NCBI RefSeq assembly: GCF_000384115.1
Contig: NZ_KB913029.1
Span: 654,907-718,906 of the forward strand
DNA: 64,000 nucleotides
From: Sporichthya polymorpha DSM 43042
GTDB taxonomy: Bacteria; Actinomycetota; Actinomycetes; Sporichthyales; Sporichthyaceae
Direction of reading: 5' to 3'
In this document: positions 1 through 64,000 of the stretch, one piece after another
Layout: every line of letters starts with the position of its first letter
Numbering within the stretch: position 1 is the stretch's first letter
The notes under the pieces: model-generated
What the model saw: only the letters and a program-made list of their open reading frames with translations
Told to the model about the DNA's origin: nothing
The model's database searches: none
Program-made: the position numbers and the translations under genes

Positions 1-1051
1 CGTCGGCGAGAGGATCCATTTCCGGCAGGGCGCCCTGCGCGTGCATCGCGGCGTACATCCGCAACCAGATGCTCAGGCCCCGGACCGCTGCGAGCACTTC
101 GTAGAAGGTGAAGTTCTCGATCTTGTCCCCGCCACGCGCGGCGTAGAGGTCGGCCAGCTCCGCGCCGACGCACATCCCGCTGAGATCCGGGTTCCCCTGC
201 CCATGGGTGGACCACCGGTGGAAGAACGACCACCACCCGAGATCCACACCGGCGCTGCCCACACTCGCCATCTCCCAGTCGATGACCCCGACACACGTGA
301 AGTCGCGCCAGATCATGTTCCCGATTCGCGCGTCACCCCAGCAGATGCAATCCCGACCGGCAGAGGGCCGTGCTGCGGTCATCCACTCGATCGCCCGCTC
401 GATGAGCGGATTCGATCGCGTACCGGCCTCGGCGCGGAACAGCGCCACCGCGTGATTGACGGTGCGCTCCACATGGTCGGCACCCGGGGCCCCGAAGCCC
501 AGGTCCGCGAGCCCGAGTTCCCGGGGGTCGAGGGCATGCAGGGCGACCAGGAAGTCCACGCCCGAGGTCCACATCGCCGCGCGTCGCGCCGGCGTCGCGT
601 CGTGGACGAATCCGGCCGCCGCGTACGTCGGCACGTCTGCCGGGATGAGACCGTCGACGAACTCCATCACCACGAAACGGGCGCCGAGCACCGCGGGCGA
701 CTGTTCGACTCCGAGCACACGCGGGACCGGGAGAGTTCCGAGATCGCCGAGCGCGCGCTGTACCCGGAGCAGTGTGGTGAAGTCGGACTGCGGGTTGGTC
801 TGGTTCTCCAGGACGTCCTTGCGCAGGACGACGGTGCGCTCCGCGGGACCTCCGGCTGAATCGAGGAGACAGTCGACGAGATGGGTCTCCCCCGAAAGCC
901 CGCTGGCGTCGGACGACCGGAGGCCGCGAACCTGGGCGTTCTCGAATCCCGGAACCGCGCTCCGCAGCCATCTCTCGATCTGCGGCGCGAGAGCCTCGTC
1001 CCGGCTGCGGGCGACCTTGGCCACCACGGTCGGCCCTGCCTCGGCACTCAT
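1..1051 (-). CDS. Aminoglycoside-phosphotransferase-like (APH) family kinase, C-terminus cut by the window edge
   Basis: About 350 residues are visible on the minus strand; the gene runs off base 1 without a stop. The ATG at 1051 follows a good ribosome site (AGAAGGAGC, 7 bases away). Near residues 238-245 it has WGDARIGN, the variant of the APH Brenner motif HGDxxxxN, followed by VIDWE, which supplies the metal-binding Asp. In actinobacteria this family (ACAD10/FadE36-like kinases) commonly sits among acyl-CoA catabolic genes, and it is likely to phosphorylate a hydroxylated metabolite rather than an antibiotic. It lies 51 bases after the alpha/beta hydrolase, probably in the same operon. 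Family assignment is firm; substrate unknown. Confidence 0.85.
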   Translation of the reverse strand, partial: MSAEAGPTVVAKVARSRDEALAPQIERWLRSAVPGFENAQVRGLRSSDASGLSGETHLVDCLLDSAGGPAERTVVLRKDVLENQTNPQSDFTTLLRVQRALGDLGTLPVPRVLGVEQSPAVLGARFVVMEFVDGLIPADVPTYAAAGFVHDATPARRAAMWTSGVDFLVALHALDPRELGLADLGFGAPGADHVERTVNHAVALFRAEAGTRSNPLIERAIEWMTAARPSAGRDCICWGDARIGNMIWRDFTCVGVIDWEMASVGSAGVDLGWWSFFHRWSTHGQGNPDLSGMCVGAELADLYAARGGDKIENFTFYEVLAAVRGLSIWLRMYAAMHAQGALPEMDPLAD

Positions 1052-1102
1052 CAGTGCTCCTTCTGTTGCTCCCCAGCACGTCGACGCCCGGTGGCCGTCA
1101 TC

Positions 1103-2101
1103 TCATCGTGCGATCGATTCTCCGGGCGCGGCATCACTGGTTCCGGATCGCGGACCCTGATGGCGAACCATCCGGGCTACGGCCGGACCCGGCGGCGCGG
1201 ACGTGTCGACGACCTCGATCGGCGGCACCAGGTCGAGGAGGCGGGCGTCCTTCGCGAGGCATGCGTCTTCGAGCTCCGCAGCCGTGCGGCCACGCGGGTG
1301 GACGCCCGACGCCGCAAGCGCGCCGCCGAGCTCCTGCTCGAGCAGCGCTGTCATCACCGCCAGGAGCCGGCGAGGCATCGACATCACCCAGGAGTGAAAT
1401 GCGCCGGGCAGCACGTACAGCGGCGCCCCCGACTGCCGCGCCTGGTCGACAGCCGACTCCAACGGCACGAGCAGGTCGCGCTCACCGTGCACGACGACGG
1501 CCGGAACGCCGGCCTCCCGCATCCGGCGCAGCAGCGGCACACTCGGAGCCGCCCGCATCGTGAGTCCGATCGGAGCGGTGACGCTGGACGGCCGCCGCAA
1601 CGCCTGCAGCACGGAGGCTCTCAGCACGGCCCGGTAAGCGGCGCGTTCCCCTCGGTCCAGCCCGGTCCGGAAGTGCACGGTGTCCCACATCGCCGCCCCG
1701 ATCTGGCGGGCGAGGTCGGGCGGATGGGTCAGACTGCGCGCGGCGCGCGCGTCGAGCGGGCCACCGGCGGCTGCATCGAGCAACACGGCGCACAGCGTGC
1801 GCTCGGGTCGCGCCGCCGAGAGCTCGATGACCTTGCGGCCACCCATCGAATGGCCCACCAGGACCGCGCGCTCGACCCCGAGTTCGTCGAGGATGCGACC
1901 GACCAATGCGGCGCGCATGCTGAAATCGGTCCCGGCCTCCCGCGGTCCGTCGGACCGGCCGTGTCCCGGCGCGTCGACGGCGACGACGAGAAAGCCCAGC
2001 TGTGGTAGCAGGCTCAGCGCGCGCCGGTACGGGACGTAACCGAGACCGGCCCCGTGCAAGAAGACCAGCGGGGTGCCGCGTCCGCCCACGGCCAGCCCCA
2101 C
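1103..2101 (-). CDS. Alpha/beta hydrolase
   Basis: Alpha/beta hydrolase fold with oxyanion segment FLHGAG, nucleophile elbow GHSMGG, acid region HGERDLLVP and a C-terminal His in PGAFHSWV. The GTG at 2101 is the first standard start, but the frame stays open upstream and encodes an in-frame stretch (LRDHQIRLVDGSRVGLAVG) that looks like the normal first beta strands. True translation may therefore begin at a CTG overlapping the TGA of the upstream gene (2180-2182). It could be a C-C bond or ester hydrolase of the catabolic pathway. A polar C-terminal tail of roughly 50 residues goes beyond the usual fold. Confidence 0.8.
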   Translation of the reverse strand: MGLAVGGRGTPLVFLHGAGLGYVPYRRALSLLPQLGFLVVAVDAPGHGRSDGPREAGTDFSMRAALVGRILDELGVERAVLVGHSMGGRKVIELSAARPERTLCAVLLDAAAGGPLDARAARSLTHPPDLARQIGAAMWDTVHFRTGLDRGERAAYRAVLRASVLQALRRPSSVTAPIGLTMRAAPSVPLLRRMREAGVPAVVVHGERDLLVPLESAVDQARQSGAPLYVLPGAFHSWVMSMPRRLLAVMTALLEQELGGALAASGVHPRGRTAAELEDACLAKDARLLDLVPPIEVVDTSAPPGPAVARMVRHQGPRSGTSDAAPGESIAR

Positions 2102-2178
2102 CCGTGAGCCGTCGACCAGACGAATCTGATGGTCCCTCAGTGCGATCGCAGCACCGGGAGGTACCAGCGCGTTCGTGG

Positions 2179-3645
2179 TCAGGGGACGACTTTCGTGTCG
2201 GCCCGGCCCAGAGCGAGAAGCTCGTCGAAGCTTTCCGCCATGCAGGCGAGCAGAAGATCTGGGTCGGTGACCGCGGCCCGGTCCACGCTGATGGCCAGGT
2301 AGGCCGTCCCGGCGTAGGTCATGAGCGTGACGTTCACCGCCGCCGACCCGATGGGCCCGAAGGCATAGAACCCCGCAAGGCGCGCGGACCCGAGATACAG
2401 CGGAACGGGCGGTCCCGGGACATTCGAGGTGATGACGTCGACCCCACCGACCATCTTCCGGTAAAGGGGAGTGAGCACCGACGGCGGCACGCGACTGGCG
2501 ACCCCCGCGATCGAGGCGAACGCCCGCAGTCCAGGCTCAGCCTGCGCCCGGGCGGACAGCTCGCGCATTCGGATCACCCGCTCCGCGGATGAGGCGATGT
2601 CCGCGGGCACGACGAAGGTCGCGGCCGAGAACGCGTTGCCCGCCACCGCAGCATCCCCCGCCTGACGCAGGTTCACCGGCATCAGCATGCGGAGGGCGTC
2701 GACCGGCTGGCCGTTCTTGTCGTGGTAGCGCGCCAGCCCGCCGATGACGCCCGCGACGAAGGCGTCGTTGAGCTTGCCACCGGCGGCCTTGGCGGCGAGG
2801 CGTAGGCCATCCGTCGGCAGCGCGTGGGTCAGATACTTCTTGGACAGGGACCGGCCGGTCATCAGCGGGCTGAGCGGATCGCCCACTGGCCGCATCGTTC
2901 GGGCAAGGGAAGCTGTCATGCGCGCTGCGGCCGGAACGGTGCTCCGCGGCCTGGCCGCGACCGCGGCGCCGAGCCGGCCGAGTCGGCCCGCACCCCCGGC
3001 GGCGGTGCGCAGCTCGTGCAGCGCGGCCCCGCCGACCAGCTCGGCGACACCGAGCCGCCGGGGCTCGGAGGGCTCCACCCGATCCCCGATCGGCACCCCC
3101 GGCTCAGGACTCAGCAGCGGCTCGATGATCATCTGCAGACCGCCGACGGCGTCGGTCACCGAGTGATGAATTTTCAACACGATGGCGCACCCGCCGCTCG
3201 CCAGGCCGGTGACGAGTTGAAGCACCCACAGCGGCCGGGCGTGGTCCAACACCTGGGCGCGGACCTGTTCGCCGATCCGGAGGACGTCCTCCAGACCGGC
3301 CTCACCGCCGACAGCGAGCACCGGAGTGTGGTGGTCGAGGTCGAAGCGCGGATCGTCCACGAACCTTGGCGGCGCGGTGCTCATCGCGGTCGTCCTCGCC
3401 ACCTGGCGAAGCCGCGGCACCCGGGCGACGCAACGACTGACCGCGGCCCGGAAGTCCTCAGGTGCGATGGGCCCCTCGAACACCAGCACAGCGACCGCGT
3501 CGGAGCGCAGCATCGGGTCACGCTCGACCGACCACAGCAGAGCGTCCATGTTGGCCATGTAGTCGTCGTAGCGCATGGCCGCCGGCTCCACGCCCCCTCC
3601 CGGGTGCCCGACGTGGTCCGAGGAGGGTGGATGCGCGGGGCTCAT
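2179..3645 (-). CDS. WS/DGAT-type wax ester/acyl-CoA acyltransferase
   Basis: A 488-residue member of the actinobacterial wax-ester synthase/diacylglycerol acyltransferase family, which transfers acyl groups from acyl-CoA to alcohols. The active-site motif reads HHSVTDA, so the canonical HHxxxDG is changed to HHxxxDA; the catalytic His and the Asp are kept. The C-terminal part (TSNVPGPPVPLYLGS) matches the conserved NVPGP region. Its ATG overlaps the TGA of the extradiol dioxygenase (ATGA), so the two are translationally coupled. It may esterify a hydroxylated intermediate or store acyl groups; the substrate cannot be read here. Confidence 0.85.
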   Translation of the reverse strand: MSPAHPPSSDHVGHPGGGVEPAAMRYDDYMANMDALLWSVERDPMLRSDAVAVLVFEGPIAPEDFRAAVSRCVARVPRLRQVARTTAMSTAPPRFVDDPRFDLDHHTPVLAVGGEAGLEDVLRIGEQVRAQVLDHARPLWVLQLVTGLASGGCAIVLKIHHSVTDAVGGLQMIIEPLLSPEPGVPIGDRVEPSEPRRLGVAELVGGAALHELRTAAGGAGRLGRLGAAVAARPRSTVPAAARMTASLARTMRPVGDPLSPLMTGRSLSKKYLTHALPTDGLRLAAKAAGGKLNDAFVAGVIGGLARYHDKNGQPVDALRMLMPVNLRQAGDAAVAGNAFSAATFVVPADIASSAERVIRMRELSARAQAEPGLRAFASIAGVASRVPPSVLTPLYRKMVGGVDVITSNVPGPPVPLYLGSARLAGFYAFGPIGSAAVNVTLMTYAGTAYLAISVDRAAVTDPDLLLACMAESFDELLALGRADTKVVP

Positions 3646-4613
3646 CCTTCCGACAGTGTGGCCGGTGCCCCTTGCGGTTCCTGCTCCTTGGCGGCGGCTG
3701 CGGCGGCAGTGACCGCCGCCGCAGCGGCAGGGTTCCCCATCGGCGCCGGGGGCTCGATCGGCGCCGGGGCCGGCAGTGGGGCCAACCAGATGTCGATGGT
3801 CTCGGGGGCGAGCGGCAGCGTGCGCGCGACGTGCGTCTCGTCGTCGACCTGGGGGTGGCCGACACAGAACTCGATCGCGAACTGACGCGCCTTGTCCTCG
3901 ACGTAAATGCCCATCGACCCGGACGGCGCGTGCCGGAGCAGGTCGTTCCGGAGGGTGACTTCGTTCTTCAGCGCGTTGCTACGGGCACGCATGACGTCGT
4001 CGATCGAGGCGACCTGCATGCAGAAGTGGTCGAACTTGGCCTTACCGTCGAAGGCCCGCACCAGCACGAGGCTGTGGTGGTAGCGGTCGCCGCAGCGCAG
4101 GAAGGTGACCAGGTTGCCGATGCGGTCGGACACCTTGAAGCCAAGCACCTCGATGTAGAACTTCAGCGTCTCCTCGTAGTTGTTCACCGCGAAGCCGCCG
4201 TGCACGAACTTCTCGATCTCGATGCCGGCACCCATCGGGGCGACGCCGCGCTCCATCATCGTGGTGAAGAGCTCGATCTCCATGCCGCCCGGGTCGACGA
4301 AGCGCAACCAGCGCGCGACCGCGTCAACCTGGAAGTTCCCGCCCTCTTCGTAAGTCATCCCCCGCTCGGCGAGTTGCTTCGCCACCGCGGTCAGGGTGTC
4401 CTCGTCGGCCACCTCGTAGGCCAGCCGGATCGCCCCGGCCTGCGAGCTCTCCTCCAGCCGGAGCCAGTGGTGCTCAACGCCGCCCGTCAGGAAGGCCGAA
4501 CTACCCTCACGCTTGGTCAGGTCGAGCCGGGCGATCCGACGGTAGAAATCGATGCCCTCGTCCATGTCCTGCACACCGGCGGTGACGTAGCCGAACCTCG
4601 TGACGACGCTCAT
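3642..4613 (-). CDS. Type I extradiol (catechol-cleaving) dioxygenase, VOC superfamily
   Basis: 323 residues with two VOC domains, as in BphC/HsaC-type ring-cleavage dioxygenases. Candidate Fe(II) ligands are His138 (FVHGG), His196 (KFDHFC) and Glu248 (FAIEFC), the expected 2-His-1-Glu set in the C-terminal domain. The start is fixed by AGGAGG seven bases before the ATG at 4613; the longer open frame upstream is not coding. It should cleave a catechol next to the hydroxyls and give a meta-cleavage product for the hydrolases in this window. The last ~43 residues are an unusual Ala/Pro/Glu-rich tail. The next gene starts inside its stop codon. Confidence 0.88.
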   Translation of the reverse strand: MSVVTRFGYVTAGVQDMDEGIDFYRRIARLDLTKREGSSAFLTGGVEHHWLRLEESSQAGAIRLAYEVADEDTLTAVAKQLAERGMTYEEGGNFQVDAVARWLRFVDPGGMEIELFTTMMERGVAPMGAGIEIEKFVHGGFAVNNYEETLKFYIEVLGFKVSDRIGNLVTFLRCGDRYHHSLVLVRAFDGKAKFDHFCMQVASIDDVMRARSNALKNEVTLRNDLLRHAPSGSMGIYVEDKARQFAIEFCVGHPQVDDETHVARTLPLAPETIDIWLAPLPAPAPIEPPAPMGNPAAAAAVTAAAAAAKEQEPQGAPATLSEG

Positions 4614-4725
4614 CGGTCGACCTCCTGGGAAAGCGTGGGCGGTGCTCCGATTCTGAACTCGGGAGTCGGCCTCGCGGTGCCGCCCGTTCCGCTGGGCGGG
4701 ATCGAGCGGCCCGGTGTGCGAGCCG

Positions 4726-5892
4726 TCACGCGGACACCACGGTGCAGGTGGAGAATTGGCTGGCGCCTCCCTGCCCGGTGGCGATCGCGATCCGGGCGCC
4801 GTCGACCTGACGCTCACCTGCGGTTCCGCGCACCTGTTCTGCGGCCTCGGCCAGGCGAACCAGGGCGGTGGCTCCCACCGGATTGGCGGTCTGGGGCCCG
4901 CCGGAGGGCTGCAGCACGGTGGGACTGCCCCAGGCACCGAAACCCGACGCGGCGAGGTCGGGACCTTCCGGGGCCTTGCACAGTCCCAACGGCATGTACG
5001 CCATGGTCTCCGCACTGTTGAACGGCGCGTGGATCTCGATCACCTGGGCGTCGTGGCCGGAGGAGATCCCGGCCTGTGCGTACGCACGCGCTGCCGCCTT
5101 CTGCAGGCTCAGCAGTTCCACCAGGTCGCCTTCAGCGCGCCCGATCCGGTCACCCATCTCGTACGTGTCCGAGACACTGCCGCGGCCACGCACCCATGCC
5201 ACCGGGCGGCCGGTGCGGCCGATCACCTCCCCCCGGGCGACCACGACAACACACACGCCCTCGGAGATCGGGCAGGCGTCGTACTTGCGGATCGGCCAGG
5301 TGAGCATCGGTGAGGACAGCACGTCGTCGCGGGTGATCGCCCGGCGCAGCTGCGCGTGGGGGTTGCGCATCGCGTGAGCGAAATTGCGCACCGAGATGTC
5401 GGCCCAGATCTCGGGCGTGTAGCCCCAGAGCTTCATCATCCGCGTCGCGCGCATGGCGCACATCGACAGCGTGGACAGCCCGGTGTCGCGCTCGTAGATG
5501 GGGTCGAAGATCGAGTTGAAGATCGCGGGTACGGTGGCGGCCTGTGCCATTCGCTCGACGGCCACGACGACCGCCACGTCCGCCAATCCCCCTTCGAGCA
5601 TCTCGATGGCGCTGTACGCAGCCCCGATCCCGGTGGCACCACCGGTGTTCACCCGGAACGACGCCCGTCCCACCGATCCCGCGGCCGGCAGAAAGCTCTT
5701 GTCCGGCGAACGCTCGCCCGCGAGGCCGTCGGGGGCGAAGCCTCCGACCACGAGGTCGACGTCCGCCATCGTGATCCCCGCATCGGCGAGCGCGACCGTC
5801 ACCGTGTCGAAGACGAGGTCCGGGGTGGCGGCGCTCCAGACCCGGCGGTAGGGCGTCTGCCCCACACCGATGATCGCGACGTCAGAAGACAT
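4726..5892 (-). CDS. Thiolase-like protein without catalytic Cys (SCP-x/Ltp2-type)
   Basis: 388 residues with thiolase fold (N-terminal AIIGVGQTPY; C-terminal PSGGPQTANPVGA). The nucleophile position reads VNTGGATG, with Gly85 where thiolases have Cys, and the GHP histidine is replaced by Asn (ANP). A true thiolase reaction is therefore unlikely. Cys-less relatives such as Ltp2 act with DUF35 proteins as retro-aldolases that release an aldehyde or acyl-CoA from a side chain; the DUF35 gene lies two genes upstream in the same operon. The ATG at 5892 overlaps the end of the SDR gene by 11 bases. The role is inferred from family and neighbours. Confidence 0.85.
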   Translation of the reverse strand: MSSDVAIIGVGQTPYRRVWSAATPDLVFDTVTVALADAGITMADVDLVVGGFAPDGLAGERSPDKSFLPAAGSVGRASFRVNTGGATGIGAAYSAIEMLEGGLADVAVVVAVERMAQAATVPAIFNSIFDPIYERDTGLSTLSMCAMRATRMMKLWGYTPEIWADISVRNFAHAMRNPHAQLRRAITRDDVLSSPMLTWPIRKYDACPISEGVCVVVVARGEVIGRTGRPVAWVRGRGSVSDTYEMGDRIGRAEGDLVELLSLQKAAARAYAQAGISSGHDAQVIEIHAPFNSAETMAYMPLGLCKAPEGPDLAASGFGAWGSPTVLQPSGGPQTANPVGATALVRLAEAAEQVRGTAGERQVDGARIAIATGQGGASQFSTCTVVSA

Positions 5893-6628
5893 ACAGACCC
5901 AACCCACCGTCCACCGTGATGTCCTGCCCGGTCACGTAGGAGGCGCCGTCCCCGGCGAGGAACGCCACTACCGACGCGACCTCGGCCGGCTCGGCGGGTC
6001 GGCGCATCGCGGCCCTCGCCTCGATCCGGGTCCGCAGGTCCGCCGGAAAGCGCTGGTACGCCGCCGTGTTGGTGAGGCCCGGTAGCACGCAGTTGGCGGT
6101 GATGCCGTACCGGGCGCCCTCCAGCGCGGTGGTACGGCTCAGCCCGGTCAGCGCGGCCTTGCTCGCCGCATAGGCACCGTGGCCGTAGTTGCCCAGGCTG
6201 GCCGCGATGGAGGAGATGTGCACCACCCGGCCCCAATGGGCCTGCTTCATCAAGGGGAAGACTGCGCGGGTGAGGTAGAAGGACGCAGCGGTGTGCACCG
6301 CGAACTCCTCGGCCCAGAGTTCGTCCGAGGTCTCGTCCACCCGCGCGGCCTGGTCGATCAGCCCGGCGTTGTTGACGAGGATCAACGGCGGCCCCAGGTC
6401 GGAGGCGATGGCCGCCACCGCGACCCCGACGGCCGCCGAATCGGTGATGTCGAGGACCCGGGGGTGAACGGACTTGCCGGCCCGGTCGACCAGGGTCTCG
6501 AGGCGCGCGCCGTCCAGGTCGAGCGCGGCCACGAGGAGCCCTTCGCCCACGAGGACCTCGGTGATGGCGGTGCCGAGTCCACCGGCCGCGCCGGTCACGA
6601 TCGCGACGGTGCCCTCGGGTCGGGTCAT
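5882..6628 (-). CDS. Short-chain dehydrogenase/reductase
   Basis: 248-residue classical SDR: cofactor loop TGAAGGLGTA near residue 12, NNAG, a Ser in HISSIAAS, and the YAASK active-site motif. C-terminal DITVDGGLG is typical of FabG-like enzymes. Its ATG overlaps the stop of the DUF35 gene (ATGA) and its own end overlaps the next thiolase-like gene, so it sits inside a tightly coupled four-gene operon. A likely job is oxidation of a hydroxyacyl-CoA or a ring alcohol before carbon-carbon cleavage. The substrate is not determinable from sequence. Confidence 0.88.
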   Translation of the reverse strand: MTRPEGTVAIVTGAAGGLGTAITEVLVGEGLLVAALDLDGARLETLVDRAGKSVHPRVLDITDSAAVGVAVAAIASDLGPPLILVNNAGLIDQAARVDETSDELWAEEFAVHTAASFYLTRAVFPLMKQAHWGRVVHISSIAASLGNYGHGAYAASKAALTGLSRTTALEGARYGITANCVLPGLTNTAAYQRFPADLRTRIEARAAMRRPAEPAEVASVVAFLAGDGASYVTGQDITVDGGLGLYVF

Positions 6629-7122
6629 GACCCGCCTCCGGGCAGGTCGGCCACGAAGTGGAAGTCGGTGATGCGCCCCTCGCACTCGGCCCGAAACTCG
6701 ACTCCCACCCTCATCCCGGCGAGCAGCCGGGCGGCAGCCGCGTCCAGATCGCCCAGGTCGATCCCGGTGACCGCGTTGAGCACCGCACTGTCGGAGCCCT
6801 CGAGCAGCACGAGGGCGACCACGACCGGCGGCTCCGGCAGGCCGGGGAAGGGCTCGGTCAGAATCGTGAACGTCTCGACGGTGCCGGTGGTCCCCACCTC
6901 CACCAGGTCGCGCTCGGTGGGGGCGTAGCAGGCGTCGCAGAACCCCCGCGCCGGCACGAGCACGCGGACGCACTGGGGGCACCGGGAGCCCATGATGCGC
7001 TTGTTCTTGAGTTCGTGGAAGAACGCGCTCGCCACCCGGCCCGCGAAGTAGGTGTACCCGAAGTTCCACTGGCCCGGGATGGTCACCAGTTCCACGTCCG
7101 GCTCGTCCGTCTGCTGACTCAT
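6625..7122 (-). CDS. DUF35 OB-fold/zinc-ribbon acyl-CoA-associated protein
   Basis: 165 residues. An N-terminal rubredoxin-like zinc ribbon uses Cys48, Cys51, Cys62 and Cys65 (CPQC and CDAC), followed by an OB-fold beta domain (residues ~75-165). DUF35 proteins bind acyl-CoA and pair with thiolase-like proteins; the ChsH2 C-terminal DUF35 with Ltp2 is the best-known example. Here it is flanked by two Cys-less thiolase homologues, with ATGA overlaps to the thiolase-like gene upstream and to the SDR downstream. This strongly suggests a hetero-oligomeric aldolase complex. Confidence 0.9.
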   Translation of the reverse strand: MSQQTDEPDVELVTIPGQWNFGYTYFAGRVASAFFHELKNKRIMGSRCPQCVRVLVPARGFCDACYAPTERDLVEVGTTGTVETFTILTEPFPGLPEPPVVVALVLLEGSDSAVLNAVTGIDLGDLDAAAARLLAGMRVGVEFRAECEGRITDFHFVADLPGGGS

Positions 7123-8186
7123 GACGGTGCGTCACTTCCCATCGGGTCGGGGTGGTTCTGCGTGCGTGAGAGCACCAGAGCGGCCTGGGTCTGAGCGGCC
7201 ACGACGGAGGACCCCGTGGCCAAGGCGTGCTGCGCATTCCCCTGACGCAGGGCTCGGTGCGCCTCGGCAACGCGCACCAGGCCCATGGCGGGCGCGCAGT
7301 AACCGGCGGCGCAGCCGCCGTCGGCGTTGACCTGGGGGGACCGCGCCAGCATTTCCATGCCGCCGGCCGGGGGCGCAGCGCCGACCGCCTCGAGGCCGAG
7401 TGCCTCATCGAAGCTCGTCAGGCCGTCGATCTCCAGGACACCGACGTCCGCGATCCCGATACCGGCCATCGCGAGCGCACGCCCGGCGGCGTGCGTCAGA
7501 GCCGGCATCCCGAGCAGGTCCCGGTCGCCGAGCTCGAAGCTTTCCGTACCGAGACCGACGCCGCCGATCCGCACCGGTGTCCGCGTCGCGGTGACGATGA
7601 CGGCACTGACCACGTCCGCCCACAGCGGGAGGTCTCCGGTCACGAGCGGAATGGGGGCGGCGGGTCGGCGGTCTCCCGGTGCGGACCCCTCCGCCCGGCG
7701 GCCGGCAACTTCGTCGCGCCACGCGGCGTATGCCGGGTACGCCCGAAGCGCGGCGGCGGCCCGGAACGCGGACACGGACAACTCGGTGAGGCCGAAGGGT
7801 CGCACCGTGAACGGGTCGAAGAGGGTCCGGGAGATGGCGTCCGGATCACCCTCGCTGGCTCGTCCCCAGCTGGCCACGATGCAGACCTCACTGTGCCCCC
7901 CGCGGATCCGGGCGACAGCGAGCGCCAGCGCGCTCGCGCCGTCCTCGCCGAGTCGCACCTCGTCCTTGAGGTACGCGCCGGCCGCCGGCGCGGTGACCAT
8001 GCTCGTGAGGCCGCGGCCGTCGACCAGGTCGTGCGCACCCAGCACAACTCCGTCCACGTCGGCCATCGTCAGACCCGCATCGACGAGAGCGAGGCTCACG
8101 CCGTCGAAGATGAGGTCCGTCAGGCTTCGCGAGGTGTCCGCCCAGGTGCGCGTGACCGCCGAACCCGCGATGTACACGTCTCTCAT
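7119..8186 (-). CDS. Thiolase-like protein without catalytic Cys, first gene of the operon
   Basis: 355 residues counted from the ATG at 8186; an upstream in-frame start is less likely because it would span the palindrome at 8201. Thiolase fold, but the nucleophile segment reads GEDGASA (Gly83 instead of Cys), and the usual GHPxGA segment reads GYCAPAMG, with Tyr in place of His. A Tyr at this place recalls the aldol-active thiolase-like enzymes. With the second thiolase-like gene it may form a heterodimer bridged by the DUF35 protein. The promoter region is shared with the divergent TetR gene. Confidence 0.82.
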   Translation of the reverse strand: MRDVYIAGSAVTRTWADTSRSLTDLIFDGVSLALVDAGLTMADVDGVVLGAHDLVDGRGLTSMVTAPAAGAYLKDEVRLGEDGASALALAVARIRGGHSEVCIVASWGRASEGDPDAISRTLFDPFTVRPFGLTELSVSAFRAAAALRAYPAYAAWRDEVAGRRAEGSAPGDRRPAAPIPLVTGDLPLWADVVSAVIVTATRTPVRIGGVGLGTESFELGDRDLLGMPALTHAAGRALAMAGIGIADVGVLEIDGLTSFDEALGLEAVGAAPPAGGMEMLARSPQVNADGGCAAGYCAPAMGLVRVAEAHRALRQGNAQHALATGSSVVAAQTQAALVLSRTQNHPDPMGSDAPS

Positions 8187-8200
8187 GGGGCCGCGCTTCC

Positions 8201-8214
8201 CAACAGGGATGTTG
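8201..8214. promoter_or_regulatory. Palindromic operator candidate, copy 1
   Basis: CAACAGGGATGTTG, with arms CAACA/TGTTG, followed by ACC. It lies 15 bases before the thiolase-like operon start and 41 bases before the divergent TetR ATG. Two near-identical copies occur at 12578 and 23294, also between divergent genes. It is probably the binding site of the neighbouring TetR regulator or of the IclR regulator at 22397. Confidence 0.7.
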
Positions 8215-8254
8215 ACCGGGAGACTGATGGACGCAGCGCGCACGAGGGAGGGCC

Positions 8255-8920
8255 ATGGCGAAGAAGCCGCCGATCGGCGAACGACGCGACCAGGCGCGGG
8301 CCGAACCGAGCCCGGCCTACCTGGAGCGGCGGGCGCAGCTCCTCAAGGCCGCCAGCGAGGTCTTCCGCAGAAAGGGCCTGCAGGCGACGAGCATCAACGA
8401 CATCGTCACCGAGTTCGGGGGCGACCGCGCCTCGGTCTACTACTACTTCCCGAGCAAGGAAGCGATCTTCCACGAGGTCGTGGAGGCGGTCATCACCGAG
8501 ATGGTCGAGGCGGCCGAGGCCCTCGCCGCCGCCGACCGGCCGGTGGCCGAGAGACTCCAGCTGTTCATCGAGGGTGCTTTCGACGCCTTCGAGCGGCACT
8601 ACCCGTACCAGTACATCTACATCCAGGAGGACCTCTCCCGGGTCCGCCGGTCGGAGTCGGCCTCGGCTCGCCGACTGCTGGTGCTCGGCGGGCGGTACGA
8701 GGCGGCGATCCTCGGGGTGGTCCGAGAGGGTGTCGCCTCCGGTGAGCTTCGTCGCGACATCGATCCGCACCTGTTCACGCTCGCCATTCTCGGTGCCTCC
8801 AACTGGTCGCACCGCTGGTTCCGGCCGGGGGGGCGCCTGCCCGGCATCGAGATCGGTCGCGAGTTCGCCGGCTATCTGCTCCGCGGAGCCGTCTCGCCGT
8901 CCCTGGAACACGTTCCTTAG
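8255..8920 (+). CDS. TetR-family transcriptional regulator
   Basis: 221 residues with an N-terminal helix-turn-helix (residues ~27-75; SINDIVTEFGGDRASVYYYF is a typical TetR recognition region) and an all-alpha ligand domain. It is divergent from the thiolase-like operon, with the palindrome at 8201 between them, so autoregulation plus repression of that operon is the simplest reading. The ligand may be an acyl-CoA intermediate, as in KstR2-type regulators. Its stop is two bases from the stop of the convergent acyl-CoA dehydrogenase gene. Confidence 0.9.
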   Translation: MAKKPPIGERRDQARAEPSPAYLERRAQLLKAASEVFRRKGLQATSINDIVTEFGGDRASVYYYFPSKEAIFHEVVEAVITEMVEAAEALAAADRPVAERLQLFIEGAFDAFERHYPYQYIYIQEDLSRVRRSESASARRLLVLGGRYEAAILGVVREGVASGELRRDIDPHLFTLAILGASNWSHRWFRPGGRLPGIEIGREFAGYLLRGAVSPSLEHVP

Positions 8921-8922
8921 GT

Positions 8923-11106
8923 TCATCCGCCCACCAGCCAGGGCCAGACACCGGGGGTGTCGGGGGCAGTCACCGAGGCGGCTGTCCGGCGCGCCCATGC
9001 CGTCTCGCCGCCGTGTTCGTCGCGCCAGGACCACAGCGCGGTGGTGTACCGGTGCAGGCTGTGCTCCTGGCTGATGCCGACGGCCCCGTGCAGCTGATGG
9101 GCGATGCGGGCACCGGTCCCGGCCGCGCTTCCGGTGCGGACTTTCGCGCAGGCAACCAGATCGACTGCGTCCGGTTCTCCCGCCGCCGTGGCGATGAGCG
9201 CACGGCGGGTGAGGGCGCCGGCCGCCGCCGCCTCCCCGCCGAGTTCCGCCAGCAGTTGCTGCACCGCCTGGAAGCGGTCCAGGGGGCGCCCGAACTGGAC
9301 GCGAGTTCGGGTGTGCGACACACAAGCTTCGACCAGGCGCTCGAGAGCCGCCGACATCTGGATGCAGCGAGTCAGGGCGCCGTGTACCTCACAGAGTTGA
9401 AGCACGTGCTCCAGGGGGAGATGCACCGAAGCGACCACCACGGGCGCGTAGCTGAGCCGAACGGCATCGCGCGGCTCCCCCGCCAGGTTCCGCCCGGGCG
9501 TCACCTCCACGTCGTCGATCGCCACGAGGGCGAGGGCAGCGTCGTCGCCGTCAGCGACCGGGACCAGCAGGTGGGTGGCCCAGCTCGCCCACGGGACCCT
9601 CTCCGCTGCGGCGGACAAGAGCGCGTCCGGGCCGTCGAAGAGCAGTTTGGCCTCCACTGGTGGGGCGACGACGACGAGGCCGGCGTCCGCGGGCAACTCG
9701 AGGCCAGCCAACTCGATCAGTGGGGCCGCGGCGAGCACGACGTCGGCCAGGGCGGAAGGGGTGCCGACCATGGCGGCCGCCACGTCGGCGGCGTCCTGCA
9801 GATCGCCGCCCTGGCCACCACATCGTTCAGCCAGCCCGACCCGGTGCCACCCGTCCTCCACCAGGCGGTTGTGCAACTCCCGCAGCTTTGATTCGGAGCT
9901 GACGCCGGAGGGCTCATAGACATCGTTGGCCGAACAGATGGAGCGCAGGGTTCGACTGATCTCACTGCCGGCGGGACGCTCGCCCACCAACGAGCGAGCG
10001 ACGATCCCGCGCAGGATCTCGTTGGTGCCGCCGCGAAGCGTGAAGCCGGGCGCGTGCAGCGTCGCGCGCACGACATGACGACGCAGGTCGTCCTGAGCAT
10101 CGAGGTCGGTCTCTCCCGGATGCAGATGGCGGGCCAGGTCGATGACGCGACTTTCAGCGCGAGTACCGAGATCCTTGACAAGCGCCGCCTGGGCCGCCGG
10201 CGCGTCGCCGCGCCCGAGCGCGTCGGCCACCTCGGCCGACATGGCGCGGAGCGCGGAGAACTCCGCAAGCAGGCTCCCGAGCTCGCTGGACGACGGTCCG
10301 CCTCGGGCCTTCTCCACCACCGCCGCCAGCAGCGGCATGGTCGACAGGAAGCGCTCCGGTCCGCTGCGCTCGTAAGCCAGCTCAGCGGTCACCTGGGACC
10401 AGCCCTGCCCCTCGGCGCCCAGGAGATCGTCGTCGGGCAGCTTCACGTCGTCGAAAACCACCTCGTTGAAATGGTGTTCGCCGTCGAGGGTTCGGATGGG
10501 GTTGATCGTGATCCCCGGCGCCGCGAGATCAACGAGAAACTGGCTCAAGCCCGCGTGGCGCTGTCCCTCGACCGCGGCGGCAGTACGCGCCAGCACGATC
10601 GCCAAGCTCGCCCGGTGGGCGTGACTGGTCCAGATCTTCGTGCCGGTCAGGATCCAACCGTCCCCGTCCCGGATCGCCGCGGTCCGCACCGAAGCCAGAT
10701 CGGAACCACTGTCCGGCTCGGACATGCCGATCGCGAAGAAGCATTCGCCGCGACAGATCGCCGGGAGGAACCGTCGACGTTGTGCTTCGGTCCCATGCTT
10801 GAGAATGGCGGGTCCGCTCTGCCGGTCGGCGAACCAATGAGCTGCAACCGGCGCGCCCGCGGCCAACAGTTCCTCGTTGACGATCCACCGCTCGCGCTCG
10901 GATCGTCCGCCTCCCCCGTACTCGACGGGCCAGGTCATGCCCAGCCAGCCGCGGCTCCCCAGGGCTCGGCTGAACGCGGGGTCGAACCCACTGAGCCAGG
11001 AGTCACAACTCAGCACAACGCCCCGGTCCTGGACCTGCCGGTCGATGAAGTCCCGGACCTCCCGGCGCAAGGCGAACTCGGCCGCTGGGTCCAGCCTCGT
11101 GGTCAT
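8923..11106 (-). CDS. Tandem (two-domain) acyl-CoA dehydrogenase
   Basis: About 727 residues from the ATG at 11106, which overlaps the ferredoxin stop (ATGA). It has two acyl-CoA dehydrogenase units in one chain: a complete N-terminal one (FFAIGMSEPDSGSDLAS flavin/substrate loop; TLRGGTNEILRG at its end) and a more divergent second one (QFGRPLDRFQAVQQ, QLHGAVGISQEH). Fused or paired dehydrogenases of this layout (FadE34/ChsE3, or FadE28-29 heterodimers) act on bulky side-chain or ring acyl-CoAs. The classical YEGT glutamate is not present in the first unit, so the base must lie elsewhere. Likely introduces a double bond in a cyclic acyl-CoA. Confidence 0.87.
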   Translation of the reverse strand: MTTRLDPAAEFALRREVRDFIDRQVQDRGVVLSCDSWLSGFDPAFSRALGSRGWLGMTWPVEYGGGGRSERERWIVNEELLAAGAPVAAHWFADRQSGPAILKHGTEAQRRRFLPAICRGECFFAIGMSEPDSGSDLASVRTAAIRDGDGWILTGTKIWTSHAHRASLAIVLARTAAAVEGQRHAGLSQFLVDLAAPGITINPIRTLDGEHHFNEVVFDDVKLPDDDLLGAEGQGWSQVTAELAYERSGPERFLSTMPLLAAVVEKARGGPSSSELGSLLAEFSALRAMSAEVADALGRGDAPAAQAALVKDLGTRAESRVIDLARHLHPGETDLDAQDDLRRHVVRATLHAPGFTLRGGTNEILRGIVARSLVGERPAGSEISRTLRSICSANDVYEPSGVSSESKLRELHNRLVEDGWHRVGLAERCGGQGGDLQDAADVAAAMVGTPSALADVVLAAAPLIELAGLELPADAGLVVVAPPVEAKLLFDGPDALLSAAAERVPWASWATHLLVPVADGDDAALALVAIDDVEVTPGRNLAGEPRDAVRLSYAPVVVASVHLPLEHVLQLCEVHGALTRCIQMSAALERLVEACVSHTRTRVQFGRPLDRFQAVQQLLAELGGEAAAAGALTRRALIATAAGEPDAVDLVACAKVRTGSAAGTGARIAHQLHGAVGISQEHSLHRYTTALWSWRDEHGGETAWARRTAASVTAPDTPGVWPWLVGG

Positions 11107-11303
11107 TCGTCCTCCGCCAGCAGGGAGATCGCACCCATCGGGCACGCGTCGACGGCCTCCGCAATGGCCTCGGGGTCGTGGTGGACATCCGGCACGACCG
11201 TGGAGATCCCTTCTGCATCGAGCACGAAGGACTCCGGCGCCATCTGCAGGCACATGGCGACGCTGGAGCAGAGCGTGCGGTCCACCACCGCGCGCACGGT
11301 CAT
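11103..11303 (-). CDS. 3Fe-4S ferredoxin (P450 redox partner)
   Basis: 66 residues. Three cluster cysteines are visible: LCSSVAMC near the N-terminus and DACPMG near the C-terminus, the pattern of actinobacterial 3Fe-4S ferredoxins. The start is the ATG at 11303, which overlaps the stop of the P450 (ATGA), so it is made together with that enzyme and should deliver electrons to it. No ferredoxin reductase gene is in the window. Confidence 0.9.
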   Translation of the reverse strand: MTVRAVVDRTLCSSVAMCLQMAPESFVLDAEGISTVVPDVHHDPEAIAEAVDACPMGAISLLAEDE

Positions 11304-12556
11304 CGGAGGTGCGCCGCCACCTGAAGCCCCGTCAGGCTCCGGGCCACCATCGTCGTGTTGTATCGCAGTTCGGGGGTGACGACCTCCAGCGCGGAATACC
11401 GCTGGGTGAGGTACGCGTAGGCCTCGGAGGCCTCCAGCCGCGCCAGCGGCGCCCCGAGGCACATGTGGATGCCGTACCCGAAACCGGCGTGGCGATTGGG
11501 CGTCCGCCCGATGTCGAAGCGGTCGGGATCCAGGAAAGCCTTCGGATCGTGATTGGCCGCGTACTGCACGAGCAATACCCGGTCGCCCTCACCGATCTGT
11601 TGGTCCCCGAGCTTCATCGGCGTCCGCGCCCAGCGCGCCATCGCCCGGATCGGGCCGTCATAGCGCAGCACCTCTTCCACCGCGGGGCGGGCCAGGTCCG
11701 GGCTGGCCCGGAGCCGCTCCCACTGGTCGGGATGACGGTCGAAGGCGACGATGCCGTTGGAGAGCAGGTTCATGGTCGTCTCGTGCCCGGCGAAGACCAT
11801 CAGGATGGCGTTCGCGATGACCTCGTCCTCGGAAAGGAAGTCCCCGCGCTCCTCGGCCTGGACCATGCCGCTCAGCAGATCGTCGCGCGGGTCGGTGCGC
11901 CGGGCCCGGACGATCGGACGCAACAGCTCGACCAGGTTGTTCATGGCGATCTCGCCCTTGCGCAGCCGTTCCTCCTCGTTCCCGCTGACGAAGATGACCG
12001 CTCCCAGTTCCTCGGACCAGACCTTGACGTCCTCGCGCGCCTCGTGCGGGACACCGAGGAACTCCGCGATCACGATGACCGGCAGGGTGAACGCGAACTC
12101 GGCGAAGAAGTCGATGTCCTTCCGGTCGGCCATCGGGTCCGCGAGTTCCCGCACGAGTTCCTGGACCCGCGGGCGCAGTCGCTCGACCGAGCGCGGGGTG
12201 AAGGCTTTGTTGACCAGGGTCCGCACGTGGGTGTGGTACGGCTGGTCCTTCCAGACGAAAAAGTTGGACAGGAACGTGATCAGCTGGGTGTAGCTGCTCG
12301 CGCTGGTCCGCATCTGGTCGGCGAACGGTCCTTCGAAGCGGTCCGAGGACAGCTGCTCGTGGTTCTTGTACGCGGCGATGAGCTCGTCGTAGCCGGTGAC
12401 GATCCATCCGTTCCAGCGCGAGTTCCACAGCACCGGACTGACCTCGCGCAGCCGGCCGTAGTAGCGGACCGGGTCGTTGATGGCCTCGACCCCGAGCAGG
12501 TCGTCCAGGTCCACAGGGGCGGAGGTCGGCGCATCGATCGGCATGCTCGACACCAT
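11300..12556 (-). CDS. Cytochrome P450 monooxygenase
   Basis: About 418 residues from the ATG at 12556 (a second ATG lies at 12544; the upstream TTG at 12580 would fall inside the palindrome). Hallmarks: I-helix AGHETT, EEVLR (ExxR), and heme loop FGYGIHMCLG with the Cys ligand. It is soluble and bacterial class I, served by the ferredoxin that overlaps its end. It hydroxylates an as yet unknown substrate and starts the operon P450 - ferredoxin - double acyl-CoA dehydrogenase. The palindrome at 12578 sits 22 bases upstream, suited to repression of this promoter. Confidence 0.93.
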   Translation of the reverse strand: MVSSMPIDAPTSAPVDLDDLLGVEAINDPVRYYGRLREVSPVLWNSRWNGWIVTGYDELIAAYKNHEQLSSDRFEGPFADQMRTSASSYTQLITFLSNFFVWKDQPYHTHVRTLVNKAFTPRSVERLRPRVQELVRELADPMADRKDIDFFAEFAFTLPVIVIAEFLGVPHEAREDVKVWSEELGAVIFVSGNEEERLRKGEIAMNNLVELLRPIVRARRTDPRDDLLSGMVQAEERGDFLSEDEVIANAILMVFAGHETTMNLLSNGIVAFDRHPDQWERLRASPDLARPAVEEVLRYDGPIRAMARWARTPMKLGDQQIGEGDRVLLVQYAANHDPKAFLDPDRFDIGRTPNRHAGFGYGIHMCLGAPLARLEASEAYAYLTQRYSALEVVTPELRYNTTMVARSLTGLQVAAHLR

Positions 12557-12577
12557 GCCCGATTTCCGCACCACGGA

Positions 12578-12591
12578 CAACAGGGCTGTTG
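12578..12591. promoter_or_regulatory. Palindromic operator candidate, copy 2 (most symmetrical)
   Basis: CAACAGGGCTGTTG is a perfect inverted repeat (CAACAG-GG-CTGTTG), extended to GGACAACAGGGCTGTTGACC. It lies between the divergent P450 and cyclase operons. The right arm contains TTGACC (12589-12594), which can serve as a -35 box with TTCAAT at 12613-12618 (18-base spacer) as -10 for the plus-strand operon. Binding would then block that promoter directly. Confidence 0.72.
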
Positions 12592-12624
12592 ACCATGTTG
12601 GAACACGTGGCGTTCAATCGCGGC

Positions 12625-13518
12625 ATGACCCCCATTGACCCGGCACCAGATCCGAGCTGGGGACGCTGGGGCCCCGACGACGAGCGCGGCGCGCTGAACA
12701 CGCTCGGACCTCGCGCCGTGGCCCGTGGCCTGGCCTGCGTCGTCGACCACGTCGCAGTGAGTCTCGCGGCGCCGATCGTGGCGGGCCGGTCGACCGGCGC
12801 GGTCGGACGGCCCGCGCCCGCCCACCACATGCTGCGGGACGGTGGTGACTACGCCGCCGGCCTGCCCGAGCGTGGCGGTTTCGGTTTCAGCGACGACGTC
12901 ATCACGCTGCCCACCCACGGCGTCACGCACCTCGACGCGCTCGCCCACATCTGGAAGGACGGGCTGATGTACAACGGGCACCCGTCCACGGAGGTCTCCA
13001 GCAGGGGCGCCCGCCGGCTCGGGATCCACACTGTCGGACCGATCTTGACCCGCGGGGTGTTCGTCGACCTGGTGCCGGCGGGCCGAAGCTGGCTCGATCC
13101 CGGGGAGGCCGTGGGCGTCGCCGACCTGCGCGCCAAGCTCGACGCCGCGGACGTGACCTTGGAACCCGGCGACGCGCTGCTGGTGCGCACCGGCTGGACG
13201 CAGGCCTGGATCGCCGGGGAGAACGACCCGCACCGGTGGCCGGGGCTGCACGCGGACTGCGCGGACTGGCTGGCCGAGCAGGACCTCGCACTGGTCGGGG
13301 CCGACAACATCGGGGTCGAGGCCTTCCCGTCCTCGGACCCCGACTGCCAGGTGCCGTTGCACCTCGCTCTCCTGCGCGGGCACGGCGTGATCTTCTGCGA
13401 GCTGCTCGACCTTGCGGCACTCGCCGAGACCGGCAGAAGCACGTTCCTGTTCATCGCGTCGCCGCTGAACCTGGTCGGCGCCGTGGGTGGGCCGGTCGCG
13501 CCGGTGGCTCTGTTGTGA
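12625..13518 (+). CDS. Cyclase-family metal-dependent hydrolase (kynurenine formamidase superfamily)
   Basis: 297 residues from ATG 12625. TTG 12589 and ATG 12595 are alternative starts but overlap or abut the operator and possible promoter. The metal site HGVTHLDALAH (His98, His102, Asp104, His108) corresponds to the family HxGTHxDxxxH. Members hydrolyse N-formyl, lactam or ring amide/ester bonds using Zn or Mn. First gene of a plus-strand operon with a DUF2889 protein and an acyl-CoA ligase. In catabolic clusters such enzymes often open lactone-like rings; the substrate here is not known. Confidence 0.82.
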   Translation: MTPIDPAPDPSWGRWGPDDERGALNTLGPRAVARGLACVVDHVAVSLAAPIVAGRSTGAVGRPAPAHHMLRDGGDYAAGLPERGGFGFSDDVITLPTHGVTHLDALAHIWKDGLMYNGHPSTEVSSRGARRLGIHTVGPILTRGVFVDLVPAGRSWLDPGEAVGVADLRAKLDAADVTLEPGDALLVRTGWTQAWIAGENDPHRWPGLHADCADWLAEQDLALVGADNIGVEAFPSSDPDCQVPLHLALLRGHGVIFCELLDLAALAETGRSTFLFIASPLNLVGAVGGPVAPVALL

Positions 13519-14117
13519 ACGGGAGAAGCGGGGACGCGCACCAGCCGCGCAGCCGGCGGACGAAGACTTTCGACGTCCACCCGCAGGGCGACGGCGTCTA
13601 CTCCTTCGTCGCCCGACTGACCGACGAGGCCTGGAACGGCGAGTTCGGCGGCCCGGACCAGGTCACGATCCACGACATCGAGGTGCGGGGGCGACTGGAG
13701 GGTCCCGAGCTGACCGTCACCGCGCTCACCGTCACCCCGCTCGAACTGCCCTACACCCCCTGCCCGCGCGTCGCCCCGGCGGCCGGCGCTCTGGTCGGGC
13801 AGGCGCTGCGGGGTGGCTGGCGCAAGGCGGTCCTTGCTGTGCTGGGCGGCACCGCAGGCTGCACCCACCAGACCACGCTGCTGCTCGGCCTGGCCGAGAT
13901 CACCACCCACGTGATCTTCCTGGAGATGAACGCCCGCACCCCGTACGACCCCGTGACCAGGGTCGACGGCACCTGGATGTCCACCGGCCTGGACATCGAG
14001 CCGGGCCTGGTCGACGTCTGCCACGGGTTGTCCCGCACCGGTGAGGTCCTCCTCCCGATCCTGCGCCGTTCCGACATGGTGAACGAGCGCGGTGACGCAG
14101 GCCCGACCGCGGTCTAG
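13515..14117 (+). CDS. DUF2889 domain protein
   Basis: 200 residues from a GTG overlapping the cyclase stop (GTGA). The central segment has features I associate with DUF2889: a conserved HDIEVRGRL strand, the GGWRKAV region and a GCTHQTTLLL motif that could bind metal. No characterised biochemical role is known to me. Members frequently accompany acyl-CoA and ring-degrading genes in actinobacteria and proteobacteria. Coupled translation with the cyclase suggests the two work on the same intermediate. Confidence 0.7.
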   Translation: MNGRSGDAHQPRSRRTKTFDVHPQGDGVYSFVARLTDEAWNGEFGGPDQVTIHDIEVRGRLEGPELTVTALTVTPLELPYTPCPRVAPAAGALVGQALRGGWRKAVLAVLGGTAGCTHQTTLLLGLAEITTHVIFLEMNARTPYDPVTRVDGTWMSTGLDIEPGLVDVCHGLSRTGEVLLPILRRSDMVNERGDAGPTAV

Positions 14118-14123
14118 CTTCGC

Positions 14124-14138
14124 GGAACAGCCCGTTCC
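14124..14138. promoter_or_regulatory. Inverted repeat GGAACAGCCCGTTCC before acyl-CoA ligase
   Basis: GGAAC-agccc-GTTCC lies between the DUF2889 stop and the ligase ribosome site (GAGGAGG). A copy matching 13 of 15 bases is found at 44648 upstream of livG. It may be an operator or a hairpin controlling the ligase. Confidence 0.4.
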
Positions 14139-14149
14139 GAGGAGGCTTC

Positions 14150-15688
14150 ATGCTCGACGTCCGCAGTGCGATGCGCCGCTCCGCGCAGTTCCACGCCGAT
14201 CTCCCTGCGGTCGCCAGCCTGGGCCGCACGCTCACCTACGCGCAGGCCTGGGAGCGCGGGGTCCGCCTGGCAAACGGCCTGATTTCCCTCGGCGTCAAGC
14301 CGGGCGACCGGGTCGCGGTCCTGGAGGACAACTGCATCGAAGCCGCCGACTTCTACCTGGGCTCGGCGATCGCGAACGCGGTGCGGGTGCCCCTGTACCG
14401 GCGCAACTCCCGCGAGGCGCACCTGCACATGCTCACGCACACTCAGTGCCGGGTGGCGGTGGTCTCTCCGGAGTTCGCCCACGAGATCGAGGGCCTGGAC
14501 GCCGAGATCGACGGACTGCAGATCGTCGTGCGGGACGAGGGCTACGAGGCCTGGCTGGCCGCCCAGTCGACCGAGGACCCGGATCCCGTCGTCAATCTGG
14601 ACGACGTGTTCGTGATCCGGCACTCGGCCGGGACCACCGGCCGCGCCAAGGGGATCGCGTACACCCACCGCGCGTGGATGAGCACGACGCGGGATTGGTT
14701 CTTCATGCTGCCGCCGGTGGATGTGGGCGACGGCTGTCTGCACGTCGGGCCGATCTCGCACGGATCCGGCTACCTGTTCCTGCCGATCTGGCTCGGCGGC
14801 GGCGTCAACCACCTGGCCCCGAAGTTCGACGGCGAGGGCTTCGTCGACCGCCTGCGTGAGGACAAGATCGCCTACTTCTTCGCCGTCCCCACCATGGTGG
14901 CCGACATCGTGGCCCGGTGCGGCGAGGAGCCGCAGGACCTCCCCGACCTGAAGGTCGTGATGATCTCCGGTGCACCGATCAGCGCCAAGACCGCGCTGGC
15001 CGGCAACACGGTCTTCCCCGGGCAGATGTATCAGATGTACGGCCAGACCGAGGCCGTTCCGGTGACGTTCATGGGACCGAAGCAGTGGTTCCGCGAGATG
15101 CCCGGCTCGGATCCCCTGCGCGCGGCCGGTCGGGTCACCGCCTTCGCCGAGCTGGAGATCCGCGACGAGGACAACGCCACACTTCCGATCGGCGAGGAGG
15201 GCGAGATCGCCATCCGGTGCGAGGGCCAGATGACGGGGATCTGGGACGACGAGGAACTGAGCGCCGCCCGCCTGAAGGACGGGTGGGTCCTCACGGGCGA
15301 CATCGGCCGGCTCGACGCCAACGGCTACCTCTACGTGATCGACCGCGTCGACGACATGATCATCTCGGGCGGATTCAACATCTGGCCGGCCGAGCTCGAG
15401 CAGGTCATCGTCATGCTGCCCGGCGTGCGCGAGGTCGTCGTCTTCGGTGTCCCGCACGAGAAGTGGGGCGAGGCTCCGCACGCCGTGGTGGTTACCGACC
15501 CGGGCGCGGAGCTGGACGAGGCCGGCGTGATCGAGGCCTGCCGGGAGCGCCTGGGCTCCTACAAGAAGCCCGTGGCCGTCACGTTCCAAACCGAGGCCCT
15601 GCCGCGCAGCATCGTCGGCAAGATCCAGCGCAAGGTGTTGCGAGCGGCCTTCTGGGCCGACCAGGAACGCCGGGTCGCCGGGTCCTGA
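14150..15688 (+). CDS. Acyl-CoA synthetase / AMP-dependent ligase
   Basis: 512 residues of the ANL superfamily. Adenylate-binding loop HSAGTTGRAKG near residue 160, YGQTE near 300, TGDIG near 385, and the C-terminal lysine segment GKIQRK. It activates a carboxylic acid to its CoA thioester in two steps through an acyl-AMP. GAGGAGG precedes the ATG. Third gene of the operon starting with the cyclase-family hydrolase, so it may activate the acid released by that enzyme. A hairpin terminator follows directly. Confidence 0.92.
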   Translation: MLDVRSAMRRSAQFHADLPAVASLGRTLTYAQAWERGVRLANGLISLGVKPGDRVAVLEDNCIEAADFYLGSAIANAVRVPLYRRNSREAHLHMLTHTQCRVAVVSPEFAHEIEGLDAEIDGLQIVVRDEGYEAWLAAQSTEDPDPVVNLDDVFVIRHSAGTTGRAKGIAYTHRAWMSTTRDWFFMLPPVDVGDGCLHVGPISHGSGYLFLPIWLGGGVNHLAPKFDGEGFVDRLREDKIAYFFAVPTMVADIVARCGEEPQDLPDLKVVMISGAPISAKTALAGNTVFPGQMYQMYGQTEAVPVTFMGPKQWFREMPGSDPLRAAGRVTAFAELEIRDEDNATLPIGEEGEIAIRCEGQMTGIWDDEELSAARLKDGWVLTGDIGRLDANGYLYVIDRVDDMIISGGFNIWPAELEQVIVMLPGVREVVVFGVPHEKWGEAPHAVVVTDPGAELDEAGVIEACRERLGSYKKPVAVTFQTEALPRSIVGKIQRKVLRAAFWADQERRVAGS

Positions 15689-15715
15689 CCGTTCCTGACG
15701 GCTGGTCAGGAACGG
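15689..15715. terminator. Bidirectional hairpin terminator between convergent genes
   Basis: An 11-bp perfect stem CCGTTCCTGAC / GTCAGGAACGG with a five-base loop (15700-15704) fills the 17-base gap between the stop of the acyl-CoA ligase and the stop of CoA-transferase B, overlapping the latter. There is no T-tract, so termination may be weak or Rho-assisted. Confidence 0.7.
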
Positions 15716-16452
15716 CTGGCCGTTTCCGGCCGAGTGCCTGCCCGGTAGCCGCGGGTGGCCGCCTCCGCCAGGACGGCGGCGGCAGCCTGCTCCTCCTCGT
15801 CAGTAGTGGCGGCGACCGGCCTCGCTCGCATGGTCGCGGCCCCCAGGGCGCCGAGGTGCTCCAGGAATGCCCGGCCGGGCTCCCCGTCAACGGCGTCGAG
15901 AACCTCGGGCGCCGCCCCCACCCGCACGCTTCCCCACCGCGTCAGGAGCACGACGCGGGCATCGGAGCGCGGCACTGCGGTGACGGCGCTGACCGCGGCG
16001 ACGATCCGGCGGACGTCCCCACCGCCGTGCAGCAGGAGCAGGTTGCGGGCGCGGGCTGCCACGTCGGCGGAGCCCCCGCCGCCGGCGGAGCGGAATGCGC
16101 TGCCCTCACCGAAAGAGTTCACGCGGCCGTGCACGTCGACCGTCGAAGCGTCGAGCAGGACGGCGGCGAGTCGCGGGACGAGCGCGAGCAGGTCGAGCGT
16201 GGACCCGCGCCAGCTCACCTCGCCGGCGTACGAGGCGTAATCGGTGCTGCTGCTCGGAAGCGTCGCAGGCATCGGCGTCACGATCGCCCCCGCCTCGTAG
16301 CACTCACTGACGCCGGCGCCCAGGCGGCGGGCCACGCGAACCGCGAGGATCGGCCAGTTGAAGCCTGCGAAAACCGGTGCGCCCGCAGGAATCACCCGGG
16401 CCGCACGGACCAGGAAGGCGGCCGTGCTCGTCTGGTCGTCGGCCTCAGCCAC
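15706..16452 (-). CDS. CoA-transferase family protein, beta subunit (IpdB-like)
   Basis: 248 residues. The GTG start at 16452 overlaps the end of the alpha subunit by eight bases. Class I CoA-transferase fold, with the glutamate-containing segment VSECYEAGAI where the catalytic Glu of class I B subunits sits, and a later VDVHGRVNSFGEGSAFR loop. Pairs with the preceding gene. In steroid-degrading actinobacteria the related IpdAB pair hydrolyses a ring-opened CoA thioester instead of transferring CoA; the presence here of IpdC-like and FadD3-like genes makes a similar ring-opening role possible but unproven. Confidence 0.8.
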   Translation of the reverse strand: MAEADDQTSTAAFLVRAARVIPAGAPVFAGFNWPILAVRVARRLGAGVSECYEAGAIVTPMPATLPSSSTDYASYAGEVSWRGSTLDLLALVPRLAAVLLDASTVDVHGRVNSFGEGSAFRSAGGGGSADVAARARNLLLLHGGGDVRRIVAAVSAVTAVPRSDARVVLLTRWGSVRVGAAPEVLDAVDGEPGRAFLEHLGALGAATMRARPVAATTDEEEQAAAAVLAEAATRGYRAGTRPETASRS

Positions 16453-17227
16453 GGGAAGCCGCCACCGCGGCCCGCCAGGAGGCGCGACCGTCAGAGGTCC
16501 CGGCCTGCCGCGAGTAGTCGGCGTACGCCTCGAGATCGCGGGCGTACCGGCCGGCCGCGCCATCCGGGCGGACCGCACCGGCGCACATCACCACGGCATC
16601 CACGAGCAATCCCGGAATCGTGGCGGGACCGCCACCGGCTCCCAGGTGCTCTGCGACCAGAACGGTGCTTCGGGAGGCCTGCGCCGCGAGGAGGGCGTCC
16701 GCGGTGGGCTGGGTCAACCAGCCGTCGCCGGAGCGGTTGGCGGTGTCGACGTGAACGAACGCGACGTCCGGGGCGAGCGCGCGCACCACCGTCGCGGAAC
16801 CGAACTCACACCGGACGGTGGTGAGCATGCCGCCGTTGCGCTCCGGGTCCAGGTAGTCGGTCCCGCTCAAGTCGGTGGTCGCGGTGAACGGGACGTCCTG
16901 GGCGGCCGCGTGGAGCGCACTGCACAGCGCGCCGTAGGACAGCTCGCACAGGTGCAGGCGGCCCTCCTGGGCTTCCCGCTGAAAATGCTCGGTTTTCACA
17001 GGGCCGACCGGGTTCCAGCAGTGCGAGAGCGTGACATGGCGGGTCACGCCCTCGGCAATCAGGTCGTCGAGCAGGATTCCGCCGGAGGCCAGCACGACGT
17101 GCAGGTCGCGGCGGCGCTGCCTGATCAGCTCATGCCCGACCGCGAACAGCTGGGCACCGAAGTTGCCCAGATAAACCGTCGAGCCGTCCGGGACCGCCGA
17201 GACGGCGGCGGCCAGCGAGCTCAGCAC
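16445..17227 (-). CDS. CoA-transferase family protein, alpha subunit (IpdA-like)
   Basis: About 260 residues from GTG 17227, the first start after the beta-dioxygenase stop 24 bases upstream; no strong ribosome site is visible. N-terminal DGSTVYLGNFGAQ and VLASGGILLDDLI match the CoA-transferase alpha-subunit fold. It is co-transcribed with the beta subunit and downstream of the ring-hydroxylating dioxygenase genes. It could activate an acid by transfer or hydrolyse a cyclic beta-diketone-like CoA ester as IpdAB does. Confidence 0.8.
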   Translation of the reverse strand: MLSSLAAAVSAVPDGSTVYLGNFGAQLFAVGHELIRQRRRDLHVVLASGGILLDDLIAEGVTRHVTLSHCWNPVGPVKTEHFQREAQEGRLHLCELSYGALCSALHAAAQDVPFTATTDLSGTDYLDPERNGGMLTTVRCEFGSATVVRALAPDVAFVHVDTANRSGDGWLTQPTADALLAAQASRSTVLVAEHLGAGGGPATIPGLLVDAVVMCAGAVRPDGAAGRYARDLEAYADYSRQAGTSDGRASWRAAVAASRG

Positions 17228-17250
17228 AGCGTCGACAGGGTGGTGGGCCC

Positions 17251-17775
17251 CTACAGGATGATGCTGATCTTGCCGTGGGGCGTGAGGGTGAAGTGGTCGA
17301 CGATCGCCTTGCGGTGCTTGATGCGCAGGCCGTCGTCGGTGACCACCAGCACGTACTCGTAGCGGCCCACGTAGGTGACCTGGTCGCGCCGGATCCGGCT
17401 GACCATGAAGTTGGCCGCCACCATCAGCTCGTCGCCGGCCCTGCTGTCGATGCGCACGTTGGCGATGAACCGCCGGGTCCGTGACCGCGGCTGCTCGGCG
17501 TAGGCCTGCGCCTTCGTCAATCGGATCGCCCGCTGGTCGATCATCTCGCGGTGGTCGTGGATCAAGGAGAACGTCTGACCCGGGTCCTCGTTCGGCCGGT
17601 CCGGGGCCGGGATCTCGTAGATGCAGTCCTCGGTCAGCAGCTCGAGCCACTCCATCAGTTCCCACGAATCGAGCAGCGCCGCCTCGTGGTACAGGAAGTC
17701 CTCCACGTCGCCGCGGGTGACGGCGGCCGCCCGGCCGGTCACCTCGATAGCCCGGTCACCAACTGTGGCGCTCAT
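17251..17775 (-). CDS. Ring-hydroxylating dioxygenase, beta (small) subunit
   Basis: 174 residues from ATG 17775, overlapping the alpha-subunit stop (ATGA). SnoaL/cystatin-like beta subunit of Rieske non-heme iron oxygenases: VEDFLYHEAALLDSWELMEW at residues ~25-44 and YVGRYEYVLV near the C-terminus are typical. It stabilises the alpha3beta3 hexamer and carries no metal. The longer open frame upstream is antisense to the alpha gene end and not used. Confidence 0.92.
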   Translation of the reverse strand: MSATVGDRAIEVTGRAAAVTRGDVEDFLYHEAALLDSWELMEWLELLTEDCIYEIPAPDRPNEDPGQTFSLIHDHREMIDQRAIRLTKAQAYAEQPRSRTRRFIANVRIDSRAGDELMVAANFMVSRIRRDQVTYVGRYEYVLVVTDDGLRIKHRKAIVDHFTLTPHGKISIIL

Positions 17776-19097
17776 GCCGAACCCACCTTCTCCGCGATCC
17801 GGTCCATCAAAGCGGCGTAGGACTCCCCCTCGCCGGGCAGGTCCTCGCCGGTGACGAACCGGTTCCACTGCCGCCAGAACGCACGCATCTGCAGTTCGTC
17901 AAAGGTCGTCGGGCGGTCCTTGCCGAAGCCCTTGGAGATGTCGGACCATGGCACCTCCTTGGCCGCCGCGAAGCCGAGCTGGCACTGCTCGAGGGCCTCC
18001 ACATCGTCCGGCGTGGCCAAACCGCCGGGACCCCAGAACGTCAGGGCATTGTCGATCCGGTAGCCCTTGAGTTCCTCCCCGATCTCGGCCGGCGAGATCT
18101 GCCAGCCGGTGATCGCGGTCTCCGTCGGCGAGACCGGGAACATCGTCCTGATCTGGATGCCGAAGTTCAGGTCGACAATCACGAGGTTGGGGAACACGAT
18201 CGTGTTCCGGCTGGTGTTCAAGGCGCGACGGGTGTACTCCTCCCCGAAGCGCTCGACCATGCGTGCCCGGTGAGCCGCGACGAGTTCCCGGCTGCGTTCA
18301 TTCATCAGCGGCCGGCCGAGCTCGGGGAACCAGGTGGTCGCGTGCCCGTTGCCCAGGTCGATGCCGAAGTCCGGGATGAGGGACGTGCCGTCGCGCTTCT
18401 GCGTGACGAGGCTGGGCGTCATGCCCATGCTCATCATCATCTCGACGTAGGTCTGGTGCACGCTCATGCCGTGATAGCCGTCGCAACTGTTCTCCATGAG
18501 CAGCTTCCAGTTGGCTTTCATGGAGTAGTGGTGCGCGCCCTTGACGACGGCCATTCCGGTCTCGGACTGGTTCGCGACGAGGTCCAGCAGCTCCTTCGCA
18601 TCGGCCAGGTAGTCGGACAGCGGCTCGACGTCGGGGTTGTAGGACAGGAACCAGAAGCCGCTGTGACTGTCGACCTTCGGCGGGGTCAACAGGCCGTGGG
18701 TCGATCGGTCCAGGCTCTGATACGAGTCACCATCGGGAACGTTGACCAACGCGCCCGTGTTGTCGTAGGCCCACCCGTGGTAGAAGCAGGTGAAGATCTT
18801 CGCGTTGCCGAAGTCCTCGCGGCACACCTGGGCGCCGCGGTGCCGGCAGGTGTTGAGCAGCGCGCGAATCTCACCGGTCTTGTCCCGGGTGAAGATGATC
18901 GGACGTCCGCCCACCTGGCGCGCGATGAAGTCCCCCGGCTTGGACAGCTCGGATTCGTGGCCCAGGTACAGCCACACCTTGTCGAAGAACTCGGTCTTCT
19001 CGGCCTCCAGGACGTCCTGGGACAGGAACGCGTCCCGGTGCACCCGGAACGTCCCGGCGTCGCGGTTCTCCTCGACGTACCTCGCTGACAGCTTCAT
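17772..19097 (-). CDS. Ring-hydroxylating dioxygenase, alpha (Rieske) subunit
   Basis: 441 residues. Rieske [2Fe-2S] ligands Cys84, His86, Cys104 and His107; the mononuclear iron site contains Asp206, His209 and His214 (DGYHGMSVH). Adds both atoms of O2 to an aromatic ring or carries out a monooxygenation, with the beta subunit. The start ATG at 19097 lies one base after the hydrolase stop. No reductase component is adjacent; the Rieske ferredoxin at 36723 is a candidate electron donor. The ring substrate cannot be told from sequence alone. Confidence 0.93.
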   Translation of the reverse strand: MKLSARYVEENRDAGTFRVHRDAFLSQDVLEAEKTEFFDKVWLYLGHESELSKPGDFIARQVGGRPIIFTRDKTGEIRALLNTCRHRGAQVCREDFGNAKIFTCFYHGWAYDNTGALVNVPDGDSYQSLDRSTHGLLTPPKVDSHSGFWFLSYNPDVEPLSDYLADAKELLDLVANQSETGMAVVKGAHHYSMKANWKLLMENSCDGYHGMSVHQTYVEMMMSMGMTPSLVTQKRDGTSLIPDFGIDLGNGHATTWFPELGRPLMNERSRELVAAHRARMVERFGEEYTRRALNTSRNTIVFPNLVIVDLNFGIQIRTMFPVSPTETAITGWQISPAEIGEELKGYRIDNALTFWGPGGLATPDDVEALEQCQLGFAAAKEVPWSDISKGFGKDRPTTFDELQMRAFWRQWNRFVTGEDLPGEGESYAALMDRIAEKVGSA

Positions 19098-19098
19098 C

Positions 19099-20058
19099 TC
19101 AGGATCCTTCGACGATGTGGGGCAGGGGCGGGCGGCGGTCGGACACCCCGGCCGCCTCGGCGGTCTTCGCGCTGACCTTGCCGTCCCGGAAGAATTCCTC
19201 CAGGACGGGATTGACGACGTCCGGTCGGTCGGTCTGCGCCTGGTGCCCGGCGCCGGTGACATAGAAGAACTGCACCCCGGGCAGGGCGTCCTCCTGGTCC
19301 CGGCCCGTCTCCACCGGGATGATCCGGTCCTCGACCGGATAGATGCAGATGCCGGGGATCGTCATCTCGGTCAACCGGCCACGGGTCGTGTTCACCGTGC
19401 GCAGGTTGATGTCCTTGGCGACGTTCACAGCCTCCTGCGCGTCCCAGAACGCGCGGAACGACTCGCGGTTTCGCTCCGCGTGCGCCATGCGCATGTCCAG
19501 GACGTCATCAGTGATGTTCTCGTCGTTGTTGATGATCAACTGCATGAGCTTGAACATGCCGTCGCGGCTGCCGTCCCAGGCGTCGGCCGGGTGGAACGTC
19601 AGCCGCTGGATCGGGGCCGCGTCGCCGAAGCCCCCGGCGATGACCGCGAAACTGCGGACCCGGTCAGGGTGGGCGATCAGGTAGTTGATCGAGTTGATGC
19701 AGCCCATGGAGTTGCCCGTGATGTGGAACGAGTCCAGGCACATCGCGTTGACGAACTCGTGCAGAAACTCGGTGTGATCATAGAAGCCGTTGGTCGGCCA
19801 ATGCTCCGGTCGCAGATCGGACAAGCCGTACCCAGGCATGTCCGGGCAGATCAGCTGGAACCCGCGCTCCGCCAGGTACGGTCCGGTGTTGCGGAAGCCG
19901 GCCGCCGCGGAAGACCCAATGATTCCGCCATGCAGACCGAGCACGGGGATCCCGTCCCGGCCGAAGCTGAGGTAATGGGCGCGGGCGCCGCTGGCGAGCC
20001 GGACGTAACGGCTCTGCGCGCCCGGGATGTCGAGAAGGCCTTCACTCGTCAGTGCCAT
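19099..20058 (-). CDS. Alpha/beta hydrolase, meta-cleavage-product (C-C) hydrolase type
   Basis: 319 residues. Nucleophile elbow GNSMGC closely resembles the GNSMGG of BphD/HsaD-type carbon-carbon hydrolases; acid in YPVEDRIIP and catalytic His in GAGHQAQTDRP. It should split a ring-cleavage product into a 2-hydroxydienoate and an acid, feeding the hydratase-aldolase genes at 23464-26341. It heads the operon that continues with the dioxygenase and CoA-transferase genes. An identically directed hydrolase at 1103 may be the paralogue for another product. Confidence 0.85.
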   Translation of the reverse strand: MALTSEGLLDIPGAQSRYVRLASGARAHYLSFGRDGIPVLGLHGGIIGSSAAAGFRNTGPYLAERGFQLICPDMPGYGLSDLRPEHWPTNGFYDHTEFLHEFVNAMCLDSFHITGNSMGCINSINYLIAHPDRVRSFAVIAGGFGDAAPIQRLTFHPADAWDGSRDGMFKLMQLIINNDENITDDVLDMRMAHAERNRESFRAFWDAQEAVNVAKDINLRTVNTTRGRLTEMTIPGICIYPVEDRIIPVETGRDQEDALPGVQFFYVTGAGHQAQTDRPDVVNPVLEEFFRDGKVSAKTAEAAGVSDRRPPLPHIVEGS

Positions 20059-20158
20059 GCCCGCAACGTAGACCCGCGCGCGCGGGTATCGACAACACTG
20101 GTTCCACGGTGCGAAATTCGGCGTCGATCCAGTGCGACCAGCACGCAAGGTTGATGCC

Positions 20159-21133
20159 ATGCGCATCGATGTGCACACCCACGTCGTCCCGCCCGACCTC
20201 CCTGACTTCGCGACCTCGCTCGGGGATCCGAGGTGGCCCGTCTTCCGTCTGGAGGGATCCACCGGTCGCCTGTGGAAGGACGGGGCGGAGGTCCGCGCCG
20301 TTCCGGAAGCTGCCTGGTCCGTCGATCGCCGCCTGGATCACATGGACAAGGTCGGCGTGGATGTCCAGGTGCTCTCGCCGCTCCCGCCCCTGACGGTCGA
20401 CTGGGCCGACGAAAGCTACGGCTTCGCATTCTGCGCGCAGGTCAATTACGGGATCGCAGAAATGGTGCAGCGAGCGCCCAGCCGATTGGCGGGTCTCGGC
20501 ATGGTGCCGCTGCAGGACTGTGAGCGCGCCATCTGCGCCTTGGAGGACGCCCACGGCTTAGGCCTGAAGGGCGTGCAGATCGGGACGCAGGGCGGCACCC
20601 GGGAACTCGACGACCCGCAGATTCGCGACTTCTTCGCGCGTGCCGCCGAACTCGGCATGACGATCTTGGTGCATCCGTTGATCTTGGGCGCGTCGGTCCC
20701 CTGGACGACGCGCATTTCCGGGCTGCCACTGACGTTCGGCCTCGGCATGACCACGGACACGGCGATCGCGGCCGCCGCCCTGGTCCTGGGCGGAGTCACG
20801 GCAGAGCTGCCCGACCTCCGTATCTGCCTCGCCCACGGCGGCGGGACGTTCGTCTGGGCGCTCCCGCGGATCGCCCACGCTTGGGCGATGACCAACGATG
20901 TCCCGCTGGCTCAGCAGATGCGCAACGTCTACGTCGACACCGTTGTTTACGACCGCGCCAACCTGGACCACCTCATCCGCGTCCTCGGCCCGGATCGCGT
21001 CATTTGGGGAACCGACTACCCCCTGCCCGCTGCGGCGGAGCAGACGGGCGAGTTACTGGCGGGACTCCCGGACGAACACGCGGCAGCAGTGTCGGGCGGC
21101 AATGCCGCCCGCCTACTCGGCCTCTCTCCCTAG
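20159..21133 (+). CDS. Amidohydrolase 2 family metal-dependent hydrolase/decarboxylase
   Basis: 324 residues. HTH at the N-terminus (DVHTHVVPP), His in ILVHPL, and the Asp of WGTDYPL define the metal site of the amidohydrolase-2/ACMSD group, whose members decarboxylate or hydrolyse aromatic acids. ATG 20159 is preferred over 20132 since the family begins at the MRIDVHTH strand. It is divergent from the C-C hydrolase operon and convergent with the next P450; the two genes' stop codons share one palindromic CTAG (21130-21133). Confidence 0.88.
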   Translation: MRIDVHTHVVPPDLPDFATSLGDPRWPVFRLEGSTGRLWKDGAEVRAVPEAAWSVDRRLDHMDKVGVDVQVLSPLPPLTVDWADESYGFAFCAQVNYGIAEMVQRAPSRLAGLGMVPLQDCERAICALEDAHGLGLKGVQIGTQGGTRELDDPQIRDFFARAAELGMTILVHPLILGASVPWTTRISGLPLTFGLGMTTDTAIAAAALVLGGVTAELPDLRICLAHGGGTFVWALPRIAHAWAMTNDVPLAQQMRNVYVDTVVYDRANLDHLIRVLGPDRVIWGTDYPLPAAAEQTGELLAGLPDEHAAAVSGGNAARLLGLSP

Positions 21134-22320
21134 GGGACCGCCGGCACGCGGACCGGGATCGAGCGGAAGCCCTGGGTCGGCCAGATCGTGCGCACGACAT
21201 CGCCGTTGGGTGCGAACTCGCTGAACGCGTCGAGGAACTCGCGGATCGCTGCGGCGATCTGCACCCGGCCGAGGTCCGCGCCGACGCAGTAGTGCGCCCC
21301 GAACCCGAAGCTGACGCTCCGGGTGACCGGCCGGTCCAGGACGAAGGTGTCCGCATCCTCGAACTGATCCTCGTCGCGGGCCGCAGCGGCCCAGACCAGG
21401 GCCACCTGCTCGCCGGCCTTGATCGTGCGGTCGCGCAGCTCGATGTCCTTCGTGCAGGTGCGCCCGAGGCCGATCAGCGGGCCGTAGAAGCGCACGATCT
21501 CCTCCACCGCGCGCGGAATGAGCTCCGGCTCGGCCCGCAGCCGGGCGGCGTGTTCCGGGTGGTGGGCCAGGTGATGGAGCGCATGGCCGAGCGAGTTGGC
21601 ACTGGTGTCGTGACCCGCCGAGGTGAGCAGCATGTAGTAGCCGTGGATCTCGGTCGAGGTAAGGGAGCGCCCGTTGATCCGCGTCGCCAGGAAGGCACTC
21701 ATCAGGTCGTCGCCGGGATTGTCGGTCTTGTCCTTGATCTCACGCTCGACGTAGGACCTGACGCTGGCGGCGACCTCGAGGATGAGGGGGACGTTCCCGG
21801 TGCTGAACGCGGTGCTGATGTTCCACGTCCAACTGCGGAACTCGGACCACATGTCCTCAGGGATGTTCAGGGCCAGGCACAGGGCCTCCCCCGCGAACGG
21901 CTGGGCGAACTCCTCGGACGCGTCGAAGGTCTCGCGTTCGCGCAACGGCTCGATCAGCGCCCGGGCCAGCTCACGCAGGCGAGGCTCGAAGCCCTGAATG
22001 CGCGGCTTGGAGAGGAAGGGCGTGAGGACCTGGCGGTAGGGGCCGTGGTCCGGAGGGTCGCTCTGCAGCGGCAGCCAGGGAAAGCCGAGGTCCAGGTGCG
22101 GGACGGCGAACTGCTGCTGAGAGGAGAAGGTCCCCGGGTCCTTGCACGCCTTGACGATGTCCTCGTGCTTGGTCAACGCCCAGAAGCCACCGAAGTCGTC
22201 GCTCCAGGCCACCGGGCAGCGCTCCCGCATGTCCTTGAACCTCGCGGCATACGTCCCGTCCGCATCGGGGACGAGCGGGCTCCAGTCGGCGGTCTTGGTC
22301 CCGGTCGATTCGTCAGTCAT
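21130..22320 (-). CDS. Cytochrome P450 monooxygenase, second copy
   Basis: 396 residues. I-helix SAGHDTSANS, ExxR in EEIVRF, and heme loop FGFGAHYCVG with the Cys ligand. It has no ferredoxin of its own and may use the one at 11103 or 60457. It lies downstream of and in the same direction as the IclR gene (76-base gap), which may control it. GGTGAG precedes the ATG. Substrate unknown; likely a hydroxylation in the same pathway. Confidence 0.92.
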   Translation of the reverse strand: MTDESTGTKTADWSPLVPDADGTYAARFKDMRERCPVAWSDDFGGFWALTKHEDIVKACKDPGTFSSQQQFAVPHLDLGFPWLPLQSDPPDHGPYRQVLTPFLSKPRIQGFEPRLRELARALIEPLRERETFDASEEFAQPFAGEALCLALNIPEDMWSEFRSWTWNISTAFSTGNVPLILEVAASVRSYVEREIKDKTDNPGDDLMSAFLATRINGRSLTSTEIHGYYMLLTSAGHDTSANSLGHALHHLAHHPEHAARLRAEPELIPRAVEEIVRFYGPLIGLGRTCTKDIELRDRTIKAGEQVALVWAAAARDEDQFEDADTFVLDRPVTRSVSFGFGAHYCVGADLGRVQIAAAIREFLDAFSEFAPNGDVVRTIWPTQGFRSIPVRVPAVP

Positions 22321-22396
22321 GGGCTCACCTTGCTCGGGAGCGATCCCGGGCGCCAGCGTTCATTCCCGGCAGCCGGAACGTCGCTCGGCCGACGGC

Positions 22397-23212
22397 TCAG
22401 AGGCCGTGGCTCCGGCACGTGGCCGCGATCTGGTTGGAAGCCCAGCGAAGCTCGTTGACCACCTGGGACTTGACGTTCTCGGTCGCACGCATCGTCACCG
22501 ACAGAGCACCCATCGGCTCGCTGGTGCCGGGCCGGAGGATCGGAACCGCGATGCAGCGGATGCCGAGTTGGGATTCCTCGTGGTCGTGCGCGACGCCGGT
22601 CTCCTTGGCCTTGGCCAACTGCTCTGACAGAAGTCCGCGATGCACGACCGTGTGCGGGGTGAGCCGGCGGACCGGCCGCGCCAGGTGCTCGGCGATCACG
22701 TCCGGGGGCGAGAACGCGACGAGGGCCTTGCCCACGCCGGTGCAGAGAGCGGGCATCCGACCGCCCACGCGGGCCGGGGTCGCGACCGAGCCTGCCCCGT
22801 AGAGCTTCTCGACGTAGAGCACCTCGGCCCCTTCCAGGACGGCCAGGTTGATCGTCGCCCGGGTACTCGCGTACAGATCAGTCATCAGCGGGACCGCGGC
22901 CTCGCGAAGGCTCCGCGGGCGGCAGTCCGGCACGAGAGCTCCCAGCTCGAACAGCGCGCGGCCCAGCATGTAGCGGTTGTCGTGCCGCTGGACGAAGCGT
23001 CGCTCGACCAGGACGGCGAGCAGCCGGTGCGCAGTGCTTTTCGACAGACCTGTGCGGGCCGCGATTTCGGTGACGCCGAGGACAGCACCGGCGCCGCGGA
23101 ACGAGTCCAGAACCGCAATCGCCTTGGCCGCGCTGCTGCCGAAGTCCAGATCACCCCCGGCCAGACGCGCGGCCTCGGGGACAGGGGCAGCGAGCTCTCG
23201 GGTTGCCGGCAT
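22397..23212 (-). CDS. IclR-family transcriptional regulator
   Basis: 271 residues. Winged helix near residues 25-85 (TEIAARTGLSKSTAHRLLAV) and a C-terminal IclR effector domain with the usual GVAHDHEE and GIRCIAVPI elements. Divergent from the meta-cleavage operon at 23464 with the palindrome copy at 23294 between them, 82 bases before its own ATG. The best candidate, with the TetR at 8255, for the factor that reads the palindromes at 8201, 12578 and 23294. Confidence 0.92.
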   Translation of the reverse strand: MPATRELAAPVPEAARLAGGDLDFGSSAAKAIAVLDSFRGAGAVLGVTEIAARTGLSKSTAHRLLAVLVERRFVQRHDNRYMLGRALFELGALVPDCRPRSLREAAVPLMTDLYASTRATINLAVLEGAEVLYVEKLYGAGSVATPARVGGRMPALCTGVGKALVAFSPPDVIAEHLARPVRRLTPHTVVHRGLLSEQLAKAKETGVAHDHEESQLGIRCIAVPILRPGTSEPMGALSVTMRATENVKSQVVNELRWASNQIAATCRSHGL

Positions 23213-23293
23213 CAGTGCCTACCTCTCGTCCGCTTGGCGCGGCTGCCAAGTGACGCCGCTCACGAGGACTGTAGGACGCCAGGGGCGTTTGGA

Positions 23294-23307
23294 CAACAGG
23301 GTTGTTG
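23294..23307. promoter_or_regulatory. Palindromic operator candidate, copy 3
   Basis: CAACAGGGTTGTTG within GGACAACAGGGTTGTTGACC, which differs from copy 2 at one base. It lies in the 251-base divergent region between the IclR gene and the meta-cleavage operon, 157 bases before the hydratase start. A half-site-like GGACAAC occurs further on, near 23361. I see nothing else in this intergenic region. Confidence 0.72.
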
Positions 23308-23463
23308 ACCGACTTTTCAGAATCCAGACTCGTCATTAGACGCCATGTGCATCCCGCTGGACAACGTGTGCACCGACAGTTCGCAGGCGACTACGGGACG
23401 AGTCGTTCCATCCCCCGGCACCGCGAGGGGCACGGATGCGGTCGCTCCTAGCACGCTGCTGTC

Positions 23464-24279
23464 ATGACGAGCTCATCCGTGACCCCGCAGTCCGTGTCCT
23501 TGCGCGAGATCGCCGACGAGCTGGACCGTGCAGCTCGCACCGGCGTGCCGACCGGGCCTCCCTCCGCCCACCACGACGGCTTCGACGTGGACGCGGCCTA
23601 CGAGGTCCAACGGATCAACATCGGCCGGGCGGTCTCCCGGGGCGACGTGCGTGTCGGCCACAAGATCGGTCTCACCAGCCTGGCGATGCAGCAACAGCTC
23701 GGCGTGGACTCGCCAGACTTCGGGGTGCTGCTGGCGTCGATGAACGTGCCGAACGGGTCGACCGCGGCGCAGCCGCTGTTGCAGCCGCGGATCGAGGCCG
23801 AGATCGCGTTCCTGCTCGGCGCCGACCTGGACTCGGCGGATCTCGGCGTCGAGGACGTTCTGGCCGCCACCGACGCTGTCATGCCGGCACTGGAGATCAT
23901 CGACAGCCGGATCGCCGACTGGAAGATCACGTTGCCGGACACGGTGGCCGACAACGCCAGCTCGGGTGCCTACGTGTTGGGCACCGCTGTCCCGCTGCCG
24001 GCCGACCTGCGCGAGGTCGAGCTGGTGCTCACGCGCGGCGACGAGGAGGTCGGGCGCGGCCTGGGCAGCGCAGCCCTCGGTCATCCGGCCGAGTGCGTCG
24101 CCTGGCTGGCCAGGACCCTACGAGCTCGCGGTGACGTCCTCCGAGCCGGTTCGGTGATCCTGTCCGGCGCCGTACACGCCTCGGTCCCCGCCATCGGAGG
24201 CCAGACGTTCACCGCGACCTCGGCGGTCCTCGGCTCGGTGTCCGTCACGTTCCCCGCGCGCACAGAGGGGCAGTCGTGA
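23464..24279 (+). CDS. 2-hydroxypenta-2,4-dienoate hydratase (2-keto-4-pentenoate hydratase)
   Basis: 271 residues of the MhpD/BphH/HsaE fold. Recognisable are VGHKIGLTS near residue 63, QPRIEAEIAFLL with the metal-binding glutamates near residue 108, and PALEIIDSRI. It adds water to the dienoate released by the C-C hydrolase to give a 4-hydroxy-2-oxoacid. First gene of the coupled set hydratase - acetaldehyde dehydrogenase - aldolase; its stop overlaps the next GTG (GTGA). Confidence 0.93.
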   Translation: MTSSSVTPQSVSLREIADELDRAARTGVPTGPPSAHHDGFDVDAAYEVQRINIGRAVSRGDVRVGHKIGLTSLAMQQQLGVDSPDFGVLLASMNVPNGSTAAQPLLQPRIEAEIAFLLGADLDSADLGVEDVLAATDAVMPALEIIDSRIADWKITLPDTVADNASSGAYVLGTAVPLPADLREVELVLTRGDEEVGRGLGSAALGHPAECVAWLARTLRARGDVLRAGSVILSGAVHASVPAIGGQTFTATSAVLGSVSVTFPARTEGQS

Positions 24280-25196
24280 GTGCACTGCGTTGCGCCGTGG
24301 TCGGGCCCGGGAACATCGGCACAGACCTCGTCGCCAAGTTGCTCCGCACCCCGGGGCTGGAACCCGCTGCACTGATCGGCATCGACCCGGGGAGCGAGGG
24401 CCTGCGGTGGGCCGCGGCACGAGGCGTGACGACGAGCGATGCCGGCGTCGAATGGTTACGGGCCAACCGCGAGGAGGTTGACCTGGTTCTGGAGGCCACC
24501 AGTGCGGGGGCCCACCGGGCCAATGCGGCGCTCTACGCCGAGCTCGGTCTGCAGTGCATCGACCTCACCCCGGCCAAGCTCGGTCCAGGTTGCGTGCCGC
24601 CGGTCAACCTCGACGTCGCGCTCGACGCTCCGGACATCAACCTGATCAGCTGCGGGGGTCAGGCGACGATCCCGATCGTGGCCGCCGTTCGGGCCGTCAC
24701 CCCGGTCCCGTACGCCGAGATCGTGGCGACCATCGCCTCGGCGTCGGCGGGGCCCGGCACCAGGGCGAGCATCGACGAGTTCACGCGAACCACCGCCGGG
24801 GGCGTGGCCGACATCGGGGGCGCCGAGCGCAGCAAGGCGGTCATCGTGCTCAACCCGGCCGATCCGCCGGTGCTGATGCGCAACACGGTGTTCTGCGCGA
24901 TCGACGCCGACGTCGACCTGGCCGCCGTGGTGGCCTCGATCGAGGAGATGCGCACGCGGGTCGCGGACTACGTCCCTGGCTACCGGCTCACGGCAGCCCC
25001 GTCGTTGTCGGCGGATCTGCTGCGCTTTCCCACCTGGGAGTCAGCGACCCCGCTGCGCCGCCTCGCCGTCAGCATCGAGGTCGAAGGCGCCGGGGACACC
25101 CTGCCGCCCTACGCCGGCAACCTCGACATCATCACCTGCGCGGCGGTCCGGTTGGCGCAGGAAGTCGCCGCACACCGAGGGGTTCTGGCCGCATGA
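24276..25196 (+). CDS. Acetaldehyde (propanal) dehydrogenase, acylating
   Basis: 306 residues. Rossmann motif VVGPGNIGTD and the conserved SCGGQATIP segment holding the active-site Cys, as in BphJ/MhpF/HsaG. It converts the aldehyde from the aldolase to acyl-CoA with NAD and CoA and channels it through a complex with that aldolase. The GTG start overlaps the hydratase stop and its own TGA overlaps the aldolase ATG, as expected for a channelling pair. Confidence 0.95.
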   Translation: MSALRCAVVGPGNIGTDLVAKLLRTPGLEPAALIGIDPGSEGLRWAAARGVTTSDAGVEWLRANREEVDLVLEATSAGAHRANAALYAELGLQCIDLTPAKLGPGCVPPVNLDVALDAPDINLISCGGQATIPIVAAVRAVTPVPYAEIVATIASASAGPGTRASIDEFTRTTAGGVADIGGAERSKAVIVLNPADPPVLMRNTVFCAIDADVDLAAVVASIEEMRTRVADYVPGYRLTAAPSLSADLLRFPTWESATPLRRLAVSIEVEGAGDTLPPYAGNLDIITCAAVRLAQEVAAHRGVLAA

Positions 25197-26341
25197 GTGG
25201 GATCTATCGTCTCGGCCGCGAGAGCGCACCGCCCCAACCAGGTCCGGCGCAGCTCGAGCTGGCGGCCGCCCATGGTTTGAGTGGGATGAAGGGCATCGAC
25301 GTCACGCTCGTCGACAGCACGCTGCGCGACGGCAGCCACGCCGTGAACCACCAGTTCACCCCGGCCCAGGTCCGGGCGGTCGCAGCGGCACTGGAGCACG
25401 CCCGGGTCCCCGTCATCGAGGTCGCGCACGGCGACGGGCTGTCCGGCTCATCGCTGGTCTACGGACTCTCCGGCACCGACGAGTACGAACTGATCCGCGC
25501 AGCCGCGGACGTCACGGAGAACACCGCGATCGCCGTCCTGCTGCTGCCAGGAATCGGGGTCAAGCAGGACCTCGACCGCGCGCAGGAGCTCGGGGCGTCG
25601 GTGGCCCGGATCGCAACGCACTGCACCGAGGCGGACATTTCCGAACAACACCTCGCCCATGCTCGCGAGCGCGGAATGCTCACCGTGGGCTTTCTGATGA
25701 TGTCTCATATGACGACGCCGGCGGCGCTCGGCGAAGAGGCCGCCATCATGGCCGGGTCGGGGGCCGAGGTCGTCTACGTCGTGGACAGCGCCGGCGCGAT
25801 GCTCCCGGGCGACGTCGCTGCGCGGGTCCTGGCGATCCGCGACGCCACCGACGACCAGGTGCTGGTCGGCGTCCACGCCCACCACAACATGGGTTTGGCG
25901 GTGGCCAACAGCCTGGCCGCGGTACACGCCGGCGCCCGCTGGGTGGACGCGTGCGGCGTGGGCCTCGGTGCGGGCGCAGGCAACGCGCCGCTGGAGATGA
26001 TCGCCGCCTCGTTCGAGAGGGCCGGGATCGGCACCGGTGTGGACGTGCGCGCCGCCATCGACCTGGCCGAGGACGTCGTACGCCCGCTCATGACCCGACC
26101 GGTTCAGGGAGACCGGCCCAGCGTGCTGCTCGGGTACGCCGGGGTCTACGGGTCGTTCCTCATCCACGCCGAGAGGGCCGCCGCGCAGTTCGGGGTGCCG
26201 ATCGCCGACATCCTGCTGGAGATCGGCCGGCGCAAGGCGGTCGGTGGTCAGGAGGACCTCATCGTCGAGGTCGCCGCCGGGCTGGCGGCTCGGGGCGCCC
26301 AGGCTCCCCGGTCAGAGCGGACCGTGGGTGCGTCCGCGTGA
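25193..26341 (+). CDS. 4-hydroxy-2-oxovalerate aldolase
   Basis: 382 residues from ATG 25193. HMGL-like TIM barrel: VDSTLRDGSHAVNHQF (metal/substrate loop), GVHAHHNMGLAVANS (metal His pair), DACGVGLGAGAGN near residue 260, and the C-terminal communication domain. It splits a 4-hydroxy-2-oxoacid to pyruvate and an aldehyde. About 30 residues precede the normal family start (MKGIDVTLVD), a mild N-terminal extension. Adjacent to its partner dehydrogenase. Confidence 0.95.
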   Translation: MSGIYRLGRESAPPQPGPAQLELAAAHGLSGMKGIDVTLVDSTLRDGSHAVNHQFTPAQVRAVAAALEHARVPVIEVAHGDGLSGSSLVYGLSGTDEYELIRAAADVTENTAIAVLLLPGIGVKQDLDRAQELGASVARIATHCTEADISEQHLAHARERGMLTVGFLMMSHMTTPAALGEEAAIMAGSGAEVVYVVDSAGAMLPGDVAARVLAIRDATDDQVLVGVHAHHNMGLAVANSLAAVHAGARWVDACGVGLGAGAGNAPLEMIAASFERAGIGTGVDVRAAIDLAEDVVRPLMTRPVQGDRPSVLLGYAGVYGSFLIHAERAAAQFGVPIADILLEIGRRKAVGGQEDLIVEVAAGLAARGAQAPRSERTVGASA

Positions 26342-27867
26342 CGGCGCTGAGCCAGGACCCCACCGTCACGTCGTCCGACTGGACGATCGAAACCCTGCAC
26401 GCCGCTTTCGAGCGGCAGCGCCAGGAGCACCTCAGGGCCGGGCCACCAGATCTCGCCCTGCGACGAAATCGGCTCGACCGCCTCGGCGCAGCCCTGGCCG
26501 GCAACGCCGACGCGTTGGTGCGGGCGATCAGCGCGGACTACGGCAACCGTCCTCTGGCGGGAGCCCTCGCCGCCGAGGTGCTCCTGCAGCTGGAGGACAT
26601 CCGGAGCACGAAGAAGAGCCTCGCCACCTGGATGAAGCCGCGTCACCCGCAGCCGCGTTATCTGCGGGCGGCGGGACTGGCGACCGGATTGAAAGCCTGG
26701 GTCGAGCCGACTCCGCTCGGGGTGGTCGGCGTCATCGCGCCGTGGAACTTCCCAGTGGCCCTCGCGGTCCAGCCCGCCATCGCCGCGATCGCCGCCGGCA
26801 ACCGGGTGATGATCAAGATGTCGGATCTGACGCCCCGTACGGCCGAGGCCCTCCGGTCGGCGATCGCCGCGCACTTCGACCCGGCGGAAGTCACCGTCGT
26901 CACCGGCGACCTGGACATTGCCACCGCGTTCAGTTCGCTGCCGTTCGACCACATCTTCTTCACCGGCTCCCCCGCGGTGGCCAAGCACATCCAGCGCGCC
27001 GCGGCGGACCACCTCACACCGGTCACGCTCGAGCTCGGCGGCAAGAGCCCGACCGTGCTGGCGCCGGACGCCGACGTGGCCAAGTGGGCAAAGCGAATCG
27101 TGAAGGCGCGACTGGCCAACAGTGGGCAGCTGTGCCTGAGCCCCGACTACGTCTTCGTGCCGCGCGCCCGGGTGAACGCCTTCCTCACCGCCGCCGAGGA
27201 CGCCTGCCGCAAGGCCCTGCCCACCGTTGCCGACAACACCGACTTCTGCACGATCATCAACGACAACCATTTCCGGCGGATCAGCGCCCTGATCGAGGAC
27301 GCCCGCAAGCGTGGCGCGACCGTGCGCGAGGTCATCCCCGCCGGCGAGCGACTGCCCGACGCCGCGACTCGGCGGATCCCTTTCACCCTCCTCACGGACA
27401 CCACGCCGGACATGGAGATCATGCAGGAGGAGATCTTCGGGCCGGTGCTCCCCGTCGTCCCGTACGACACGGTCGACGAGGTCATCGACGAGATCAACAG
27501 CCGCCCCGTCCCCCTCGGCTCGTACTGGTTCGGCCCCGACTCCGCGGACTTCCGCCGCTTCGTCGCGCGGACTCGCAGCGGCGGGGTGACGAGGAATGAC
27601 TTCGCCCTGCACGCCTCCCTGGCCGGGCTGCCGTTCGGCGGGGTCGGAAACAGCGGAACCGGCTACTACCACGGCCAGTACGGCTTCGAGACCTTCAGCC
27701 ACCTCCGCGCCGTCGCCGTGTCTCCGAACGCTTTCAGCCCTGTTTCCCTGCTCTCGCCTCCCTTCAATCCGGTGCTGGAGAAGGGCTTGCGCTCGGTCGT
27801 GGGGCTGTGGAGCAAGCGACTGGGCAAGAAGGCCACCCCCCACCACCGACCGAAAGGCACCACCTGA
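26338..27867 (+). CDS. Aldehyde dehydrogenase (coniferyl-aldehyde dehydrogenase-like)
   Basis: 509 residues from GTG 26338, overlapping the aldolase stop. PWNFPVAL, LELGGKSP (general base Glu) and Cys266 in NSGQLCLSP define the aldehyde dehydrogenase superfamily. The short cofactor domain and hydrophobic/basic C-terminus (LLSPPFNPVLEKGL) resemble the CalB/class 3-like group, whose tail can bind membranes. Likely oxidises an aliphatic or aromatic aldehyde released during side-chain removal. Confidence 0.9.
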   Translation: MTALSQDPTVTSSDWTIETLHAAFERQRQEHLRAGPPDLALRRNRLDRLGAALAGNADALVRAISADYGNRPLAGALAAEVLLQLEDIRSTKKSLATWMKPRHPQPRYLRAAGLATGLKAWVEPTPLGVVGVIAPWNFPVALAVQPAIAAIAAGNRVMIKMSDLTPRTAEALRSAIAAHFDPAEVTVVTGDLDIATAFSSLPFDHIFFTGSPAVAKHIQRAAADHLTPVTLELGGKSPTVLAPDADVAKWAKRIVKARLANSGQLCLSPDYVFVPRARVNAFLTAAEDACRKALPTVADNTDFCTIINDNHFRRISALIEDARKRGATVREVIPAGERLPDAATRRIPFTLLTDTTPDMEIMQEEIFGPVLPVVPYDTVDEVIDEINSRPVPLGSYWFGPDSADFRRFVARTRSGGVTRNDFALHASLAGLPFGGVGNSGTGYYHGQYGFETFSHLRAVAVSPNAFSPVSLLSPPFNPVLEKGLRSVVGLWSKRLGKKATPHHRPKGTT

Positions 27868-28643
27868 TGGGCATTCCGACCGCGTTGGTCACCGGGGCGG
27901 GCGCCGGCACCGGCCGCGAGTTCGTCAAGCTCTTGCTGGACGACGGTGCGAAGGTTCTCGCCGTCAGCCTGCTCAAGGACGAGCTCGACGACCTCGTCGC
28001 CGAGCTCGGCGCCGGGGACGACCGCCTGGTGATCCATCAGGCCGACCTGTCGGAGCCCGACGCCGCCGAAGCCCTGGTGGCCTGGTGCGAGGAGAACGGC
28101 CACGTCGTCGACATCCTGATCAACAACGCCGGCTTCGCGGTCTACGGGCTGCCCACCGAGGTCGACCTCGACCGGGTCCAGACGATGATCGGCCTCAACG
28201 TCACCACCTGCATGAAACTCTCGATCGCGTTCGCCCGCCAGATGCGCGATCGCGGCCGCGGGCGCATCCTCGTGATGGGCTCGACGGCGGGGATGGCCCC
28301 GACCCCGCGCCTGGGTGCGTATTGCGCGACCAAGGCCTTCACGAACAGCTTCCACTGGAGCCTGGGCTCGGAACTGCGCGGCACGGGGGTGACGCTCACC
28401 GTGGTCACGCCGGGCGGCTTCCAATCCAAGTTCGCCAGCACCGCCGGCGTCTCCGGACCGGCGCTGCTCACCAAGGTTTACGAGAAGGAGAAGCTCGACG
28501 CCAGGGGCGTGGCCGTCAAGGCGTACGCGGCCATGAAGAAGGGCCGTCCGACCGTGACGGTGGGCGCCGCCGGTCATGTCGCCAAGGGTATGGGCCGCGT
28601 CTTCTCCCCGCCGTTCATGGCCCGCTTGTTCAAATCGATGTAG
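27867..28643 (+). CDS. Short-chain dehydrogenase/reductase
   Basis: 258 residues from ATG 27867 (TGATG overlap with the preceding gene). TGAGAGTGRE cofactor loop, NNAG, MGSTAG, and active-site YCATK. The C-terminal part (VAKGMGRVFSPPFMARLF) is long and hydrophobic, like the DHRS/HSD17B12-type SDRs that associate with membranes. It sits between an aldehyde dehydrogenase and a membrane protein gene. Possibly an alcohol dehydrogenase of the pathway. Confidence 0.9.
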   Translation: MGIPTALVTGAGAGTGREFVKLLLDDGAKVLAVSLLKDELDDLVAELGAGDDRLVIHQADLSEPDAAEALVAWCEENGHVVDILINNAGFAVYGLPTEVDLDRVQTMIGLNVTTCMKLSIAFARQMRDRGRGRILVMGSTAGMAPTPRLGAYCATKAFTNSFHWSLGSELRGTGVTLTVVTPGGFQSKFASTAGVSGPALLTKVYEKEKLDARGVAVKAYAAMKKGRPTVTVGAAGHVAKGMGRVFSPPFMARLFKSM

Positions 28644-28657
28644 CCGAAGGAACTTCC

Positions 28658-29422
28658 ATGACCGCCGTGACACCCACACTCCACCAGCGCGCCCAGGCGT
28701 TCTGGATTTATGCCGGCTTGATGTCCGTGGTCGCCTTCACCATCGGCTGGGTGGGTCTGGAGGGCTTCCTGCCGCCGCTCGCGCCCTCAGACGGGCCAGA
28801 GGCGATCACGCAGGAGTTCGAGGCCCGGGCCACCGGTATCCGCCTCGGCGCCATCTTCATGATCGTCGGCACGATGTTCTGGGTTCCGTGGGCGACAGTC
28901 GTCGCGGCGCAGACGCGGTCCACCGAGGGCGTCCGACCGGTGAACGCCTGGACCCAGATCGGGTCCGCGGCGGTCGCGACCGCCGTGATCATCATGGGTC
29001 AGATGTTCTGGATCGTCGCCGCGTTCCGGGACCGGTCCCCGGAGATCACCCAACTGCTCAGCGACATGGGTTTCATCTGCGAAATCCTCCCCTTCATCAT
29101 CTTCGTCGTGTGGAACATCGCGCTGACCTGGTCGATCTTCCTCGACGACCGCGCACAGCCCGCGTATCCGCGGTGGGCCGCCTACTTCTCGCTCTGGTGC
29201 GCGCTGCTCTACGTGCCCGGCGGATGCCTCGCCTTCTTCTACGACGGCCCGTTCGCATGGGACGGGGCGCTGGCGTTCTATCTGCCGGCCATCGCCTTCT
29301 TCGTTTGGTTCCTCGGCTTCTCGCTGCTCACCCTCCAAGCGATCAAGCGCCAGCCGAGCATCGATGGCCACGCCGAGGTCCCGGCCGCCGAGGCCCCGAC
29401 GGCGCCGGTAGGAGTGGCCTGA
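28658..29422 (+). CDS. Six-helix membrane protein, paralogue 1 of a three-member set
   Basis: 254 residues with about six membrane helices. The motif GPFAWDG at residues 197-203, preceded by YPRWAAYF, is shared with the proteins at 32056 and 62236. GAAGGAA precedes the ATG. I do not recognise a characterised family. It is followed by cytochrome oxidase subunit III- and IV-like genes, an order repeated in the set at 62236-63901, so the three products probably form a membrane complex. Its place in a catabolic operon suggests electron transfer, uptake or protection. Function unknown. Confidence 0.8.
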   Translation: MTAVTPTLHQRAQAFWIYAGLMSVVAFTIGWVGLEGFLPPLAPSDGPEAITQEFEARATGIRLGAIFMIVGTMFWVPWATVVAAQTRSTEGVRPVNAWTQIGSAAVATAVIIMGQMFWIVAAFRDRSPEITQLLSDMGFICEILPFIIFVVWNIALTWSIFLDDRAQPAYPRWAAYFSLWCALLYVPGGCLAFFYDGPFAWDGALAFYLPAIAFFVWFLGFSLLTLQAIKRQPSIDGHAEVPAAEAPTAPVGVA

Positions 29423-29424
29423 CC

Positions 29425-30015
29425 ATGGTGACGATCAAACCGGTCAACTTGAAGGACTCCCCTAACGCGCACCTGCCGGGCGAAGCCGGCGTCTGGGTCT
29501 TCATCTTCGGCGACATGCTCGCCTTCGCGGTCTTCTTCGTGACTTTCACGATCGCCCGCGGCGGTGACCCCGACCTGTTCAACACCTCGGCGCGCGAACT
29601 GGAGGTGACATTCGGGGTGGTGAATACCCTCTTGCTGCTCAGCAGTTCCTGGTTCGTCGCCACCGCCGTGCGCGCGGTGCGGGCCGGCGAGCGCATGCTC
29701 GCGAGTCGGCTGCTCGGCGGCGCCATCGCCTGTGGCTTGGGCTTCGTCGGCAGCAAGGCCGTCGAGTGGTCCGCGAAGGTGGATTCCGACATCACCCCGA
29801 CGACCAACGTGTTCTTCACGTACTACTTCACCTTCACCGGGATCCACCTGCTGCACCTGCTGCTCGGTCTGCTGGGTCTCGTGATCATGCTCCGGGTGGT
29901 GCGGCGGCCGCCCCGCCCGTCCAACCAGCTCGTGCTCGAGGCCGGGGCCACCTTTTGGCACATGGTCGACCTGCTCTGGATCGTCCTGTTCCCGTTGCTG
30001 TACCTGATGAGGTGA
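29425..30015 (+). CDS. Cytochrome c oxidase subunit III-like protein (NorE-type)
   Basis: 196 residues with about five membrane helices. Family marks: PGEAGVWVFIFGDM at the N-terminus, FTGIHLLHLLLGL, and FWHMVDLLWIVLFPLLYL at the C-terminus. Subunit III/NorE proteins accompany heme-copper oxidases or nitric-oxide reductases, but no subunit I or II gene is present in the window. Follows the six-helix protein by two bases and precedes a subunit IV-like gene. Possibly an accessory for an oxidase or a separate small-molecule function. Confidence 0.85.
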   Translation: MVTIKPVNLKDSPNAHLPGEAGVWVFIFGDMLAFAVFFVTFTIARGGDPDLFNTSARELEVTFGVVNTLLLLSSSWFVATAVRAVRAGERMLASRLLGGAIACGLGFVGSKAVEWSAKVDSDITPTTNVFFTYYFTFTGIHLLHLLLGLLGLVIMLRVVRRPPRPSNQLVLEAGATFWHMVDLLWIVLFPLLYLMR

Positions 30016-30022
30016 CTCCAAG

Positions 30023-30313
30023 GTGAATCCCGCTCTGCAGACCCTGGCCCGGCACCGTCAGACCACCGTTGTGGTGGTCCTCGTCGTGGCCACCCTGCTG
30101 TCCTGGGGCCTGAGCGTCGAGCACGCACTCGACGGTTCGACCGGAACCAAGATTGCGACCGTGGCCATCCTCGGCATCGCCTTCGTCAAGGTGTCGTTCG
30201 TCGGGTTCGACTTCATGGAGATCCGGGGCGCCCCCGCGGTGCTCCGGTTGTTGTTCCAGATCTGGCTCGTCGTGGTCTTCCTGACCATCGCACTGTCGTA
30301 CCTGATCGCCTGA
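30023..30313 (+). CDS. Cytochrome c oxidase subunit IV-like protein (NorF-type)
   Basis: 96 residues, three predicted membrane helices (about 17-32, 43-60, 73-95). The segment FVKVSFVGFDFMEIRGAP is typical of prokaryotic subunit IV (PF03626) proteins. It starts seven bases after the subunit III-like gene. The same pair occurs at 63022/63308. Lacks any visible metal site, as expected for a small structural subunit. Confidence 0.85.
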   Translation: MNPALQTLARHRQTTVVVVLVVATLLSWGLSVEHALDGSTGTKIATVAILGIAFVKVSFVGFDFMEIRGAPAVLRLLFQIWLVVVFLTIALSYLIA

Positions 30314-30427
30314 CCTACCAGGCTGCCGCGGCGCGTTCTACGGACCGGAACCATCGCGTCCAAGGGACAGCCCGACGCTGCATGCTCACCCCTGGGAAGG
30401 CGAAGACGCCGAACGATGGAGGACGTC

Positions 30428-32059
30428 GTGACCGAAGGCATCGATTCCGAGGCGCGCAGTTTTCCCGACCTGATCGCCCGCTCCGCCGTGCGATTCGCGG
30501 ACCGGGACGCTGTGATCGACGCCGCGCACCGCCTGAGCTACGCCGATCTGGATCAGCAGATGCGCGCCGCCACGGCCGCCGCGGCCGCGGCCGGCATCGG
30601 GCCCGGCGACCGAGTGGCGATCTGGGCGCCCAACTGTGTGCGGTGGGTCGTGGCCGCGCTGGGGGTGCAGGCCTGCGGTGCGGCGATCGTCCCGCTGTCG
30701 ACGCGGTTGCGGGGTGAAGAGGCGGCTTACGTGATCCGAGCCAGCGGCGCCCGCGCCCTGTTCACGGTGCGCGGTTTCCTCGACGTCGACTACCCGGACT
30801 TGCTGACCTCCGCGGCTCCGGACTGCATCCTCCCCACCGTCCTACTCGCCGGCGCCGCCCGCGGCGACGAAGCGACCTGGGACACCTTCCTCTCCAAAGG
30901 CCGGGACGTGCCGGCGGCGGAGGTCACCGCCCGACTGGACGCCGTGGGACCGGACTCGGTCTCCGACATCATGTTCACCTCGGGGACCACCGGCGTCCCC
31001 AAGGGCGTGCTGACCACCCACAGGCAGAACCTGCTCGGCTGGCGCGACTACGCCAAGGCCCTGCTGCTCAACCCGGACGACCGCTCGCTGATCGTGCTGC
31101 CGCTCTCGCACAACTTCGGCTTCAAGGCAGGCTTCGTCTCGAGCGCGCTGGTCGGGGCTGCCGGGGTGATGCTCGACGTGTTCGACCTCAAGCGGGTCCT
31201 GAGCCTGATCGAGTCCGAGCGGATCACCGTCCTGTCCGGCACGCCCACGCTCGCCCAGGGGGTCCTGGACAGTCCTTTGCGGGCGGAGTTCGACGTCACC
31301 TCACTGCGCAAGGGGACCATCGCCGGCTCCGCCATCCCGGTGGAGCTCATCCACCGGATGCGGGCGGAGAACATCCTGCCGCACGTCATGAGCGGGTACG
31401 GCCTGTCCGAGTGCGCCGCGGGCGTCGCGCTCTCCGAGGTGGACGACCCGCCGGAGAAGATCGCGACCACTTGCGGGCGGGTCCGTCCACATGTCCAGGT
31501 CCGGGTCATCGACGACGACGGCAACGAGGTGCCGACCGGGGAGCCAGGGGAGATCACCGTCGCGGCTCCGACCGTGATGCTCGGCTACTACGACATGCCC
31601 GCCGAGACCGAGGCGGCGCTGGTCGACGGCTGGCTCCGTACCGGGGACATCGGAACGGTCGATGCCGAGGGGTACCTGCGCATCACCGATCGCAAGAAGG
31701 ACATGTTCATCGTGGGCGGGTTCAACGCCTACCCGGCGGAGATCGAGCTCGCCCTCATCCAGCACCCAGAGATCGCCGAGGTCGCGGTCGTCGGCGTCCC
31801 GGACGCTCGAATGGGCGAGGTCGGCGCGGCCTTCGTCGTCCGCACCCCCGGGTCCGAACTGGACGCCGACACCCTCACCCCCTGGATGCGGGAGCGGCTC
31901 GCCAACTACAAGGTGCCGCGGCACGTCCGCTTCGTGGACTCGCTCCCCCGCAACTCCATGCTCAAGGTCGACAAGCTCGTGCTGCGGCCGCAGGCCCGCG
32001 CCCTGTTCGCGCCAGAGCCGGCGAGGACCGAATCCCACGTCGAAGGGAACGCATCGTGA
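30428..32059 (+). CDS. Acyl-CoA synthetase (FadD3-like)
   Basis: About 543 residues from GTG 30428, five bases after GGAGG; an in-frame ATG at 30416 lacks a ribosome site at proper distance. The same GGAGGACGTCGTGA start context occurs at livG (44717). Motifs: FTSGTTGVPKG, SGYGLSE, RTGDIG, and catalytic Lys near the end (SMLKVDKL). Resembles FadD3/long-chain ligases that activate ring-derived propionates. Coupled to the following membrane protein by GTGA. Confidence 0.9.
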   Translation: MTEGIDSEARSFPDLIARSAVRFADRDAVIDAAHRLSYADLDQQMRAATAAAAAAGIGPGDRVAIWAPNCVRWVVAALGVQACGAAIVPLSTRLRGEEAAYVIRASGARALFTVRGFLDVDYPDLLTSAAPDCILPTVLLAGAARGDEATWDTFLSKGRDVPAAEVTARLDAVGPDSVSDIMFTSGTTGVPKGVLTTHRQNLLGWRDYAKALLLNPDDRSLIVLPLSHNFGFKAGFVSSALVGAAGVMLDVFDLKRVLSLIESERITVLSGTPTLAQGVLDSPLRAEFDVTSLRKGTIAGSAIPVELIHRMRAENILPHVMSGYGLSECAAGVALSEVDDPPEKIATTCGRVRPHVQVRVIDDDGNEVPTGEPGEITVAAPTVMLGYYDMPAETEAALVDGWLRTGDIGTVDAEGYLRITDRKKDMFIVGGFNAYPAEIELALIQHPEIAEVAVVGVPDARMGEVGAAFVVRTPGSELDADTLTPWMRERLANYKVPRHVRFVDSLPRNSMLKVDKLVLRPQARALFAPEPARTESHVEGNAS

Positions 32060-32790
32060 GGACCAGAATCCAGCTGATCTCGCTGTACTGCGGCCCGATC
32101 GGAATCCTGTTCTGGCTGTTCGGCTTCTTCCTCATCGGTGGACTCATCCCACCGCCGGAGCCGAGTTCGACCGCCGAGGAGATCGCCGGCTTCTACCGCG
32201 ACGAGACCAACGGGATCCGGGTCGGGCTGTTGCTGACCATGATCGGCAGCGCCCTGACCGCCCCCTGGGTCGCCGTCATCGCCGCCCAGATGAAGCGCAT
32301 CGAGCGGGAGTACTCACCGCTGTCGATGACGCAACTCGGCTGCGGCATGCTCGGCATCCTGCTCTTCATCTTCCCCGTGATGAACATGCAGGCGGCAGCG
32401 TTCCGTCCCGAGCGCGAGGACGACCTGATCCTGCTGATCAACGACATCGCCTGGATTCCGTTCGTCGGAGTGTGGGTGCTCGCCTCGATCCAGAACCTCG
32501 CGATCGCCGGCGCGATCTTTATGGACAGGGAGGGCGCAGTCTGGCCCCGCTGGGTCGGCTACTTCAACGTCTGGACCGCCCTGCTGTTCTGCCCCGGCTC
32601 GCTGCTCTACTTCTTCAAGGACGGACCGTTTGCGTGGGACGGTGCCCTGTCGTGGTGGTTCGTGGTCGTCGTCTTCGTGCTGTGGTTCGCCGTGATGCTC
32701 GTGACGACCCGTCAGGCGATTCTCAACCAGAACCTCGATGGCGAGGATCGGGACGAATTTTCGGTGGCTGCCGCCCCTCAATCCCGCTGA
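32056..32790 (+). CDS. Six-helix membrane protein, paralogue 2
   Basis: 244 residues from a GTG overlapping the ligase stop. Shares with 28658 and 62236 the segments WPRWVGYF and KDGPFAWDG and a similar six-helix layout, but no subunit III/IV genes follow. The last 68 bases overlap the 3' end of the convergent TetR gene, so both tails are constrained on both strands. No known function; a role tied to the adjacent ligase substrate is possible. Confidence 0.78.
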   Translation: MRTRIQLISLYCGPIGILFWLFGFFLIGGLIPPPEPSSTAEEIAGFYRDETNGIRVGLLLTMIGSALTAPWVAVIAAQMKRIEREYSPLSMTQLGCGMLGILLFIFPVMNMQAAAFRPEREDDLILLINDIAWIPFVGVWVLASIQNLAIAGAIFMDREGAVWPRWVGYFNVWTALLFCPGSLLYFFKDGPFAWDGALSWWFVVVVFVLWFAVMLVTTRQAILNQNLDGEDRDEFSVAAAPQSR

Positions 32791-33451
32791 GCACCAGGTC
32801 GGCCACCGCCCACGTGAGGCGCGCCCGTCCGGGCGTCCTCATGCCGGCGAAGAGGACCTCGTCGTGCAGCGCCAGCCCCAGCACCATCGAGATGATGGCT
32901 CGCACGGTCAGCTGCACGTCGATGTCGCGCAGCCCCAGTTCCTCGCCGTGTTCGGCAATGGCTTCCTCGAGCCGACGTAGGGGTGCGGCGAAGTTGGCGA
33001 CGGGCCGGTTCGCCCCGGCGACTTCGTGCCGGTGGTATTCCAGGTAGGTCAGGCAGAGCTCCCGGTTCCGGCTCATGAAGTCGAAGAACGAGCAGACGAA
33101 CGAGTGCACGAACTCCGCGCGCGACGCGGATGACGGGTGCAGCAGCGGACGTTCCCAGGAGTCGGTGAACTCCGCGACGAACGCCTCGTACCGGCCGACG
33201 ACGGCGGCGTCGAACAACCCTGGCTTGCTGCCGAACTGGGTGTAGACCAGCGCCTCGGACACCCCCGCGATGCGCGCCACCTCGCGCGTCGTCGTGCCCG
33301 CGTACCCCCGGGCCGAGAACGCCTCCTGGGCCGCGTCGAGAATCGCGGCCCGAAGTTGCGCGGTCGTGCGCCGTCGCCGCTTGCGCGGGATTTCCTCCAT
33401 GAGCCACCACCGGTCGTCGTGGGAGAGGTTCCGCCCCTCAGAACGATTCAT
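32723..33451 (-). CDS. TetR-family transcriptional regulator
   Basis: 242 residues if started at ATG 33451; ATG 33400 (MEEIPRKRRRR) is an alternative that gives the usual length. HTH at residues ~45-75 (TREVARIAGVSEALVYTQFG). Divergent from the AAA operon at 33518, with an inverted repeat (33453) right at its start. Convergent and overlapping by 68 bases with the membrane protein gene at 32056. Likely regulates the divergent operon. Confidence 0.9.
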   Translation of the reverse strand: MNRSEGRNLSHDDRWWLMEEIPRKRRRRTTAQLRAAILDAAQEAFSARGYAGTTTREVARIAGVSEALVYTQFGSKPGLFDAAVVGRYEAFVAEFTDSWERPLLHPSSASRAEFVHSFVCSFFDFMSRNRELCLTYLEYHRHEVAGANRPVANFAAPLRRLEEAIAEHGEELGLRDIDVQLTVRAIISMVLGLALHDEVLFAGMRTPGRARLTWAVADLVLSGIEGRQPPKIRPDPRHRGSG

Positions 33452-33452
33452 A

Positions 33453-33468
33453 AGGAGCGATTGCTCCT
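33453..33468. promoter_or_regulatory. Inverted repeat at TetR start
   Basis: AGGAGC-GATT-GCTCCT, a perfect 6-bp-arm repeat, one base upstream of the TetR ATG and about 50 bases before the divergent operon start. It could be the TetR operator. On the minus strand it also supplies the GAGGAG ribosome site, so it might instead be an RNA hairpin over that site. Confidence 0.45.
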
Positions 33469-33517
33469 CAAGCGTACGTTGCAGGGCAGTTCAGGTCGTC
33501 GAGCGGGGGAAACCGTG

Positions 33518-33760
33518 ATGATCTCCAGATACGCCGCGATGGACGCACGCGCCCGCGAGAAATTGGCGGTCGCCCTGCTGACCACGTTCCTGCTCGGGTG
33601 GATAGCGGTCTGCCTGGCGATCCAGGCCTGGCAGGCCCACCACCACGGTTACGGCGGCGGCATCACCAACCGCGGCCACCTCCCGGACGAGATCGTCGAA
33701 CGCTTCGGCGGCACCCCGGGGATGACCAAGGAGGAACTGATGGAGCTGACCAACCGATGA
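33518..33760 (+). CDS. Small single-helix membrane protein of the AAA operon
   Basis: 80 residues. One membrane helix (about 17-38), followed by a His-rich stretch AHHHGYGGG and an acidic, soluble tail ending MTKEELMELTNR. A GGGGGAAA ribosome site precedes GTG/ATG at 33515-33518. First of four genes joined by ATGA overlaps or a one-base gap. I recognise no family. The His cluster next to the membrane could bind a metal. Confidence 0.7.
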   Translation: MISRYAAMDARAREKLAVALLTTFLLGWIAVCLAIQAWQAHHHGYGGGITNRGHLPDEIVERFGGTPGMTKEELMELTNR

Positions 33761-34029
33761 CCGCCTTCTTGGAGGACACCGCGCGGATCTCCGCGACCCT
33801 CGCGGTGCTCGCCCTGGTCCTGCTGGTGTGGGCCTTGATCCTGCCCAATCTCACGCCGTTCCCGGTGACGTTCACCCCGTCGCAGGCCGAGGCCGAGCGG
33901 CAACGCGCGGCGCGCTACGAGCGCCTGCACCGAACGACCCTGCGGGTCGACATCATCTTCTTCGTCTGGCTCGTGGTCGAAGGTGCCCTGCTCGTCCCCT
34001 GGCTGTTCCTCAAGTATGGGATGCAGTGA
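33757..34029 (+). CDS. Small two-helix membrane protein of the AAA operon
   Basis: 90 residues with two membrane helices (about 12-30 and 66-86) joined by a charged loop (QAEAERQRAARYERLHR). The ATG overlaps the previous stop (ATGA). No recognisable domain. Presumably a subunit of a membrane complex with the neighbours at 33518 and 34031. Confidence 0.7.
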   Translation: MTAFLEDTARISATLAVLALVLLVWALILPNLTPFPVTFTPSQAEAERQRAARYERLHRTTLRVDIIFFVWLVVEGALLVPWLFLKYGMQ

Positions 34030-34030
34030 C

Positions 34031-34738
34031 ATGACAGAGACGGCAAGTTCCGCCCTCACGCAGTCCGCCGCCGAGGTACAGGAGCAGGCGGAGGCGCAGG
34101 CCCAGGCCGATCGCGGGGACCGCTGGTTCATCAGCGGCTGTGTCGTCTGCGGCACCTGGGTACTCGGTCCGATCGGCGTGATCATGCTGATCTACGGCAT
34201 GGTGCAGATGAAGAAGGCGGAGCGACGCGGCGCCAGCATCCGGCCCTGGGCCATCACCTGGATCGGCGGATTCATCCTCGTCGACACGTCGGTGAACTTC
34301 TTCGCCTGGGGCATGGACTTCCTCTGGGCCCACGACTCGACGTTGGGCTCCAGCCTCTGGATCGATTACGGCCGCCTCGTCGACGGCGGCTACATGTACG
34401 ACTACAACACCGACCGGCTCGGCGGCGTGGCCGACAACGGTGAGAAGTCCGTGCAGCTCGCGATGGTGCTGATGGGCATGCCGATCAAGATGGTGGCCGC
34501 CTGGGGCTTTCTCCGGCTGAAGCAGTGGGGCCTGCAGTGGACGCTGATCTCGTACTGGATGTACTTCGCGTTCTGGATGGTCTACCTCACCAACATGATG
34601 CAGGACTACCCGTTGCGATTCGGTAGTTCGGACTACGGCGTGATCGGCTTCTGGTTGCTCGTGAACGTGCCGTTCCTCGGGCCTCTCGTGCTCCTGCCCT
34701 ATCTGCACACGGTTCGACGGGACCTGTGGAAACCATGA
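34031..34738 (+). CDS. Five-helix membrane protein of the AAA operon
   Basis: 235 residues: an N-terminal Ala/Gln/Glu-rich soluble segment, then about five helices (30-50, 65-85, 138-160, 170-190, 205-225). Conserved-looking polar residues lie within or next to helices (VDTSVNFFAWGMDFLWAHDS). This recalled copper membrane monooxygenases, but I find none of their family motifs. The stop overlaps the AAA gene start, so both are made together. Function unknown; possibly a membrane oxidoreductase or transporter core. Confidence 0.68.
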   Translation: MTETASSALTQSAAEVQEQAEAQAQADRGDRWFISGCVVCGTWVLGPIGVIMLIYGMVQMKKAERRGASIRPWAITWIGGFILVDTSVNFFAWGMDFLWAHDSTLGSSLWIDYGRLVDGGYMYDYNTDRLGGVADNGEKSVQLAMVLMGMPIKMVAAWGFLRLKQWGLQWTLISYWMYFAFWMVYLTNMMQDYPLRFGSSDYGVIGFWLLVNVPFLGPLVLLPYLHTVRRDLWKP

Positions 34739-35595
34739 GGGTCTTCCGCCGAGCGCCCGAGGTCCGATCCCCCAACGAAGAACCCCTGCGCTTCACGGAC
34801 TCGGCGTCCACCTACTCCTTCGCCGATGTCGCCGGGCTGGACGAGGTGATCGCCGAGCTGCGGGACATCGTGGACTACCTGGCCGACCCGGCCCGGTTCG
34901 ACCTGCTCGGCGCGCGGGCGCCCACCGGCATCCTGCTGCACGGCGAACCCGGGTGCGGGAAGACCCTGCTCGGGCGGGCGTTGGCCGGCGAGGTCGGCGT
35001 TCCGTTCTACTTCGTCTCTGCCACGAGTTTCGTAGAGCGGTTCGTCGGCCTCGGCGCCTCCCGGGTGCGGGAGCTGTTCGACACCGCCGGCGCGGACGCA
35101 CCCTGCATCGTGTTCCTCGACGAGATCGACGCCGCCGGCCGCCGGCGGAGCGACGGCGCCGGGGACCGGGAGTTCGACCACACCCTCAACCAGCTGCTCG
35201 TCGAGCTCGACGGCTTTCTCGGGGCGACCGGCGTCGTGACCCTGGCAGCCACCAATCGGCTCGAGCTGCTCGATCCGGCATTGGTCCGGCCGGGCCGGTT
35301 CGATCGAAAGATCGCCGTGCCACTCCCTGGTCGGAATGGCCGACTCGCGGTGTTGCGCCTGCACGCGGGCGCACGGCCGTGCGAGCCCGAGGTGGACTGG
35401 TCCCAGGTCGCCGATGCCACGGCGGGGCGCTCCCCCGCCGAGCTGGCCAATCTGGTCAACGAGGCGGCCTTGCTCGCCGCGCGCAGACGGGCGGTCGCGC
35501 TGGCCTGGGCCGACGTCGAGGAGGCGCTGGAACGGCTCGCGCAGAGCCCGACCCGCACCGGGTGCCGTCACTGCGGGGTGAGCGGCGCGGACTGA
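34735..35595 (+). CDS. FtsH-like AAA+ ATPase lacking the protease domain
   Basis: 286 residues. Walker A GEPGCGKT at 70-77, pore motif FVGLGASR near 103-110, Walker B CIVFLDEID at 124-132, and second region of homology with the DPALVRPGRFDR arginine finger near 182-193. This is the FtsH AAA module, but the gene has neither N-terminal membrane helices nor the HEXXH peptidase domain; it ends with a CRHC pair. It may assemble or remodel the three membrane proteins encoded just upstream, as MoxR/CbbQ-type ATPases do for metalloenzymes (inference). Confidence 0.88.
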   Translation: MRVFRRAPEVRSPNEEPLRFTDSASTYSFADVAGLDEVIAELRDIVDYLADPARFDLLGARAPTGILLHGEPGCGKTLLGRALAGEVGVPFYFVSATSFVERFVGLGASRVRELFDTAGADAPCIVFLDEIDAAGRRRSDGAGDREFDHTLNQLLVELDGFLGATGVVTLAATNRLELLDPALVRPGRFDRKIAVPLPGRNGRLAVLRLHAGARPCEPEVDWSQVADATAGRSPAELANLVNEAALLAARRRAVALAWADVEEALERLAQSPTRTGCRHCGVSGAD

Positions 35596-35602
35596 CGGTA
35601 CG

Positions 35603-36580
35603 TCAGGTTCTGGCTCCCGTCGCGGCGCACGAGGCCGCGAGCCGGGCCACCGTCGCGTGAAACTCCGCGATCGTGTCGGCGAGAATCTCCGCCACCGGCC
35701 GGATCCGGTCGATCCGGCCCACCGACTGCCCGGCTCCGGCCAGCGAGGCGTCCATGTCGCCGTCGCGGTAGAGGTCGTCGGCACGGTCGAACTCGGCGAG
35801 GGTCACGACCTGGCCGCACAGCGCCAACGAATGCGCGGTGCGCAGGGCGCGAATGGTCGGCTTGGTGTTCTCGTTGAGCAGCACGGTGTCGGTCTCGGCG
35901 GCCGCCACGAGAGCCGCCTTGTAGTTCGCGTGGACGGGTGACTCCTGCGAGGCCACCAGCGCCGTCCCCATCTGCACGCCCTCGGCGCCCAACGCGAAGG
36001 CCGCCGCCATCGACACGCCGTCCACCACGCCCCCGGCGGCGACGACCGGCAGATCGGTGTTGCTGGTCACCAGGGGCAGCAACACCATGGTCGAGGCGCC
36101 GCCCGGTTGTTTGAATCCGCCGCCCTCACTCCCCTCCACGATGAGGCCGTCGGCCCCGGCCTCCTCGGCGCGCTGCGCCGCGGCGAGCGTGCCGACTACG
36201 TGCAGCACGCGAAAACCCCGTGCTTTGAGCATGGGCAGTACCGGGCGGGGGTCCCCCGCCGAGGTGGTGAGCACTTTCACCCCGGCGGCCTGGACGACGT
36301 CGAGATAGCCGGCCACCTCGATACTGCGGTTGCGCAGCAGGTTCAGCGGCAGGTTCACGCCGAACGGGTTGCCGGTCCGATCCGCCATCGAGGCGACCTC
36401 GGCCGTCATGGCGGCCAGGTCCCCCGAGCCGGCCTCCAGGATGCCGAACCCACCGGCTTCCGACGTCGCCGCCACGAGCTGCGCCCGCGACACCCAACTC
36501 ATCGGCGCCTGCAGGATCGGGATTGCTACCCCGAGCATCTCGGTGACCCGCGTTCGCAGCACGGGAGAAGTTGTCGTCAT
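35603..36580 (-). CDS. Nitronate-monooxygenase-like FMN enzyme (IpdC-like)
   Basis: 325 residues from ATG 36580. FMN TIM barrel of the 2-nitropropane dioxygenase family: PILQAPMSW at the N-terminus, GADGLIVEGSEGGG, and AAGGVVDGVSMAAAFALGAEGVQMGTAL (phosphate site). In steroid catabolism the family member IpdC reduces a CoA thioester ring intermediate; with the CoA-transferase pair and FadD3-like ligase here a comparable role is plausible. Convergent with the AAA gene (seven-base gap). Confidence 0.88.
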   Translation of the reverse strand: MTTTSPVLRTRVTEMLGVAIPILQAPMSWVSRAQLVAATSEAGGFGILEAGSGDLAAMTAEVASMADRTGNPFGVNLPLNLLRNRSIEVAGYLDVVQAAGVKVLTTSAGDPRPVLPMLKARGFRVLHVVGTLAAAQRAEEAGADGLIVEGSEGGGFKQPGGASTMVLLPLVTSNTDLPVVAAGGVVDGVSMAAAFALGAEGVQMGTALVASQESPVHANYKAALVAAAETDTVLLNENTKPTIRALRTAHSLALCGQVVTLAEFDRADDLYRDGDMDASLAGAGQSVGRIDRIRPVAEILADTIAEFHATVARLAASCAATGART

Positions 36581-36722
36581 CGCTCGAGGATTGTCGCGCC
36601 CTGCCGGGTTCCGGAGCGGTCGATGTGCCGACCGACGGAACGCCCGGGCAGGACGCGACCGGGGGATGCCGGACAGTAGACCGCAGGAGAACTCAGTCAG
36701 CAGGCAAGAGAGGAACGGCGTA

Positions 36723-37034
36723 ATGGGCAGGGTGCGGGCATGCGGGGTCGACGATCTGGCGGACGGCGGCTGCATGCAACTGAAGGCAGGCCCGACCATC
36801 GCCCTGTTCCGGGTTGACGGCGAATTCTTCGCTACCGACGACACCTGCACCCACGAGGACTGGTCCCTCGGGGACGACGGCGAAACCGAGGGCTACGAGG
36901 TCATCTGCGCCCTGCACCAGGCTCGGTTCGACGTGCGCACCGGCGAGGCCACCGGCTTCCCCGCCACCGAGCCTTTGAAGACCTACCCGGTCCTGATCGA
37001 CGACGGCCAGGTGTGGGTCGAAATTGGTCAGTGA
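36723..37034 (+). CDS. Rieske-type [2Fe-2S] ferredoxin
   Basis: 103 residues. Cluster ligands Cys42 and His44 (TCTHED) and Cys62 and His65 (CALHQ). Small soluble Rieske ferredoxins carry electrons to ring-hydroxylating dioxygenases, and this is the only one in the window, so it probably serves the oxygenase at 17251-19097, although far away. AGAGGAA precedes the ATG. Divergent from the FMN enzyme gene. Confidence 0.93.
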   Translation: MGRVRACGVDDLADGGCMQLKAGPTIALFRVDGEFFATDDTCTHEDWSLGDDGETEGYEVICALHQARFDVRTGEATGFPATEPLKTYPVLIDDGQVWVEIGQ

Positions 37035-37057
37035 GCAGGTGTAGGCAGCTCATCCCA

Positions 37058-37107
37058 TGACAGCTGACGAAACTTTAACCGTGGGACTTGTCAGGTGACG
37101 AACTTTT
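37058..37107 (+). promoter_or_regulatory. Direct-repeat operator/promoter candidate before TetR-IclR pair
   Basis: Two copies of a TGACAGcTGACGAAaCTTT-like sequence (37058-37076 and 37089-37107), 31 bases apart, i.e. about three helical turns. TTGTCA (37088-37093) with TAGTTT (37113-37118) downstream may form the promoter, although the 19-base spacer is long. A likely binding site for the TetR product. Confidence 0.5.
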
Positions 37108-37124
37108 CGTGCTAGTTTCTGGCA

Positions 37125-37778
37125 ATGAGCGGCGCACGAATGGCGGAACTCCTGTTCGACGAGGCCGATGCGATCAGCACTCGCGAGCGGCTGGTGATTT
37201 CCGCGCTGCAGGCCTTTTCCTCCACCGGCTACGACGGTGTGAGCGTCCGTGAGGTCGAACGGGCCTGCGGGGTCAACCGCGGTCTGATCGCCTACCACTT
37301 CGGATCGAAGGAAGAGCTGTGGCGGGCGTGCATCGACCTGCTGATGGCCAAGTTCCATGAAGAGATGACGAAGTATCGCGGCGTGCTGCGTGTCGTCTCT
37401 CCCGAGGAACGCGCCAAGGTCCTGCTCAAGATCTACGTGAGTTTCGCCAGCAAGCACCCGGAGTTCTTCCGCCTGCTGATCGTGCACGGCGCGGACGAGT
37501 CCAGCCGGATGGAATGGCTGGTCAAAGGTCTCAAGGAGACGCTCAACTTCTTCGGCGAGGTCACCGGATCCTCCTCCGACTCGGTGACCGCCGAGGAAGA
37601 GGCGATGGCCTGCTACCTGTTCCTCGGCGCGGCGTCGACCATTTTCGCCGTCCCCAGTCAGTGCCAGATGCTCTTCGGCGTCGACCCCCGCGACCCCGAG
37701 TTCATCGAACGCTACACCGACGTCGTGGCCTCCTTCGGCTTCTACGACCCCCGCCCCCTCGGAGGTAAACCGTCATGA
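37125..37778 (+). CDS. TetR-family transcriptional regulator
   Basis: 217 residues. HTH at ~35-65 (SVREVERACGVNRGLIAYHF). Its ATG at 37125 lies 18 bases after the direct-repeat promoter region. The IclR gene starts within its stop (ATGA), an unusual coupling of two regulators of different families in one operon. The C-terminal domain resembles TetR_C of AcrR-type proteins. Target unknown; autoregulation is likely. Confidence 0.92.
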   Translation: MSGARMAELLFDEADAISTRERLVISALQAFSSTGYDGVSVREVERACGVNRGLIAYHFGSKEELWRACIDLLMAKFHEEMTKYRGVLRVVSPEERAKVLLKIYVSFASKHPEFFRLLIVHGADESSRMEWLVKGLKETLNFFGEVTGSSSDSVTAEEEAMACYLFLGAASTIFAVPSQCQMLFGVDPRDPEFIERYTDVVASFGFYDPRPLGGKPS

Positions 37779-38512
37779 CTGCCACCACCGCCGTTGAGGA
37801 CTCGATGTCATCCGTGTCCAAGGCCCTGGTCATTCTGGAGGTCATGGCTCTCTCCGACGGCCGAGCCATCGGCGTCTCCGACCTCGCGATGGTCACCGAC
37901 ATGCCCAAGAGCACTGCACACCGCCTGTTGAAGGCGATGGAGCAGCGCGGGTTCGTCGGCCGGACCGGGTCGAAGTACCGGGTCGGCACCCGCTGCCTCC
38001 AGCTGAGTTCGGTGGCCCGCTGGTCCGAGTACGGGATCCTTCTGGAGCACGCCGCACCGGCCATGGAATGGCTCTTCGAGCGCACGGGGGAGACGGTCCA
38101 CCTGGCCGTGCTCGACGGGCCGGACGCGCTCTACCTGGAGAAGGTGAACGGGCGCGGCGGCTGCCGCATGCGGACCAAGGTCGGGATGCGCGTTGCCGCG
38201 AACACCACGGCCATCGGACGCGTCCTCCAGGTGTGCGCTGCAGAACGCGGGGAGCCGGCCCAATTGGGCCGGCAGTCCTGGGCTGCCGGCCTCCGGGCGA
38301 CCGGAGCATTGTCCTGCACTGACACCGTGCAGCCGGCCTTCGCCGGCGTCGCGGCGCCGGTGAGCCTGGTCGGCAGCGACCGGGCGGTGGCCGCCCTCTC
38401 TCTCGACGGCCCGGTGACGCGGTTCAAGCCGGACCAGCACGCCGGCCTGGTCCGGGAGGCGGCCGCCCGCCTGTCGCGTCGCCTGGGTCCCTACCTGGAG
38501 GGCACCGCCTGA
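37775..38512 (+). CDS. IclR-family transcriptional regulator
   Basis: 245 residues. Winged helix (VSDLAMVTDMPKSTAHRLLK) at about 36-56, then the IclR effector domain. A degenerate copy of its 3' part, covering the segment GALSCTDTVQPAFAG to RFKPDQ, lies 320 bases downstream (38623). It is followed by a strong hairpin terminator. Coupled to the TetR gene. May control the importer operon or the Rieske ferredoxin. Confidence 0.92.
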   Translation: MTATTAVEDSMSSVSKALVILEVMALSDGRAIGVSDLAMVTDMPKSTAHRLLKAMEQRGFVGRTGSKYRVGTRCLQLSSVARWSEYGILLEHAAPAMEWLFERTGETVHLAVLDGPDALYLEKVNGRGGCRMRTKVGMRVAANTTAIGRVLQVCAAERGEPAQLGRQSWAAGLRATGALSCTDTVQPAFAGVAAPVSLVGSDRAVAALSLDGPVTRFKPDQHAGLVREAAARLSRRLGPYLEGTA

Positions 38513-38539
38513 GCCGGCGTCCGCTGGACCACACGAGGA

Positions 38540-38575
38540 AATCCCCCTCCGCAGAACGCGGAGGGGGATTCTTTT
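38540..38575 (+). terminator. Rho-independent terminator of the TetR-IclR operon
   Basis: A 13-bp stem AATCCCCCTCCGC / GCGGAGGGGGATT with loop AGAAC, followed by CTTTT, 27 bases after the IclR stop. A near-copy sits at 38785, part of a duplicated block. Confidence 0.88.
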
Positions 38576-38622
38576 GTGTGTCCCGTGTCTGCTCGAGATC
38601 CATCGTGGACCGGCGGGCCAAC

Positions 38623-38752
38623 GGAGCACTGTCCTGCACCCGACACGGTGCAGCCGCCTTCGCGGGAGCCGCCACGGTGAGCCTGGTCGGCAGCGACCGG
38701 GCGGTGACCGCCCTCTCCCCCGACGGCCTCGTATCGCGGTTCAAGCCGGACC
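38623..38752 (+). repeat. Degenerate tandem copy of the IclR gene 3' end
   Basis: About 130 bases match 38303-38435 inside the IclR gene closely, with several small changes; in translation both encode GALSCT...SLVGSDRAV.ALS.DG..RFKPD. Together with the following hairpin (38785) this looks like a duplication of the IclR tail plus its terminator. The copy has no start codon context of its own and is probably not expressed as protein. Confidence 0.8.
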
Positions 38753-38784
38753 GTCGGCCGCCGGGAAGACCACGAAACGAAACA

Positions 38785-38817
38785 GAATCCCCCTCCGCGA
38801 CCCGCGGAGGGGGATTC
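38785..38817 (-). terminator. Hairpin terminator at the end of the importer operon
   Basis: A 14-bp stem GAATCCCCCTCCGC / GCGGAGGGGGATTC with a five-base loop. On the minus strand it is followed by a T-rich stretch (TGTTTCGTTT), so it fits termination of the binding-protein gene that ends at 38842. Nearly the same stem as at 38540. Confidence 0.75.
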
Positions 38818-38841
38818 TCGTGGTCCCTGCTGGCCGAGCCC

Positions 38842-40341
38842 TCAGTCCCCGATGCAGGTGATCTTGCTGCCCTGCGGAGCGGTCCAGCCGTCCGTACCGA
38901 GCTTGGCCACGCTGTAGCAGGGATTGATCGGGGTGGGCTTACCCGCCTGGTAGGTGAGCGGCGGCGTAAGTCCGCCCAGGGTTTCGTTCCTCAGCGACGT
39001 GACGCCCTTGTAGATCATCGCCGAGGTCACCGGTCCACTGCGCGCTTCGGTGGCGACCTTGGCGAGCGCGGCCTCGAAGAGCTTGCCCGCGATCCACCCG
39101 GAGATCGACGACTGGTCCATCGTCTGGCCCGGCGCGTAGCGCTTGGCCGCGTCCTGGAAAGCCTTCGCCGCCGGGAAGTCACTCACCATGAAGGGGACGG
39201 TGGAGGTGCCGAGGTAGATGGGCGCATTGCGCAGGGCTTCATCGCTCGAGGACTGCGCCCCGATCGCGAGCGGAACGGTGGAGAACGGAGGCTTGAAGCC
39301 GAGAGCGTTGCAGCTGCGGACCAGCCGCGAGAGCCCGGAGGCGTCGAGGAACGCGAACACCACCTGACTGTTGTCGGCCTTGAGCGCTTGGCATTCCGCG
39401 GTGTAGTCCGACTGCGTGAGCGACACGGCCTTGTTGAGGCCGGCCTCGACACCCGCGTCCTTCGCGATCTGTGCCCAGTTCTTACTGCTGAGGCCGCAGA
39501 TCGAGGCCTCGACGCAGTAGAGCAGGCCGGCCCGCTTGGCTCCGGCTGCCTGCGCCATCGTCTTGATGGAGCCGACGAGGCTCGGAATCGGCGATCCGCC
39601 TTGCGGGAACATGTAGGTGCTCTGCGTCCACTCCGGCGCGGTCATCTCGCCGCCCACGACGGGAATCTTCGCCTTCTCCGCGGCCGGGCGCATCGCCGCA
39701 CCCGTGATCGGCACCCCGGCGGCGACGATCGCGACGGCCTTCTTGTTGTTGACCAGTTCGTTGAAGTTCGACTGGACCCGGGTGGGGTCGGACGCGTCGT
39801 CCATCGTGTAGAGCACGATGGGATGGCACTGCACCCCGCCCCGGGCGTTGACGTCCTTGACCCACATCTGCAGACCGAGGCGCAACAGGCCGGTGGAGGC
39901 ACCGACGATGCCCGACGCGGCAAGGGTCTGTCCGATGACGATGGGCTCGAGTTGCTTGGTACAGGCGGCCGCGGTGGCCGACGCGGCGTTGGTGGACGTC
40001 CCGGCCGCCGGCTTGGTCTTACCGGTGTTCGCGCTGGTCGATCCGCTCGTCTGGGCCGTGTTCGTGGTCGCCGTCGTGCCGCCCCCCGGGGCGACCGCTC
40101 CCGGGACGGCGGCAGCAGCGTCCGGCGCCCCCACGACTGCGCCGGTCGCGTCCGGCGTCGTCGCCCCGACGGCGGCGTCGGACTCGCCGAGGGCGCCCAG
40201 GCCCGCTTCCTCGACCGAGACCACGCCGCCCTCGGCCTTGACGAGATCGGCCTCCGACTGGCGCGTGCCGCACCCGGCCAGGATCAGGGAGCCGCACACG
40301 ACCAGGGCGGCGATTCCCTTGCTTGACTGCAACTTCATCAT
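38842..40341 (-). CDS. ABC importer substrate-binding lipoprotein (LivK-type), copy 1
   Basis: 499 residues. Signal peptide with lipobox LAGC (Cys24), a long Ala/Thr/Gly-rich linker (~25-125), then a periplasmic-binding-protein (Peripla_BP_6) domain with NARGGVQCHPI and TMDDASDPTRVQSN. It would be lipid-anchored outside the membrane and hand ligand to the permease encoded upstream. GGGAG precedes the ATG. Differs clearly from copies 2 and 3 (54354, 55829), which are close to each other, so the ligands may differ. Confidence 0.9.
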   Translation of the reverse strand: MMKLQSSKGIAALVVCGSLILAGCGTRQSEADLVKAEGGVVSVEEAGLGALGESDAAVGATTPDATGAVVGAPDAAAAVPGAVAPGGGTTATTNTAQTSGSTSANTGKTKPAAGTSTNAASATAAACTKQLEPIVIGQTLAASGIVGASTGLLRLGLQMWVKDVNARGGVQCHPIVLYTMDDASDPTRVQSNFNELVNNKKAVAIVAAGVPITGAAMRPAAEKAKIPVVGGEMTAPEWTQSTYMFPQGGSPIPSLVGSIKTMAQAAGAKRAGLLYCVEASICGLSSKNWAQIAKDAGVEAGLNKAVSLTQSDYTAECQALKADNSQVVFAFLDASGLSRLVRSCNALGFKPPFSTVPLAIGAQSSSDEALRNAPIYLGTSTVPFMVSDFPAAKAFQDAAKRYAPGQTMDQSSISGWIAGKLFEAALAKVATEARSGPVTSAMIYKGVTSLRNETLGGLTPPLTYQAGKPTPINPCYSVAKLGTDGWTAPQGSKITCIGD

Positions 40342-40393
40342 GTCTGGTTGCTCCCTAGGAACGGATCGGCCACGCCCAGCGGAGTGGGACGGT

Positions 40394-42307
40394 TCAAGCG
40401 TTGCTCAGTTCACGCGGACGTTCGCCCAGTGCGATCCGTACCCCGGCCGGGCCCGCCTTGCGTTTGGCGTTCTTCACGGCACCCGTTGCGAGGAGCTTCT
40501 GCACGGCACCCTGGGAGTTGATCGCGGTGAAGATCGCGATCACGCCGAAGCTGATCTGGAGGGCGATGTTCGCGTCCGGGTTGCTGATGTAGTTGGGCAC
40601 GACGTAGAGCAGCACCGGTGCGACGATCGCGACCGTGATGGTGCGGCGCCCCGAGATGGCGAGCACGGCCAGCGCCACCAAGGACTGGATGTACACGAAG
40701 GAGTCCTGGTTGACCGAGCCGAACAGCGAGGCGAGCAACGCCCCACTGACTCCGGCCAGGAACCCGGAAATGCAGAAGACCAGTACTCGAGCCACGTTGA
40801 CGGACAGGCCGAGGGTGACCAAGGCCGTCGGGGAATCCGACAGCCCGCGCAGGAGCCTCCCCATCCGCGACCGTTCGAGCAGGAGGACGAGCGCAACCGC
40901 CGCCACCGCGAAGGCGAGTAGCAGGTAGTAGTACTTCTTGTCGTCGTCGAAGCCGCTGGGACGGCCCGATTCCAGAGCGCCGAAGCCGAACATGAAGCTT
41001 TTGCCGTAGCCGTACTGCGCGACGAAGATGCCGAAGCCCAGCGTGGCCAGCGCCAGATACAGACTGGAGAGTCGGATGGCGGGCACCGCGATGATCAGGG
41101 CGGGCACGACGCAGACCAGGCCGCCGATCAAGACGGCGAGCCCGAACGGCACTCCCCGTCCCAGCATGTGTGCGAACCCGCAGGCTCCGATCGCCGCAAA
41201 GGCGAAGTGGCACAGGGAGATCTGGCCCGAGGTCCGCACCAGCAGATGCAGCGAGACGAAGAGGATGACCTGCGTCAGCGCCTGGTTGTAGGCAGGGAGG
41301 TGGGTCCCCACGAAGCCGAAGTGGGGAATGCCGAGGATGAAGGCGCCGCCGGCGGCATAGGCGAGCAGCCGGGTGCGGGTCCGAATCGCCAGCGGCGCCG
41401 GAGCCGGGACAGACTTGACGACCTGGCCGACCTCGACGAGCTTGTGACGCGGGATCACGAGCAGCCCGATGAACAGCACGATGAACGGCACGGCCAGGTC
41501 GAGGCCCTGGAAGTACTCGTGGGTGCCAACGGCCTTGCTGCCCACCTTCTGTGCCACGCCCACAACCAGGCCGCCCACGAAGGCCAGCGGCAGGCTCTGG
41601 AAACGCCCGATGGTGGCGGCCCCGAACGCCTGGACGACCAAGAGGGTCAGGACGTTGACGTCGAGTTGGGCCTGCGTCGAGGCGAAAAGGATGCCCGAGA
41701 CGGAGGCGAAGCACGACCCGATCACCCAGGCGCTTCGACGAACACGGGCCGGAGCCTGACCGGTCATGTCCAAGAGCTGCGGGTCGTTGACGACCCCGCG
41801 CATCGCGAGCCCGAGTCGGGTCCGCTTGAAGAACAAGGCCAGCCCTACGGCGGACGTCACACCGATGCCGGCAATGATCAGCTGCTCCACCGTGATCCCG
41901 ACCTGCGCCACCGTGAACGCGGTGTCGCGAGGGAGGAACGGGGCGAAGTACTTGCCCTGATCGGTGAAGATCAGGCTGATCGTCGAGCGAATCGCCACCA
42001 GCAGACCGACGGTGCCGACGATCTTGTAGACCGTAGGAACCGGGGACAGCGCGACGGCCAGACGTTCCAGAAGCAGCCCGGCGAGCGGGGCGAACACGAG
42101 CACGACCAGAGCCGCCGCCACCGGCCAGGGCAGACCACGCTCCTGGCGGAGCTCGAAGAATGCATAGGCGCTCGCGGCGCAGACAGCGCCGTGGCTGATG
42201 TTGAACACGCCAGAGGTCTTGTACGTCAGCACCAGGCCCATGGCGCAGATGCCGTAGACCGATCCCGTGACGATCCCGATGACGATGAAAGGAGTCCACT
42301 CGCTCAC
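40394..42307 (-). CDS. Fused LivH-LivM branched-chain-type ABC permease, copy 1
   Basis: 637 residues from GTG 42307, overlapping the previous stop (GTGA). The N-terminal half (~1-290) is LivH-like (GLVLTYKTSGVFNISHGAV) and the C-terminal half (~320-600) LivM-like (RTSGQISLCHFAFAAIGA; LATLGFGIFVAQYGYG). Many membrane helices. LivH and LivM are usually separate genes, and the fusion is repeated at 50103. It should form the channel energised by LivG/LivF (44727, 45551). HAAT systems import amino acids but also aromatic acids and other small acids. Confidence 0.9.
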   Translation of the reverse strand: MSEWTPFIVIGIVTGSVYGICAMGLVLTYKTSGVFNISHGAVCAASAYAFFELRQERGLPWPVAAALVVLVFAPLAGLLLERLAVALSPVPTVYKIVGTVGLLVAIRSTISLIFTDQGKYFAPFLPRDTAFTVAQVGITVEQLIIAGIGVTSAVGLALFFKRTRLGLAMRGVVNDPQLLDMTGQAPARVRRSAWVIGSCFASVSGILFASTQAQLDVNVLTLLVVQAFGAATIGRFQSLPLAFVGGLVVGVAQKVGSKAVGTHEYFQGLDLAVPFIVLFIGLLVIPRHKLVEVGQVVKSVPAPAPLAIRTRTRLLAYAAGGAFILGIPHFGFVGTHLPAYNQALTQVILFVSLHLLVRTSGQISLCHFAFAAIGACGFAHMLGRGVPFGLAVLIGGLVCVVPALIIAVPAIRLSSLYLALATLGFGIFVAQYGYGKSFMFGFGALESGRPSGFDDDKKYYYLLLAFAVAAVALVLLLERSRMGRLLRGLSDSPTALVTLGLSVNVARVLVFCISGFLAGVSGALLASLFGSVNQDSFVYIQSLVALAVLAISGRRTITVAIVAPVLLYVVPNYISNPDANIALQISFGVIAIFTAINSQGAVQKLLATGAVKNAKRKAGPAGVRIALGERPRELSNA

Positions 42308-42810
42308 GGCCGGCACACTCCGCATCGGCGCAGTCCGGCCTCGGCCAGCGCGCTCTCCGACACCGGCCGCACGTCCTTACCGGCGATGAGCAGACACCCG
42401 GCGCGGTGGGCCCGCGTCATCGCGGACCCGACGAGGAGCTCGTTGCCGAGGTCCTCCACGGAGACCGCCCGAACCGGATAGGCGAGGTACACCCGCGGCA
42501 GGAGCATCGCCCGGGCGGCCCGTACCTGACGGAAACCGGCCGCCAGCCAGACCATGGGTCCGAGGCCGGACACAGCGAGCGAGGCAATCCCGACCACGAG
42601 CCAGATCTCCTGGTCACGCAGGGCAGACTCGCCGCTGGCCATCCACCAACAGACCCCAATGCCGATCAGGCCCAGAGCGGCAGGGATCGCGGCCCTGCGC
42701 CGGTCCACGGCAGTCCAGGGCGACGGCTCGTCGATCCTCGCCACCGGCAACACGGCCTGGGGGCGGCGGCGGGCGACCATGGCTCGCGCCGGAGCCGCGG
42801 TTGCGCTCAT
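42304..42810 (-). CDS. Small two-helix membrane protein of the importer module, paralogue A
   Basis: 168 residues: basic N-terminus, two helices (about 45-60 and 70-92), then a cytoplasmic-type domain ending ALAEAGLRRCGVCRP. The paralogue at 52034 ends with the same kind of CG.C pair and shares the segment ...RAHR..CLL..GK..RPV. No known family recognised. ATGA overlap with the gene upstream and GTGA with the permease; the arrangement points to a permease accessory subunit. Redox or metal function of the two cysteines is possible. Confidence 0.72.
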   Translation of the reverse strand: MSATAAPARAMVARRRPQAVLPVARIDEPSPWTAVDRRRAAIPAALGLIGIGVCWWMASGESALRDQEIWLVVGIASLAVSGLGPMVWLAAGFRQVRAARAMLLPRVYLAYPVRAVSVEDLGNELLVGSAMTRAHRAGCLLIAGKDVRPVSESALAEAGLRRCGVCRP

Positions 42811-43127
42811 GAGCGGTGACGCGCGCCGGCGCCGGCCTCAGCGCGACCGCCGGAACGATCCACATCGAGGCGGTTCAGATGACCGTTGAGCTCCCTCAAC
42901 TCGCGCCATTCGTCGCGTAGGTCGGCGGACAGCCACAGCGCGGCGCCCAGCCCGAGCAGAAAGATGCCCAGCAATCCGGCGGAGATGACGTAGGGAATCT
43001 GCCCGGCGACGTGCGAGGTGCCCGAGGTCCCCACCCAGCCGAGGAGAAGCACGAGGAGGCCGGCGACCACGCTCAGGACCGCGCCAGAGCGGTCCCACTG
43101 GGTCCGGACGTACTTGATCAGGTCCAC
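42807..43127 (-). CDS. Small two-helix membrane protein of the importer module, paralogue B
   Basis: 106 residues from GTG 43127, chosen because the paralogue at 52574 starts at the same aligned place (VDLIKYVRTQWDR versus MEILTLLRAQWDR). Two helices (about 14-32 and 42-63), then LWLSADLRDEWREL and a basic tail. It overlaps the end of the secreted-protein gene. Always next to the secreted protein and the CG.C protein in both modules, suggesting one complex. Confidence 0.72.
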   Translation of the reverse strand: MDLIKYVRTQWDRSGAVLSVVAGLLVLLLGWVGTSGTSHVAGQIPYVISAGLLGIFLLGLGAALWLSADLRDEWRELRELNGHLNRLDVDRSGGRAEAGAGARHRS

Positions 43128-44518
43128 AGCCGTCGCACTCCGATCAGTCCCAGGGCCCAAGCGGCCAACAAGGTGACGACACCGGCGGCAGCCAGCGCCA
43201 GATAGATGTCAAGGCCGCCGGCGCCCTTGAGCGCAGTGCCGACTCGCACGAATTCAGCGGCAACCGTTTCCTCGCCGGCCCCGGAGACTCCTGGCACTCC
43301 GGAACCAGCGACGGGCACACCACCGGCGACTCCTGCCGTGGTTCCCGGCAGCACTCCCAGGCCTGCTGCGTCCACGCCCGCCACTCCGGTCCCGGGGGCC
43401 GCCGTCCCGCCCTCCGCACCGCTCGGCTGGATGCCCGTGGGCACCTCCGATCCGAGCGGAGTGAGGTCGACGTTCGCCACCGTCAGGCCGGTGGTCATGG
43501 TGACCGGGGTCGGGCCCGAGTAGTACTGATTCTCCGGTGGGGCCGGGATGTCGAACCTGAAGTTCGCGACCGGCGCGATGATGCCGTTGCTGGTGATCTC
43601 GGCGGCCTGGTAGGTGAACGTGACGCCGGCTGCCTTCAAGCCATCGATCACCGGCTGCGCCGGGACCGTGTACTTCTGCGTCTCCTGGCCAGGTGCCGTC
43701 ACCACGAAGTAGCCGTCCTGAATCCCGAGCTGCGGGGCGACGAACGTCGTCCCCCCGGCCGGGAACGGGAACGGCGGTGCAGGGATCGGCGGCACGTTGG
43801 GCACGCCCGGCACCGGGATCGGGATCGGGATCGCCTCCGGCGAGCTCTTCGGCACGGTGAAAGACAGCCCGGGCACCGAGATCAAACCGATGCTGAGTGA
43901 ACTGGAGCGCGTGAGCTTGCCCGTGGTTCCGTCTGCCGTCGTCTCGGCCCGCGAGCGGACCCCGGACAGCTTGAAAACCCCGGACAGGTCCACGGCCTTG
44001 TACTCGGCCTCGGAGGTCGAGGTCACCGACCCGTCCTCGGCCTCGTCCACGCGCGCGTCGGCGCTGCCGCCGAAGGCGGTGGTACCGGCGACACCCGACG
44101 CAATCGTGGAGGTCGTACCGCTCTCGGCGCGCAGCGTGATGCCGGGGTACGACCGAACGACCGGCTTCTGTCCAGCGCCCGAGGAGGCGATGAAGGGGTA
44201 GGGCGGCACCGGAAAACCCGTGATGGCCGATCCCAGACCCGGCAGGGTCGGGACGACGTCGCCGAAGTAGGGGAACGAGGCATTGGCATCCCGGGTCGAC
44301 AGACTCGTCTGGTGCGCATCAGCTTCCGGCCCGATCGCCTGCACGACAAAACCCACGGGAATCGAAGGATTGCGCAGCGTGAAGTCGATGCCGACCGCCT
44401 TTGCGTAGGCGTCGTAACTCGTCTCCGCCCCCACGGGGCTGGCGAGCATCAGCGACGACGCGGCGACCCCTCCGAGCACGCCGAGCAGGGGCAATGCCCG
44501 AACCCACCGTCGAGACAT
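43118..44518 (-). CDS. Secreted, C-terminally anchored protein of the importer module, copy 1
   Basis: 466 residues from ATG 44518. Sec signal peptide (about 1-31, ending VGA) and a single C-terminal helix (about 434-460) followed by a basic tail, so it should be exported and held in the membrane. The central region is beta-rich with a Pro-rich stretch (IPIPIPVPGVPNVPPIPAPP). It shares ADGTTGKLTRSSSLSI with its paralogue at 52927. Not a family I recognise. Being first in an importer operon, it may capture a hydrophobic ligand or link the wall to the importer. Confidence 0.78.
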   Translation of the reverse strand: MSRRWVRALPLLGVLGGVAASSLMLASPVGAETSYDAYAKAVGIDFTLRNPSIPVGFVVQAIGPEADAHQTSLSTRDANASFPYFGDVVPTLPGLGSAITGFPVPPYPFIASSGAGQKPVVRSYPGITLRAESGTTSTIASGVAGTTAFGGSADARVDEAEDGSVTSTSEAEYKAVDLSGVFKLSGVRSRAETTADGTTGKLTRSSSLSIGLISVPGLSFTVPKSSPEAIPIPIPVPGVPNVPPIPAPPFPFPAGGTTFVAPQLGIQDGYFVVTAPGQETQKYTVPAQPVIDGLKAAGVTFTYQAAEITSNGIIAPVANFRFDIPAPPENQYYSGPTPVTMTTGLTVANVDLTPLGSEVPTGIQPSGAEGGTAAPGTGVAGVDAAGLGVLPGTTAGVAGGVPVAGSGVPGVSGAGEETVAAEFVRVGTALKGAGGLDIYLALAAAGVVTLLAAWALGLIGVRRLWT

Positions 44519-44647
44519 ACGTCCCTCCGCATCCGTGAGGCTGAGCGCCCTGGCGGCGCTGTGACACTCACCATGGCGACCGGGCCGACCAGATGACAGA
44601 CAAGTTCCGGATCGCTGAACGCGGCCTCTCACGCCGGTTCACATCCC

Positions 44648-44662
44648 GGAACAGCCTGTTCT
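44648..44662. promoter_or_regulatory. Inverted repeat in the divergent livG / secreted-protein region
   Basis: GGAACAGCCTGTTCT, with GAACA/TGTTC as perfect arms, in the 208-base gap between the two importer transcription units. 13 of 15 bases match the repeat at 14124 before an acyl-CoA ligase. A candidate operator shared by import and activation genes. Confidence 0.45.
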
Positions 44663-44726
44663 GCCGCGCCGCTGGGCAGGCCACACTCCGGGCACAGAAC
44701 GGGCCAGCCAACACACGGAGGACGTC

Positions 44727-45550
44727 GTGAGTGACGCGAGCGCCGACGGCCTGGTGGTCGAGAACATCGTCGTCAAGTACGGCGGGCACACCGCGGTCAA
44801 CCGGATCTCGCTGTTCGCGCCCCTGGGCGGCCTGGTCGGCCTGATCGGGCCGAACGGGGCCGGGAAGACGACCACCTTCAACGCCTGCACGGGCCTGGTC
44901 CGGCCCGCGGGCGGCACCGTGAACCTCTTCGGCCAGGACGTGACGCACGCACCGCCGCAGCTGCGGGCCCAACGGGGGCTGGGGCGGACCTTTCAGCGCA
45001 TGGAGCTCTTCGATTCCCTCAGCGTGCGCGAGAACGTGGCCCTTGGGCGTGAGGCCGGGCTGGCCGGGAGCCTGCCCTGGCGGCACCTACGCGGAGCCCG
45101 CAGCGACGGGACGAAGGTCCGCCAGGCGACCGAAGCTGCTCTTGCCCAGTGCGGCATCGAGTCCCTCGCCACCCGCCGCCCCGCCGACCTGTCCACCGGA
45201 CAGCGCCGCCTCGTCGAACTCGCCCGCTGCATCGCCGGCGGGTTCCGGATGATGCTGCTCGACGAACCCAGCTCCGGCCTCGACAAGACCGAGACCGTCC
45301 TGTTCGGCAAGATCCTGCGCTCGCTCATCCAGGACAACGGCGTCGGGATCCTTTTGGTCGAACACGACATGGCGCTGGTCATGAGCGTCTGCGACTACCT
45401 CTACGTCATGGACTTCGGCGAGCCGATCTTCCAGGGCACGCCCGCCGAGGTCAGAGAGAGCGAGATCGTCCGCGCCGCCTACCTCGGTAGCGAGGCCGTC
45501 GAGGACGCCGTCGACTCCCACGACCACAGCAACCACAGGGCCGGTGTCTG

Positions 45551-45551
<1 letters not shown>
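44727..45551 (+). CDS. livG: ABC importer ATP-binding protein LivG
   Basis: 274 residues from GTG 44727, six bases after GGAGG. Walker A GPNGAGKT, signature LSTGQRRLVELAR (with LSTGQ in place of LSGGQ), Walker B MMLLDEPSSGLD, and switch His in LVEHDM. One of two ATPases that drive the LivHM-type permeases. Divergent from module 1; only one livG/livF pair serves two fused permeases and three binding proteins in the window. Confidence 0.93.
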
Positions 45552-46252
<701 letters not shown>

Positions 46253-46263
46253 CCAGCCCTCAG

Positions 46264-47868
46264 ATGTCAACGAGCCCTCAGGCCCATCCCGATCCGCTGC
46301 ATTGGCAGGGGCCTGAGTCCACCGCGGCCTGGACCACCGTCAACGTCAGCGAAGCACTGCCTGAGGTCCCCACTCCGTTGACCTGGACGTTTTTCGCCCG
46401 AGGTATCGACGAGGCGTTCTTCGGAGGATTCCACGCGCTCGGGGCCTTGTCGCGGGTCGAGCTGAGGGCTCCGCGGTCACCCGACCAGAGCAGCTGCGCC
46501 ATCTTCCACGGCCGTCCGGCCCTCAACGTCGACCTGTTCCGCGAGATGGCCGCCCGGATGCCGATGACCTCCGGCGACGCCATGGAGACGGCGCTCTTCG
46601 GCGGAGTCAAGGTCGGCGGGGCCGGCGAGAACACCCTGCGCCGCTACCCGGTCGTCGCGGTCAAGCTGCCGAGCGCGATGCTCACGGCACCGCAGCGCCT
46701 CCGCGCGGATCACACCGACGTCATCCGGTGGCGGACCGACTCGCTCACCCGCCTGGAGCCGCGGACCGCCCGCGCCGTTCTGTCCGAGGCGTGGGACCAC
46801 TTCCGCCACTCGTTCTTCCTGCACTCTCTCGGGACGATGCTGGCCCAGGGCCAGTTCGAACAGCTCACCCTGGCCGCAGCCCGGGTGGGCGCGCCTGGCC
46901 TCGAGCGGGATCTCGTCACCGGCTACGGCTCGCTCGTGGAGCTTTCGCTCGTCGGCGACCTGTGGCGGGCCGCCCGGGGCGAGCTCCCGGTGGAGGAGTT
47001 CCTCGCCTCGCACGGGTACCACGGGCCTTTCGAGTCCGAGCTCTCCAGCCGCTCGTGGCGCGAGGACCCCGCTCCGGTGCAGACGCTGTTGGCGCGCTAC
47101 CGGAGCATGACGGAGGATGAGGGACCCCAGGCGACGACGGAGCGCGCCCGGGCGATTCGGCTGGCGGCCGAGGCCCGCCTGCTGGACGCCACCCCCCGCC
47201 TGCGCCGCGCGCAGGTGAAGGCCACCCTACGGATGGCCCGCACGTTCGTGCCGTTGCGCGAGCTCGGCAAGTCCTCCTTCCTGCACGCGGTGGACGTGGC
47301 TCGCGCGGCCGCGCGCGTGCTCGGCTCCGACCTGTGCAGCCGGGGAATGCTGACCGATCCGGATGACGTGTTCTTCCTGACCATGACCGAGGCCCTCGGC
47401 GAGCTGCCGGCCTCCACGCAGGACACCGTGACTTTGCGGCGCGGCCGCCGTAAGGAGCACGCGCAGCTCCAGATCGAGGAGGTGTGGCGAGGCATGCCGA
47501 CGGCCGCACCTCAGGTCGAGGTCACGCGGGCGGCGGAGACCGAGCTCTGCGGTCTCGCCGTCAGCGGCGGCGTGGTGGACGGGGTCGCTGTGGTCGTGAC
47601 GGATCCCTCGCTCGTCGAGGACCTCGGCCCGGACGCGGTCCTTGTGTGCCAAGCCACCGACCCGAGCTGGGCAACGCTCTTCCTGCAGTGCGTGGCGGTG
47701 GTCATCGACGTCGGTGGCCCGCTGAGTCACGGCGCGATCGTCGCCCGGGAGCTGGGCATCCCCTGCGTCATCAACACACGTGACGCGGTCCGCCATTGCC
47801 GCACGGGCGACCGGATCCATGTGAACGGCACCACCGGCGTCGTACGCCTCGCCCGACAGCACGCCTGA
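46264..47868 (+). CDS. PEP-utilising-enzyme-type protein with phosphohistidine swivel domain, no ATP-grasp
   Basis: 534 residues. The C-terminal ~80 residues form the swivel domain with GGPLSHGAIVARELGIP; His489 is the expected phosphohistidine. The N-terminal and middle parts resemble the linker/helical region of PEP synthase or rifampin phosphotransferase. The ATP-grasp domain (PPDK_N) that should phosphorylate the His is missing, as in split enzymes such as the phenylphosphate synthase subunits. A partner carrying that domain is not in the window. The position after livF suggests it acts on an imported or early intermediate. Confidence 0.8.
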   Translation: MSTSPQAHPDPLHWQGPESTAAWTTVNVSEALPEVPTPLTWTFFARGIDEAFFGGFHALGALSRVELRAPRSPDQSSCAIFHGRPALNVDLFREMAARMPMTSGDAMETALFGGVKVGGAGENTLRRYPVVAVKLPSAMLTAPQRLRADHTDVIRWRTDSLTRLEPRTARAVLSEAWDHFRHSFFLHSLGTMLAQGQFEQLTLAAARVGAPGLERDLVTGYGSLVELSLVGDLWRAARGELPVEEFLASHGYHGPFESELSSRSWREDPAPVQTLLARYRSMTEDEGPQATTERARAIRLAAEARLLDATPRLRRAQVKATLRMARTFVPLRELGKSSFLHAVDVARAAARVLGSDLCSRGMLTDPDDVFFLTMTEALGELPASTQDTVTLRRGRRKEHAQLQIEEVWRGMPTAAPQVEVTRAAETELCGLAVSGGVVDGVAVVVTDPSLVEDLGPDAVLVCQATDPSWATLFLQCVAVVIDVGGPLSHGAIVARELGIPCVINTRDAVRHCRTGDRIHVNGTTGVVRLARQHA

Positions 47869-47888
47869 AGCAACAGGAGGAAGCACCC

Positions 47889-48674
47889 ATGGGACAGCTC
47901 GACGGCAAGGTCGCTCTCGTGACCGGCGGCAGTCGCGGCATCGGCCGGACCATCGCGCAGGCTTACCTCGACGAGGGCGCGCGTGTGGTCATCAGCAGCC
48001 GGTCCGAGGCCAACGGCAAGGAGGCCCTGCACAGCTTCGACGCCGGCGATCGAGCGACGTTTCTCGCGGGCGACATGACGGTCCGGGAGAGCGTCGACCA
48101 GGTCGTGGACGGCACGGTCGCCCACTTCGGAGCCCTGGACATCCTCGTCAACAACGCGGGCGGCATCCAGACCCTGGGCACCGTCTGGGATCTGTCCGAC
48201 GACGGGTGGATGGACACGATCAATCTCAATCTCCACGCCACGTTCTGGGCCACCCGCCGGGCGCTTCCGCACATGATGGCCAAGGGGTGGGGGCGAGTGC
48301 TGAACATCTCCTCGCTCGAGGGCAAGGTGGGCCTGCCGATGATCAGCGCCTACTGCGCCGCCAAACACGCGATCCACGGCTTCACCAAGGCGGTGGCCAA
48401 GGAGGTCGGTCGCGCCGGCGTGACCGTCAACTGCCTCTGCCCCGGCTACATTCCGGAGACCGACCTGGCGCGCAACATCGGTGCGGACATCGCTCCCATG
48501 CTCGGCCTGGGCTCGGTGGATGACCTCTCCGCGATGTTCGCCCAGCAGTCCGCGACCGGCCGCACCCCGACCTTGGCCGACTGCGTCGGGCCCGCCGTGC
48601 TGCTCGCCTCCGACGCCGGGGCCTCGATCACCGGCGTCACGCTGTCGATCGACGGAGGTATCGCGCAGTCATGA
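47889..48674 (+). CDS. Short-chain dehydrogenase/reductase
   Basis: 261 residues from ATG 47889, after GGAGGAA. TGGSRGIGRT cofactor loop, NNAGG, active-site Ser in ISSLEG and YCAAK. C-terminal TLSIDGGIAQS is the usual FabG end. Coupled to the next gene (ATGA). Likely an alcohol or hydroxyacyl dehydrogenase of the pathway. Confidence 0.9.
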   Translation: MGQLDGKVALVTGGSRGIGRTIAQAYLDEGARVVISSRSEANGKEALHSFDAGDRATFLAGDMTVRESVDQVVDGTVAHFGALDILVNNAGGIQTLGTVWDLSDDGWMDTINLNLHATFWATRRALPHMMAKGWGRVLNISSLEGKVGLPMISAYCAAKHAIHGFTKAVAKEVGRAGVTVNCLCPGYIPETDLARNIGADIAPMLGLGSVDDLSAMFAQQSATGRTPTLADCVGPAVLLASDAGASITGVTLSIDGGIAQS

Positions 48675-49720
48675 GTGGTGTGCTGGCGAACCCGTACGGC
48701 ATCTCACCGGCGATGGACTACAACCAGTCGCCACCGCGCCTGGACGTTCCCTTGTGGAGCGAGAACTACATCTTCCAGGGCAGCGATCCGGAGAAGGGCA
48801 TCTTCTTCTACCACTTGATCGGGCGCATGGCGGGCAACCCGCACTACTGGCGCTCGGTCTTCCAGTGCACCCTGCCGAGCGGCGATCTTCTGTCCTGGAA
48901 GAACTACGGCAAGGACCTCAGCACCACCGGGCCTGTCGCCGGGGCGTTCCGCGCCACCTGCATCGAGCCGCTCAAACGATGGCGGATCCAGTACGACGGG
49001 GTCGCCGCGCGCACGACCCGCGAGGAGAACCGGACGAGTTTCCTACCGGCCACGGCACAGCCCGAGCCCGTCGAGTTCGACCTGCTCTGGGACGCCCGCA
49101 CGCCGATCTGGAGCATCGGTGGCGAGTCGGCCGAGGAGGCCGAGGACCACTCGATCTGGCACATGCACCTGGAGCAGTCCGGAGTGGTCCGTGGCCACCT
49201 GCGCTGGCGCGGGGAGACGATCACTTTCTCCGGCCCGGGCTACCGGGACCACAGCATGGGGCCCCGGGAACTCTCGAAGGGGATCGGGCACACCTGGCTG
49301 CACGCCGGCTTCCCCGAGAGTCGACGGCACTTCGGCCTGATCACTCTGTCCTTCGCCGACGACGCCCGCCGGCACATCAACTCCTACAGCGTCCTCGACG
49401 GCGAACTCCGCGACGAGAAGACCTTGGAGTTCCCGGAGTGGCCCGAAGGATTGGTTCTCTACGAGCCTGCCGGCTTCACCGTGACGACGGGCGCCGGCGG
49501 CAACGACGTCACGTTCACCGGTGAGCTGCTCGATCCCAGCTTCTACTTCACGGTCGCCGCACCCTCGGAGATCATCCTCGGCTACGAATCAGGGTCCACG
49601 GAGCCGCTGTGGTCCTGCCGTGAGGTGCTGTGCCGATTCGACCTCGACGGCGAGGTCGGCTACGGGTTCCTGGAGATCAGCCGACGTCACCGCACCGTCA
49701 CTGACCCAGCGCCTGCCTGA
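48671..49720 (+). CDS. CrtC/AttH-type lipocalin-like protein (DUF7064-like), tentative
   Basis: 349 residues, beta-rich, with two repeated lipocalin-like halves. The second carries FSGPGYRDHSMGPRELSKG and HTWLHAGF, resembling carotenoid/hydroxyneurosporene or kievitone hydratase-like proteins (now DUF7064/7065) seen in actinobacterial steroid clusters. It may hydrate a double bond or bind a hydrophobic intermediate. Coupled to the SDR before it. Its 3' end overlaps the convergent SnoaL-like gene by 23 bases. Confidence 0.6.
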   Translation: MSGVLANPYGISPAMDYNQSPPRLDVPLWSENYIFQGSDPEKGIFFYHLIGRMAGNPHYWRSVFQCTLPSGDLLSWKNYGKDLSTTGPVAGAFRATCIEPLKRWRIQYDGVAARTTREENRTSFLPATAQPEPVEFDLLWDARTPIWSIGGESAEEAEDHSIWHMHLEQSGVVRGHLRWRGETITFSGPGYRDHSMGPRELSKGIGHTWLHAGFPESRRHFGLITLSFADDARRHINSYSVLDGELRDEKTLEFPEWPEGLVLYEPAGFTVTTGAGGNDVTFTGELLDPSFYFTVAAPSEIILGYESGSTEPLWSCREVLCRFDLDGEVGYGFLEISRRHRTVTDPAPA

Positions 49721-50102
49721 TCATGGACTGGGCGTCGAAGTAGAAGACCCGGACCGAGGCGATCTTTCCGTCGCGCAGCGTCGACTCCTCGGCGAGCAGC
49801 GTCTCCTGACCCGTGTTCAGATCCGGAATCCGGATGATGCCGAGAACCCGGTCACCGTCCGCGACCAGGTACTGGACCTTCAGTCCGCTGACGTCGAGGT
49901 ACTTCACCACGACGGAGAACATGTCCACGAAGGCGCCCTTGCCGACGTAATCACCGCCGTAGGGCAGGAACGATGGCTCGTGGACGACGACGTCGTCATG
50001 CATCATCGCGAGCAGGGCCTCGAGATCGCCTCGGATCCCCGCCTCGTAGAACGCCGCGACGGTGGCCCGGTTGGTCTCGGTCACGCTGGTGACGTCCGTC
50101 AT
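49698..50102 (-). CDS. SnoaL-like (NTF2-fold) protein
   Basis: 134 residues. NTF2 fold marks: AAFYEAGIRGDLEALLAMM at the N-terminus, VVVHEPSFLPYGGDYVGKGAF and LRDGKIASVRVFYFD. Such proteins act as small hydrolases, isomerases or ligand-binders. Its ATG directly follows the permease TAG (TAGATG), making it the last gene of importer module 2. Possibly an isomerase for the imported compound. Confidence 0.85.
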   Translation of the reverse strand: MTDVTSVTETNRATVAAFYEAGIRGDLEALLAMMHDDVVVHEPSFLPYGGDYVGKGAFVDMFSVVVKYLDVSGLKVQYLVADGDRVLGIIRIPDLNTGQETLLAEESTLRDGKIASVRVFYFDAQSMIRQALGQ

Positions 50103-52037
50103 CTAGACCCCTACCTTCTCTCGAGCGGCTTCGGGTACGGCTGCGGCCTTCCTGGCCCGGACCATCTCGATGCGGTCCTGGGTCGGGCCGTTGAGCTTGT
50201 GCCGGGATCTGACGTTGAGCCGGCCGATGAGGGCGGCGACGCCGCCCTGGGAGGCCGCGGCGGCCAGGATGGCGAAGAGCCCGAACCCGAACTGCAGCAG
50301 ATAGTTGAGTTTGGCGTCGTCGATGTAGTTGGGCACAACGAACAGCAGGATCGGGCCGACGATCGCGGAGGTCACCAGGCGTCGGCCGGAGATGGCCAGG
50401 ACGGCGAGCAGCAGCAGCGACTGGAAGTAGCCGAAGCTCTCCTGGCTGACCGAGCCGAACAGCGAGGCGAAGGTGGCGCCGCTGATGCCGGCCAGGAAAC
50501 CGGAGATGCAGAAGACGATGACGCGCGACATGTTGACGTTGAGACCGAGGGTCACCAGGCCGGTTGGAGAGTCACCGAGACCGCGCAGCAGCCGGCCGAG
50601 GCGGGAACTCTCGATCAGCACGACCAGCCCGATCGCCGCGACGGCGATGCCGAGCAGGAGGTAGTAGAAGCGGGTGTCGGACTCCCACCCGGCCGGGCGT
50701 TGCGTGTCCAGGCTACCGATGCCGAACATGAAGTTCTTGGTGTACCCGAACTGGGCCACGAAGATGCCGAAGCCCAGGGTCGCCAGACCCAGGTAGAGCC
50801 CGGAGAGCCGGATGGCCGGGATCGCGATGAACGCCGCGACCGGGATCACCACCAGACCGCCGATGAGGACCGCGACGCCCCAGGGCAGGCCACCGTCGAG
50901 CGAGTGCCCGAAGCCGGCGGCGCCGATCGCCGCGAAGGCCACGTGACACAGCGAGATCTGCCCGGAGGTTCGGACCAGAAGACCCAGAGAGAGGAAGAGG
51001 ACGACCTGACTGGCGGCCTGGGTCCAGGCGATGAGGTGGGCGCCCGCGAAGTGAGGGACCATCAGACTGACCGCGGCGATCACGCCATAGGTCGTCATCC
51101 GGCTCCGCTTGGAGAATGGGCTGGGCGGCAGCGGACGCATCTTGATCGGGCGGCCGACCTCGACCAGCTTGTGGCGCGGCACCACCAGCAGGGTGATGAA
51201 CAGAATGATGAACGGGACGTTGAGATCCAGGCCCTGCAGGTCCGGGTAGGTCGCGACCTCCTTGGCGACGAGCTTCTGCAGGACCCCGACCACGATGCCG
51301 CCGACGAAAGCCATCGGCAGGGACGTGAACCGGGCCAGCGCCGCCGCTCCGAAGGCCTGTACCACCAGCAGCGACAGCACGTTGATGTCGAGTTGCTGCT
51401 GGGTGGAGGCGAACAGGACACCGGAGACCGCGGTCAACGTGGACCCGATCATCCAGGCGTTGCGCCGCACCCGTGCCGGAGAGGCACCGGTCATGTCGAG
51501 CAGGGAGGGATCGTCGACGACGCCGCGCATGTTCAGTCCCGCCCGAGTGCGGGTGAAGAACAGGAACAACCCCACGGCCAGCGCGAGCCCGAACGCCATG
51601 TCGGCGAGGTTGTCGTACGTGACCGACACGTTGTCGACGGCGAAAGCCTCGTCCTGCGGCAGGAACGTCTCGAAGACGAAGGTGGACTGCGGCCCGTAGA
51701 TGAGGCCGACCCCGGCCTGGATGCAGACGAACACCCCGACGGTGGCGACGATCTTGTAGGTGACGGTGACGCCGGCGAGCGCCGCCGCCAGTCGTTCGAA
51801 CAACAGCCCGGACAACGGACCGAAGATCAGGACTGCGATGACCGCGGCCACCGGCCAGGGCAGGCCCTGTTCCTGACGGAGCTCGTAGAAGATGTACGCC
51901 CCCACCGCGCTCATGGCACCGTGCGCCACGTTGAACACGCCCGAGGTCTTGTAGGTGAGGACCAGACCCATCGCTGAGATGCCGTAGATGGCTCCGGCAG
52001 TGAGTCCGAAGATGAGGTAGGGCAGGTACTCGCTCAT
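50103..52037 (-). CDS. Fused LivH-LivM branched-chain-type ABC permease, copy 2
   Basis: 644 residues from ATG 52037, overlapping the stop upstream (ATGA). Same two-part layout as copy 1: LivH-like (GLVLTYKTSGVFNVAHGAMS) and LivM-like (RTSGQISLCHVAFAAIGAAG; LATLGFGIFVAQFGY). The copies stay clearly alike along their whole length, so they arose by duplication of the entire module. It probably shares the LivG/LivF ATPases. Confidence 0.9.
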   Translation of the reverse strand: MSEYLPYLIFGLTAGAIYGISAMGLVLTYKTSGVFNVAHGAMSAVGAYIFYELRQEQGLPWPVAAVIAVLIFGPLSGLLFERLAAALAGVTVTYKIVATVGVFVCIQAGVGLIYGPQSTFVFETFLPQDEAFAVDNVSVTYDNLADMAFGLALAVGLFLFFTRTRAGLNMRGVVDDPSLLDMTGASPARVRRNAWMIGSTLTAVSGVLFASTQQQLDINVLSLLVVQAFGAAALARFTSLPMAFVGGIVVGVLQKLVAKEVATYPDLQGLDLNVPFIILFITLLVVPRHKLVEVGRPIKMRPLPPSPFSKRSRMTTYGVIAAVSLMVPHFAGAHLIAWTQAASQVVLFLSLGLLVRTSGQISLCHVAFAAIGAAGFGHSLDGGLPWGVAVLIGGLVVIPVAAFIAIPAIRLSGLYLGLATLGFGIFVAQFGYTKNFMFGIGSLDTQRPAGWESDTRFYYLLLGIAVAAIGLVVLIESSRLGRLLRGLGDSPTGLVTLGLNVNMSRVIVFCISGFLAGISGATFASLFGSVSQESFGYFQSLLLLAVLAISGRRLVTSAIVGPILLFVVPNYIDDAKLNYLLQFGFGLFAILAAAASQGGVAALIGRLNVRSRHKLNGPTQDRIEMVRARKAAAVPEAAREKVGV

Positions 52038-52570
52038 GACCCGCACGCCCCACATCCGGCCAGCCCGAGGGCGGCCATGTCGGCTGCGGTGACGGGGCGC
52101 AGGTTCTTCTTGCCCCGCGCCAGCAGGCAGTGCGGACGGTGCGCGCGACCCATCCCGGTTGCCGTGACCAACTCGTCCGCCGCGAGGCTGACCGCAGGGC
52201 GTACCGAAGCCTGCGCTTCGGACAGCCAGGGTCCGAGGTACAGCGCGACGGCCCGCTCCATGCCCGTGACCTGGCGGAACGCGCAGATCAGCCAGTACAC
52301 CCCGCCGAGGACGACGACGCCGGTCGAAGCGATGCTGCCGACCAGCCATGGAACCTGGTCGTCGTAGGTCAGCTTTCCGGCCCCGACGTACCAGCACACG
52401 ACCATGCCGACGAGGCCGATTCCGATCAGCACCCCGGTGCCCAGCGCGTGGCTGCGTTGCCACGGCTCGGCGCGGTCGGGCACCGCGAACAGCAGGGGCT
52501 CGGGCTGCGGGGCGGCGGGTTCACTGCGGCGCCGCGCCCGGGCGGGCACGCTCACCTGATGCGTCGTCAC
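52034..52570 (-). CDS. Small two-helix membrane protein, paralogue A of module 2
   Basis: 178 residues; paralogue of 42304. Basic N-terminus, two helices (about 48-62 and 75-96), GMGRAHRPHCLLARGKKNLRPV and C-terminal CGACGS. No recognised family. Three bases after the preceding gene; ATGA with the permease. The conserved terminal CG.C pair and RAHR..CLL segment are the best clues to function. Confidence 0.72.
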   Translation of the reverse strand: MTTHQVSVPARARRRSEPAAPQPEPLLFAVPDRAEPWQRSHALGTGVLIGIGLVGMVVCWYVGAGKLTYDDQVPWLVGSIASTGVVVLGGVYWLICAFRQVTGMERAVALYLGPWLSEAQASVRPAVSLAADELVTATGMGRAHRPHCLLARGKKNLRPVTAADMAALGLAGCGACGS

Positions 52571-52573
52571 CGA

Positions 52574-52939
52574 TCAGGCCCTGCGGTGGGCAGATGACCC
52601 AGCCGGACTCAGGCGGTCAACCTCCACGCCCGCCCCGGCGATGGGAGGGAGGGCCGGCAGAGGGCGGCCGGACCCCGCCAGTTCCTGCAGGGTGGTCCGC
52701 ACCAGCCGCAGCTCGCGCCACTGGTCACGCAGGTCGGCCGAGACCCACAGCACGGAGCCCATCGCAACCAGCACGATCCCGCTGACCCCGGCCGAGGTGA
52801 TGTACGGCATCTGCTTCACGACCGCCTCGGCGCCGCTCACCCCGACCCACCCCACCACCAGGACGATCGCGCCGGCGACGGTGAGCGCTACCGCCAGCGC
52901 CCGGTCCCACTGTGCACGCAGCAGTGTCAGGATTTCCAT
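52574..52939 (-). CDS. Small two-helix membrane protein, paralogue B of module 2
   Basis: 121 residues; paralogue of 42807. MEILTLLRAQWDR start, two helices (about 14-32 and 43-63), LWVSADLRDQWREL, then a Pro-rich tail. Its ATG lies within the end of the secreted-protein gene (13-base overlap). Same gene order as module 1. Confidence 0.72.
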   Translation of the reverse strand: MEILTLLRAQWDRALAVALTVAGAIVLVVGWVGVSGAEAVVKQMPYITSAGVSGIVLVAMGSVLWVSADLRDQWRELRLVRTTLQELAGSGRPLPALPPIAGAGVEVDRLSPAGSSAHRRA

Positions 52940-54363
52940 GGCGAACGCACTCCCACCAGGCTCAGAGCCATCATGGACAACAGGGCCGCGACGGCAATGG
53001 CGGCGAACAAGAGATAGAGATTGGTCGAATCGCTGAAGTTGATTGCAGCGCCGGCTGGTACGAACGTCGCGGTGGGGATCCCGGTCCCCACGCCCGCACC
53101 CACAGCGGCTGGCGCTGCGCCGACCGCAGCGCCACCGGGCACCAGCCCCCCGATCCCGGCGGCATCGAGACTCGGCAGGACTCCACCCGGCGCGGCGCCG
53201 GCCGCCCCGGTCCCCACGCTGCCGGTACCGGCCGCTGCGGAGTCAGTCACGCCGGCCGTCGCGTCATAGGTCGCGGGGTTCAGGGTCACGTTGGCCAGGA
53301 CCTTGCCCACGGTGTAGGTGATCGGCACGGGACCGGAGAAGTAGGGATTGTCCGGGAAGCCCGGTGCCTCGTAGGTGAAGTTGAAGGAGGCGCCTTCAAT
53401 GCCGGTCGGCGTCTCCGTGGCCGGCTGATACGTGATGCCGTAGCCGGCCTGCTTGAACGCGTCCAGCACCGAGGAAGCCGGGACCGCGTACTGGTTGTCG
53501 CCGAACCCCGGCAACGTCATCGAGAAGTACCCGTCCTTGAACCCGATGTCCGGGGCCGGCAGAGTCTGCCCCCCGAACGGCAGCGGGATCGGCGGGAAGG
53601 GAGTGTCCGGCAACTGCGGCACCCCCGGAATCGGAACCGGCACCGGAGCCGAGCCCGGTGTCGTCTTCGGCACCGCGATCGCCAACCCCGGAACGTGGAT
53701 CCGCGCAATGCTCAGCGAAGACGAGCGCGTGAGCTTGCCGGTGGTCCCGTCCGCCAGCACCACCGCGGTCGAATGCACCCCGGACATGCGGACCGTTCCA
53801 CCGATCACGATGCCGTCCAGCGCGGAGTCCGCGAAGGCGCGGACATCACCCGAGGGCGCCACGGAGATCCGGGAATCCGCGGTCCCGCCTCCGGACGGGC
53901 TCACCACCGACGCCGAACCGATGTTCGACTCCTGCCCACTCTCGGCGTGCAACCTGATCCCCGGATACGCCACATCCGCCGGTGCGTCACCTGCCCCCGT
54001 AGCGGCCTGCAACGGGTATCCCGGCGAGGGCAGGCCGTACAAGCCCGCCGCAATCCCCGGCAAACCGGGTACGACCGGGCCGAGGTAGGGGAACGACGCT
54101 TCGGCATCGGACTGCCCGCTCGAGGTCAACCGGGACGACGCCTCCGGGCCGATGCCTTCGATCACGACGCCCAGCGGAAAGCTCTGGTTGCGCGCGGTGG
54201 CATTGACCGCGATGCCCTGCGCGTAGGCGTCGAACGCGGCGGAGGGCGCGAAGTCGGCTTTCGCGGGGCTGATGCCGATGATCGTGTACCCCGCGCCGAC
54301 GGTCAGCGCGACCAAGGATGTGGCGGCTGTGGCACGCCGGCGTGACGAGCGCACTAGAGGCAT
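52927..54363 (-). CDS. Secreted, C-terminally anchored protein, copy 2
   Basis: 478 residues. Signal peptide (about 8-34, cleavage near AKA) and a C-terminal helix (about 445-470) with a basic end. Shares with copy 1 the ADGTTGKLTRSSSLSI segment, the Pro-rich GVPQLPDTPFPPIP-type stretch and the overall length. Its ATG is embedded in the last codons of the binding protein upstream (PQCL, stop at 54354), so the two are translated together. Unknown family. Confidence 0.78.
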   Translation of the reverse strand: MPLVRSSRRRATAATSLVALTVGAGYTIIGISPAKADFAPSAAFDAYAQGIAVNATARNQSFPLGVVIEGIGPEASSRLTSSGQSDAEASFPYLGPVVPGLPGIAAGLYGLPSPGYPLQAATGAGDAPADVAYPGIRLHAESGQESNIGSASVVSPSGGGTADSRISVAPSGDVRAFADSALDGIVIGGTVRMSGVHSTAVVLADGTTGKLTRSSSLSIARIHVPGLAIAVPKTTPGSAPVPVPIPGVPQLPDTPFPPIPLPFGGQTLPAPDIGFKDGYFSMTLPGFGDNQYAVPASSVLDAFKQAGYGITYQPATETPTGIEGASFNFTYEAPGFPDNPYFSGPVPITYTVGKVLANVTLNPATYDATAGVTDSAAAGTGSVGTGAAGAAPGGVLPSLDAAGIGGLVPGGAAVGAAPAAVGAGVGTGIPTATFVPAGAAINFSDSTNLYLLFAAIAVAALLSMMALSLVGVRSPWKS

Positions 54364-55838
54364 TGCGGCCGGCCCTTCGTGAGGTCAGTGAGACCTTGCT
54401 TGTTGATCAACGTGATGAAGTAGCAGTCACCAGTGGGATGCGGACCGCCGGGCTTGAAGGTGAGGGGGACCGACGAGAACCCGCCGATGGTGTCGTTCTT
54501 CAGACTGTCCATTCCCTCGATGATCAGAGCGGTGGTAACCGGGCCATTTCGGGCCTTCGCGGCAACCTTTGCCATCCCCGCCTCGAACAATTTGCCGGCC
54601 GAGTAACCGCCCATGGCCGACTGGTCGATGCGCGCCCCGGGGGCATATCGCTTCATGGCGTTGAGGAACGCCTGCACCGGCGCGATGGAATCGTTGACGT
54701 ACGACGGGTTGGAGGAGCTCAAGTAGACGCTCGCCGCCTGGATGTTGGGATCGGCCGCCGTGTTGGGGCCGACAGCAATGGAGCTCGTCGCCGATGGCGG
54801 GCGGAATCCGATCGAGGCGCAGGACTTGAAGAAGCGCTGATTGCCGGAGGTATCGAGAGCGGTGAACATGATCTCGGCGCCGGCCGTCTTCAGGTTCTGG
54901 CACTGCGAGGTGTAGTCGGTCTGGGTCAGCGATGCCGCCTGGGTCGACACGAGAGTTGCGCCGGCCTTTGCTGCCATCTCCTCCAGTCCGTCGCGCAGCA
55001 ACCCGCAGATCTCCGCCTCCACGCAGTGGATCAGGCCGATCTTCTTGAGGCCCGTGTTCTGCACCATCGCCTTGATGGCACCGGTGTTACCGGCCAGCGA
55101 CACGTTTCCTGAGGGGTACAGCAACGGGTCCCGGTTCCAGTCCGGATGGGTCAGGTCGCCACCGACGGTGGGGACGCCCGCGGCCGCGGTAGCCGCTCGG
55201 TAGGCGCTGATGGTGATCGGGATGTCGGCCCCGACCATCGCCACCACTTTCTGATCCTGGATCAGACTCTTGACCGCTGACGTCGTCCGCGCCGGATCAG
55301 AGCCGTCGTCGCGCTGCGAAAGCCGGATCGGGTGGCACTGCACCCCGCCGCGGGCATTCACTTCGGCCGCCCAGGCGGCGAGGCCGGGGCGGAACCCGCC
55401 CAGCGTCGGCTCGAGGAAGCCGCTGAATGCGCCGACCTGACCCAGGGAGATCGGTGCGAGTTGCGCCGTGCAAGGCGCGTCCGCCGCGGCCACGGCGGCG
55501 CCCGCGACCGCTGCCGGCGCGCCGCCAGCGGGTCGTGCTCCCACTGGTGTGCCGGTGCGTGGTACGGCCGGAGCGGGCCTGCCCGCGACTGCGGGCGTTT
55601 CGACCGCAGTCAGCGTCGTTGCTCCCGGCTCCGCTGCCGCAGCGTTCGCCGCTGCCGGAGCGCCGCCAGACTGCGGCACCGCCGCGACCTGACCGCCGTC
55701 CGTGCGCAGGCTGCCCGCCGCGACCAACTGCTCGTCACTGGCCCGCGTACCGCACGCGGCAAGCAGGACCACCGCCGCGGCAGCGCCGGTCAGGCGGCGA
55801 CCCCGACGCGACGAGCGCGAAGGGCGCCTCAGAGGCAC
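54354..55838 (-). CDS. ABC importer substrate-binding lipoprotein (LivK-type), copy 2
   Basis: 494 residues from GTG 55838, which lies inside the last codons of copy 3; the same overlap scheme is used with the next gene. Lipobox LAAC (Cys29), Ala/Pro-rich linker, then a Peripla_BP_6 domain (LGQVGAFSGFLEPTLGGFRP; NARGGVQCHPIRLSQRDDGSDP) ending NKQGLTDLTKGRPQCL. Very similar to copy 3, pointing to a recent tandem duplication. Confidence 0.9.
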   Translation of the reverse strand: MPLRRPSRSSRRGRRLTGAAAAVVLLAACGTRASDEQLVAAGSLRTDGGQVAAVPQSGGAPAAANAAAAEPGATTLTAVETPAVAGRPAPAVPRTGTPVGARPAGGAPAAVAGAAVAAADAPCTAQLAPISLGQVGAFSGFLEPTLGGFRPGLAAWAAEVNARGGVQCHPIRLSQRDDGSDPARTTSAVKSLIQDQKVVAMVGADIPITISAYRAATAAAGVPTVGGDLTHPDWNRDPLLYPSGNVSLAGNTGAIKAMVQNTGLKKIGLIHCVEAEICGLLRDGLEEMAAKAGATLVSTQAASLTQTDYTSQCQNLKTAGAEIMFTALDTSGNQRFFKSCASIGFRPPSATSSIAVGPNTAADPNIQAASVYLSSSNPSYVNDSIAPVQAFLNAMKRYAPGARIDQSAMGGYSAGKLFEAGMAKVAAKARNGPVTTALIIEGMDSLKNDTIGGFSSVPLTFKPGGPHPTGDCYFITLINKQGLTDLTKGRPQCL

Positions 55839-57349
55839 TGCGGGCGACCCTTCGTCAGGTCGGAAACGCCCTGCTTGTTGATCAGCGTCACGAAGTAGCA
55901 GGCCTCGGTCGGGTGGGGTCCCGCCTTGAAGGTCAGCGGTGCCGAGGTGAGCCCGCCCAACGTCTCGTTCTTCAGGCTGTTCATGCCCTCGATGATCATC
56001 TTCGTGGTGACCGGGCCACTGCGAGCCTGCGCGGCCACCTTGGCCAGCCCGGCCTCGAACAACTTTCCAGCGGCGTACCCACCCATGGCCGACTGGTCCA
56101 CCCGCGCACCCGGGGCGTACCGCTTCATCGCCTCCTGGAACGCCCGCACGCCGGGCAGGGAGTCGTTGAAGTACGGCGGGGTCGGCGAGTTGAGGTAGAT
56201 GGACGCGGCCTGCACGTTCGGGTCCGCCGCCGTGCTCGGCCCGACCGCGATGCCGGTGGTCGCCGACGGTGGACGGAAGCCGATGGAGGCACACGACTTG
56301 AAGAATCGCTGCACCGCGGAGCTGTCCAGGACGGTGAACACGACCTCGGAGCCGGCGTTCTTCAGGTTCTGGCACTGCGACGTGAAGTCGGTCTGCGTCA
56401 AGGAGCCCGACTGTTTCGTGACCACGGTGGCGCCGGCCCGCTTGGCCATGTCGTCGATCGAGTCGCGGATCAACCCGCAGATGGAGGCCTCGACGCAGTA
56501 GATCAGGCCGAGCTTGCTCTTGCCGGTGTCCCCGACCATGGCCTTGATGGCGCCGGCGAATCCGGTCAGGGACACGACGCCCGGCGGGTAGATGAGGGGA
56601 TCGGTGTTCCACTCCGGGTTGATCGCGTCGCCGCCGATCGTGGGGATGCCCCCTGCGGTGGCCGCGGCGCGATACGCAGCGAGCGTGATCGGTACATCGG
56701 CTCCGACGAGCGCGACGACCTTCTGATCCTCAATCAGACCCTTGACGGCCGAGGTCGTCCGGGCGGGATCGGAACCGTCGTCACGCTGGGAGAGCCGGAT
56801 GGCATGACACTGGACGCCGCCACGCGCATTGACCTCGCTGGCCCAGGCCGCGAGACCGGGGCGGAAGCCACCGAGGGTGGGCTCCAGGAAGCCGCTGAAC
56901 GCCCCGACCTGGCCGAGGGAGATCGGTTCGAGTTGACGCGTGCACGGAGCCTCCGCCGCCGCGACCTTCGCGTCGCCCACGGCGGCCACGGGGTTCGCCT
57001 CGGGGCCCCCGGTCGGGCCGCCCGCGGCTGGGCCGGCCACGCCGGCCGAGGGCGCAGCCGTCCCACCACTCTTGGCGGTCCCCGGGACCTCGTTCGAAGG
57101 AAGCGCTCCTGTCGCGGGCGCCAATCCGGACACGCGTGGATCGGCCGCGGCCCCGGGCGCTTGCGTGTCCGTCTGCACGGCCACGGACTGCGCGCCGCCA
57201 AGACTGCCCGCGGCCGTCAGTCGTTCGTCGCTGACGCGAGTGCCGCAGGCGGACAGCAGGAGGACGACGGCGGAGAACCCCGCCAGCGCGCAGCGACGGT
57301 GCGCATTGCGGCGCGCACGGCTGCCGGTGACTCCGGTCATACGCAACAT
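55829..57349 (-). CDS. ABC importer substrate-binding lipoprotein (LivK-type), copy 3
   Basis: 506 residues (ATG 57349, or 57340). Lipobox LSAC (Cys35), low-complexity linker (~40-130), and a binding domain almost the same as copy 2, including LGQVGAFSGFLEPTLGGFRP and the C-terminal NKQGVSDLTKGRPQCL. First gene of importer module 2. The region upstream holds an IS remnant and a long hairpin rather than a clear promoter, so its expression signals may have been disturbed. Confidence 0.9.
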   Translation of the reverse strand: MLRMTGVTGSRARRNAHRRCALAGFSAVVLLLSACGTRVSDERLTAAGSLGGAQSVAVQTDTQAPGAAADPRVSGLAPATGALPSNEVPGTAKSGGTAAPSAGVAGPAAGGPTGGPEANPVAAVGDAKVAAAEAPCTRQLEPISLGQVGAFSGFLEPTLGGFRPGLAAWASEVNARGGVQCHAIRLSQRDDGSDPARTTSAVKGLIEDQKVVALVGADVPITLAAYRAAATAGGIPTIGGDAINPEWNTDPLIYPPGVVSLTGFAGAIKAMVGDTGKSKLGLIYCVEASICGLIRDSIDDMAKRAGATVVTKQSGSLTQTDFTSQCQNLKNAGSEVVFTVLDSSAVQRFFKSCASIGFRPPSATTGIAVGPSTAADPNVQAASIYLNSPTPPYFNDSLPGVRAFQEAMKRYAPGARVDQSAMGGYAAGKLFEAGLAKVAAQARSGPVTTKMIIEGMNSLKNETLGGLTSAPLTFKAGPHPTEACYFVTLINKQGVSDLTKGRPQCL

Positions 57350-57584
57350 GTCGCGGATGCTACGCAGGCTTGGCAGCAGCCAATTTGGTCTCGTTCCGGC
57401 CCCCGGAAACCTCGTCGCGCAATTGATGCCGGGCCCAGGAGCGCGGAGCGGGGCCGGTCAGCATCGGTGCTACGTGAGATGGACCCCGTCTTCCGGTCCG
57501 CCCTCGCGCATCCGGGTCATCCCCAAAACCGAGTTTGATCATGCCCTCGATGACATCAAGTTCCCCGTCATCACGCGCAACTGG

Positions 57585-57627
57585 GCGATGACCGATCGAA
57601 CCCGGATCGGATTCGTTCGGTCATCGC
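57585..57627. repeat. Long inverted repeat upstream of the importer module
   Basis: GCGATGACCGA and TCGGTCATCGC form perfect 11-bp arms; after a T-T mismatch the inner CGAA/TTCG extend the stem to 15 paired positions with an 11-base loop. It has no T-tract. It lies about 240 bases before the binding-protein gene and next to the IS remnant; it could be an operator, a terminator for the IS side or an element end. Confidence 0.55.
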
Positions 57628-57689
57628 GTCGGGCACTTCGTCCCGACTGGTTGTGAGCGCGCCCAGCGCGTGTTGGGTGGCCGTGAGCG

Positions 57690-58119
57690 TCCCGCAGATG
57701 TCGTTGCACGGTCTCGCACGAGCGGGCGCACTCGACCGGTGGAGCCGACCACCCACACGTCATCGCTCCCCAACGTGGTGTCGCGGGTCAGGACCCGGAC
57801 CAGGGCCGCGATCGTGGGGCCCAGGCGCCGCACCCGCTCGTTGTACCAGTCTGCTTGGGGCAGGTACGGGAACAGTTGGCGCAGATGGGCCCGGGCGTGG
57901 CGCAGCCAGCGGGCCTCGCTGGTGAATCTGAGCAGAGCCTGCAGTAACGCCAGCACGACCATCTCGGAGTCGCCGATACGCGGCGGATCCCGACCGCGGG
58001 ACGCGCCGAGACAACTCCGGCGCCCTCTTCAGCATTTCGTCGGTGCGCGCGCGTACAGTGCGGTGGCGAAGGTGTCCAGGTCGGCGTCCGTCGAAGGACC
58101 TCCAGGGGTTCGACGTCAT
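57690..58119 (-). pseudogene. IS982-type transposase remnant, frameshifted and truncated
   Basis: Pieces of a transposase lie in several minus-strand frames: LDTFATALYARTDEMLKRAP near 58085-58020, ALLQALLRFTSEARWLRHAR (~57950), LFPYLPQADWYNERVRRL, DDVWVV, and after another shift PPVECARSCETVQR (~57740). They resemble actinobacterial IS982-family transposases. At least three frame shifts and the loss of the C-terminal half make it inactive. The rest of 57350-58199 shows no gene apart from the hairpin and a 14-codon remnant after the ligase gene. Confidence 0.75.
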
Positions 58120-58199
58120 GGGCTGCAACGTCGACCCTGGACACGCTTCAACGCTCAGCCGTCTCCGCGCGCTGGCACCAAGCCCTTGAAATCGTTCAT

Positions 58200-59759
58200 C
58201 TAGTTGATGGCCCGGTCCTTGCCTGCCCAGTAAGGGGCGCGCAGGTCCCTCTTGAGGATCTTCATCGCGCCGGAGAGCGGAAGCGGGTCGGTGCGGAAGT
58301 CCACGGAGCGGGGCACCTTGTAGCCCGCGATCGACGTACGCGCGTGGGTGATGACGTCCTCGGCGGTCAGCGCCGAGCCCGGCTTGACCACACAGATCGC
58401 GTGCACCGCCTCGCCCCACTGCTCGCTGGGGACACCGATGACCGCGACCTGCAGAACTTCCGGGTGAGAAGCAATCGCGTTCTCGACCTCGACCGAGTAG
58501 ATGTTCTCGCCGCCGGAGATGATCATGTCCTTCGCGCGGTCGACGAGGAACAGGTAGCCCGCCTCGTCGAGGTAGCCGACGTCTCCGGTGGCGTACCAGC
58601 CGTCGCGAAACGCCTTCTCCGTCTCCTCGGGCAACTTGAGGTAGCCCTGCATGAAGTTTCCGCCGCGGGCGTACACCTCGCCGGCCGCACCGGGGGGCAG
58701 GTCGTTGCCGTCGGTGTCCACGATCTTGATCTCGATACCCGGCAAGGCTCGGCCGCAGGAGCCCAGCCGCGAGCCTTCGCGATGGTCTTCATCGAAGAAC
58801 AGCGTCAGTCCCGTTGCCGCTTCGGTCATGCCGTAGCCCTGGATGATGCGCGTGCTCGGCAACAAATCGAGGATCTTGTCCAGGAGCGGCCGGGGCATCG
58901 GAGACGCGCCGTAGATCAGTCTGTTCAGGGAACAGACTCGCTCCGCCGAGAACTGCGGGTGGTTCACGATCATGCCGATCATGGTCGGCACCAGGACCGT
59001 CGCCGTGCACTGATACTGCTCGCACGCCGTCATGAACCCCTCGGGCTCGAACATTGGCTGGATGACGACGGGCACTCCGAACATCGCCGCACCCACGACA
59101 CCCAGCATCGTCGCGCCGTGGAACATCGGGGTCGCCAACAGATAGGTGTCCCCCCGTTCCCACGGGACGCTCATCGCGACGTGGTACTGATTGAGCACCT
59201 CGGCCCGCTGGTCGAGCATCACGCCCTTGGGCTTGCCGGTGGTGCCGCCGGTGTACATGACAACGCAGAGGTCGTCCTCCTCCGGCACCTCGGGCCACCG
59301 GTTGCCCGCATCGGCCAGCAGGTCCTCGTAGCGCATATCGGCGGCGCCCTCGCCGCCGCCGATGAGGACGACGTGCTTCAGTCCGGCCGCGTCGCGGATC
59401 TTCTCGATCAACGGGGCGAAGGTGGCATCCACGAAGCAGACGGTGCTCTCGGCGTCCCGCAGGACGTAGATCAGCTCGTCCGGGGCGAACCGCAGGTTCA
59501 GCGGGTTCACCACGAAGGCGCCGAGCAACCCGGCGTGCCAGAGCTCGAGGTACTCCATGCTGTTCACGCTCAGGACGGCGACGCGGTCCCGCCGCGTGAC
59601 ACCGAGCTTGGTTTCGACCGCGGCGCAGAGCCGCGAGACGCGGTCCGCGTGCTGGCGGAAGGACCGCTCCTCCCCCGTGGCCGCGTTGATGAAGCCGACT
59701 GCGTCGCCGTGCATCTGCCACGCCGGCAGCAGAGTCCGAGAGAAGACGAGTTCCTTCAC
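58200..59759 (-). CDS. Acyl-CoA synthetase / AMP-dependent ligase
   Basis: 519 residues from GTG 59759, with AAAGGACAG six bases upstream; the longer frame to 59810 has no support. MYTGGTTGKPKG adenylate loop, QGYGMTEA, ATGDVGY and C-terminal MKILKRDLR (catalytic Lys). The third ligase in the window, not close in sequence to the other two. A 14-codon frame (MNDFKGLVPARGDG) right after its TAG may be the start of a gene truncated by the IS insertion. Confidence 0.92.
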   Translation of the reverse strand: MKELVFSRTLLPAWQMHGDAVGFINAATGEERSFRQHADRVSRLCAAVETKLGVTRRDRVAVLSVNSMEYLELWHAGLLGAFVVNPLNLRFAPDELIYVLRDAESTVCFVDATFAPLIEKIRDAAGLKHVVLIGGGEGAADMRYEDLLADAGNRWPEVPEEDDLCVVMYTGGTTGKPKGVMLDQRAEVLNQYHVAMSVPWERGDTYLLATPMFHGATMLGVVGAAMFGVPVVIQPMFEPEGFMTACEQYQCTATVLVPTMIGMIVNHPQFSAERVCSLNRLIYGASPMPRPLLDKILDLLPSTRIIQGYGMTEAATGLTLFFDEDHREGSRLGSCGRALPGIEIKIVDTDGNDLPPGAAGEVYARGGNFMQGYLKLPEETEKAFRDGWYATGDVGYLDEAGYLFLVDRAKDMIISGGENIYSVEVENAIASHPEVLQVAVIGVPSEQWGEAVHAICVVKPGSALTAEDVITHARTSIAGYKVPRSVDFRTDPLPLSGAMKILKRDLRAPYWAGKDRAIN

Positions 59760-59870
59760 GTCGACCTGTCCTTTCGCTTTCGATCCATCCGCCCGGCCGG
59801 ACCTGTCCAAGGTTGTGCGCAGTCAGGCGTGCGCAAAGGGAGTAGGGCCCGGACCGTCAGCTGAAGCTGC

Positions 59871-60407
59871 TCAACGCGGCCAGTTCGTCGAATCGCGCTC
59901 GCCATCCGTCCCGATGAAGGCAAGAGACGCTCCCTGTGGCTGGACGTCCGGCGGCGGCTCGTCGGAGTGACCCGAGGACGGCGCGATCGTCAACGTCCAC
60001 CGAGCCAACGCATCGAACCACGCAGGCTTGATCGCCTCGTAGGAGAGCGGGATGTCACCGGGCTCGACCGCGAGCGCTCCGTATGACTGCTCACGCTCGT
60101 ACTCCCGCGTGATCTGACCCGTCAGGTCGCCCATGCCCAGCCTTGGGCGCCCGCCGCGCCAGAACTTGTCTGCCGTGTCGGCCTTTCATCATCAGGGTGA
60201 CGTCGGCGTCCTCCGGGATCGACCCGAAGACCACCTGGTAGGGCTCGCGCATGACGAGGTTCATCTCGACGTCGGGGTCGGTGTAGACGACCTTCATGAC
60301 GAGGTCGGCTGCCTTCAGCTTCGGCCCGGACTCGGGATGCTCGACAGCGGCGCGGAAGACCCACCGATGTACTTGTCGACCTCGCTGGCTTCGGCGAAGA
60401 AGGCCAT
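59871..60407 (-). pseudogene. SCP2-like (sterol-carrier-type) protein gene with two compensating frameshifts
   Basis: From ATG 60407 (after GAGGAG) the frame reads MAFFAEASEVDKYIGG, shifts near 60362 into VFRAAVEHPESGPKLKAAD... VVYTDPDVEMNLV, and shifts back near 60184 (an extra C) into DTADKFWRGGRPRLGMGD and on to the stop at 59871. Joined, it would be about 178 residues resembling the SCP2/lipid-transfer fold. One single-base loss and one gain cancel, so this is either a real pseudogene or two sequencing errors. Confidence 0.75.
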
Positions 60408-60456
60408 ACGTGTGCTCCTCGGGAGGTTGAGACTGAAGGCGGGCCGGTCGAACCGA

Positions 60457-60651
60457 CTAGTCCTCGACCAATGTCAGAGCCTCGGTCGGGCAGGAGTCGA
60501 TGGCCGCCTGCACCGCGGCGAGTTCCTCGGCGCTTGGGTTGACCTTGAGCACCTTCAGACTTCCGTCGTCCTGCACCTCGAAGAACTCCGGCGCCTCCGC
60601 CTCACACATGCCGAGGCCGGTGCACTTGGCGTGATCGGCAACGATTCGCAC
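60457..60651 (-). CDS. 3Fe-4S ferredoxin
   Basis: 64 residues from GTG 60651, preceded by GGAGG seven bases away; a longer frame to 60726 is less likely. Cluster Cys10, Cys16 and Cys54 (KCTGLGMC; DSCPTEA). P450-type ferredoxin, but no P450 gene is next to it; it may serve the P450 at 21130. Followed by the broken SCP2 gene. Confidence 0.9.
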   Translation of the reverse strand: MRIVADHAKCTGLGMCEAEAPEFFEVQDDGSLKVLKVNPSAEELAAVQAAIDSCPTEALTLVED

Positions 60652-60813
60652 GTACCAACCTCCGGAGCCTGCTTCGACAACTCGGACAGTATGACCGGAC
60701 ATCATGCCCGATGCAATCCCGGTCACCCGCCGACAAGGCGTGATCCGAGAGAACTTCGGGTTCGTCTACCTGAACACGGCGGTCCGTGCTTCCATGGATA
60801 GACACAGCGTGCA

Positions 60814-60842
60814 TTGACGCGGACACCGTGTCCAGACAAAAT
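60814..60842 (+). promoter_or_regulatory. Promoter with palindrome in the spacer
   Basis: TTGACG (-35, 60814-60819), a 17-base spacer and CAAAAT (-10, 60837-60842). The spacer contains the perfect palindrome GGACAC-C-GTGTCC (60821-60833), and a degenerate copy (GACACAGCGTGC) lies just upstream. A repressor at this site would block the promoter of the secreted-protein gene at 60903. Confidence 0.55.
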
Positions 60843-60902
60843 GAACGCCGGTAACCAAACCAGCGGTCGCGCGATGGAGACCGCGAGGGAGAGGACGTCG
60901 CC

Positions 60903-61433
60903 ATGGGACACGCGAACAGGCACCGCAAGCCGTCTGCGATGGGCCGCCGCTTGAGCGCGGCCGGGGCCGCCGCGGCGCTGAGCGTCGTTCCTCTGAGCAC
61001 CGCCACTGCATCTCCCGCGCAAGCCGCTGAGGGCGACAAGACGGCCGTGGTCGGTCCTCTGCTCGACTTCTTCGGCTTCGGCACTACGGTCGGCGCCCCC
61101 GTTCTCTGTGGCACGCTGTCCGCCAGCCTCGGATCGGGGTTCCAGGAGTTCAACGCGGCCGAGCAGGGCAGCGCCATCACCGAAGGCATCGACCAGGGCT
61201 GCGCCACGTTCGCCGAACAGGGCAATTCGTTCGTGGAGCAGGGCAAGGTCGCTCAGGCTCCGTACGCCGAGCAGTTCAACCCGGTCGCGAATCCAGTGAT
61301 CGAGCAGCTCGCGACCGCTGTCACGGACTTCGGGACGTCATACTCCCCGGCCCTCGCACCTTTTGGTCCGACCGTGGCCGGTTCCGGGAACACGATCCGC
61401 TTCCTCGCGGGGTCGACCCCCGACGGTTCCTGA
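60903..61433 (+). CDS. Small secreted protein of unknown family
   Basis: 176 residues. Signal peptide with basic N-terminus, hydrophobic core (~17-32) and likely cleavage after AQA near residue 41; the mature part has about 135 residues with two cysteines (VLCGTLS; DQGCATF), enough for one disulfide, and Gln/Glu/Phe-rich AEQG repeats. GAGAGGA precedes the ATG. I do not recognise the family. Convergent with the DUF305 pseudogene. Confidence 0.75.
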   Translation: MGHANRHRKPSAMGRRLSAAGAAAALSVVPLSTATASPAQAAEGDKTAVVGPLLDFFGFGTTVGAPVLCGTLSASLGSGFQEFNAAEQGSAITEGIDQGCATFAEQGNSFVEQGKVAQAPYAEQFNPVANPVIEQLATAVTDFGTSYSPALAPFGPTVAGSGNTIRFLAGSTPDGS

Positions 61434-61510
61434 CCCGGCGCCAATCGGGCTGGAACGAGGATTGCAGCCGTCTGCTCCCGCTCGGAGCCCCTCTAGGTGC
61501 TCGTCGCTCG

Positions 61511-62064
61511 TCAGGCCGGCGGCGCCAGCAACTGCCTCATCAAGGTGATCTCCTGGCGTTCCCGCAGGAGCATGCGGGCAGCAGCCGGAACGACCCGCGC
61601 TGGCATGCGCGCCGGCGTAGGTCGCCATCTCCAGGCCCCTCTCGTAGTGACGGACCATCAGCTCGACAGTGCGACGGGTCGTCGCAGAGCCACGAAGTTC
61701 AGCGACCGCGTCCAGGTCGGCCGAAGTCACCATCCCGGCATCGTCCTCCCGCGTGGCCAGGCATCCAGGCCATCGACGGGCCTGATCTGACCGGCGGCGC
61801 GTGCCACAGAGCGAGCCAGCCGCTCATCATGCCGATCTCATGGTGGTGAACCACCATGTCCTGGCTGAACCCGATGTCCACCTCACCCGGGACCCCCACT
61901 GCCTGCGTGTCGGCCGACGAGGTGTGATCGGGAGCAACGGCGCGGGCCGCACCGAAGATGGCCCCCACCAGCAGGAGCGCCCCGCCGCCGATGATCAGTT
62001 GAACGGATAGACGCCGTTGCTGAACGTCAAGGCCAGGAAGCCGTTGTTCTGGCACGTCACCCAT
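61511..62064 (-). pseudogene. DUF305 family membrane-anchored protein gene, frameshifted
   Basis: Starts at ATG 62064 with a membrane helix (IIGGGALLLVGAIFG), then DIGFSQDMVVHHHEIGMMS, the DUF305 metal-binding-type motif. Near 61740 the frame shifts to DDAGMVTSADLDAVAEL...RHYERGLEMA, and near 61590 again to LLRERQEITLMRQLLAPPA, stop at 61511. At least two frameshifts, so it is presumably inactive. DUF305 proteins are often metal/copper-related. 62065-62235 holds no gene that I can see. Confidence 0.72.
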
Positions 62065-62235
62065 AGCTTTGACCCCACGTCGATGGCTCCCGACGCCGAT
62101 GCCGCTACTCTGACCCAGCTCGTCGGCCTTCGTACGGCGACGTACCTCCTGCTGCGCGTGGGAAGGGCTGGCCGCGGTTCTCGAACGCCGCCCCCCGCTG
62201 TTCAATGGCACATGACGGGACGAACGTCCGCCTGC

Positions 62236-62979
62236 TCAAAGCGTGCTGCTTGCCGGGAGCGGTGACTCGGACCGCACTACGTCGGAGTCGTGCCCGTACT
62301 GTCGGTTGATCGCCTGCCAGGTGGTGACGGTCATGACCATGAAGAAGATGAAGAACCAGGTAGCCGGCAGCCACCAGGCGAAGATGCCGTCCCAGGCGAA
62401 GGGCCCGGTCTTGAAGTACATCAAGAACGTGGCCGACGTCTGACCCATCCCCATCATCACGGCGACGTAGCCTGCCCAGCGCGGGTAGACCGGCGCGGCG
62501 GTGGTGTCGCACAGGATGGCCAGCCCGGTGGTCACGTACCACGTGACGAACGGGACCCACCCGATCAGGAAACTGATCCAGGCCATGTCGTTCACAGTCT
62601 GGGTCAGCTCGGGGGAGATCTCGCCGGGACGGAACGCGGCCACCCACCAGAGCATGAACGGCCCAATGATCAGGATCAGGCTGGCCGAGAAGGCGGCGGC
62701 CTGAAGCTGGACCAGCGATTTCGGCAGGTCGATGATGCGGCGGGTCTGCGCGTTGATGGCCGCACCGAACGCGAGGTAGAACGGGCAGGCGATGTAGCAC
62801 ACCAGGAGCCCGGTCCTGATCGCGTTGGTGTCCGACCGGAAGATCTCTGCGGTCTCCTCAGCGGTGTTGCTGGGATCCAGCGGAGGCACGAACTGCGCGA
62901 TTCCTACGAACCCGATTCCGAACAGGACGGCGAAGATCATCCCGCCGGAGGCGCAGACCAATTCGATGTAGCGCTTCAC
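62236..62979 (-). CDS. Six-helix membrane protein, paralogue 3
   Basis: 247 residues from GTG 62979. Related to 28658 and 32056: YPRWAGY and TGPFAWDGIFAWW are shared, and helix number and length agree. Together with the upstream subunit IV- and III-like genes it forms the second copy of the trio, though here the order is III, IV, six-helix on the minus strand, compared with six-helix, III, IV in the first copy. Unknown function. Confidence 0.8.
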   Translation of the reverse strand: MKRYIELVCASGGMIFAVLFGIGFVGIAQFVPPLDPSNTAEETAEIFRSDTNAIRTGLLVCYIACPFYLAFGAAINAQTRRIIDLPKSLVQLQAAAFSASLILIIGPFMLWWVAAFRPGEISPELTQTVNDMAWISFLIGWVPFVTWYVTTGLAILCDTTAAPVYPRWAGYVAVMMGMGQTSATFLMYFKTGPFAWDGIFAWWLPATWFFIFFMVMTVTTWQAINRQYGHDSDVVRSESPLPASSTL

Positions 62980-63021
62980 GCGTGGCGTCCTTTCGAAGGT
63001 GGTCGGGTCGCCGTGCAGGCG

Positions 63022-63300
63022 TCAGGCAAAGACGTAGATCCCCATCAGGACGACGAAGAGCCCGGCGCAGTAGCCCTCGAAGGCCGCCCGCAACGCGACG
63101 GGTGCACCCCGGAGTTCCATGAAATGCCGGCCGACGAGGCGGATCTTGATCGCCGCGATACCGATCACCATCGCCGCGGCGAGGGTCTTGTCGTCGATCA
63201 GGTGTTCCCCGCCGAGGGCGAAGGAGAGCACGGTGAAAACGACCAGGGCGGCCCACACGATGACGGAACCCTTGGTGGCCGAACTGCCCAGCAGCGTCAT
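63022..63300 (-). CDS. Cytochrome c oxidase subunit IV-like protein (NorF-type), second copy
   Basis: 92 residues, three helices. IAAIKIRLVGRHFMELRGAP is the subunit IV signature also seen at 30023. Starts seven bases after the stop of the subunit III-like gene. Part of the second membrane trio. Confidence 0.85.
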   Translation of the reverse strand: MTLLGSSATKGSVIVWAALVVFTVLSFALGGEHLIDDKTLAAAMVIGIAAIKIRLVGRHFMELRGAPVALRAAFEGYCAGLFVVLMGIYVFA

Positions 63301-63307
63301 CGGGCCG

Positions 63308-63901
63308 TCACCGCACCAGGTAGAGCGTCGCGAACAACATGATCCACAGCAGGTCGACGAGGTGCCAGAAGCTGGCGATGCCCTCCAGCGCCGCCGTCCG
63401 GTGGGTCCCGGTCGAGGCCGGCCGCGCGATGCGCGACGCGGCCAGCAACGCCCCCATGCCCAGCACCACGTGCCCGAGGTGGATGCCGGTGAACATGAAG
63501 TTGTAGGTGTAGAAGTCGTTCACCGAGGCGGTGTGATCGTCCTGTACCAGTGAGGTGTACTCGATCGCCTTGACGCCGGCGAAGATCAGCCCACAGGCAA
63601 TCGCGGCCAGGAAGAACCGCGGCGCGTGCGGGTGGCGCTCGCGGGCCAGATGCATGCCGATGACGACGAACAGCGACGACGTCAGCAGCACGATGGTGTT
63701 GGCGACGCCCCACTCGAGGTGCAGCGTCTCGGCCGAGGACACGAACATCTCGGTCTCTCGGCCCCGCAGCACGAGGATGGTGCCGAAGAAGATGCCGAAC
63801 ACGACCATGTCGCCGAGCAGGAACACCCACAGCCCCGGTTCACCCGGGACGTGCACCTCCTGCGCCGGCCTCTTCGGCGGCGCCTCCACCCCCGCGGTCA
63901 T
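63308..63901 (-). CDS. Cytochrome c oxidase subunit III-like protein (NorE-type), second copy
   Basis: 197 residues, about five helices. PGEPGLWVFLLGDM, FTGIHLGHVVLGM and FWHLVDLLWIMLFATLYL match 29425. The ATG overlaps the stop of the partial gene upstream (ATGA). No subunit I or II is seen, but the region upstream lies outside the window, so a complete oxidase cannot be excluded for this copy. Confidence 0.85.
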   Translation of the reverse strand: MTAGVEAPPKRPAQEVHVPGEPGLWVFLLGDMVVFGIFFGTILVLRGRETEMFVSSAETLHLEWGVANTIVLLTSSLFVVIGMHLARERHPHAPRFFLAAIACGLIFAGVKAIEYTSLVQDDHTASVNDFYTYNFMFTGIHLGHVVLGMGALLAASRIARPASTGTHRTAALEGIASFWHLVDLLWIMLFATLYLVR

Positions 63902-64000
63902 ACGGGCACTCCGTCCTCGACGGGCGCGAAAGCAGGGGCGACGCAGAGCACCCGACGCATCCGCTCGACGGCTGCGCTGTCCACACCACCTGCCGCCCAG
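63898..64000 (-). CDS. 3' end of an upstream gene, cut by the window edge
   Basis: An open frame enters from the right edge and ends at 63898 with RVLCVAPAFAPVEDGVPV. Its TGA overlaps the ATG of the subunit III-like gene, typical of operon partners. Only about 34 residues are visible and the product cannot be identified. Confidence 0.5.
   Translation of the reverse strand, partial: WAAGGVDSAAVERMRRVLCVAPAFAPVEDGVPV

Follow-up and report, generated by a model that had tools for sequence, protein, structure and literature searches.

Importers of the HAAT type, represented by LivJ/K-LivHMGF and UrtABCDE (PF02653, PF13458 and PF00005), are built from a binding lipoprotein, two permease domains and two ATPases. 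CouPSTU of Rhodopseudomonas palustris belongs to the ABC importers with a HAAT-like composition, and we know of no counterparts in it of the three proteins, here named S, B and A, that are described below. CouPSTU functions in the uptake of lignin aromatics (PMC3610893) and, as an importer of an aromatic carbon source, is one of the systems to which the present modules are likened. In Mycobacterium tuberculosis, Mce lipid import involves the accessory protein LucA (PMC5487216). LucA and the Mce-associated membrane proteins are additional membrane proteins that assist an actinobacterial ABC-type lipid importer and may serve as a functional analogy only, the Mce transporter family being different from that of the HAAT modules. 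No description of a set combining S, B and A with an importer was found in the open-licence literature searched.

In this study, a 64,000-nt stretch of the genome of Sporichthya polymorpha DSM 43042 (the window; contig NZ_KB913029.1, positions 654,907 to 718,906) was analysed, and the features of its two importer modules are listed in Table 1. Module 1 is a HAAT-type ABC importer (LivK/LivHM/LivGF). LivHM1 contained two BPD_transp_2 stretches (Pfam; E 5e-51, 173.9 bits against a cut-off of 26.8), LivK1 matched Peripla_BP_6 (Pfam; E 3e-43, 149 bits against a cut-off of 31.7), and both ATPases were present as LivG1, with BCA_ABC_TP_C, and LivF1. It shares the binding lipoprotein, the two permease domains and the two ATPases with the described HAAT importers, but differs from them in that LivH and LivM are fused, that it includes three further membrane proteins, S, B and A, and that the scores of its proteins fall far short of the curated cut-offs set for the NCBIfam equivalogs LivH, LivM, LivK and Urt. 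The importer core is an ordinary HAAT system, and none of the three companions belongs to a Pfam or NCBIfam family.

Table 1. Importer genes and companion genes of modules 1 and 2 (window coordinates)
Feature	Position	Strand	Description
S1	43118-44518	minus	Secreted companion; 466 aa; 45% identity to S2
B1	42807-43127	minus	Two-TM hairpin; 106 aa; QWDR...QIPY.IS.GL...SADLRDEW
A1	42304-42810	minus	Two-TM hairpin with H135-x3-C139 ... C163-x2-C166; 168 aa; C-terminus ...RRCGVCRP
LivHM1	40394-42325	minus	Fused LivH-LivM permease; 643 aa; own-genome search and BPD_transp_2
LivK1	38842-40341	minus	Solute-binding lipoprotein; 499 aa; lipobox LAGCGTR read directly
LivG1	44727-45551	plus	ABC ATPase, divergent from S1; ABC_tran and BCA_ABC_TP_C
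LivF1	45551-46252	plus	ABC ATPase; ABC_tran E 4e-31
S2	52927-54363	minus	45% identity to S1
B2	52574-52939	minus	50% identity to B1
A2	52034-52570	minus	HRPHC...CGAC; 39% identity to A1
LivHM2	50103-52055	minus	Own-genome search
LivK2a	55829-57349	minus	Module 2
Second LivK-like gene of module 2	54354-55829		Follows LivK2a

The genes of module 1 are ordered S-B-A-LivHM-LivK, with LivG-LivF divergent and just upstream of S1, beyond the range given in the original prediction. Both the coordinates and this order, including the terminal CG.C of A, agreed with the original prediction, which had also described all five genes as coupled. S1 and B1 overlap by 10 nt, B1 and A1 by 4 nt, and A1 and LivHM1 by 22 nt; LivK1 follows LivHM1 after a gap of 52 nt, so coupling in the strict sense applies to S-B-A-LivHM alone. 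A promoter scan of the gap between S1 and LivG1 (44519-44726) found nothing. At the other side of the module, a partial copy (85 nt, 88% identity) of the 3' end of an IclR-type gene (37775-38512) lay about 317 bp downstream of the original (window 38294-38818). Two copies of a GC hairpin, perfect or nearly so (AATCCCCCTCCGC...GCGGAGGGGGATT), were seen between the 3' end of this gene and LivK1; the hairpin motif had no other occurrence within the window. Module 1 is adjoined by genes for a PEP-mobile-domain protein and a DUF7064/7065-like protein (46264-47868 and 48671-49720). Counterparts of the two (36% identity with E 3e-90, and E 3e-6, respectively) were found beside the module at locus L152 of an Acidimicrobiia MAG, and this recurrence possibly marks an enzyme partner conserved within one subtype of importer.

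A second module lies within the same window at 50103-57349, and no ATPase gene was detected near it in the region 48001-61000. The modules are part of a larger family in the S. polymorpha genome (5.5 Mb, one contig, 99.5% complete), in which 80 BPD_transp_2 matches, an unusually large expansion for 5.5 Mb, corresponded to 40 LivH/LivM permease places. Gene content was determined for each pair in the stretch around it, with genes called by a simple codon model; the A gene at locus L083, which the caller had overlooked, was added by direct reading. S, B and A were all present at 23 of the 40 pairs, some of them at 6 and none at 11. At least 4 of the 23 complete sets, module 2 among them, had no ATPase gene in the stretch examined, and such sets may use the ATPase of another set. 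In a maximum-likelihood tree of LivH, the 23 permeases with complete sets, together with one from a partial set, formed a single supported group (99/95), and all 11 permeases without companions fell outside it. The complete sets are therefore restricted to one clade of permeases. Within the clade, the permease at locus L111 was accompanied by S without B or A.

Linkage in this genome was nearly complete. All 23 S matches, all 25 A matches and 32 of the 34 B matches lay within 7 kb of a LivH/LivM pair; the remaining two B matches were in stretches that also carry Liv genes, and none of the S or A matches was found away from a permease. Two arrangements were observed, S-B-A-HM-K, with S upstream of B, and K-B-A-HM-G-F-S, with S downstream of the ATPases. 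Because S is seen at either end of the operon, it changes place and yet keeps its linkage.

The association extends beyond this species. Four other members of the family were searched, and each of them contained S (13-32 matches); among the 35 more distant genomes of the same search, S was present in only 2. The non-Sporichthya genomes counted had 1-5 S matches each. Scanning of GTDB genomes with the B profile gave 43 loci carrying organism names, from Sporichthya, Frankiaceae/Frankiales MAGs, Streptomyces, Actinophytocola, Haloechinothrix, Nocardioides and Acidimicrobiia, and one from a MAG labelled Acidobacteria. LivHM was directly downstream of B in 40 of the 43, which are all the loci that could be tested, the contig ending 2-462 bp past B in the other 3. 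Genes overlapped or touched in 33 of 35 loci for S-B, 32 of 34 for A-HM and 27 of 38 for B-A. Given the second copy in the window, the 23 sets in the genome and the same order across Actinomycetota, the module set is far beyond chance.

A B-like match was obtained in 28 of 296 Actinomycetota genomes, and LivK, permease or ATPase genes accompanied the B-like gene in 19 of 20 flanked loci, the 20th ending at a contig edge. In these distant loci, the hairpin protein adjoins importers in which LivH and LivM are often separate or LivM is fused to an ATPase, and S homologues were recognisable in 6 of them. It had been proposed that the companions go together with the LivHM fusion. That they form a constant component of an importer module is borne out; since LivH and LivM are often separate in distant loci, the tie is to a group of HAAT importers and not to the fusion. 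Occurrence of the companions independently of importers, named beforehand as the observation that would speak against such a module, was searched for in the S. polymorpha genome and in the others and was hardly found. At loci L208, L210, L216 and L218, the zinc-knuckle hairpin protein adjoins a secreted protein of another family (e.g. AYYWESQQSQPVTD...) instead of S, and at L200-L203, S stands alongside a hairpin protein without the knuckle.

In Sporichthyaceae, the high number of copies could allow passenger genes to spread, and the companions might then be hitch-hikers amplified with the importer and without a functional tie to it. This explanation is hardly credible, as single-copy sets in the same order occur in distant genera, motif residues are invariant in A proteins that are otherwise 21-36% identical, and S stays linked while moving to the opposite end of the operon; together these observations argue for selection for the combination.

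S1 consists of a signal peptide, a beta-rich domain (residues 34-355), a disordered Ala/Pro/Gly-rich tether (358-435), a TM helix (435-465) and a short basic tail. In the AlphaFold model, pLDDT was mostly above 90 over residues 34-355. Most S proteins have a recognisable signal peptide, and the Ala/Pro/Gly-rich tether is roughly 60-130 residues long. Searches with the S model gave no trustworthy PDB match. Outer-membrane beta-barrels were at the top of the Foldseek and VIA-align lists, with TM-scores of about 0.1-0.2, Z of at most 6.0 and rmsd of 5-12; these scores are within the range stated to be common for unrelated models, and the likeness to porins was dropped as structural evidence. The original prediction had suggested that the three companions form an outer funnel or a device spanning the wall. 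This is not directly supported: B and A, being short membrane hairpins that expose little beyond the membrane, cannot bridge the wall. For S by itself, a wall-spanning channel or funnel for a hydrophobic ligand is very unlikely: its long antiparallel strands, the barrels among its top matches, the length of its tether and a ligand that is probably hydrophobic would fit such a role, but the match scores are of the low kind given above and the hosts include Streptomyces and Nocardioides, for which, to our knowledge, no outer membrane is known. On its tether, S could reach into the cell wall. In a mirror-tree comparison of 20 modules, the distances of S correlated most with those of LivK (partial r 0.51), a weak correlation from few and saturated distances, which may reflect the shared saturation of fast-evolving proteins.

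B has two TM helices followed by the conserved SADLRDEW stretch. The model of A1 (pLDDT 85) shows two helices, the second of them long, and then a small beta domain. Alignment of 39 A proteins revealed that, besides the start Met, only H135, C139, C163 and C166 (A1 numbering) are invariant, with G144 and K145 nearly so; in all 39, the motif has the spacing H-x3-C-x(17-24)-C-x2-C. Four invariant His/Cys ligands with conserved spacing are what is expected of a zinc-binding site, and this H-C-C-C knuckle probably holds zinc. The mean net charge past TM2 of A is +3.1, which suggests a cytosolic C-terminus, and the motif is thus probably cytosolic. The Ada metal-binding domain has the spacing H/C-x3-C ... 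C-x2-C. A resembles both that domain (PF02805) and DUF6233 (PF19746) in this spacing and in its ...RPC..C-P ending, but differs from them in that its motif sits on a membrane hairpin, and the matches were sub-threshold only (DUF6233 in 8 of 39 A proteins, best E 0.003; Ada_Zn_binding in 1 of 39, E 0.046, its cut-off not being reached). A holin-family match of A1 (E 0.0025) was rejected, being below the cut-off and absent from other members, and a search of the viral library found nothing. Structural matches to the A model were set aside as generic helical hairpins, with no trustworthy PDB match. The knuckle is missing from A in 2 of the 23 own-genome sets (L079 and L105), and the hairpin proteins of L200-L203, L206 and L219 likewise lack it; the zinc motif is therefore not essential to every such importer. 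Natural variants that could show the roles of the parts are L079 and L105, in which A has no knuckle, L111, with S but neither B nor A, and L200-L203, in which S accompanies a knuckle-less hairpin.

Comparison of the B and A profiles gave a probability of 96.7 and E 4e-10 over the hairpin. Moreover, single proteins in distant genomes join a B-type hairpin (E 2e-19) to an A-type motif (E 6e-24), and H, C, C and C are intact in all 13 of these, which were chosen for having the motif. Together, these findings show that B and A go back to a single ancestor. The simplest reading would be that one hairpin-plus-knuckle ancestor was duplicated, after which B lost the knuckle and the hairpin of A diverged. 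At L088 (6303-7208), a single 301-aa reading frame joins B to A in a natural fusion, a hint that the two act together.

The 111 proteins flanking 21 modules of the S. polymorpha genome belonged most often to the TetR proteins, short-chain dehydrogenases, enoyl-CoA hydratases, acyl-CoA dehydrogenases, luciferase-like monooxygenases, aldehyde dehydrogenases, AMP-ligases, P450s and thiolases. Such families typically make up the CoA-dependent pathways that degrade hydrophobic carbon skeletons. Because the modules lie among such genes, a hydrophobic acid is our guess for the cargo. A hydrophobic ligand is plausible from this neighbourhood, and the imported compound is probably a carbon source of hydrophobic, carboxylate-like character.

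The frequency of TetR genes as neighbours bears on another explanation, that S, B and A are a separate, co-transcribed envelope or sensing unit that is dispensable for transport and in which the knuckle of A reports the status of the ligand or importer to the cytosol. Such a unit would agree with a hairpin carrying a probably cytosolic metal-type knuckle, with an extracellular S and with the occurrence of the hairpin protein beside more than one type of secreted neighbour. Nevertheless, we regard it as unlikely, as a search for output domains, whether DNA-binding, kinase or other, found none and there is one set per permease instead of a few shared sensors; one companion set per permease suggests a stoichiometric partner.

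The reading that we prefer, and consider fairly probable as a whole, is that of an actinobacterial-clade HAAT importer with S, B and A as three extra subunits. Their status as subunits is well supported by linkage, although linkage is no proof of a physical complex. We infer the physical association, the topology of A and S, the binding of zinc, the role of S and the nature of the cargo, and hold the single mechanistic steps with clearly less confidence than the subunit reading. In the proposed mechanism, the LivK lipoprotein and S would operate outside the cell, S being a folded beta domain on a long flexible tether with one TM helix. Close to the membrane, S most likely captures the ligand, or aids LivK in capturing it or handing it over. 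B and A, as paralogous two-TM hairpins, most likely pack beside the fused LivHM. The probably zinc-holding H-C-C-C knuckle of A would lie on the cytosolic side, close to the ATPases; its task there would be to stabilise, gate or regulate the complex, or to provide a docking site for an enzyme. A more far-reaching version is put forward tentatively, as possible: S, B and A would be required subunits of an undescribed class of Actinomycetota ABC importers, in which the zinc-knuckle hairpin controls the permease or the ATPases and the tethered beta protein delivers ligand to the lipoprotein, and Sporichthyaceae would have multiplied this class into more than 20 parallel uptake systems for hydrophobic carbon sources.

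Three protein families for which Pfam and NCBIfam have no model are tied, across Actinomycetota, to one of the commonest importer types, and the companions are probably unrecognised parts of an uptake machine common to many soil actinobacteria. Should they be subunits, the five-part HAAT importer of the textbooks lacks components that a large group of soil bacteria has, and an importer subunit with a metal-type knuckle in the cytosol would be an unusual point of control. These proposals can be tested directly, given the motif, the natural fusion of B with A and the number of paralogous sets within one genome. The modules also flag candidate uptake genes for hydrophobic carbon sources, the transport of which is mostly unknown.
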